Of a stretch of DNA of 30,383 bases, positions 1 through 30,383 are shown one piece after another. Every line of letters starts with the position of its first letter. The stretch's first letter is position 1. Source of the stretch: a virus; the IMG/VR virus record IMGVR_UViG_3300042934_001207, positions 1 through 30,383 of that record; one strand, given 5' to 3'. The notes below the pieces were generated by a model, which was given only the letters and a program-made list of their open reading frames with translations, had not been told where the DNA came from and did no database searches. Made by a program: the position numbers and the translations under genes.

Positions 1-2677
1 AGTTATATTGATTATATGTTGTAGTTCTACTGGTCCATATATCCTTGTACCCAAATTGTACGTCATATTTTGTGTTAATAAGATCAAGGACTTTAGCTTT
101 GTTATCATCACCCAAGATATCAATATTTGGATATGTGTCACGCAAATAATATATTTTTTCTATAGCTTGCTGAATAGATGAATCAGAAGTATCTCTCAAA
201 GAGTATAGGCAGTATAAAAATTCAAATCTAGTGATATAGTCAAATTCCAAAAATATTTTCAAAATAGCACGATAAGGAAATAGGATTGTATTTCTATCTT
301 TGTTGTAACAGTAGCTTTTTAACAGTTGTTCTTTTACAATTGATGTATATTGATTGTCATCCCGTAACAATTCTTTTCCTATAGGAGTAACACTATATAA
401 TTTATCGTTTTTTTGTATTACACCCATACGTACAGCATGAGATACATTATTGTGATTGAACTTAAGTTTGGTACCATCAAGTTTATCAGCAGTAGAAGGA
501 AATTTATGGAGGGTTGGCATAACTAAGCTATCTTTATATGCTTCCAAGGTATAATCACCAATAGAAACAAACACTCTTTTAACATCACTTTTTCTTGCTT
601 TGGATTCTGTCCAATCAGTTGTACCGCAGCTAGAAATCGTTGGGTTTTTATTTACTTCAGCGATTCTTAATTGCAAAGAATTTTCAAAATCATTTATTCC
701 AAGTTTAGAAAATGGAAGCATCATTATTTTAGAATTTAGCCTATTAGTACCAGATTTCGTTGTACCTGTAGCAGCAGAAAAATTGATTTCATCTATAATA
801 TCAGCAAGGACTTTATCCTGCGAACGTAGAGCTTGAATGACATTATGAAGAGTATCAAAGTTTGAAGGTTTAATATGGCTAAATATTGATGCACCACTAG
901 GTATAATCAAAGGAATAATAATGTACGAGCAGTGAGAAGTTTTTGATTCAGACTTTCGTAATGCACGACCAACTGCTTGAACAATATCTATCATAGAGTT
1001 TTTAGGGTCAACAAAATATACCGCATCAATTGCAGGGACATCTACACCTTCAGTAAGACACTTGGCATTAGAAATAACACCGCGCTCACTTTTTTCAAAT
1101 TGAGATAATAATTTTCTGCGAAAACCAGCTGACATTGAGCCGTTAATATGTCCAGTATATAGAGTTGAATTTTGTATTGATGGCATTATGTCATCAATTA
1201 CATTTTCAAGTGGAAGCATACTAGAGTTGCCGCAAATAAATGATTTTGCGTTTTTGACATAAGCATGGTAAGTTATTATTTTTTTTGCATCTAATTCTTT
1301 AATAACTTTGCCAACGAGCACTTGTTTTAACAGTGTATCAATATTTGTGTCTGCTGATTTGTCCCCTAATTCTGTTAATACATATTTTCTTGATTTAACA
1401 AGATCTGCAATATCCTGTTCATTAATGGTACAAACAACAATTTTATAATCGCAAATAATATTTTGTTCAATAGCTTCACCAAAGTTTAGAGAAGTAAATG
1501 TTGGGCCGTATAGAGATACGTCATCCATTGAAAAAATTACATTCTCCGATTCTTCAACTGAGGCTTTAATTCTAGGTGAAACGAGACGCTCAGTGGCAGT
1601 CATAAATAATCGTTTTTTAATTGGAATATACTCATCTTTTAAACCGTACACAAACATTTTAGAATCTTTAGTTCCAGCCGTTCTATGGCTCTCATCGAAA
1701 ATTGCAAGATCAAATGAAAAATCGGATAATTCATTGATTGCATTTACGATGGCGTCTAAAGAATGATAAGTAACAAAAAGTATTTTCTTAGCAACATTAT
1801 CAGAAGTAAGAAAACTTTTAATTTCATTTGGATTTGTGGTAACAGGAAAATCAACATCAGAAGATGCAAGAGAAAGCTTATCTTCATCAATTGTATTTAC
1901 AACGGTTGAGTCACTACAAATACATAAGAAATCAAAAGCTTCATTTCTATTTTCTATCCAAGATTCTAGAGTTTGTTTAATTAAAGCTAGACTAGGAACA
2001 ATATAAAGTACGGTAGTTGCAGATAAATTTTCTTGTAACCATAAAGCAGTTAATGTTTTACCGACACCACAAGCTGCAATCATTTTACCCCTATCATTGG
2101 TGTTAAAACCATCGCAGATTTCCTCTAGCATTTTTTTTTGATAAGGGCGTGGAGTGTATTTGATAGTTGGTGCAAGAGAAATGCCGTTAAAATAATTATA
2201 AAAATTTTTAAAAAAATTGCTATCTAGTGAAATAAAAGAATCAATCAAAAGGGACATTTGATTTTTTTTCTTATCTGCAACCTTAGGTAAGTTTTCACAG
2301 TTGGCAATTATTAATCGCATATCAGCATATTCCGACTCTGCCCAAAAAGTTGATAATTCTTGTGCAGTAGGAATGGCTCTATTACTTCTAAATTTTACTT
2401 GGTATGCAATAATTCTTCCATCTTTTCTAATAATAACTCCATCGACACCATTATCTTTTTTTTCTAATTTTAACTGCGTTCTAATTGCTTCAGGAATTTC
2501 ATCCTCCATATATATTTCTTGTATATTGAAGTAGTCAGAGTGTTGTTTTAGATAGAAATAAGCAAAATGTTCCATTGCATCACCTTTTTCAGTGGTTTCT
2601 ACAATTTTTTCAATGCTCCTTTCTAATTCCTCAAAGCAGTTATAATGATTTTTTAGTACAGGACTTATTTTTTTCAT
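1..2677 (-). CDS. Restriction-type DEAD/DEAH helicase with N-terminal PD-(D/E)xK nuclease domain (3' end cut by window)
   Basis: The minus-strand frame stays open from an ATG at 2677 (GGAGG at 2691-2687, 9-base spacer) to the left edge: 892 codons and no stop, so the C-terminus is missing. Residues about 65-85 read GVDGVII...YQVKF, the D...QxK core of an Mrr/PD-(D/E)xK nuclease. An SF2 helicase follows with Walker A (ACGVGKT), DESH box, motif III (FMTAT) and motif VI (QAVGRALR). The order nuclease then helicase is seen in type III/ISP-like and stand-alone restriction helicases, which translocate on and cut foreign DNA. No dedicated methylase lies beside it; the nearest is the ParB-methyltransferase 15 kb away. 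It faces outward, opposite to the phage lytic genes, behind its own promoter and palindrome, as phage accessory genes often are. It could instead be host DNA next to the prophage. The domain call is firm; the role in defence is inferred. Confidence 0.85.
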   Translation of the reverse strand, partial: MKKISPVLKNHYNCFEELERSIEKIVETTEKGDAMEHFAYFYLKQHSDYFNIQEIYMEDEIPEAIRTQLKLEKKDNGVDGVIIRKDGRIIAYQVKFRSNRAIPTAQELSTFWAESEYADMRLIIANCENLPKVADKKKNQMSLLIDSFISLDSNFFKNFYNYFNGISLAPTIKYTPRPYQKKMLEEICDGFNTNDRGKMIAACGVGKTLTALWLQENLSATTVLYIVPSLALIKQTLESWIENRNEAFDFLCICSDSTVVNTIDEDKLSLASSDVDFPVTTNPNEIKSFLTSDNVAKKILFVTYHSLDAIVNAINELSDFSFDLAIFDESHRTAGTKDSKMFVYGLKDEYIPIKKRLFMTATERLVSPRIKASVEESENVIFSMDDVSLYGPTFTSLNFGEAIEQNIICDYKIVVCTINEQDIADLVKSRKYVLTELGDKSADTNIDTLLKQVLVGKVIKELDAKKIITYHAYVKNAKSFICGNSSMLPLENVIDDIMPSIQNSTLYTGHINGSMSAGFRRKLLSQFEKSERGVISNAKCLTEGVDVPAIDAVYFVDPKNSMIDIVQAVGRALRKSESKTSHCSYIIIPLIIPSGASIFSHIKPSNFDTLHNVIQALRSQDKVLADIIDEINFSAATGTTKSGTNRLNSKIMMLPFSKLGINDFENSLQLRIAEVNKNPTISSCGTTDWTESKARKSDVKRVFVSIGDYTLEAYKDSLVMPTLHKFPSTADKLDGTKLKFNHNNVSHAVRMGVIQKNDKLYSVTPIGKELLRDDNQYTSIVKEQLLKSYCYNKDRNTILFPYRAILKIFLEFDYITRFEFLYCLYSLRDTSDSSIQQAIEKIYYLRDTYPNIDILGDDNKAKVLDLINTKYDVQFGYKDIWTSRTTTYNQYN

Positions 2678-2691
2678 AAGGATATTCCTCC

Positions 2692-2715
2692 AATCCATAA
2701 TATGGATTTATTATA
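2692..2715 (-). promoter_or_regulatory. Promoter -10 and palindromic operator for the restriction helicase
   Basis: On the minus strand TATAAT lies at 2715-2710. It is followed by a perfect 8-bp inverted repeat with a one-base spacer, AATCCATA-A-TATGGATT, at 2692-2708, directly before the GGAGG. The palindrome therefore sits in the transcribed leader near +1 and would suit a repressor or controller protein. The same half-site occurs alone at 2803-2810. Confidence 0.5.
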
Positions 2716-2778
2716 TCACGTGGAAAAATATATGTATATAGCAATTTTAAAAAAAAATGAAAAAAATGATGTGCGTGA

Positions 2779-2964
2779 AAATATAGATCGAGAGATAAGA
2801 AATATGGATTTTATTTTGCTACAACAGACACTTTTAATGTACGCCCAGGTGATAGCGAAAGTAGTGAGTTTTATTAGTTAACAAAAGAAGAGATAATTTC
2901 AAACGAAAATATTAAACCACATATAAGAATGTTGGCGTTGAGAGCCTTAGAAATTTTAAGTTAA
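2779..2964 (+). pseudogene. Decayed remnant, probably C-terminus of a NUDIX hydrolase
   Basis: This plus-strand frame has no plausible start and is broken by one in-frame TAG at about 2867. Read through, it gives a protein-like sequence with DTFNVRPGDSESSEFY before the stop and LTKEEI...NIKPHIRMLALRALEIL after it. The pattern of an acidic SSEF segment, an aromatic residue, (L/F)TKEEI and then KPHIR resembles the C-terminal part of small NUDIX hydrolases, where the stop replaces an expected tryptophan codon (TGG to TAG). It ends in TAA at 2962 and is followed by an intrinsic terminator, as a former 3' gene end would be. The family assignment is from memory of the motif. Confidence 0.4.
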
Positions 2965-3018
2965 AACAGTATTCAAACTAATAAGATTTATAATCTGAAA
3001 TAGTTGATAAACATTAAC

Positions 3019-3055
3019 CCCTTACATAAATGAAAAAGTTGTAAGGGATTTTTTT
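3019..3055 (+). terminator. Intrinsic terminator
   Basis: CCCTTACA at 3019-3026 pairs perfectly with TGTAAGGG at 3040-3047 and a run of seven T follows at 3049-3055. It sits 55 bases after the stop of the decayed NUDIX-like fragment and probably once ended that transcript. Confidence 0.8.
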
Positions 3056-3084
3056 ATACTATAAATATTGTAATATCTACATTA

Positions 3085-3188
3085 GCGAGTGTAGGCTGGA
3101 GGGTAATCTATATCCAGGATGGAGCTCTGTATCTAGTGCACGTATTATACCAAATACAGCAAGTAAAAGAGAGATAAAGCTCAAGTAA
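3085..3188 (+). pseudogene. Small frameshifted coding remnant, unidentified
   Basis: Two adjacent reading frames give coding-like sequence: ASVGWRVIYIQDGALY from 3085 to about 3132, then, shifted by two bases, SSARIIPNTASKREIKLK ending at TAA 3186-3188. The first piece looks like a beta-strand-rich end of a surface or tail protein domain. There is no start codon or RBS, so this is at best debris. No family can be named. Confidence 0.22.
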
Positions 3189-3276
3189 CCTAAGCTTTTG
3201 ATATAAGATATTAGATAAATTTATATTTGATTAAACATTTTATAATTGGATATAATCCATCATGAGGTGAGTATAA

Positions 3277-3480
3277 ATGAATATTAATCAAAGAATATTA
3301 AATGCTTATAATTTATCAAAAATGAATATTGATATAGTAGAAATTTTAGAAGAAATAGAAATAGATTTGGTAAAGACAGATGATTTGACTTTAGAAGCTT
3401 TTGAAGTATATGATATGCTAAAATATAAATATGACAAGCAATATAGAGCAGCTGTTGATAGAGTAGCTAAATATTTATAG
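3277..3480 (+). CDS. Small acidic helical protein, unknown function (67 aa)
   Basis: The ORF has ATG at 3277 with GAGGTGAG about seven bases upstream. The 67-residue product is predicted to be almost wholly helical, with an acidic middle (EILEEIEIDL) and a more basic end (KYKYDKQYRAAVDRVAKYL). I recognise no family. Its leader carries the short palindrome TGGAT-ATA-ATCCA at 3247-3259, whose half-sites match those of the palindrome before the helicase gene at 2692-2708, though in the opposite order. It may be co-regulated with the accessory genes around it. No membrane segment or cysteine motif is present. Confidence 0.55.
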   Translation: MNINQRILNAYNLSKMNIDIVEILEEIEIDLVKTDDLTLEAFEVYDMLKYKYDKQYRAAVDRVAKYL

Positions 3481-3584
3481 ATAATTTACTCTCTTATAAA
3501 ATTTGAAAGACTATACAAATAATCTCAATAATAGTATATAATATGTATGCGAACATACATTCTTGCTAAATTGAGGTGGAAAGT

Positions 3585-3728
3585 ATGAAAAAAACTATGG
3601 AGGAGTTAAGAGAAGAACTACACATAATGCTGGATTCTAATGAATGTAGCTATGAAGAGATATTAAACATGATCCAAGAACTAGACAAGCTTATTGCTGA
3701 TTATTATAATTCAAAATTATTAGACTAG
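3585..3728 (+). CDS. Spo0E-like aspartyl-phosphate phosphatase family mini-protein (47 aa)
   Basis: The ORF starts at ATG 3585 with GAGGTGG six bases upstream. The 47-residue product is the length of short Spo0E-family proteins and ends in the family pattern, here NMIQELDKLIADYY (family form approximately SQELDxLI..YY). Spo0E proteins are two-helix phosphatases that dephosphorylate Spo0A~P and so delay sporulation in Bacillus and Clostridium. The serine usually found in the SQELD motif is isoleucine here, which may alter activity. TATAAT at 3537-3542 and the 7-bp inverted repeat ATGTATG-CGAA-CATACAT at 3543-3560 precede it, so it likely has its own regulated promoter. The family call is from the motif and length; an effect on host sporulation is inferred. 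Confidence 0.65.
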   Translation: MKKTMEELREELHIMLDSNECSYEEILNMIQELDKLIADYYNSKLLD

Positions 3729-4011
3729 GTATATTTAAAAGTATCTGGTGTTTTTCGTATTGAAATATTTTTTATTTATAATTAAGTTGCACAATATGAT
3801 TATATGGCTAACTAAGTAAAGTAGACAGAATTGTACTTTGATAATTGAATAATGCGGTATTTATAAGTATTTGCAATGGAGCCGAAATGTGATGTAATAG
3901 TACAAAACATATAGTATAATTTCCTTATAAGTTAAATTTAACTATAATTTGCTTGTAGATGCTTTGCAATAAATATATTTTAAATAATTATGATTGGAGG
4001 AATATATTTAA
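3729..4011. promoter_or_regulatory. Non-coding gap with palindrome and -10 for the DUF2971-type gene
   Basis: No ORF of note is present. The gap holds the perfect 14-bp palindrome AGTTAAATTTAACT at 3930-3943, whose last base starts TATAAT (3943-3948), giving an operator that overlaps a likely -10 box. I see no good -35. GGAGG just before 4012 is the RBS of the next gene. Confidence 0.4.
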
Positions 4012-4888
4012 ATGGAGAATAAAAGAAATAAATTAATTTTGTATAAATATATTTCATTTGCAAAATTTATAGATTTAGTTGAACTCGAACGATTATATTT
4101 AACAAATATTAAATTATGGGATGATACCCATGAGGGCGCAGTTCTCGTGGAAAACTTTGGATATGGCATGTCTGATTGGACACTAAAATTAATGGGCGAT
4201 AAATTAAAAAAAAGTATAATAGATAATTTTAAGAATTGCAGTTATGCTCAGTCGTGGACAGATAACAAATTTGAAACAGATGCCTTATAGTACTGACAAA
4301 TTAGGAGTAAGAATTGCGGTAAATCTAAGTGATGTTGAAATGCAAATTAATAAAAGATTAGAGAATATAAAAGATTCCCTTAAAGCTGAGCATTATAAAG
4401 TTGATTATGACAATAAGTACAACCCTGAAAATTGGAAAATGTCAGATGGAATTGGATTTGAGGTCGGAAATGATATATTAAAATTTAAACGTAAAGCTTT
4501 TAAGCATGAAGATGAATATAGATTCTCAACAACTATTCCGATTGATGTAATAGTTCCAAAATCGCAACAACCATTAAGTAACACAGATAGCTTAGTTGAT
4601 TTTTTAGACAATCTTCATTATCCAAAAGTTATATATTATGAATTACCAGTTTCAATGATAAAGGAAATTATATTAGATCCAAGAGCATCGCAAAACAATA
4701 CAGAAATGTTTATTGCATATTGTAATAATAGAGGATTTATAGAAAAAAATATAGACTTTAGAAAATCTGATTTATATAATCCACCATTAAATAAATATTA
4801 TTTATGGTTAATATTTGTAATCTTTAAAATGCCGTATTATTCAAAAGAATTCTACGGTGTTTTTTTGTTTCTCAATTCAAAGATATAG
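4012..4888 (+). pseudogene. DUF2971-type gene, frameshifted
   Basis: Two frames together make one protein. Frame 1 (4012-4287) opens with LYKYIS and then LYLTNIKLWDD, the start of DUF2971 proteins, and runs to SWTDNKFETDAL before TAG at 4288. The frame one base further on continues with YSTDKLGVRIAVNL and later FKHEDEYRFS, the family's middle and its K-x-x-x-[YE]-E-x-E-[YW]-R-like segment. Family members read SW...E.DALW..Y at this junction, so a deletion of about 8 bases (2 mod 3) at 4286-4289 would explain both the missing tryptophan and the shift. The second frame also runs through a transcription terminator (4832-4866), so the native stop may be lost too. DUF2971 function is unclear; homologues are frequent in accessory islands. 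The gene is very likely inactive. Confidence 0.7.
4832..4866 (+). terminator. Intrinsic terminator lying inside the extended DUF2971 frame
   Basis: CCGTA-TT-ATTC, loop AAAA, GAAT-TC-TACGG (4832-4857) forms a hairpin with one internal bulge, followed by TGT and six T. It lies between the converging DUF2971 and ImmA genes and may work in both directions. Confidence 0.65.
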
Positions 4889-4941
4889 TGAAGAAAGGTA
4901 TAAAAACAATTACATTATAGTTATACCGCCCACATTTAAAT

Positions 4942-5379
4942 TTATAGATCCAAATTAAATTTATATCTAACAAGTTTTTCTGGTACGCATAGGCACCTGC
5001 TAATTTGTTCAACATTTAGCTGGGAAAACTCTTTAGAATCAAGGTTATCCTCTATTAATAGCTCAGCTGCAAATCTATCTGCTTCAATCTCGTATTTATT
5101 TTTAATTTGAAGTTTATTTTCAATAAAAAAGCCTATAGACATATTTGTATGTAGAATAGCATGCCCTAACTCATGAGCACAAATATATCTTCTTTCTTCT
5201 TCAGATAATCTTGTGTTTATATGAATTATTTCATAACCGTCAGGAGTTCTCTGAAAGAAACCCTTTATTTCATCTCCCAAATCATTAAGCATGCTTTCAA
5301 TATCTAAGCAATTACATAATTCAAAGGGATCTCTAGTCATATATAAATCGATGACACCTTCTACAATATCTCTTATCAT
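4942..5379 (-). CDS. immA: ImmA/IrrE-family metallopeptidase (repressor antagonist)
   Basis: This 145-residue protein carries the zinc-peptidase motif HELGH (residues 69-73) in the context YICAHELGHAILH, and the third ligand region EADRFAAELL near residues 99-108. ImmA proteins cleave the cognate cI-type repressor ImmR when damage or cell-state signals are received, which induces the element; the pair was characterised on ICEBs1. The gene lies 36 bases after the repressor gene on the same strand, so the two are co-transcribed. The start is ATG 5379 with GGAGG about ten bases before it. The family is clear; the cleavage target is inferred from adjacency. Confidence 0.92.
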   Translation of the reverse strand: MIRDIVEGVIDLYMTRDPFELCNCLDIESMLNDLGDEIKGFFQRTPDGYEIIHINTRLSEEERRYICAHELGHAILHTNMSIGFFIENKLQIKNKYEIEADRFAAELLIEDNLDSKEFSQLNVEQISRCLCVPEKLVRYKFNLDL

Positions 5380-5415
5380 TGATACCCAACCTCCAAACCG
5401 TAAAATTCAAATGAA

Positions 5416-6090
5416 CTATTTATTGTTCTTCTCCTTTTTCTGCATTTGTTCTGCATACTGTAGGCCAAGTTTAATAGCATTTGCTAAAGATATTTTACTT
5501 TCATCTGATAATAGTTCACCATTTAGCATCAGGCCAGGTTGAGATAGTATTAAATCCATAGCAGATTTAGCATCTAAAATTTCGGAACGATTAACTGATA
5601 TATAATCATTAGTATTCTCAGCTACATAAGAATCAGGATAATTATGATCACTTTCATCTAAATAACCATTAATCTTTTCTTGTTCTTTAAAATGGTCATA
5701 CATTGGTTTAATTGTATCTAAGTCTAAATCTTTATCGATGTCTATAAAAGGATAATCTTTAGCAGCTTTAACATTAGATATTACGTAAGCTGAAAATTCT
5801 TCTATTTCTTCATTAGACATATCAGGATAAGCGCTAATTATAATTCTTTTTAGAGTATCGGCTTCTGTACTACCAAAGAAACTAAAAGGTACTTCACATG
5901 CTTCAGCAATTCTGCTAAGAACTCTAAATGTTGGATATGTCCTTCCAGATTCTATATCACCAATATAACCTTGAGATTTATTTATATCATTAGCAAGCAT
6001 CACCTGAGTATATTTTTTACTTATCTTCTCAGATTTAAGTTTACGTGCTTCTTTTACTAATTTTCCAAGTTCCTCTTTAGAAAGTATCAT
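5416..6090 (-). CDS. immR: ImmR-like HTH repressor (lysogeny master regulator)
   Basis: An XRE-type helix-turn-helix covers about residues 5-70 (QVMLANDINKSQGYIGDIESG, then TYPTFRVLSRIAEACEVP), followed by a mostly helical C-terminal region with no autoprotease signature, as in ImmR-type rather than LexA/CI-type repressors. A GTG at 6099 in frame overlaps the Shine-Dalgarno GGAG (6102-6099), so ATG 6090 (8-base spacer) is chosen, giving 224 residues. The promoter (6181-6152) contains an ACGTTAA repeat in its spacer and -10, which suggests autorepression. The gene is followed by immA, its probable antagonist. Confidence 0.88.
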   Translation of the reverse strand: MILSKEELGKLVKEARKLKSEKISKKYTQVMLANDINKSQGYIGDIESGRTYPTFRVLSRIAEACEVPFSFFGSTEADTLKRIIISAYPDMSNEEIEEFSAYVISNVKAAKDYPFIDIDKDLDLDTIKPMYDHFKEQEKINGYLDESDHNYPDSYVAENTNDYISVNRSEILDAKSAMDLILSQPGLMLNGELLSDESKISLANAIKLGLQYAEQMQKKEKNNK

Positions 6091-6151
6091 TTTTATCACT
6101 CCAAAAATATTTTAACGTAAATTATTTATATATATAGTACGTCATAAGTAA

Positions 6152-6181
6152 ATTATAACGTTAAATACGATATTATGTCAA
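6152..6181 (-). promoter_or_regulatory. Promoter for the repressor operon
   Basis: Minus strand: TTGACA at 6181-6176, an 18-base spacer and TATAAT at 6157-6152, both boxes perfect. The palindrome TAACGTTA at 6156-6163 overlaps the -10 and spacer, so a bound repressor would block it. Confidence 0.8.
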
Positions 6182-6262
6182 TATATATGAGCAAAATAGA
6201 GATAATATAATAAATTATGGTAATAGATAAGAATAGAAACGATATATGCGTTATTTAAATCT

Positions 6263-6291
6263 TTGCATAAGAAAATAATATTGTTTATACT
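6263..6291 (+). promoter_or_regulatory. Rightward early promoter
   Basis: TTGCAT at 6263-6268, a 17-base spacer and TATACT at 6286-6291 form a good sigma-A promoter. The predicted start near 6298 lies between the CGTTATTTAA element (6249) and the ACGTTAA element (6308), so it is likely under repressor control and drives the HTH gene and replication module. Confidence 0.7.
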
Positions 6292-6329
6292 AAAAATATC
6301 GAAATAAACGTTAAGAAAGAAGGAGGATT

Positions 6330-6572
6330 ATGTTAGAAGATATATTTATTAAATTACCTTGGTACAAGAAGATACAAGTATTAAGAGTAGTAAATGGATG
6401 GAATCAAATAGAAGCAGCCAATAAATGTTTAACACATCAAAAAGTGTACTGGCTGTGGGAGAAAGGCAAAAAATATCCCAGGTTAGCTAGTAGGAAAGCA
6501 ATAGCAGACGCTTATGGAGTAAAAATAAAAGATATATTTTCTCCTTATGATGAAATTATTACTGTTTCATAA
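6330..6572 (+). CDS. Cro-like XRE-family HTH protein (80 aa)
   Basis: This is the first rightward gene after the switch, with GAAGGAGG directly before ATG 6330. Residues about 19-70 have a helix-turn-helix layout: QIEAANKCLTHQKVYWLWEKG for helices 2-3, then KKYPRLASRKAIADAYGV, which is the KxxPxxxxxxxIAxxxxV end typical of XRE proteins. A short HTH protein divergent from the repressor is the usual place for a Cro-type antirepressor or early regulator. Binding to the ACGTTAA elements is an inference. Confidence 0.8.
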   Translation: MLEDIFIKLPWYKKIQVLRVVNGWNQIEAANKCLTHQKVYWLWEKGKKYPRLASRKAIADAYGVKIKDIFSPYDEIITVS

Positions 6573-6657
6573 GAAAAAAGATAGCTAAAGGCATATATAT
6601 GTATATTCACAAAATAAGTTTTCAAGAAGAATACAAATTAAATAAGAGGTGCAAAGC

Positions 6658-7011
6658 ATGGATATTAATTTAAAAATTAAATTAGAATCACCACAGATCA
6701 TTGAAGCTTTATTAGCTTTAGCGGAAGAAATATCAAAATCACAATTAGGTGATGTTTCTCCAGTAAAAGAAGGTCAAGCTTCTAAAGCTAAGATTACAGA
6801 TAATAAAATTGAAAGTAAAAAAGAAGAAATTAAAAAGGAAAAGGTCAAAACTGTAACTTTAGAAGAGGTCAGAGCAAAGCTTGTTTCACTAAGTCAAGCT
6901 GGTAAGCAACCAGAAGTTAAAGCTCTTATTGTGAAATATGGTGGAAATAAATTAACAGATCTTGACCAAACTTGTTACGAAGAACTTCTTAAGGAAGCAG
7001 AGGTACTTTAA
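6658..7011 (+). CDS. Phage replication-module protein of unknown function (117 aa)
   Basis: A GTG at 6649 overlaps the RBS AGAGGTG, so ATG 6658 is the better start. The N-terminal part is an amphipathic helix (IIEALLALAEEISKS); the middle (about residues 40-70) is a low-complexity, lysine- and glutamate-rich linker; the C-terminal 45 residues (TLEEVRAKLVSLSQAGKQPE, then VKALIVKYGG) form a compact helical domain. Such short proteins often open the DUF2800/DUF2815/polymerase module in clostridial phages. Its stop TAA overlaps the ATG of the next gene, so the two are translationally coupled. No function can be assigned. Confidence 0.75.
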   Translation: MDINLKIKLESPQIIEALLALAEEISKSQLGDVSPVKEGQASKAKITDNKIESKKEEIKKEKVKTVTLEEVRAKLVSLSQAGKQPEVKALIVKYGGNKLTDLDQTCYEELLKEAEVL

Positions 7012-8177
7012 TGGGGGAGCATGCCTTATTATCAGCAAGTTCTGCACATAGGTGGATACATTGTACGCCGTCAGCAAGATTAGAAGAAAGGTTTGAAAAT
7101 AAAAGCAGCACTTTTTCAGAGGAAGGAACATTCATGCATGAAATGGGGGAATTAAAACTTAGAAGATACCTTGGCGAGATAAAAGAAAGCATATATAAGA
7201 AAAAGATAAAGGAACTACAAGCTAACCAGTTTTTTAACTCTGATATAGAGGAAGCTGTAGAAATTTATGTTACTTTTGCAAGGGAGTTAATTGAAGAAAC
7301 TAAGAAGAATTGCAAAGATCCAATAATCCTTCTTGAGCAAAGACTAGACTTTTCAAATTACGTAGAAAACGGCTTCGGAACTGGTGACCTTATAGTGGTG
7401 TCAGATGGAATTCTTCATGTAGTAGATCTAAAAGGGGGACAGGGTGTAAAAGTTTCATCAGAAAAAAATCCACAGATGCAGCTTTACGCATTAGGATCAT
7501 TATCATTGTTTAATTGCTTATATAATATACACACAATTAGTATGAGTATTTGCCAGCCGCGTCTTGAGAATATCTCTACCTACGAAATATCAGTGGAGGA
7601 ACTATTAGATTGGGCAGAAAATGTTTTGAAACCTGCAGCAAAGCTTGCTTGGAATGGAGAAGGAAAATTTTGGCCTAGTGAATATACGTGTAAATTTTGC
7701 AGAGCCAAATATACATGTAAGGCTAGAGCTGAAAAAAATCTAGAAATAGCAAAATTTGAATTTAGACAAGCATCCTCACTTACAAAGGATGAAATTATAG
7801 AAATACTAGCAAGAGCAGATGAAATTGCTGCTTGGTGTAAGGATATATGGTCTTGGGCAGAGGCTAGAGCAATTGAAGGTGAGAAATTTGATGGATACAA
7901 AGTAGTTCAAGGCAGGAGCATTAGAACTTACGGTAATGAAAAAGATGTAATTGCAAAGCTTACTGAAGCTGGGTATTCAGAAGAGAAAATCTTCTCAAAA
8001 AGTCTTAAGGGAATAACAGCCCTTGAAAAAACTCTTGGTAAAAAAGTATTCTTACAGATACTTGAGGGGCTTATTATTAAACCTCAAGGTAAACCTACTT
8101 TAGTTCCTATTACAGATAAAAGAGAAGCAATTAAATTAAATAATACGGCAGAAGTCGATTTTAAGGAGGATTTTTAA
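7011..8177 (+). CDS. DUF2800 protein, RecB/Cas4-like nuclease
   Basis: The 388-residue protein has a RecB-type PD-(D/E)xK core: GTGDLIVV with D126, then VVDLKGG with D139 and K141, followed by the QMQLYALG helix near residues 155-162. One cysteine (C18, in WIHCTPSARL) and three C-terminal cysteines (C227, C230, C236) have the spacing of the Fe-S cluster ligands of AddB/Cas4-type nucleases. I infer a 4Fe-4S exonuclease acting in phage replication or recombination. It is coupled to the preceding gene by a TAATG overlap and followed two bases later by the DUF2815 gene, its usual partner. The domain family is confident; activity is inferred. Confidence 0.88.
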   Translation: MGEHALLSASSAHRWIHCTPSARLEERFENKSSTFSEEGTFMHEMGELKLRRYLGEIKESIYKKKIKELQANQFFNSDIEEAVEIYVTFARELIEETKKNCKDPIILLEQRLDFSNYVENGFGTGDLIVVSDGILHVVDLKGGQGVKVSSEKNPQMQLYALGSLSLFNCLYNIHTISMSICQPRLENISTYEISVEELLDWAENVLKPAAKLAWNGEGKFWPSEYTCKFCRAKYTCKARAEKNLEIAKFEFRQASSLTKDEIIEILARADEIAAWCKDIWSWAEARAIEGEKFDGYKVVQGRSIRTYGNEKDVIAKLTEAGYSEEKIFSKSLKGITALEKTLGKKVFLQILEGLIIKPQGKPTLVPITDKREAIKLNNTAEVDFKEDF

Positions 8178-8179
8178 TT

Positions 8180-8722
8180 ATGGATAATAACAATAAAACT
8201 AAGGTAATCACAGGAAAGGTTCGTTTCTCATATGCAAATGTATGGGAGCCTAAATCAATAAATGATGGAGATGAAAAGTACAGTGTTTCTCTTATCATTC
8301 CAAAGTCTGATACAAAGACAATTGCTGAAATAAAGGCAGCAATTGAAGCTGCAAAGCAAGAAGGCAAGGCAAAGTTTGGTGGTAAAATTCCAGCAAATCT
8401 AAAACTCCCACTTCGTGATGGAGATGTCGATCGTCCAGATGACGAGGCTTACAAAAAGAGCTACTTTGTTAATGCCAACAGTAAGGATAAACCTCAAATT
8501 GTTGATAAGAATGTTAAGCCTATCTTAGACCAAAGTGAAGTTTATAGTGGCTGCTATGGTAGAGCAAGTATTACATTCTATGCCTTTAATCAAAACGGTA
8601 ATAAAGGAGTAGCTTGCGGTCTTGGAAATCTGCAAAAGCTTGCTGATGGAGAGCCACTAAGTGGACGTAGCAGAGCTGAATATGATTTCTCATCTGCTGA
8701 AGATGAAGACTTTTTAAGCTAA
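8180..8722 (+). CDS. DUF2815 single-stranded DNA-binding-like protein
   Basis: The 180-residue protein begins GKVRFSYANVWEPKSI and continues with YSVSLIIPKSD, the opening beta strands of the DUF2815 family, which has an OB-like fold related to phage ssDNA-binding proteins. The C-terminus is acidic (FSSAEDEDFLS), like the acidic tail by which SSB and T7 gp2.5 proteins contact replication partners. It lies between the DUF2800 nuclease and the DNA polymerase in one operon. The role as phage SSB is established only by family resemblance. Confidence 0.87.
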   Translation: MDNNNKTKVITGKVRFSYANVWEPKSINDGDEKYSVSLIIPKSDTKTIAEIKAAIEAAKQEGKAKFGGKIPANLKLPLRDGDVDRPDDEAYKKSYFVNANSKDKPQIVDKNVKPILDQSEVYSGCYGRASITFYAFNQNGNKGVACGLGNLQKLADGEPLSGRSRAEYDFSSAEDEDFLS

Positions 8723-8735
8723 GGTGGTTAGGTGT

Positions 8736-10676
8736 ATGCGAATTTTAGCTATAGATATTGAGACATTTTCAGAGGTGGATTTACAAAAAAGTGGTGTATA
8801 CGCATACACCGCTTCACCACATTTTGAAATACTTTTATTTGCCTATGCATTTGATGATGAGGAGGTACAAATTGTTGATCTAGCTAATGGAGAAAAATTA
8901 CCTAATGAAATTATAACAGCGATTATAGATGATAGTATTATTAAAACTGCTTTTAATGCACAGTTTGAAAGAACCTGTTTATCTAAGCATTTTAATAAAA
9001 AATTATCTCCTAAGTCATGGCAATGTACAGCAGTTCAATCAGCTAGTTTAGGGTTACCTCTATCTTTAGATGGAGTGGCACAGGTTTTAGGAATAACAGA
9101 GCAAAAGATTAAGGAAGGCAAGGAATTAATCAGATATTTTTCTATTCCTTGTAAGCCTACAAAATCTAATGGAGAGCGTACTAGAAACCTTCCGCATCAT
9201 GCCTTAGATAAATGGAAAACTTTTAAAACTTACTGCAAACGAGATGTTGAAGTAGAAAGAGCAATTCGTAAAAAGATTGGAAAATATCCTATAAGTGAAA
9301 ATGAACAAAGAAATTATATATTAGATCAAGAAATTAATGACAGAGGTGTATCTGTAGATTTAGAACTAGTGGCTAAGGCTATAAAAAGTGATAGGCTGCA
9401 CAAAGAAGATACCTTTACCCAGGCACAAAGGTTAACAGGAATTGATAATCCAAATTCCGTGGAACAACTCAAGCAGTGGTTAATAGAAAATGGTGTGGAG
9501 GTAGATACTTTATCTAAAAAGGCTGTAGCTGATTTAGTTAAAGTATCTGATGGTAAAGTGAAAAAACTTTTAGATTTAAGATTGCAGCTTGCTAAAACTT
9601 CTATTAAAAAATATGAAGCCATAGAACGTTCAGTATGCCCAGATGAAAGAGTAAGAGGACTACTTCAATTCTATGGAGCTAATAGAACAGGACGATGGGC
9701 AGGAAGGCTCGTGCAGGTGCAGAATCTACCTCAAAATCATTTGAAAGATTTAACACTTGCTCGTAACTTAGTTAAAAAAGGAGACTTCAATACCTTAGAA
9801 CTTTTATTTGAAAGTGTTCCACATGTTCTATCAGAACTTATTAGAACAGCTTTTATTCCAAAGGTTAACCATAGGTTTATAGTGGCTGACTTCTCGGCTA
9901 TTGAAGCTAGAGTTATAGCCTGGCTTGCAGGTGAAAAGTGGAGAATGGATGTGTTTGCAACTCACGGTAAAATCTATGAAGCTAGTGCTAGTCAAATGTT
10001 TAAAGTTCCTATTGAAGAAATTACGAAAACTTCACCACTAAGACAAAAAGGAAAAATATCAGAATTGGCCCTTGGTTATGGGGGTTCAGTTGGAGCACTT
10101 ACAGCTATGGGTGCTCTTGATATGGGAGTAGCAGAGGAAGAATTTCAAGGGTTAGTTACTTCTTGGAGACAGGCAAATCCTAATATTACAAGACTCTGGT
10201 GGGATATTGATAAAGCTGCAATTAAGGCAGTAAAGGAGAGAACTTTTGTAGAAGTAGGAAAAATAAAAATTCACTATGAAAGTGGCATAATGTTTATTAC
10301 TTTACCGTCAGGAAGAAAACTTTCCTATATTAAGCCAAGAATTGAAACTAATAAATTTGGAAGAGATGCAATCACTTACGAAGGCATTGGTGTAGCTAAA
10401 AAGTGGGAGAGAATAGATACCTATGGTCCGAAGCTTGTAGAAAATATTGTACAAGCTACTGCTCGTGATTTGTTAGCAGAAGCTATGCTTAGAGTGAATA
10501 ATGATAAAGGCTATGAGATAGTTATGCATGTGCATGATGAAATAATTGTAGAGACTAATAAAGGACCAGAGGCGTTAAAAGAGGTTTGTGATATTATGGC
10601 TATTTCCACAGCTTGGGCAGAGGGTTTACCTCTTCGTGCAGATGGATTTGAATGTGAATATTACAAAAAAGACTGA
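8736..10676 (+). CDS. Family A DNA polymerase with 3'-5' exonuclease domain
   Basis: The N-terminus (MRILAIDIETFSEVDL) holds the DxE exonuclease motif I at residues 7 and 9, as in DnaQ/Pol I proofreading domains. The C-terminal half has the palm and fingers motifs of Pol I: motif A ADFSAIEARVIAWLAG, motif B KISELALGYGG, motif C MHVHDEIIVE with the catalytic HDE. At 646 residues it has the size of phage Pol I-like replicases that lack the 5' nuclease. An in-frame GTG at 8724 lies within the RBS AAGGTGG (8721-8727), so ATG 8736 is taken. It copies the phage genome with the downstream primase-helicase. Confidence 0.95.
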   Translation: MRILAIDIETFSEVDLQKSGVYAYTASPHFEILLFAYAFDDEEVQIVDLANGEKLPNEIITAIIDDSIIKTAFNAQFERTCLSKHFNKKLSPKSWQCTAVQSASLGLPLSLDGVAQVLGITEQKIKEGKELIRYFSIPCKPTKSNGERTRNLPHHALDKWKTFKTYCKRDVEVERAIRKKIGKYPISENEQRNYILDQEINDRGVSVDLELVAKAIKSDRLHKEDTFTQAQRLTGIDNPNSVEQLKQWLIENGVEVDTLSKKAVADLVKVSDGKVKKLLDLRLQLAKTSIKKYEAIERSVCPDERVRGLLQFYGANRTGRWAGRLVQVQNLPQNHLKDLTLARNLVKKGDFNTLELLFESVPHVLSELIRTAFIPKVNHRFIVADFSAIEARVIAWLAGEKWRMDVFATHGKIYEASASQMFKVPIEEITKTSPLRQKGKISELALGYGGSVGALTAMGALDMGVAEEEFQGLVTSWRQANPNITRLWWDIDKAAIKAVKERTFVEVGKIKIHYESGIMFITLPSGRKLSYIKPRIETNKFGRDAITYEGIGVAKKWERIDTYGPKLVENIVQATARDLLAEAMLRVNNDKGYEIVMHVHDEIIVETNKGPEALKEVCDIMAISTAWAEGLPLRADGFECEYYKKD

Positions 10677-10734
10677 TGATAAGTAAGAATATTAAATAGA
10701 AGAATAGTAAAGATACATGGAGGTGATGATTCTT

Positions 10735-13095
10735 ATGCAAATTGCAGTAGCAAACTCAAGAAAAGATAAGGTTTGGAAAAACATTGAGATTTCTTGGAAT
10801 GAATTTTTAACTAAGGCAAGCAGCACTCATAGGACAGCTGAGAGTGCTATTGAATATAAGAAATTACCAAAGCCCAAGCAGGATAATGTTAAAGATGTAG
10901 GTGGATTCGTTGGTGGAAGACTTAAAAATGGTAAACGCAAAACAGGTTTTGTTGAATACCGTTCTATGCTTACACTTGATATGGATTATGCTGCCAAAGA
11001 TATTTGGGGTCAAATAACTATATTTTATGATTTTACATGCTGTATTTATTCTACTCATAAACACACTTCTGAAAAACCAAGACTCAGATTAATTATTCCT
11101 TTATCAAGAAATGTTACAGCAGATGAGTATACGGCAGTAGGCAGAATGGTTGCTTCAGATATAGGGATAGAGCAGTTTGATGATACTACCTATGAACCTA
11201 CAAGATTAATGTATTGGCCATCAACCTCCAGTGATGGCGAGTTTGTTTTTGAAAAGCAGAATGGTAGTCTTTTAGATCCTAACAAGGTTCTTTCAAGATA
11301 TAAGGATTGGCATGACAGCAGTCAATGGCCTGTATCTTCTAGGCAGACAAATATTGTAAAACACAGTATTTCTAAGCAAGCAGATCCTCTAGAAAAAGAT
11401 GGGCTGATAGGAGTATTTTGTAGAACTTACACCATTGAAGATGCTATTGATAAATTTTTACCTGATGTTTATAAGCCAAGCTTACTTGAAGGTAGGTATG
11501 ATTATATCCCTGCTGATTCAACTGCTGGTGTTCTTATTTATGATGATAAGTTTGCCTTTTCTCACCATGCTACAGATCCAGCTTCCAGTAAATTATGTAA
11601 TGCTTTTGATTTAGTAAGGATTCATAAATTTGGAGAGTTTGATAATAAAGCAGATGGAGATACTTTAACTTCTAAACTACCATCTTTCAAGGCAATGCAG
11701 GAATTATGTACTACTGATGAAAAGGTTAAAAAACATCTAGCACAGGAGAGAATAGAACAAGCAAGCAGTGAATTTACAATATTAGATGAAAACTGGCAGG
11801 AAAAGCTTACTATAAATAAAAATGGACAGATAAGAGATGATCTGCAAAATTTAGTTCTAATTATGCAAAATGATGAGAATTTAAAAAGTATAGCTTACAA
11901 TCAGCATCGTGATGGCATTGAAGCTAAGGGTAGTCTACCTTGGAAGCAGATAAAAAGTGGTTGGAATGATTCTGATATGTCAGCACTAAAAGTATATTTT
12001 GATAAAGTATATGGCGTGTGGTCACCTACTAAATTAAAAGAAGCCTTGATAGCAGTTGCAGCGGAGAGAGCTTATCATCCAATAAAGGAGTACTTAAATG
12101 GACTTCCAGAGTGGGATAAATTAGAGCGCTTGGATAAGCTATTAATTGATTATTTAGGAGCAGAAGATAATGAATACTCAAGAGCTGTAATAAGAAAAAC
12201 ACTTGTAGCAGCAGTAGCTAGAATTTATGAGCCAGGCACTAAGTTTGATAGTGTTTTAATACTTAATGGTCCACAAGGTATAGGGAAAAGTACTTTCTTT
12301 TCTAGACTAGGAACAAAGTGGTTTTCAGATAGTTTAACTATAACTGATATGAGAGATAAGGCAGCTGCTGAAAAGCTGCAAGGCTATTGGCTACTTGAAC
12401 TTGGGGAACTGGCTGGAATAAAGAAAACTGATGTAGAAACTGTAAAATCTTTTGTCTCAAGAACTGATGATAAATATCGTGCTAGTTATGGAGTTAATGT
12501 TGAAAGCCATCCGAGGCAATGTGTAATAGTAGGTAGCACTAATAGTGAAAGTGGGTTTTTAAGAGATATAACAGGAAACCGTAGATTTTGGCCCGTTAGA
12601 GTTAGTGGCAGCAGCACAAAAAAAGCATGGGATTTAAAAGACATAGATCAGATTTGGGTAGAAGCACTGTATATTTATAGAAAGGGTGAAGATTTATTTT
12701 TAAAAGGTAATGAAGCACAAATAGCGGTATCACAGCAGGCAGAAGCTATGGAAACAGATGATCGTGAGGGATTAGTTCGTGAATACCTTGAAAAACTCTT
12801 ACCGAAAAATTGGAACACTATAGCTCTTTATGAGCGCAGAAATTTCTTGGGTGGTGGAGATTTTGGCACAGCAGAAGTTGGAACTGAAAAACGAAAGCTT
12901 GTTTGTCCTATGGAAATTTGGTGTGAATGTTTTGGAAGAGATTCTGCTAGTCTTAAAAAGTCAGATTCTTATGAGATCACGTCTATTTTAGCTAGAATTG
13001 AAAATTGGAAGCCTTATGATGGGACAAAAAGTGGTACTACAAGATTTCCAATTTATAATAAGCAAAGGGCTTTTATGAGAGTTGAAAAGGAGTGA
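10735..13095 (+). CDS. Primase-helicase: AEP-like N-terminus fused to VapE-family helicase
   Basis: Upstream in-frame ATGs at 10717 and 10726 overlap the RBS GGAGGTGAT, so ATG 10735 is chosen (786 aa). The N-terminal third has LDMD (D82, D84) and STHKH (near residue 108), the DxD and SxH pattern of archaeo-eukaryotic-type primases. The C-terminal half is a virulence-associated-E (VapE) superfamily III-like helicase with Walker A GPQGIGKST, the acidic LLELGEL segment, and sensor region VGSTNSESGFLRD...GNRRFWPV. Such fusions serve as phage and plasmid replicative primase-helicases. The repeat-rich non-coding block just downstream would be a natural origin for it. The helicase call is firm; the primase call is moderate. 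Confidence 0.9.
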   Translation: MQIAVANSRKDKVWKNIEISWNEFLTKASSTHRTAESAIEYKKLPKPKQDNVKDVGGFVGGRLKNGKRKTGFVEYRSMLTLDMDYAAKDIWGQITIFYDFTCCIYSTHKHTSEKPRLRLIIPLSRNVTADEYTAVGRMVASDIGIEQFDDTTYEPTRLMYWPSTSSDGEFVFEKQNGSLLDPNKVLSRYKDWHDSSQWPVSSRQTNIVKHSISKQADPLEKDGLIGVFCRTYTIEDAIDKFLPDVYKPSLLEGRYDYIPADSTAGVLIYDDKFAFSHHATDPASSKLCNAFDLVRIHKFGEFDNKADGDTLTSKLPSFKAMQELCTTDEKVKKHLAQERIEQASSEFTILDENWQEKLTINKNGQIRDDLQNLVLIMQNDENLKSIAYNQHRDGIEAKGSLPWKQIKSGWNDSDMSALKVYFDKVYGVWSPTKLKEALIAVAAERAYHPIKEYLNGLPEWDKLERLDKLLIDYLGAEDNEYSRAVIRKTLVAAVARIYEPGTKFDSVLILNGPQGIGKSTFFSRLGTKWFSDSLTITDMRDKAAAEKLQGYWLLELGELAGIKKTDVETVKSFVSRTDDKYRASYGVNVESHPRQCVIVGSTNSESGFLRDITGNRRFWPVRVSGSSTKKAWDLKDIDQIWVEALYIYRKGEDLFLKGNEAQIAVSQQAEAMETDDREGLVREYLEKLLPKNWNTIALYERRNFLGGGDFGTAEVGTEKRKLVCPMEIWCECFGRDSASLKKSDSYEITSILARIENWKPYDGTKSGTTRFPIYNKQRAFMRVEKE

Positions 13096-13108
13096 CTAAA
13101 ATAAAGCT

Positions 13109-13334
13109 TGTTCCAATATCAGCAGGAACGAAGGGAATGAGCCGTTAGGTTGTACCGAGGTAATGTTCCAGTAAAGAAGTTAGATTTTAAGCCAGTTTAG
13201 GCTATGTAATGGAACAATGGAACAAGAAAATCTCTTTTGAGATAAATAAGTAATAATAAGTAGTGAATATGTACCTATATAGGTGTATACACACGTGAGG
13301 AGTTTTTTAATCTTTTGTTCCAATACTTGTTCCA
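13109..13334. repeat. TGTTCCA repeat region, candidate replication origin
   Basis: This 263-base gap between the primase-helicase and the next gene has no ORF but holds six copies of TGTTCCA: plus strand at 13109, 13164, 13316 and 13328, minus strand (TGGAACA) at 13210 and 13218. The paired copies point toward each other across a centre holding the perfect 12-bp palindrome ACCTATATAGGT (13273-13284) and AT-rich DNA. Iteron-like repeats plus palindrome in a replication module suggest an origin. Binding sites for a regulator are the alternative. Confidence 0.5.
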
Positions 13335-13358
13335 CCTATTTTGAAAGGAGATTTTAAA

Positions 13359-13574
13359 ATGAATTGTGTAATCGAAGATATATTAAAAGACGATTTTGTT
13401 GAATATTCAAAGGTATATGAACTAGCAAAAATTAAAGGTATGTCCAAAAAGGAAGTTAGAGAAGTAAAAAAAAGAATAGGGATCAAAACAATTTGTGTTG
13501 TAAATGGAGATGAAAGATTGTGGCTATGGTATATTCCGAAAAATGTCTGGAACAGACACTCTCCAATGAAGTAA
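13359..13574 (+). CDS. Small basic protein, possible winged-helix DNA-binding (71 aa)
   Basis: ATG 13359 has AAAGGAG ten bases upstream; an in-frame TTG at 13341 lies before that RBS and is rejected. The middle segment VYELAKIKGMSKKEVREVKKRIGIKT looks like a helix-turn-helix followed by a beta hairpin ending in GDERLWLWYIPK, the layout of small winged-helix proteins that read DNA or assist primases. The 3' end overlaps the VRR-NUC gene by 55 bases in another frame. Genes like this sit between VapE and VRR-NUC genes in related phages. Function is not established. Confidence 0.7.
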   Translation: MNCVIEDILKDDFVEYSKVYELAKIKGMSKKEVREVKKRIGIKTICVVNGDERLWLWYIPKNVWNRHSPMK

Positions 13575-13813
13575 AAAAACGTGGAGGGTTAGCATTAAAG
13601 TTTATATCTCCTGGAATGTCAGGTGTTCCTGATAGATTAATACTAATGAATACTGGAAGGCTTGCTTTTATAGAGATTAAGGCTAATGGAAAGAAAATGA
13701 GACCACTTCAAATGAAGAGAAAAAGGCAATTAGAATTATTAGGATTTTTAGTTTATTGCATAGATAGTAAGGAACAGATTGGAGGTGTGCTTAATGAAAT
13801 ATGTGCCACATGA
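13520..13813 (+). CDS. VRR-NUC domain nuclease
   Basis: The 97-residue protein is a single VRR-NUC domain (PD-(D/E)xK superfamily): SGVPDRLIL with D38, AFIEIKA with E52 and K54, and a following basic helix (MRPLQMKRKRQ). Stand-alone phage VRR-NUC proteins cut branched DNA structures, including Holliday-type junctions in vitro for some family members. The start is GTG 13520 with GGAG ten bases upstream; ATG 13526 is possible but further from the RBS. The gene overlaps the SNF2 helicase gene by 20 bases, and the nuclease plus SNF2 helicase pair is a recurrent phage unit for processing replication intermediates. Confidence 0.9.
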   Translation: MAMVYSEKCLEQTLSNEVKKRGGLALKFISPGMSGVPDRLILMNTGRLAFIEIKANGKKMRPLQMKRKRQLELLGFLVYCIDSKEQIGGVLNEICAT

Positions 13814-15137
13814 ATATCAAAAATATGCTGAAGAATTTATCATAAATCATCCTGATTGTGCATTAATGCTGGATATGGGACTTGGGAAAACAGTAATAAC
13901 TTTAACGTCTATAGCTAGATTACTATTTGATTATTTTGAGTTTTCAAAAGTACTTGTAATAGCTCCACTTAGAGTAGCACAGGATACTTGGAGCAAAGAG
14001 TGTGAAAAATGGGAACATCTAAAGGAACTCAGACTTTCTAAGATTTTAGGCACTGAGAAAGAGAGAAGAATGGCTGTAATTAAAAAAGCAGATATTTATA
14101 TAATTAATCGTGAAAATGTAGAGTGGCTTTGTGAAAACTATAAATTTGATTTTGATATGGTAGTTATAGATGAATTATCAAGCTTCAAGTCACCTACAGC
14201 TAAAAGGTTTAAGGCTCTTAGAAAAGTTAGACCTTATGTAAAAAGGATAGTTGGTCTTACAGGTACACCAGCACCAAACAGCTTAATGGATCTTTGGAGT
14301 CAGATAAATTTAATTGATATGGGACAAAGGTTAGGAAGGTTCATAACTAATTATAGAAATGAGTACTTTGTGCCTGATAAAAGAAATCAACAAATAATCT
14401 TCAGCTATAAACCAAGAGAAGGAGTAGAAGAACAAATATATAATAAAATTTCTGATATATGTGTCAGCATGAAAGCTTGTGATTATTTGAAGATGCCAGA
14501 GAGAATTGATAATGTAGTTGAAGTTCAGTTGGCTGAAAAAGAACAGAACCTATATAAAAAATTAGAAAGTGAAATGCTACTTCCTTTTGCCGATGGAGAT
14601 ATTGATGCTGTAAATGCAGCTGCTCTTTCAAATAAATTACTTCAAATGGCCAATGGTGCTGTCTATGATGAATTTAAAGTAGTAAAAAACATTCACAATA
14701 AAAAGCTTGATGCACTAGAAGATTTAATTGAAGCTGCTAATGAAAAGCCCGTACTTATCTTTTATGCTTACAAGCATGATAAAGAAAGAATATCTGAAAG
14801 ATTTAATATAACTGAGATATTGACAAGTGAAGATATTTCTAAATGGAATAAAGGAATAATTAAAATAGCAATTGCACATCCGGCATCTACTGGCCATGGA
14901 CTTAATCTTCAAGCAGGAGGTTCAACAGTTATATGGTTTGGACTTACCTGGAGCCTAGAACTCTACCAGCAAGCTAATGCTAGACTTTGGAGGCAGGGGC
15001 AAAAGGAAACAGTAGTTATTCATCATATTGTTTCTAAAGGAACTATTGATGAGCAGGTTATGACTGCACTACAGGAAAAAAGGGTAGGACAAGATGATTT
15101 AATAAATGCAGTTAAGGCAAGAGTTGGAGGTGCTTAG
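13794..15137 (+). CDS. SNF2-family DEAD/DEAH helicase
   Basis: The 447-residue protein has Walker A DMGLGKT (27-33), a DELS box in VVIDELSSFKS, motif III LTGTPAPNS, and the C-terminal motifs GLNLQAGG and YQQANARLWRQGQ (motif VI) of SNF2-type translocases. It is short, with no extra DNA-binding domain, as in phage SNF2 proteins. ATG 13794 follows GGAGGTG by six bases; the upstream in-frame start at 13779 lies before that RBS. It overlaps the VRR-NUC gene and directly precedes the sigma-like gene, so it belongs to the same operon. It probably remodels forks or displaces proteins from phage DNA. Confidence 0.93.
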   Translation: MKYVPHEYQKYAEEFIINHPDCALMLDMGLGKTVITLTSIARLLFDYFEFSKVLVIAPLRVAQDTWSKECEKWEHLKELRLSKILGTEKERRMAVIKKADIYIINRENVEWLCENYKFDFDMVVIDELSSFKSPTAKRFKALRKVRPYVKRIVGLTGTPAPNSLMDLWSQINLIDMGQRLGRFITNYRNEYFVPDKRNQQIIFSYKPREGVEEQIYNKISDICVSMKACDYLKMPERIDNVVEVQLAEKEQNLYKKLESEMLLPFADGDIDAVNAAALSNKLLQMANGAVYDEFKVVKNIHNKKLDALEDLIEAANEKPVLIFYAYKHDKERISERFNITEILTSEDISKWNKGIIKIAIAHPASTGHGLNLQAGGSTVIWFGLTWSLELYQQANARLWRQGQKETVVIHHIVSKGTIDEQVMTALQEKRVGQDDLINAVKARVGGA

Positions 15138-15138
15138 T

Positions 15139-15543
15139 GTGACTACGCAGGAATTATCTCAATTATATTATCTTAATAGAGAAATAGAACATTTAAAAAC
15201 TAGAATTGAAGAGCTAGAGTGCATTGCCACATCTTCAACTTCAAGGATAACAGGTATGCCGCACACTACTGATATTTCAGATAAGGTTGGTAAATATGCA
15301 TCTGAGATTGCAGATCTTAAGGAACTACTAGATTTAAATCTGAAGAAGTGTTTTTATGAACTTAATAGACTTAACAGATATATATCCAGTATTCAGGATA
15401 GTGAGATAAGACTGATTATTACACTAAGATATATAAACGGTCTCAGCTGGAGGCAAATTGCTTTTAGTATCGGTGGTGGAAATACTGAAGATGGTGTTAA
15501 GAAAATTGTCTATAGATATTTAAAGAAAAATGTTTATAACTAA
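15139..15543 (+). CDS. ArpU/DUF1492-type sigma-like late transcription regulator
   Basis: The start is GTG 15139, one base after the SNF2 stop, with GGAGG eight bases upstream; the in-frame ATG 15106 lies before that RBS. The 134-residue product has an N-terminal coiled coil (YYLNREIEHLKTRIEELE) and a C-terminal sigma-70 region-4-like helix-turn-helix (LRYINGLSWRQIAFSIGG). Proteins of this layout end the early operon of Firmicute phages and switch on late (packaging, head, lysis) genes, as RinA and ArpU proteins do. Its position between the replication and packaging genes supports this. The exact family name is less certain than the role. Confidence 0.8.
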   Translation: MTTQELSQLYYLNREIEHLKTRIEELECIATSSTSRITGMPHTTDISDKVGKYASEIADLKELLDLNLKKCFYELNRLNRYISSIQDSEIRLIITLRYINGLSWRQIAFSIGGGNTEDGVKKIVYRYLKKNVYN

Positions 15544-15603
15544 AAGTTGTCCCTTTTGTCCCGTTTATACCTGATACAATAGTATTATAGAAAATATAGA
15601 TTA

Positions 15604-15640
15604 AAGCATCTGCTGTGAAAATAGTGGATGCTTTTTATTT
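15604..15640 (+). terminator. Intrinsic terminator ending the early operon
   Basis: AAGCATC at 15604-15610 pairs with GATGCTT at 15627-15633 and is followed by TTTATTTT. It lies 60 bases after the sigma-like regulator gene. Confidence 0.7.
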
Positions 15641-15653
15641 TGGAGGAATTAAG

Positions 15654-15782
15654 ATGGCTATTCATAAATGTAAAAATTGTCTTTGGGGAAATAAGGTTAA
15701 TAAAGAAGTTGTATTTTGTATGTTCCCAAGTTGTATAAGGAAAAAGGAAAAGGTTGATGTTAAAATTAAAAGAAATATATAA
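15654..15782 (+). CDS. Tiny cysteine-pair protein, putative zinc finger (42 aa)
   Basis: ATG 15654 has GGAGG nine bases upstream. The product has two cysteine pairs, CKNC (C6, C9) and C22 and C27 (VVFCMFPSCIRKK), a spacing able to bind one zinc, and a basic C-terminus. Its 3' end overlaps the next tiny ORF by 26 bases in another frame. Small zinc-finger proteins of this type are common before phage HNH genes; no function is known. Confidence 0.6.
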   Translation: MAIHKCKNCLWGNKVNKEVVFCMFPSCIRKKEKVDVKIKRNI

Positions 15783-15885
15783 ACTTTGTTACGGGTTTGA
15801 AAAAGATGAAAGAAAAATAGCTATCAAAAAACTTATTAAAAAAGGTTATAGTGAGAAAATTTCTATAAAATACTATAACATTTGA
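15757..15885 (+). CDS. Tiny basic helical protein (42 aa), unknown
   Basis: ATG 15757 lies inside the preceding tiny ORF with AAGG-rich sequence before it. The product is lysine-rich and helical (DERKIAIKKLIKKGYSEKIS), resembling a lone helix-turn-helix hairpin. The overlap and absence of a strong RBS suggest translational coupling. It could be a chance ORF; the even lysine and glutamate pattern favours a real one. Confidence 0.4.
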   Translation: MLKLKEIYKLCYGFEKDERKIAIKKLIKKGYSEKISIKYYNI

Positions 15886-15938
15886 AGAAAACACTATGTT
15901 ACTACTGTTATCAACATCTCTTAGGAGGATTGATATCT

Positions 15939-16292
15939 ATGCCAAGAAAACCAAGAAAGCCCTGTAAACATCATGGCTGTCCAAAACTTACAGAAGGAAA
16001 CTATTGCGAAGATCATGCAAAGCTTTATGTTAATGAAAGAGGCAGTGCAGCAAGTAGAGGTTACGATAGTAAATGGAGAACAGCTAGAAACAGATTCTTA
16101 AAAGCTAATCCTTTGTGTGTTAGATGTAAGGAACAAGGGAAGCTCACCAAAGCAACTGTTGTTGACCACATTAAATCACACCGAGGAGATAAAGTTTTGT
16201 TCTGGGAAGAGAGCAATTGGCAATCACTTTGCAAGAGTTGTCATGATAAGAAGACAATGACGGAAGATAGGTATCAGGAATATAAATTCTAA
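15939..16292 (+). CDS. HNH endonuclease of the packaging module
   Basis: ATG 15939 follows AGGAGG by ten bases; an upstream in-frame TTG at 15882 is rejected. The 117-residue protein has the HNH fold: VVDHI with D76-H77, asparagine N93, and H102, held by zinc cysteines C60, C63, C98 and C101. In HK97-type phages an HNH protein encoded next to the cos site works with the terminase to cut cohesive ends. Here the usual HNH-cos-TerS order is stretched: the cos-like block lies 860 bases on, and TerS 4.6 kb on. Confidence 0.93.
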   Translation: MPRKPRKPCKHHGCPKLTEGNYCEDHAKLYVNERGSAASRGYDSKWRTARNRFLKANPLCVRCKEQGKLTKATVVDHIKSHRGDKVLFWEESNWQSLCKSCHDKKTMTEDRYQEYKF

Positions 16293-16371
16293 ATTGTTGT
16301 GTATAAGCTACATTGAAATAGTGATTTTTTACATCTATAATTGAAATATCAAGAAAAAGGTGGTGTTCAAT

Positions 16372-17148
16372 TTGGATAGTAATAAGGCTATAGAATTTTT
16401 TGTGGAAACAGGAGCAGAAATAAGTGGTGCTGTAGCAGGAGCAATTATTGGTGGAGCGGTAGCTGGACCATCTGGATCAATAGCAGGTGCAGTAGGTGGT
16501 ACAGCTATAGAAAAAGTAATTTCTAAAATTGGAACAGAGATTAAAGAAAGAGTTTTATCCAAAAGAGAGAATAAAAAAATAGGTGCAACAGTAACTTTTA
16601 CATTACTAAAAATCAAAGAAAAATTGGATAGTGGGAAGCAACTTAGAGATGATAACTTTTTCAAAGAAGATATTACGGGACGTTCCTCCGCAGATGAGAT
16701 AACAGAGGGTGTTTTGTTTGCTGCACAGAAGGAACATGAAGAGAAAAAATTAACGTATTATGGAAACCTATTAGCCAACATTGCCTTTGATAAAACAATT
16801 ACAAAAGAATTAGCAAATCAATTAATATCTGTTGCAGATAGACTTACTTATCAGCAATTAAAATTATTAAATCTGTTTGTTATAAATCAATTATCTCCAA
16901 TGTCAATTTTAAAACAAGGAAGTTATACGACTGCAAATGGTTATGAGTTAATTTCTGTTTTACAAGATATATATGATCTCTATAGAATAGGATTATTAAA
17001 TGGTAATGGAAATGTTATTCTTGAAATGGGTTATATAAATCCATCACAGATTAAGGTACAAGGTACAGGGGCACTACTATACAACTTAATGGAATTATCT
17101 AAAATACCTTTTGATGAGATGGAAGGTCTAATTAATATGCTGAAATAA
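16372..17148 (+). CDS. Glycine-zipper membrane-type protein, candidate accessory effector
   Basis: AAAGGTGG at 16356-16363 places the start at TTG 16372 (258 aa); the in-frame GTG codons at 16360 and 16363 fall inside the RBS. Residues 14-43 form a glycine-zipper segment (ISGAVAGAIIGGAVAG, then SGSIAGAVGG) able to insert in membranes, as in pore-forming peptides and Gly-zipper proteins. The rest is helical and charged, with ADEITEGVLFAAQKEHEEKK at about 115 and LTYQQLKLLNLFV near 170-182. I believe this C-terminal pattern recurs in phage and island proteins without assigned function. The gene sits alone between HNH and the cos-like block, a slot usually empty, and is more A+T-rich than its neighbours. 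A membrane-acting defence or exclusion protein is a hypothesis only. Confidence 0.7.
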   Translation: MDSNKAIEFFVETGAEISGAVAGAIIGGAVAGPSGSIAGAVGGTAIEKVISKIGTEIKERVLSKRENKKIGATVTFTLLKIKEKLDSGKQLRDDNFFKEDITGRSSADEITEGVLFAAQKEHEEKKLTYYGNLLANIAFDKTITKELANQLISVADRLTYQQLKLLNLFVINQLSPMSILKQGSYTTANGYELISVLQDIYDLYRIGLLNGNGNVILEMGYINPSQIKVQGTGALLYNLMELSKIPFDEMEGLINMLK

Positions 17149-17153
17149 GTAGG

Positions 17154-17240
17154 CAGGGGGTATCAAATCTCTAAAGAGGACAAGCAAATGACCGCTGCCC
17201 CCTCTCGCGTGAATTTTCGCAGAATTAAGTAAGGGGGGTA
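17154..17240. other. cos/pac-like packaging site
   Basis: This non-coding block is much richer in G+C than its surroundings, with CAGGGGG at 17154-17160, CCGCTGCCCCCTCTCGCG at about 17192-17209, and GGGGGG at 17233-17238. Blocks of this pattern, GGGGGTATC...ACCGC..CCCCTCTCGCG...GGGGGG, lie between the HNH and terminase genes in many HK97-type phages and are taken as cos sites. The exact cut is not determinable from sequence alone. It is bounded by the glycine-zipper gene and a terminator. Confidence 0.65.
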
Positions 17241-17272
17241 CTATAAAATCGCATAATAGAAAGTTCAAATTA

Positions 17273-17305
17273 AGTAGCTACAATGGTTTGTGGTTGCTTT
17301 TTTAT
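17273..17305 (+). terminator. Intrinsic terminator after the cos-like block
   Basis: AGTAGCTACAA (17273-17283) pairs with TTGTGGTTGCT (17288-17298) over 11 positions including four G-U pairs, loop TGGT, followed by six T. It isolates the following genes from the upstream transcript. Confidence 0.65.
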
Positions 17306-17339
17306 TGCGTAAAAATTTATTGAAAGGAGTAGAGCTTAA

Positions 17340-17777
17340 TTGACTGGTGATGAAAAAGAAAAAATAAAAGAATTAAGATTAAAAGGTATTGGATATAAGG
17401 GAATTGCAAGTATTTTAGGATTATCTAGAGATAGTGTTAGAGGATTTTGTAAGCGTAATGGTTTAGACGGCAGCTCCTGTGTTGTTGCTCTTAATGTTGA
17501 AGAAAAATTAAAAAGAAATCTGCTTTGCGCTTGTTGTGGAAAGCCAATTAAACAAAAATACCAAGGTAGAACTAGAAGATTTTGCTCCGATGAATGTAGA
17601 AGAAAATGGTGGAATGAAAATCAAGATAAAAGAAATAAAAGTGAAGTTGCAACTTATAAATATATCTGCCCACATTGCGGCAGGGGATTTAGTGCTTATG
17701 GAAATAAGAAAAGAAAATATTGCAGCCATGACTGTTACATAAAAGATAGGTTCTGGAGGGAAGAGAATGGAATTTAA
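17340..17777 (+). CDS. Sigma-like HTH protein with two zinc fingers
   Basis: The start is TTG 17340, with AAAGGAG ten bases upstream. Residues 1-45 form a helix-turn-helix of the sigma-70 region 4/transposase type (IKELRLKGIGYKGIASILGLS). Two cysteine clusters follow: CCGKPI...FCSDECRRKWW and CPHCGRGF...YCSHDCYIKDR, each of the form CxxC...CxxxC. Proteins like this are annotated as sigma-70-like or zinc-finger phage proteins upstream of ParB-methyltransferases. Its last 11 bases overlap the next gene, so the two are made together. A DNA-binding regulatory role is likely, the target unknown. Confidence 0.8.
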   Translation: MTGDEKEKIKELRLKGIGYKGIASILGLSRDSVRGFCKRNGLDGSSCVVALNVEEKLKRNLLCACCGKPIKQKYQGRTRRFCSDECRRKWWNENQDKRNKSEVATYKYICPHCGRGFSAYGNKKRKYCSHDCYIKDRFWREENGI

Positions 17778-19008
17778 AAAATTATCGATAGATTCACTTA
17801 TCCCGGCTGAATATAATCCAAGGAAAAAGTTAAAGCCGGGGGACAGCGAGTTTGAAAAAATAAAAAACAGCATTAATGAATTTGGATATGTAGACCCTGT
17901 TATTGTGAATAAGGATTTAACAGTAATTGGTGGACATCAGAGAATATCAGTATTAAAGACATTGGGAATTACGGAGATAGATTGTGTAGTTATTGATATT
18001 GATAAAACTAAAGAAAAGGCACTAAATATTGCTCTCAATAAAATTAGTGGGGAATGGAATAAAGAATTACTGGCTGATTTGATAAAGGATTTACAATCTT
18101 TAGATTATGATACATCCTTTACAGGTTTTGATCCGCCAGAGATTGATGCACTGTTTAATGAACTTCATCCCAAAGGTGTGAAAGAAGACGGTTTTGATGA
18201 GCCTCTGCCTGAAGCTCCAATAACAAAACAGGGAGACATTTGGATTTTAGGAAGACACCGCTTAATCTGTGGTGACAGTACAAAAATTGAAACATATGGA
18301 ACTTTAATGGAGGGTAAAAAAGTAAATCTAATTGTAACAGATCCTCCATACAATGTAGCCTATGAAGGCAATGCTGGAAAAATTCAAAATGACAATATGG
18401 AAGATAAAAAGTTTTATGAATTTCTTCTTCAGGCTTATAAATGTATGTATGAAAATCTTGCTGATGGTGGCTCAATATATGTGTTTCATGCAGATAAAGA
18501 AACAGTTAATTTTAGAACAGCTTTTAAAGATTCAGGCTTCTTTTGCCACCAAACGTGTATATGGATAAAGAATTCACCAGTACTGGGACGTTGTGATTAT
18601 CAATATAACCATGAACCTGTACTTGTAGGCTGGAAGCCTACTTCAGGACATAAGTTTTATGCGGATAGGAAGCAAAGGACTACATGGAATTTTGATAGAC
18701 CTACAAAATCAAAATATCATCCAACAATGAAGCCAATAGCATTAGTTGCTTATCCAATTACAAATTCAAGTTTAACTAATTCTATTGTGCTGGACCCCTT
18801 TGGAGGAAGTGGATCAACGCTTATAGCCTGTGAGCAAACAGATAGGATTTGTTACACTATAGAGCTTGATGAAAAGTATGCTGACGTTATAGCCAATAGA
18901 TACATTGAGCAGGTAGCTACTGATGAAGGTGTGTTTCTTATAAGGGATGGAGTTAAAACTAAATATACAGATATTTTAAAGGGAGATGAAGTAAATGATC
19001 TTCCTTAA
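17767..19008 (+). CDS. ParB-N domain fused to beta-class DNA methyltransferase
   Basis: Residues 1-110 are a ParB/Sulfiredoxin-type nuclease domain with GGHQR (55-59), the ParB box II motif. Residues 160-400 are an N4-cytosine/N6-adenine methyltransferase with catalytic DPPY at 192-195 before HPTMKP (318-323) and the SAM-binding FGGSG at 345-349, the beta-class order. Such fusions are frequent in phages and methylate phage DNA, which would protect it from restriction. It overlaps the zinc-finger gene by 11 bases. At 413 residues the protein is full length. The recognition sequence cannot be predicted. Confidence 0.93.
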   Translation: MEFKKLSIDSLIPAEYNPRKKLKPGDSEFEKIKNSINEFGYVDPVIVNKDLTVIGGHQRISVLKTLGITEIDCVVIDIDKTKEKALNIALNKISGEWNKELLADLIKDLQSLDYDTSFTGFDPPEIDALFNELHPKGVKEDGFDEPLPEAPITKQGDIWILGRHRLICGDSTKIETYGTLMEGKKVNLIVTDPPYNVAYEGNAGKIQNDNMEDKKFYEFLLQAYKCMYENLADGGSIYVFHADKETVNFRTAFKDSGFFCHQTCIWIKNSPVLGRCDYQYNHEPVLVGWKPTSGHKFYADRKQRTTWNFDRPTKSKYHPTMKPIALVAYPITNSSLTNSIVLDPFGGSGSTLIACEQTDRICYTIELDEKYADVIANRYIEQVATDEGVFLIRDGVKTKYTDILKGDEVNDLP

Positions 19009-19193
19009 CTTTTGCCATTAAAAAGGTTATGGATTTAAATTATAAGAGTGTCTTTATAGGCGGAAAGTTGTCATTAAAATCTTTCATTTTATTTGATAGA
19101 ATCTCGCATATATAACTGGCTATATACTCCTTTCAGAGGTAACATGTATACTACCAAAAGGTAATAAACACACTTTGAAAGGGGTAGAAAGCA

Positions 19194-20102
19194 TTGAAAA
19201 GGCAAACAATTGGTGTAGAAATTGAGATGACAGGAATTACCAGACCAAAAGCAGCCGAGGTTACTGCTAATTTTCTGAGAGGAAGGATTAAGAAAACCTT
19301 TGATAATTATGATACCTACAAAATATTAACACCAGACAATAGGATTTGGAAAATAATGAGTGATGCTAGTATTCGGACAATGAGGAATGAAAAAGGCACA
19401 CTTGTTTCAGCAGATACAAGTTACAGTGTTGAACTAGTAACACCGATTTTAAAGTATGATGATGACATTGAAACTTTACAAGAACTTATTAGGGAACTTA
19501 GGCAGGCAGGAGCAGTTAGTAAGAGCAGCCTTCAATGCGGAATTCACATTCACATAGGTGCAAAGAAACATACTCCAAATACCCTAAAGAATTTGGTTAA
19601 CCTTATGGCTTCGAAAGAGGATTTAATTTACAAAAGCCTTGAGATTGATTTAGCAAGGGTCAGGTATTGCCAAAAAGTTAATGAGAATTTGATTGCAACC
19701 ATAAATAAGAAAAAGCCAAAAACACTATCAGAGCTTGCGAATATTTGGTACAGCGATTATGGGGTTGAAAGCAGAGAAAGGCATTACCATACAAGCAGAT
19801 ATCATGGTCTTAACTTGCACAGCACTTTTACAAAAGAAACTATTGAATTTAGACTTTTTAACGGAACATTGCATGCAGGGAAAATTAGAAGCTACATAGT
19901 TTTCTGCCTAGCGGTAAGCCACCAGGCATTAAAACAAAAGAGTGCCAGTGCAAAACGCACCCATACTGATAATGAAAAATATACATTTAGGTGCTGGTTA
20001 CTTAGACTTGGACTTATAGGAGATGAGTTTAAAAATTGCAGACAGCACCTTATGAAATCCCTTGATGGGAATTCAGCTTGGAGGAGACCCATAGCCGCTT
20101 GA
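19194..20102 (+). CDS. Amidoligase-family protein (glutamine-synthetase-like fold)
   Basis: The start is TTG 19194 with AAAGGGGT upstream. The 302-residue protein has the hallmarks of the amidoligase family: GVEIEMTG near residues 7-14 (metal-binding GxExE), CGIHIHIG near 118-125, and TIEFRLFNGTL near 217-227. Amidoligases use ATP to join a carboxylate to an amine, forming peptide-like bonds. With the gamma-glutamylcyclotransferase next to it, the gene fits predicted phage-encoded peptide-tagging or side-chain-linking systems. The 185 bases before it (19009-19193) hold no gene but contain TATATA-ACTGGC-TATATA near 19110-19127. The substrate is unknown. Confidence 0.85.
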   Translation: MKRQTIGVEIEMTGITRPKAAEVTANFLRGRIKKTFDNYDTYKILTPDNRIWKIMSDASIRTMRNEKGTLVSADTSYSVELVTPILKYDDDIETLQELIRELRQAGAVSKSSLQCGIHIHIGAKKHTPNTLKNLVNLMASKEDLIYKSLEIDLARVRYCQKVNENLIATINKKKPKTLSELANIWYSDYGVESRERHYHTSRYHGLNLHSTFTKETIEFRLFNGTLHAGKIRSYIVFCLAVSHQALKQKSASAKRTHTDNEKYTFRCWLLRLGLIGDEFKNCRQHLMKSLDGNSAWRRPIAA

Positions 20103-20121
20103 AATTAAACATAAAGATGCA

Positions 20122-20142
20122 AAGGGGATTAAAATTCCCCTT
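20122..20142. other. Hairpin between amidoligase and cyclotransferase genes
   Basis: AAGGGGA (20122-20128) pairs with TCCCCTT (20136-20142) with a 7-base loop. No T-run follows, so a processing or translation-control hairpin is as likely as a weak terminator. Confidence 0.4.
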
Positions 20143-20180
20143 GTGTCAAATTAAAATTTTATAAAGGAGAATGTTATAAA

Positions 20181-20651
20181 ATGGCTAAAAAAACAAAGCT
20201 ATATGGTGCATATGGCTCTAATATGAATTTGGAACAAATGAGTCATAGATGTTCTAAAGCAAAGGTTGTAGGAACAGGAATACTTGAAGGATATAAGTTA
20301 ACCTTTAGGGGAAGATATAAAGGTGTTGCAAATATTGAACCTTGTAAGGATAAACAGGTACCAATTGTTTTATGGGAAATAACTGAGGATTGTGAAAAAG
20401 CACTTGATTTGTATGAGGGATTCCCTGACTTATATGTAAAGAAAGAAGTTCAGGTTAAGGTAAAAGGTAAACTTAAATTAGCCATGGTTTATATTGTGGC
20501 TAGAGAATATACCAATATGGCAGCAGCTCCTACAGAATATTATTTTAATGTAATTTCTAGAGGATACTTTGACAATGACATTGATTTAAAACCTCTGCAG
20601 ATTGCCTATTCAGAATGTTTATCTGAACTAAGGGGAGGTAATCATGGATAA
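20181..20651 (+). CDS. Gamma-glutamylcyclotransferase (AIG2/GGCT-like) family protein
   Basis: The N-terminus YGAYGSNMN (8-16) is the YGSLxxG-type substrate-binding loop of the GGCT fold, and LYEGFPDLY carries the likely catalytic glutamate E79. The family releases 5-oxoproline from gamma-glutamyl amines; many phage members act on unknown gamma-glutamyl compounds. At 156 residues the length is typical. It follows the amidoligase, so one may make and the other break a gamma-glutamyl or amide linkage. It overlaps the zinc-ribbon gene by eight bases. The family is clear; the substrate is inferred. Confidence 0.88.
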   Translation: MAKKTKLYGAYGSNMNLEQMSHRCSKAKVVGTGILEGYKLTFRGRYKGVANIEPCKDKQVPIVLWEITEDCEKALDLYEGFPDLYVKKEVQVKVKGKLKLAMVYIVAREYTNMAAAPTEYYFNVISRGYFDNDIDLKPLQIAYSECLSELRGGNHG

Positions 20652-20850
20652 ATTTTTTACACAGAAGACCTGTGATAGATGTGGCGGCCCTTTAGTAAAA
20701 GGCAGAATCATGTCAATGTTTAATACGGACTGCATTTGCATGGATTGCTATGAAAAAGAAAAGAAGGATAAGAATTATGATAAGGCAGTAAAGGCTGACC
20801 ACGATGAAATCAAGAAAGAAAATTATAATTATAAGGGTATACGAGGCTGA
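20644..20850 (+). CDS. Small zinc-ribbon protein (68 aa)
   Basis: The ORF starts at ATG 20644 within the end of the cyclotransferase gene, with GGGGAGG just upstream. Cysteine pairs CDRCGG (C10, C13) and CICMDC (C31 to C36) can bind one zinc, and the C-terminus is a lysine-rich helix. As third gene of the amidoligase cassette it could be the protein that is modified, given its many lysine and acidic side chains, but this is speculation. Confidence 0.75.
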   Translation: MDKFFTQKTCDRCGGPLVKGRIMSMFNTDCICMDCYEKEKKDKNYDKAVKADHDEIKKENYNYKGIRG

Positions 20851-20869
20851 TATAAAAGAAAGTGATGTT

Positions 20870-20900
20870 AAGAGTCTACTATTTTGTAGGCTCTTTTCTT
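20870..20900 (+). terminator. Intrinsic terminator before TerS
   Basis: AAGAGTCTAC (20870-20879) pairs with GTAGGCTCTT (20886-20895) over 10 bp with one T-G pair, loop TATTTT, and TTCTT follows. It closes the amidoligase cassette. Confidence 0.75.
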
Positions 20901-20932
20901 ATGATAAATTTTAAAGATTGGGGGTGAAACCT

Positions 20933-21409
20933 ATGGCACAAAGAGGAAGAAAGCCAAAGCCAACTGCAGTAAAGGAACTTGAGGGCAATCCAGGGAAAAG
21001 AGCACTTAATGAATTTGAACCAAAGCCTCAGAAGAAAGCTCCAAGATGTCCTACATGGCTGGATGCTGAAGCTAAAAAGGAATGGAGAAGAGTAGCAAAG
21101 CAGCTTGGGGAACTTGCTATATTAACAGAAGTTGATATGGCAGCTTTTGCAGGATATTGTGAAGCTTATGCACGTTGGAAAGAGGCAGAAGAATTTATAT
21201 CAAAACATGGAACAATTGTAAAAACACCAAGCGGATATTGGCAGCAAGTGCCACAGGTATCTATTGCCCAAACTTATCTTAAGATTATGATTAAGTTCTG
21301 TGAGCAGTTTGGACTTACACCATCTTCAAGGAGCAGAATTGTTGCAGATAAAGGTTCTAATGATTATTTAGACCCTATGGAAATGATGCTAAGGGGCGAG
21401 GTGAAATAA
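20933..21409 (+). CDS. terS: Terminase small subunit, P27 family
   Basis: ATG 20933 follows GGGGGTG; the in-frame TTG at 20918 lies before it. The 158-residue protein begins RGRKPKPTAVKELEGNPGKR, the signature start of P27-family small terminases, followed by helices with WLDAEAKKEWRRVAKQL and LTEVDMAAFAGYCEAYARW. It binds the packaging site and loads the large subunit. Its stop overlaps the ATG of terL by one base. Confidence 0.95.
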   Translation: MAQRGRKPKPTAVKELEGNPGKRALNEFEPKPQKKAPRCPTWLDAEAKKEWRRVAKQLGELAILTEVDMAAFAGYCEAYARWKEAEEFISKHGTIVKTPSGYWQQVPQVSIAQTYLKIMIKFCEQFGLTPSSRSRIVADKGSNDYLDPMEMMLRGEVK

Positions 21410-22956
21410 TGTATGATGAAGCAAAGGCACAGCACGCTGTTAATTTTATCAACTGCTTAAAGCATACAAAAGGTCAGTGGAGAGGAGTCCCTTTTGATTT
21501 ACTTCTTTGGCAAGATAAAATAATCAGAGATATATTTGGTAATGTTAAAGAAAATAGCTATAGGAAGTACAATACTGCTTATATAGAAATCCCAAAGAAG
21601 AATGGAAAGAGTGAACTTGCAGCAGCAGTGGCACTACTTATGACCTGTGGTGATAATGAATGGGGAGCTGAAGTCTATGGATGTGCTTCTGATAGGCAGC
21701 AAGCATCTATAGTATTTGATGTTGCAGTTGAAATGGTGGAACAATGTCCAGCACTAAAGAAAAGAATAAAGCCTGTCATGTCAGTGAAAAGACTTGTATA
21801 TAAGCCTACAAATAGTTTTTATCAGGTGCTATCAGCTGAAGCTTATACAAAGCATGGACTTAATGTCCACTCAGTTGTTTTTGATGAATTACACGCACAG
21901 CCTAATAGAGAGTTGTTTGACGTAATGACTAAAGGCTCAGGGGATGCAAGGTTGCAGCCACTATTTTTTCTTATAACTACAGCTGGCACAGATAGAAATT
22001 CTATATGCTTTGAACAGCACCAAAAGGCAATGGATATAATTGAAGGTAGAAAAATAGATCCAACCTTTTATCCAGTTATTTATGGGATAGATGATAATGC
22101 TGACTGGGGCTTAGAGAAAAATTGGTATAGAGCTAATCCATCTTTAGGTCATACAATTGATATAGAAAAGGTTAGAAACGCTTATAACAGTGCAAGAGAA
22201 AATCCTGCTGAAGAAAATATATTCCGTCAGCTGAGATTAAATCAATGGGTAAAACAATCCACTCGATGGATGCAGATGGATAAATGGGACGAGTGTGATT
22301 TTAATATAGATATAGATTCACTAAGAGGCAGAGAATGTTATGGAGGACTTGATCTTTCAAGTACTACAGACATAACTGCTTTTGTTTTAGTTTTTCCACC
22401 AAGAACATCTGATGAAAAATATATTGTACTTCCTTACTTTTGGATACCAGATGATAACCTAAAGCTAAGAGTAAGAAGAGATCATGTACCTTATGATGTG
22501 TGGGAGAAACAAAGATTTATAAAAACTACGGAAGGGAATGTGATCCACTATGGATTCATAGAAACTCTTATTGAAGAATTAGGTACAAAGTACAATATTA
22601 AAGAAATAGCTTTTGACAGATGGGGAGCAGTGCAAATGGTACAAAACCTGGAAGGTATGGGATTTACAGTAGTTCCATTCGGACAAGGATATAAGGATAT
22701 GTCTCCATCTTCTAAGGAATTAATGAAGCTAATACTTGAAAAGAAAGTAGCACATGGAGGAAATCCAGTGCTTAGATGGATGATGGACAACATTTATGTT
22801 AAAACAGACCCAGCAGGAAATATTAAGCCTGATAAAGAAAAGAGCACTGAGAAAATTGATGGAGCTGTAGCTTTAATAATGGCTTTAGATAGATCAATTA
22901 GAAATCAAGGGAATTGTGGAAGTGTTTATGATGAGAGAGGGATTTTAATTCTATGA
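21409..22956 (+). CDS. terL: Terminase large subunit, HK97-like
   Basis: The 515-residue protein has a degenerate Walker A IPKKNGKSE (61-69) and Walker B VVFDEL (156-161) for ATP-driven packaging. The C-terminal RNase H-like nuclease has GGLDLSSTTD with its catalytic aspartate and ends in KIDGAVALIMALDR with the last aspartate. It cuts the concatemer and pumps DNA into the prohead. In most HK97-like phages the portal gene follows directly; here 3.9 kb of cargo separates them. The start codon is ATG 21409. Confidence 0.96.
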   Translation: MYDEAKAQHAVNFINCLKHTKGQWRGVPFDLLLWQDKIIRDIFGNVKENSYRKYNTAYIEIPKKNGKSELAAAVALLMTCGDNEWGAEVYGCASDRQQASIVFDVAVEMVEQCPALKKRIKPVMSVKRLVYKPTNSFYQVLSAEAYTKHGLNVHSVVFDELHAQPNRELFDVMTKGSGDARLQPLFFLITTAGTDRNSICFEQHQKAMDIIEGRKIDPTFYPVIYGIDDNADWGLEKNWYRANPSLGHTIDIEKVRNAYNSARENPAEENIFRQLRLNQWVKQSTRWMQMDKWDECDFNIDIDSLRGRECYGGLDLSSTTDITAFVLVFPPRTSDEKYIVLPYFWIPDDNLKLRVRRDHVPYDVWEKQRFIKTTEGNVIHYGFIETLIEELGTKYNIKEIAFDRWGAVQMVQNLEGMGFTVVPFGQGYKDMSPSSKELMKLILEKKVAHGGNPVLRWMMDNIYVKTDPAGNIKPDKEKSTEKIDGAVALIMALDRSIRNQGNCGSVYDERGILIL

Positions 22957-23138
22957 AATATATGATATTATGAATTCAGATGTTTTCTAGAAAGTATCTT
23001 AGTTATTTTTAATAGTATAGATATATGTTTATTATATATTGAAAATAATATTTATGATTGTAAAATAAATGAAATATACAATTATTAATATATTTATTAT
23101 AGTAGACAAAATACAAAACGCTTTGGGAGAATCAAAAT

Positions 23139-24398
23139 ATGAAGAAAGATAGTATTATTAAAAATGAAATTAATACAAATGCGGATTCAAATTTGAAAGG
23201 CTTTGACCTACAAAAATTGAGAGCAACAGAACGTTTACTCAAGGCGTTATCAAATAACAAAAAGTGTGTTTTTTGTACTATAGAATATATTGATGATGTA
23301 ATAGAAGTTGATTTTAGTAATGAACAGTCAAAGATTCAAACAGAGCAAAATAAGGATTATACGAAACCATTTTCGATGAATAGCGAAGAATTAAAAAATT
23401 CCTTAAGAATATTTTTTGATACATGGAGAAAAGTTGAAGATTCTGAAAGCATAACATTTGTATTCTATACAAATACTGGAATTGCTAAAGAAAAACGCAT
23501 TGGAGTATTGAAAGATACTAGTAATGATTTACCAAATGAACCATTGATTCAGCTTTTAATAGAAGAAAAGTATGATGAGGTTTTACCTTTTGTCATCCCA
23601 ATTGTAAAGGATTATTATAAAGAACAGCATAAAAGGCATTCAGAGGATAACTCTTATTATGAAATTCTTATTGAAGAAATGAAATACGAAGAGTGGAAAA
23701 AGTTTTTTAGTCTAATTGAGTGGAGATTTGGTCAGGATGATGAGAAAGAAATAAGAAATAAGATAAAAGCGTTAATTGTACAGTTATGTAAAGAATATGA
23801 TGTCGATATAAAGTATAGTAGCAAAATTCTAGCTAGTATATTAGATATGATAAATTCACGTGCGTTAGAAAATGATTTCTTGAATAAGTTGGTACACGTA
23901 TCGGATATTAAAGTATTATTTTATGATTTTGTAAGAGATGTAAAGGTAGAAGAAAAACTAGATCCAGTATATAGAAAATGGGATGAACTCAAATGTGAAG
24001 ATGTAAGAGATTTAGGAGAAAAAATATTGGCTGTTTGTGATGACTTTGATGAAGATAGTTTATTTGAATATGAAGATGATTTTGTTGAAGGAAAATTTGA
24101 ACAGCAGCATTGCACAGAAATAAAAGAGGTAAAAGCTTATAATTACCGAATTTACAAGGTTTGTAAAAAATATATTAAAAATTTACTCAAAAGCAAAGAC
24201 AAGGATAATTTAGAATTTAGTGAAGATGATATTATTAAAATTATTGAAGAGTTAACAAATGAGTCAGAGCAGTCTATATTAGACAAAAGTAAAACATATA
24301 AAATGCCTTATATGGATAGAGATATGGTTTATAAAACAGTGTTGATTCTTTTTCAAGAGTGTTTTATAGCTTTAGATAGGGTAGGTGATTTAAAATGA
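23139..24398 (+). CDS. Candidate ABC-3C effector: DUF4297/PD-(D/E)xK-like N-terminus plus helical C-terminal domain
   Basis: The 419-residue protein starts at ATG 23139 after GGGAGAA. The N-terminal 110 residues follow the pattern of DUF4297-like restriction nucleases: GFDLQKLRATERLLKALS helix, CTIEYIDDVIEV (E49, D52, D53), KIQTEQNK (Q70-N71-K72 as a possible QxK motif), SLRIFFDTWRK, then SITFVFYTNTG. The remaining 300 residues are helical, acidic, and have no recognised motif, as expected of the C-terminal domain that ties such effectors to their ABC ATPase. The gene overlaps the next by four bases (ATGA). The 182 bases upstream are very A+T-rich, with no clear promoter. The nuclease call rests on a short motif and is moderate; loss of the acidic residue in ExK could mean it is inactive. 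Confidence 0.6.
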   Translation: MKKDSIIKNEINTNADSNLKGFDLQKLRATERLLKALSNNKKCVFCTIEYIDDVIEVDFSNEQSKIQTEQNKDYTKPFSMNSEELKNSLRIFFDTWRKVEDSESITFVFYTNTGIAKEKRIGVLKDTSNDLPNEPLIQLLIEEKYDEVLPFVIPIVKDYYKEQHKRHSEDNSYYEILIEEMKYEEWKKFFSLIEWRFGQDDEKEIRNKIKALIVQLCKEYDVDIKYSSKILASILDMINSRALENDFLNKLVHVSDIKVLFYDFVRDVKVEEKLDPVYRKWDELKCEDVRDLGEKILAVCDDFDEDSLFEYEDDFVEGKFEQQHCTEIKEVKAYNYRIYKVCKKYIKNLLKSKDKDNLEFSEDDIIKIIEELTNESEQSILDKSKTYKMPYMDRDMVYKTVLILFQECFIALDRVGDLK

Positions 24399-24919
24399 AT
24401 AGCAAAAAAAGAATGATGTTCGTTTTAGAAGAAGATTATTACTTTATTATAATAAAATTACTTACAATATTAATTGGGCTAGATTGTAAAAAGAAATCAT
24501 TTACTGATTATAGGAAACTTGGATTTATTTTTGAGTTTATTAAAGCTAATGAAAACATGAACTTATTTGACAAAGTATTTAGTGGAGAAGAATTAAATTT
24601 ATTTGATAATGAACGTTTGTTAAAAATATTTTGTGATTCAAATATGGATATAAGTGTTATAAAAAGAGTTCTATTTTTTTTAGAAAAACAGAATATTATT
24701 TCATTGGAGAAAAATAATAAGTTTAGCTGTATAGATGTAAGATTGTTATATAATTCTCAAATTAACAATTTATTAAATCAAGATATTTTTGATGAAGATA
24801 TAAAAAATGTGAAGAAAATTCGTAAAGCTATAAACAGAGTGCGTTCAATTAAATTTGAGACTTTACAAACAAAAATTTTTGGATATGGAGGATTGCAAAA
24901 TGGGAAGATTAGCTATTAG
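24395..24919 (+). CDS. Candidate ABC-3C middle component (174 aa)
   Basis: The ORF begins inside the stop of the effector gene (ATGA at 24395) and ends 20 bases inside the ATPase gene. The product is helical and A+T-biased in composition (rich in I, K, N, F). It reads as two winged-helix-like units: KLLTILIGLDCKKK...KLGFIFEFIK and VIKRVLFFLEKQNIISLEKNN. Middle components of ABC-three-component systems have the same size, gene order and compact helical, winged-helix-like composition, and bridge effector and ATPase, much as kleisin-associated proteins do for SMC complexes. I recognise it from context; the sequence alone is not diagnostic. Confidence 0.6.
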   Translation: MNSKKRMMFVLEEDYYFIIIKLLTILIGLDCKKKSFTDYRKLGFIFEFIKANENMNLFDKVFSGEELNLFDNERLLKIFCDSNMDISVIKRVLFFLEKQNIISLEKNNKFSCIDVRLLYNSQINNLLNQDIFDEDIKNVKKIRKAINRVRSIKFETLQTKIFGYGGLQNGKISY

Positions 24920-26828
24920 AAGAGTTATATATAATGGACAAAAATATTATTTTGAATCCCCATATTTAAATGATGGTATTATTATTTTAGAGGGAGAGAA
25001 TGAACATGGTAAAAGTACGTTCATGGATCTCATATATTATGGACTTGGAGGAAAGATTTCTGGGTTTAATAAAAGTGATGCAAATGCTGACAATAAGCAT
25101 AATGAAATATATAATGACATAGATAATTATATTGAACTGCAAATTGAGATAAATAATAAAATTTTTGAATTTACTAGAACTATAGGGGATAATACAATTT
25201 ATATTGTTGATCCAGAAGAAAAAGTAACAGAATGTAGCATATATAGAAATTCAAATAGTGATGCTATTATTTTTTCAGATTGGATTTTAAAACAATTAGG
25301 AATTGAAGTATTCGATATTATACAGGGAACCAAGAAGTTTAAACTTAATTTTTCAGACCTAATGCGCCTTATTTATCATGATCAAAAAACAGAAGTTGAT
25401 CGCATATTCAAGAATCCTGATAATGATAATTTTATAGCTGATTCTCTGGAAATACGAAAAGCTATTTTTGAAGTACTACTAGGTGAAATTTATAATGAAT
25501 ACTATTCATTACTTGGACAATACAAATTAAGATTTAAAGAATATGAAAAAGTAGAAGTTATAATGCAGAGCTATGATGAATTTTTAAATGAAGTGTTAGA
25601 TGAGGAATTGGGTAATGTTGCTTATATTCAAAGATTAAAAAAAGAAAAAGAGGAAATGCTTCTTAAAGTTGAAAATGAACGTAATATAGTACGAAATGAA
25701 AAAAGCAATACTGGTGAAGTATTAAATGAAGTAGAAAGTCAGAAGAGAACATTATTACAATTTCAAAATGAAAAAGATAATATGATACAAGCAAAATATG
25801 CTGTTAAACAATCTATTGAGAAAATACTATACCTAATTGATGAGTCAGAAAAAGAAATTTCAGAAATAGAGAAAATTAGGTTTGTAAATAGAAAATTAAA
25901 GCTATTTTCGCCTAATACTTGTCCATATTGTTTAAGGGATGTTGAGCGAGAAAGAGGAAAATGTATTTGTGGTAGTGATATTAATGAAGAAGATTATGAA
26001 AAATTCTTTTATACAGATCAAGAGTATGTAGAAATTATAAAAGTTAAACGAAAAGCTATTCAATCATTAAGTGTTTTACTAGAAAAGAAAAATCAACGGT
26101 TGAAAACTATTCTAGATAGTGTTGATAATATTTCTGAAGCAATTAATAAAGTAAAGTTGTATATTGAAGATTTAACAAAGGATATAACAGCTGAATATAA
26201 TTCTGCATATATTCGAAAATTGGATGATAGAATATATAGTTTAAATTCCGAAATATTAAAGCTTGAACAGGCTGAGGATTTGGCCAAAAAGAAAGAATCG
26301 ATTATGGGTAATTTAACAACCTTGAGAAATCAAGTTGATGGATTAAGAATCAAGGTAGATAGTTGTCTTATTAATGCTAAGGAAGATATGCTGTCAAAAA
26401 AAACAGAATTTAATAAAACATATTTAGAATTAATGAAAAATGCTGATAAATATTGCTTTGATGCTTATCTTGGCGATGATTATATGCCTTATATTAACTT
26501 AAATGAATATAGAGCAAGAAGTGCATCTGTGTCAAAAAGGTTAATGTATTTTTTAACATTACTTATTTTAAGTCTTCAAAATGACTTAAATTATCCAAGA
26601 TTTTTAATGATTGATACTCCTAACAAAGAGGGAATTGATAAGGAAAATTTAATAAGAAATTTAAAAGAATTATCAAAGGCATATGAATTGAGAAAAGATA
26701 AAAATATGTTATTTCAAGTGATATTAACAACGGGAATAGATATTTATCCAGAAAAATTCAAGAAATATGTTTTTCTAACTTTAGAAGGAGAAAATAGATT
26801 ATTAAAAGAAAAAGTTAGCAAACAATGA
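24900..26828 (+). CDS. SMC/Rad50-like ABC ATPase of a candidate ABC-3C system
   Basis: ATG 24900 follows GGAGG (24887-24891) by eight bases, giving 642 residues. The N-terminus has Walker A GENEHGKST (32-40). The C-terminus has a divergent signature SASVSKRL (541-548), Walker B FLMID (568-572) with D-loop-like TPNKEG, and VILTTG as switch strand. Between them lie coiled coils (about 200-330 and 375-500) around a cysteine cluster C341, C344, C355, C357 that can bind zinc, comparable in position to the Rad50 hook. At this length the coils are short. Such ATPases sense nucleic-acid or protein complexes and gate an effector. It ends the three-gene operon and is followed by a terminator. Confidence 0.8.
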   Translation: MGRLAIRRVIYNGQKYYFESPYLNDGIIILEGENEHGKSTFMDLIYYGLGGKISGFNKSDANADNKHNEIYNDIDNYIELQIEINNKIFEFTRTIGDNTIYIVDPEEKVTECSIYRNSNSDAIIFSDWILKQLGIEVFDIIQGTKKFKLNFSDLMRLIYHDQKTEVDRIFKNPDNDNFIADSLEIRKAIFEVLLGEIYNEYYSLLGQYKLRFKEYEKVEVIMQSYDEFLNEVLDEELGNVAYIQRLKKEKEEMLLKVENERNIVRNEKSNTGEVLNEVESQKRTLLQFQNEKDNMIQAKYAVKQSIEKILYLIDESEKEISEIEKIRFVNRKLKLFSPNTCPYCLRDVERERGKCICGSDINEEDYEKFFYTDQEYVEIIKVKRKAIQSLSVLLEKKNQRLKTILDSVDNISEAINKVKLYIEDLTKDITAEYNSAYIRKLDDRIYSLNSEILKLEQAEDLAKKKESIMGNLTTLRNQVDGLRIKVDSCLINAKEDMLSKKTEFNKTYLELMKNADKYCFDAYLGDDYMPYINLNEYRARSASVSKRLMYFLTLLILSLQNDLNYPRFLMIDTPNKEGIDKENLIRNLKELSKAYELRKDKNMLFQVILTTGIDIYPEKFKKYVFLTLEGENRLLKEKVSKQ

Positions 26829-26837
26829 TAATATAGT

Positions 26838-26867
26838 AAAAGCATCTGTTAATTCAGGTGCTTTTTT
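26838..26867 (+). terminator. Strong intrinsic terminator between cargo and portal
   Basis: AAAAGCATCTG (26838-26848) pairs with CAGGTGCTTTT (26855-26865) over 11 bp with one T-G pair, loop TTAATT, T-run to 26867. Its start matches the terminator at 15604 (AAAGCATCTG). It stops cargo transcription before the head genes. Confidence 0.8.
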
Positions 26868-26893
26868 CATGCTCATTTTTAGGAGGTAGCATT

Positions 26894-28132
26894 ATGAAAA
26901 TACCAATAATATCAAGACTTTGGGAATCTAGAGCAGGCCCTAAAAATAGCTTTTGTGGAAGCACGTACAGCTTTTTCTTTGGCAGCACCACAAGTGGAAA
27001 GACAGTAAATGAAAGAACAGCAATGCAAACTACTGCAGTCTATGCTTGTGTTAGGATACTTGCTGAAACAATAGCTTCACTTCCGCTTCATACCTATAGA
27101 TATACTGAAGCTGGTAAGGAGAAGGCTTCAGACCATCAAATATATCATCTCCTTGCAGATGAACCAAATCCCGAGATGACCTCATTTGTGTTTAGAGAAA
27201 CACTTATGGGTCATCTTTTATTATGGGGAAATGCATATGCCCAAATTATCAGGGATGGAAGAGGAAAGATAATAGCTTTATATCCTCTAATGCCTGATAA
27301 AATGACTGTAAATAGGGCTGATAATGGTGATATTTACTATGTTTATAACAAAGATGGACAGGAATATCCATTAAGAAGTGATGAAGTATTGCATATTCCA
27401 GGGCTTGGATTTGACGGACTTATTGGCTATTCTCCTATTGCTATGGCTAAAAATGCAATAGGTATGGCAATAGCAACGGAGGAATATGGAGCTAAATTCT
27501 TTGCAAATGGTGCAAATCCTGGTGGTGTACTTGAGCATCCGGGAGTAGTAAAAGATCCTGCAAGGGTTAGAGAAAGCTGGAATAGTGTGTATCAAGGAAG
27601 CTCTAATGCTCATAGAGTTGCAGTTTTAGAAGAGGGTATGAAGTTTCAAAGTATAGGAATTCCACCAGAGCAGGCACAGTTTTTACAAACTAGGAAGTTT
27701 CAAATAAATGAAATAGCAAGGATATTTAGAATTCCACCTCATATGATAGGAGATCTTGATAAATCAAGTTTTTCTAATATTGAGCAGCAGTCACTGGAAT
27801 TTGTAATGTATACCCTCGATCCTTGGGTAGTCAGATGGGAACAAGCAATTAAAAGAGCTTTGTTTACTGAAAGTGAAAAGAAACAGTATTTTGTTAAGTT
27901 TAATGTAGATGGACTGCTTAGAGGTGACTACCAAAGTAGAATGAATGGTTATGCCATAGGAAGGCAAAATGGTTGGTTATCAAGTAATGACATAAGAGAA
28001 CTTGAAAATCTCAATAAAATACCAGAGGAGCTTGGTGGAGATTTGTATTTAATTAATGGGAACATGACAAAGTTAGCTGATGCAGGGGCATTCGCTAATA
28101 AGAATAGTACAGGATTGGGGGAGGAAAAGTGA
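26894..28132 (+). CDS. HK97-family portal protein
   Basis: ATG 26894 follows AGGAGG; the in-frame start at 26858 lies inside the upstream terminator. The 412-residue protein has the phage portal pattern: AMQTTAVYACVRILAETIASLPLH (residues 38-60, split here for the central VRILAETIA), GNAYAQIIRDGRG, DEVLHIPGLG, and RIPPHMIGDLDKSSFSNIEQQ. Twelve copies form the ring through which DNA enters. Its end overlaps the protease gene by four bases (GTGA). Confidence 0.94.
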   Translation: MKIPIISRLWESRAGPKNSFCGSTYSFFFGSTTSGKTVNERTAMQTTAVYACVRILAETIASLPLHTYRYTEAGKEKASDHQIYHLLADEPNPEMTSFVFRETLMGHLLLWGNAYAQIIRDGRGKIIALYPLMPDKMTVNRADNGDIYYVYNKDGQEYPLRSDEVLHIPGLGFDGLIGYSPIAMAKNAIGMAIATEEYGAKFFANGANPGGVLEHPGVVKDPARVRESWNSVYQGSSNAHRVAVLEEGMKFQSIGIPPEQAQFLQTRKFQINEIARIFRIPPHMIGDLDKSSFSNIEQQSLEFVMYTLDPWVVRWEQAIKRALFTESEKKQYFVKFNVDGLLRGDYQSRMNGYAIGRQNGWLSSNDIRELENLNKIPEELGGDLYLINGNMTKLADAGAFANKNSTGLGEEK

Positions 28133-28833
28133 GCAAGAAGTTTTGGAATTGGGTAAAGAATGAAGATGGAAGGACTCTTTATTTTGATGGATATATTGCA
28201 GAGGACAGTTGGTTTGATGATGACATTACTCCTAAAAAGTTTAAGTCTGAACTTACAGCATCTGAAGGGGATATATCAGTGTGGCTTAATTCACCAGGGG
28301 GTGATGTTTTTGCTGCAAGTCAAATTTATACAATGTTAAAGGAATACAAAGGCAAAGTCACAGTGAAAATTGATGGCATAGCAGCTAGTGCTGCATCAGT
28401 TATTGCTATGGCGGGAAGTGAAATATTAATGTCACCTGTGGCAATGATGATGATTCATAATCCATCTACAGTTATTTTTGGAGAAGAATCTGATTTTCAA
28501 AGTGGAATTGATATGCTGTCAGAGGTAAAGGAAAGTATAATCAATGCTTATGAGCAAAAGACAGGACTTACTAGAAATAAGATATCAAAAATGATGGATT
28601 CTGAAACTTGGTTTAGTGCTAAAAAAGCAGTAGAACTTGGTTTTGCAGATAAAGTTTTATATGAGGATACTGATACTGAGGAAGAAACAACTGATGGCTT
28701 TATCTTTGATAAAGTAACTGTAACTAATGCCTTAATGAGAAAGATACCTAAGGTAGAACAAACACAGCATACAACAGAAATAGGCACACCGTATGAGCAA
28801 TTACTTAAAAGGCTTGATCTTTTAAAATATTAG
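28129..28833 (+). CDS. ClpP-like prohead (capsid maturation) protease
   Basis: The start is GTG 28129 within the portal stop, with GGGGGAGG upstream. The 234-residue protein is a ClpP-fold serine protease: WLNSPGGDVFAA (52-63), catalytic serine S87 in IDGIAASAASVIA, histidine H110 in MMMIHNPST. ClpP-type proteases replace the unrelated HK97 protease in many Gram-positive phages and cleave the capsid N-terminal scaffold. The C-terminal EEETTDGF region is acidic. It lies between portal and capsid as usual. Confidence 0.94.
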   Translation: MSKKFWNWVKNEDGRTLYFDGYIAEDSWFDDDITPKKFKSELTASEGDISVWLNSPGGDVFAASQIYTMLKEYKGKVTVKIDGIAASAASVIAMAGSEILMSPVAMMMIHNPSTVIFGEESDFQSGIDMLSEVKESIINAYEQKTGLTRNKISKMMDSETWFSAKKAVELGFADKVLYEDTDTEEETTDGFIFDKVTVTNALMRKIPKVEQTQHTTEIGTPYEQLLKRLDLLKY

Positions 28834-28849
28834 ATTTGGGGGAATATAC

Positions 28850-30046
28850 ATGAATAAAATATTAGAACTTAGAGAAAAAAGAGCTAAACTATGGGACAGT
28901 ACAAAGGCTTTCCTAGATAGCAAGAGAAATGAAAATGGATTATTATCAGCTGAGGATACTGCAACTTATGAAAAAATGGAAGCTGATGTAGTAAACTTAG
29001 GAAAAGAAATAGATAGACTTGAAAGACAAGCCACTCTTGAGTTAGAACTTTCAAAGGCAACTTCTAGTGCAATTAAAAATAATCCTAAGGGAAGTATTGC
29101 TGAAGAAAAAACAGGACGAGCATCAAATGAATATAAGGATTTTTTCTGGAAGGCTATGAGAAATAAAAATAGCTTTGATGTGCATAATGCTCTGCAGGTT
29201 GGAACTGATAGTGAAGGTGGTTTCCTTGCACCAGACGAGTTTGAAAAAACATTAATTGAGTCTCTTGAAGAACAAAATATATTCAGGCAGCTTGCAAATA
29301 TAATAACTACATCTTCAGGAGACAAGAAAATTCCTGTGGTTGCAACTAAAGGAACTGCATCCTGGGTGGATGAAGAGGGTGCTATTCCTGAATCAGATGA
29401 TGCATTCTCTCAAGTATCAATTGGAGCATATAAATTAGCCACTATGATTAAGGTTTCTGAGGAACTTCTTAATGATAGTGTTTTTAATTTGGAGAGTTAT
29501 ATAGCAAAAGAATTTGCAAGAAGAATTGGTGCAAAGGAAGAAGAAGCCTTCTTTATTGGTGATGGTACAGGAAAGCCAACAGGAATATTTAATGCAACTA
29601 GTGGAGCAGAACTTGGAGTTACAACGGCAAGTGCTACAACTATTACATTTGATGAGATTATGGATTTATTCTATTCACTTAAATCTCCATATAGAAAGAA
29701 CTCTGTGTTTTTAATGAATGATGCTACCGTTAAGGCTATAAGAAAATTAAAGGATGGCAGCGGTCAGTATTTATGGCAGCCATCTGTTACAGCAGGACAA
29801 CCAGATACTATCTTAAATAGGCCAGTAAAAACTTCTGCTTATGCACCTACACTGGGATCTAGTGCAAAGACTATAGCCTTTGGTGATCTTAGCTACTATT
29901 GGGTAGCTGATAGACAAGGTAGATCCTTTCAAAGATTAAATGAACTATATGCAGCAACAGGGCAGGTGGGTTTTAAAGCAACACAAAGAGTTGATGGAAA
30001 ACTAATACTTCCTGAAACTATTAAAGTTTTACAGATGAAAGCGTAG
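28850..30046 (+). CDS. HK97-fold major capsid protein
   Basis: The 398-residue protein has an N-terminal coiled-coil scaffold domain (about residues 1-95, with LRMRK-like charged helices and EKTGRASNEYKDF at its end) removed by the protease. The HK97 fold follows: GTDSEGGFLAPDEFEKTLIE, then RQLANIITTSSGDKKIPV, EEAFFIGDGTGKPTGIFN, and the C-terminal RVDGKLILPETIKVLQMKA. The Lys-Asn crosslink residues of HK97 cannot be confirmed. The start is ATG 28850 with TGGGGGA upstream. It is the main shell protein. Confidence 0.95.
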   Translation: MNKILELREKRAKLWDSTKAFLDSKRNENGLLSAEDTATYEKMEADVVNLGKEIDRLERQATLELELSKATSSAIKNNPKGSIAEEKTGRASNEYKDFFWKAMRNKNSFDVHNALQVGTDSEGGFLAPDEFEKTLIESLEEQNIFRQLANIITTSSGDKKIPVVATKGTASWVDEEGAIPESDDAFSQVSIGAYKLATMIKVSEELLNDSVFNLESYIAKEFARRIGAKEEEAFFIGDGTGKPTGIFNATSGAELGVTTASATTITFDEIMDLFYSLKSPYRKNSVFLMNDATVKAIRKLKDGSGQYLWQPSVTAGQPDTILNRPVKTSAYAPTLGSSAKTIAFGDLSYYWVADRQGRSFQRLNELYAATGQVGFKATQRVDGKLILPETIKVLQMKA

Positions 30047-30056
30047 GTGGTGGAAT

Positions 30057-30278
30057 ATGAGTAACGTAAAAAATTATGCAGAGCAAGGTGGAGATAAATG
30101 GGTTGTAAGCGGCATACTAGAAGTTACTGCTGAGGGTCAAATTAAAATTAATGGTACACCACTGACTAGGGCAACTACACAAGCTGACAGCACTGCTGCA
30201 GATATAACAGCACTTAAAGATGATTTTAATGCTCTGCTTACAAAACTTAAAAATGCAGGAATTATGGCAACAAATTAA
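30057..30278 (+). CDS. Head fibre protein (phage_fiber_2-like, 73 aa)
   Basis: The ORF starts at ATG 30057 ten bases after the capsid stop, with GGTGGTGG as RBS. The sequence NYAEQGGDKWVVSGILEV followed by TPLTRATTQADSTAADITAL and DFNALLTKLKNAG is the pattern of head fibre proteins related to phi29 gp8.5. These decorate the capsid and may bind host surfaces. It is usually encoded directly after the capsid gene. The family call is from motif memory. Confidence 0.8.
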   Translation: MSNVKNYAEQGGDKWVVSGILEVTAEGQIKINGTPLTRATTQADSTAADITALKDDFNALLTKLKNAGIMATN

Positions 30279-30305
30279 TCAGAAGAATAAATTGGAGGTG
30301 AGTGT

Positions 30306-30383
30306 ATGATTATTTCACTTGAAGAAGCTAAATTATATTTAAGAGTTGATGGTAATGAGGAAGATACACTCATCACTAATTTT
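30306..30383 (+). CDS. Head-tail connector (gp6-like DNA packaging protein), 5' end only
   Basis: ATG 30306 follows GGAGGTGAG and the frame is open to the right edge (26 codons). ISLEEAKLYLRVDGNEEDTLI is the standard start of the gp6-like head-tail connector family, which seals the portal and joins the tail. Its place after the capsid and head fibre genes fits. Confidence 0.85.
   Translation, partial: MIISLEEAKLYLRVDGNEEDTLITNF

Follow-up and report, generated by a model that had tools for sequence, protein, structure and literature searches.

Gene neighbourhoods that combine a phage amidoligase with a protein of the AIG2/GGCT family were reportedly predicted by Iyer et al. in 2009 (Mol Biosyst 5:1636). 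According to excerpts of the published accounts, the same two families are annotated in Arthrobacter phages (PMC5513430), in Tn6164 (PMC3485107), in C. clostridioforme prophages (PMC11318856) and in a planctomycete phage (PMC10945688), and a LUZ24-like phage gene set comprises COOH-NH2_lig, Amidoligase_2, GATase_6, ATP-grasp and AIG2 (PMC3890496). No demonstrated substrate of an amidoligase-cyclotransferase pair was found in the open-licence literature, insofar as excerpts of it cover the subject. In clostridial phages, both from the gut and from the environment, such pairs are found repeatedly, and we have analysed one that is encoded in 30,383 nucleotides of viral DNA (the window, i.e., the whole stretch).

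Composition and setting of the cassette

The cassette consists of three consecutive plus-strand genes with open reading frames at exactly 19194–20102, 20181–20651 and 20644–20850, the last two overlapping by 8 bases, as the earlier note had described. The first gene, which has a TTG start, encodes a 302-residue amidoligase that matches Amidoligase_2 (PF12224; E = 1.1e-73, 248.6 bits, curated cut-off 22), and the second a 156-residue gamma-glutamyl cyclotransferase of the GGACT/AIG2 family (PF06094; E = 1.2e-12, 48.9 bits, cut-off 22.8). The proposal that an amide-forming family is here followed by an amide-cleaving one is borne out by these matches, and the two genes also behave as one unit, as described below. 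The AlphaFold2 model of the amidoligase (pLDDT 93.5) is predicted to have a GS/glutamate-cysteine-ligase-type fold, nearest to YbdK and glutamate-cysteine ligase. In a Foldseek search with this model, YbdK (1r8g, E = 1.9e-5) was the sole PDB entry below 0.001, and VIA-align returned Z-scores of 14.8 (1tt4; 237 residues, 3.7 Å) and 14.7 (1r8g) for YbdK, 13.8 for plant glutamate-cysteine ligase (2gwc), and at most 11.7 for glutamine synthetases and Dop. The likeness lies in the overall fold: identity is 11–14% in the alignments to 1tt4, 1r8g and 2gwc, and on the amidoligase the NCBIfam model of the YbdK type, TIGR02050, reaches 15.7 bits against a cut-off of 176.4; searches of PDB sequences with the amidoligase sequence and profile gave chance hits only. 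The full set of core residues, Glu9, Glu11, Asp57, His118, His120, Glu218 and Arg220, is retained by 155 of 159 distinct homologues, and the residues of the ExE, HxH and ExR motifs are presumably metal/ATP ligands.

The cyclotransferase profile matches human GGCT (E = 3.9e-20). Tyr11, Gly12, Asn14 and Glu79 are invariant in 46 sequences and Ser13 almost so; Glu79 aligns with the glutamate in the LDEQEG segment of human GGCT, and by analogy with that enzyme we take it to be the catalytic residue, and the Tyr11 region to be the YGSN-type loop. The third gene encodes a 68-residue zinc-ribbon protein that has no Pfam match above cut-off and in which Cys10, Cys13, Cys30, Cys32 and Cys35 are invariant in 42 sequences. 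It matches PHROG 27033, a profile where the ribbon follows a cyclotransferase-like part; the cyclotransferase and the ribbon protein of the window align to it at positions 2–128 and 141–208, respectively. All three genes are intact and under purifying selection. In pairwise comparisons of the window genes with at most 13 selected relatives, median dN/dS was 0.09 (amidoligase), 0.17 (cyclotransferase) and 0.06 (ribbon); the large terminase gave 0.06 (after removal of saturated pairs, namely one for the amidoligase, three for the ribbon and one for the large terminase).

The cassette lies between a ParB/N6-N4 methyltransferase gene (17767–19008, plus strand), identified by a profile match, and the small and large terminase genes (20918–22956, plus strand; 20918–21409 and 21409–22956), identified from the ORF list and by profile matches. 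Nine genes are common to Ca. Heliusviridae/Heliusvirales gut phages, according to an excerpt of the report that describes them (PMC9226167). Counterparts of all nine signature genes are encoded in the window, at 7011–15137 and 21409–30046, with the VRR_NUC counterpart scoring 20.2 bits, below the cut-off of 23.8. The DUF2815 counterpart was taken via PF10991, which we take to be the same family renamed. Judged by these sequence matches, the window phage appears to fit Ca. Heliusvirales. It differs from the gut phages of that group in that, among the matches listed, its nearest relative with a named genome belongs to Clostridium, namely Clostridium vincentii, whose amidoligase is 86% identical. 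In three annotated Ca. Heliusvirales records the amidoligase gene likewise has a ParB/methyltransferase-type gene on one side and the terminase genes on the other, with the cyclotransferase gene just downstream (annotated as 'hypothetical protein' in one record and assigned to the family here); the ribbon has a relative in the other two records only.

Two other parts of the window deserve mention in their own right. Positions 23139–26828, between the terminase and portal genes, hold three genes that make up a Lamassu-like defence operon carried by the phage, in which the first resembles LmuA (PADLOC, E = 8e-14) and LmuB is matched by the third (E = 5.4e-53); in other loci the same spot is filled by other genes, and locus L073 also has the first and third Lamassu-like genes. 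A 262-residue protein encoded at 16360–17148, between an HNH gene and an HTH/zinc gene, gives weak glycine-zipper-like matches, all under cut-off, and has no match in PADLOC.

Inheritance and spread of the pair

Terminase-seeded loci were analysed as the best 80 of 273, of which the 50 with at least 4.5 kb upstream were counted and 30 were left out. Amidoligase and cyclotransferase are both present in 36 of these 50 loci and both absent in 14, and neither occurs singly. On the terminase tree, presence of the pair requires about 6 joint changes, and five independent supported tree pairs all agree on the state of the two genes (p = 0.0625, five being too few for significance). Independent loss of the genes, which the earlier note had named as counter-evidence, is thus absent for the pair in this set, and it is present for the ribbon, as detailed below. 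Outside the terminase-seeded set, a close cyclotransferase accompanies the amidoligase in 65 of 78 amidoligase-seeded viral loci. Six of the 13 exceptions have a more distant GGACT gene in the record (L064, L065, L068, L069, L070 and L072) and five end at most about 1.4 kb from the gene (L066, L067, L071, L075 and L079), which leaves L016 and L073; their records span 68 and 98 kb, and the cyclotransferase alone has been lost from them. Four further loci with an amidoligase and no cyclotransferase (L289, L304, L305 and L313) are found among the best 80 of at least 585 loci from bacterial genomes, and all seven core residues of the ligase are kept in L016, L073, L304, L305 and L313. Conversely, an amidoligase match is missing from 17 of 33 distant cyclotransferase-seeded records (out of 62), and two of the 17 are longer than 100 kb. 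In the lineages followed by the terminase the pair nevertheless behaves as a unit of inheritance.

The pair is not confined to phages. By their marker genes, the best 80 of the bacterial-genome loci comprise 49 phage-like, 15 conjugative and 16 loci of neither kind. The distance rule finds both genes in 74 of the 80, and L302 and L329, in which they overlap, bring the total to 76. All 15 conjugative elements in this selection carry both genes, 11 in the order VirB4, amidoligase, cyclotransferase, M23 or NlpC hydrolase, and four in the order NlpC, DUF6103, amidoligase, cyclotransferase, MobP3. Two small islands, L342 (4638–8256) and L364 (4643–8257), show the order integrase, amidoligase, cyclotransferase, resolvase. 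Retention of the pair in phages, conjugative elements and islands makes a capsid target unlikely, and its travel as a unit among these element types suggests that it most likely acts on something in the host cell or in the cell's envelope rather than on a part of the virion.

Two further arrangements were observed. In L317 and L362, two more small islands, a D12 methyltransferase gene lies near the pair, together with an integrase gene in the former and a resolvase gene in the latter. L064 (5977–8775), which belongs to another phage lineage, has the order amidoligase, DUF5049, GATase_6 and distant GGACT, possibly linked to the LUZ24-like sets.

Many relatives carry, near the amidoligase gene and mostly upstream of it, a gene for a second protein of about 230–300 residues, here called AL2 (full-length examples: L027, 5109–5864; L094, 4984–5775; L178, 447–1265); there is no AL2 beside the cassette in the window. 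AL2 occurs without the pair in 13 of the 50 terminase-seeded loci (from the best 80 of 273), such that the amidoligase or AL2 is found in 49 of the 50. Comparison of the AL2 and amidoligase profiles gives a probability of 100 with E = 1.5e-43 over 243 columns, the C-terminal region being best conserved in both. Four AL2 proteins searched against Pfam gave nothing over cut-off, and a search of the PDB with AL2 gave no match below E = 0.001; homology to the amidoligase is nonetheless supported, because the L178 AL2 passes Amidoligase_2 with 29.3 bits. The residues of the ligase's ExE, HxH and ExR motifs are absent from the AL2 alignment, and AL2 is, as judged from these alignments, an amidoligase paralogue devoid of catalytic residues and predicted to be catalytically dead. 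An excerpt of the report on Tn6164 lists a 'hypothetical/virulence-related protein' directly before the amidoligase and AIG2 gene (PMC3485107); we infer that this is an AL2, and no sign of virulence was seen in that excerpt.

The ribbon is distributed differently. It is present in 17 of the 50 terminase-seeded loci (again from the best 80 of 273), 12 with the pair and five without, i.e., it is missing from 24 of 36 pair-positive loci and present in 5 of 14 pair-negative ones, and it changes about 10 times on the terminase tree. Among 70 ribbon-seeded loci, 24 have AL2 without amidoligase or cyclotransferase, 24 have both genes of the pair (five of them with AL2 as well), 17, some of them fragments, have none of the three, and five show other combinations. 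A whole-record search of 38 ribbon-seeded records with Amidoligase_2 yielded two matches over cut-off, one being a 28-position piece with a stop. In a plasmid search no ribbon was found, and the amidoligase matched four records, one covering at least 80%. We conclude that the ribbon is an optional accessory outside the amidoligase-cyclotransferase unit and shared with AL2, beside which it often lies. The earlier note had cast it as substrate or carrier of the pair. LysW-type amino-group carriers are small zinc ribbons with a fixed acidic tail and a C-terminal glutamate, and such a tail is absent from the ribbon studied here, which ends with GIRG in the window and in which the last residues vary (42-sequence alignment, 21 rows inspected). 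The carrier or substrate role is rejected because the ribbon is distributed apart from the pair and its C-terminus offers no fixed tag. A ubiquitin-like nature was considered as well and dismissed: the polyubiquitin matches rest on one 15-residue stretch repeated along the chains, none passes alone, and we attribute them to chance.

Leader and end of the cassette

The earlier note placed a hairpin and a terminator at the borders of the cassette, and folding recovers both. The region upstream of the amidoligase gene (19060–19193) folds with z = -6.2 into a 14-bp stem whose arms, on the plus strand, lie at 19125–19138 and 19173–19186, the 3' arm including the Shine-Dalgarno sequence AAAGGGG (19178–19184) of the amidoligase gene, a feature that the earlier note does not mention. 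A second hairpin, without a T-run, lies between the amidoligase and cyclotransferase genes (20116–20147, plus strand; z = -3.1 for 20103–20180), and a terminator-like 10-bp stem follows the cassette (20870–20895, plus strand; z = -2.6 for 20851–20932). In the window alone terminator-like sites are not above chance (two found, 1.2 expected). In relatives, a permissive rule places such a stem after the final gene of the cassette in 44 of 48 loci, and a stricter one detects it in 22 of the 27 distinct, short intergenic regions versus 1 of 270 shuffles.

In an alignment of 29 chosen amidoligase leaders (28 distinct), which are related sequences with kinship only partly removed, 81.4% of the cells of the leader stem are paired, compared with at most 62.2% when the arms are slid, and 20 cells show a double change, a number reached in 0 of 500 shuffles (mean 9.5). 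Neither the doubly changed pairs (7 versus 5.9) nor the pair types (19 versus 18.1) are more numerous than in shuffles, and RNAalifold returned no structure on this alignment. In 17 non-redundant amidoligase leaders, kinship again not being fully removed, own arms pair with -14.4 kcal/mol and swapped arms with -11.6 (permutation p = 5e-5). In spite of the disagreement of RNAalifold, a covarying hairpin is likely to mask the ribosome-binding site of the amidoligase gene.

The 5' arm lies within a promoter-like element, which opens the leader (19115–19193) and reads ACTGG[AC]TA-N12-AGAGNKAAYATR (19115–19146, plus strand), in which TGGCTA (19117–19122) and TAACAT (19140–19145) are spaced by 17 nt. 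This is the one match without mismatch in the window, all others having three mismatches. Among 44 chosen records, 23 contain the core of the element, with 33 matches in total and no match to the reversed pattern, and a looser form gives 59 real matches versus 9 by chance. The element stands upstream of 40 of 105 distinct amidoligase genes (65 have no recognised copy) and of none of 108 cyclotransferase, 113 methyltransferase, 64 AL2 and 71 ribbon genes. Of 80 distinct copies, 36 stand before an amidoligase gene and one before a DUF5049 gene, and the remaining 43 precede no gene of an annotated family; amidoligase-adjacent copies are over-represented in these counts because the loci were picked partly via the amidoligase. 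The hexamers are poor relative to the sigma-A consensus, and a consensus scan did not list them. Activity as a promoter is suggested by the recurrence and spacing of the element. It was also observed that the element can occur up to five times per locus (L241, 1719–3119; L053, 7447–8067; L327; L339), mostly before small unannotated genes, and that repeated copies lie between the methyltransferase and terminase genes, usually without a strong hairpin.

The arrangement suggests how the amidoligase gene may be gated. Transcripts reading through from the methyltransferase gene would fold the hairpin and hide the ribosome-binding site; with the boxes 17 nt apart, a start near 19152 would exclude the 5' arm, and transcripts from the promoter-like sequence inside the hairpin would leave the amidoligase translatable. 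An excerpt of a report on phage T4 describes leader hairpins of genes e, soc, 49 and I-TevI that mask the ribosome-binding site in long transcripts, and a late promoter of gene e within the stretch that encodes the 5' strand (PMC3014915). The putative leader of the amidoligase gene has the same arrangement as gene e, as far as that excerpt describes it, with a Shine-Dalgarno-masking hairpin and a promoter-like sequence at the 5' strand; its boxes, however, differ from the T4 late TATAAATA, and its promoter is predicted. A leader that works in the proposed way would mean that post-transcriptional gating in the style of T4 exists in an unrelated and common phage group. The leader might instead be a riboswitch-like regulatory RNA that binds a ligand or protein and contains no promoter, which would agree with the conserved loop between covarying arms. 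We hold this to be unlikely, given that the ACTGG block, which is conserved, sits outside the stem at a constant spacing and that copies of the element also occur where there is no strong hairpin: the advantage of own arms over swapped ones is small across the whole set of 44 copies (-7.9 versus -6.8, p = 0.0004) and is strong only in amidoligase leaders. A known RNA family was sought and rejected, as Rfam 15 gave nothing at gathering thresholds in the whole window and four matches far below cut-offs in 18990–19230 (best E = 2.6); blastn of the leader against GenBank phages gave no match.

Possible roles of the pair and comparison with known systems

The predicted fold of the amidoligase and the match of the cyclotransferase to human GGCT make gamma-glutamyl ligation and removal the most economical chemistry. 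The amidoligase would consume ATP in linking an amine to a carboxyl group (probably that at the gamma position of glutamate), and the cyclotransferase would release gamma-glutamyl groups as 5-oxoproline, such that the two might constitute an add/remove pair. Two features of a moron, variable presence and a terminator-like stem, are seen here, and an own promoter is suggested by the sequence of the leader. The explanation that we prefer, at a probability of roughly 0.5, is that a Heliusvirales-type phage of a clostridial host carries a moron-like, separately gated module that adds and removes gamma-glutamyl groups and is aimed at the host or its envelope, with timing set by the leader.

Several other roles deserve consideration. 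The pair may make and trim amide bonds in peptidoglycan precursors or in a different polymer of the wall and thereby block superinfection or ease export or entry of DNA. The position between a VirB4-type ATPase and an M23/NlpC-type wall hydrolase in 11 of the 15 conjugative elements, and after NlpC and DUF6103 in the other four, is consistent with such envelope modification, and an excerpt of one report, citing Iyer 2009, credits the phiEco32 amidoligase with receptor modification (PMC11318856). This argument comes from gene neighbourhood, however, whereas neither protein has a visible export role and the phage and island copies have no adjacent wall gene, and we consider this version unlikely. 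Phages, conjugative elements and islands all face the problem of establishment, and the pair adjoins DNA methyltransferase genes; modification of, or shielding from, a host defence protein or signal as foreign DNA enters would fit both facts. The late-side position beside the terminase genes speaks against counter-defence, as does the failure of the amidoligase, cyclotransferase, ribbon and AL2 to match PADLOC, a library of defence and not of counter-defence proteins, and we find such a role quite improbable.

Both families include metabolic enzymes, and a contribution to the glutamate or amine metabolism of the host has been proposed for the planctomycete phage, which promotes growth and carries such genes; the excerpted report gives no single-gene tests (PMC10945688). 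Tiny islands and conjugative elements do not suggest a metabolic role at burst time, which makes this highly doubtful for the present pair. Joint inheritance and the mobility of the two genes on their own would also suit a toxin-antitoxin-like system in which the ligase harms the host by target modification and the cyclotransferase repairs the damage, yet orphan ligases keep their core residues, and this weakens the idea to the point where we give it almost no credence. A broader and quite speculative extension of the preferred add/remove module is a 'write and erase' gamma-glutamylation system that moves among phages, conjugative elements and small islands, in which the active pair and the dead AL2, often with the ribbon, would both reach a single host target by way of the C-terminal region that is best conserved in the two, the former modifying it and the latter just binding it, and in which the pair of the window lineage would be kept silent by the promoter-in-hairpin switch until its own promoter fires. 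Joint inheritance, spread to conjugative elements and islands, and the apparently dead paralogue found where the pair resides turn the matter into a two-gene biochemical question, and the same findings weaken the capsid and ribbon hypotheses for the pair.

Compared with the LUZ24-like set, as it appears in an excerpt of its description (PMC3890496), the cassette of the window likewise combines Amidoligase_2 and AIG2 in one phage region, but lacks the second ligase family, the ATP-grasp protein and the amidotransferase. The predicted amidoligase-AIG2/GGCT neighbourhoods also place these two families in one phage region. Beyond those predictions, the present analysis counts the joint gain and loss of the two genes, separates AL2 and the optional ribbon from them, follows the pair into conjugative elements and islands, and adds a leader that probably gates the amidoligase.
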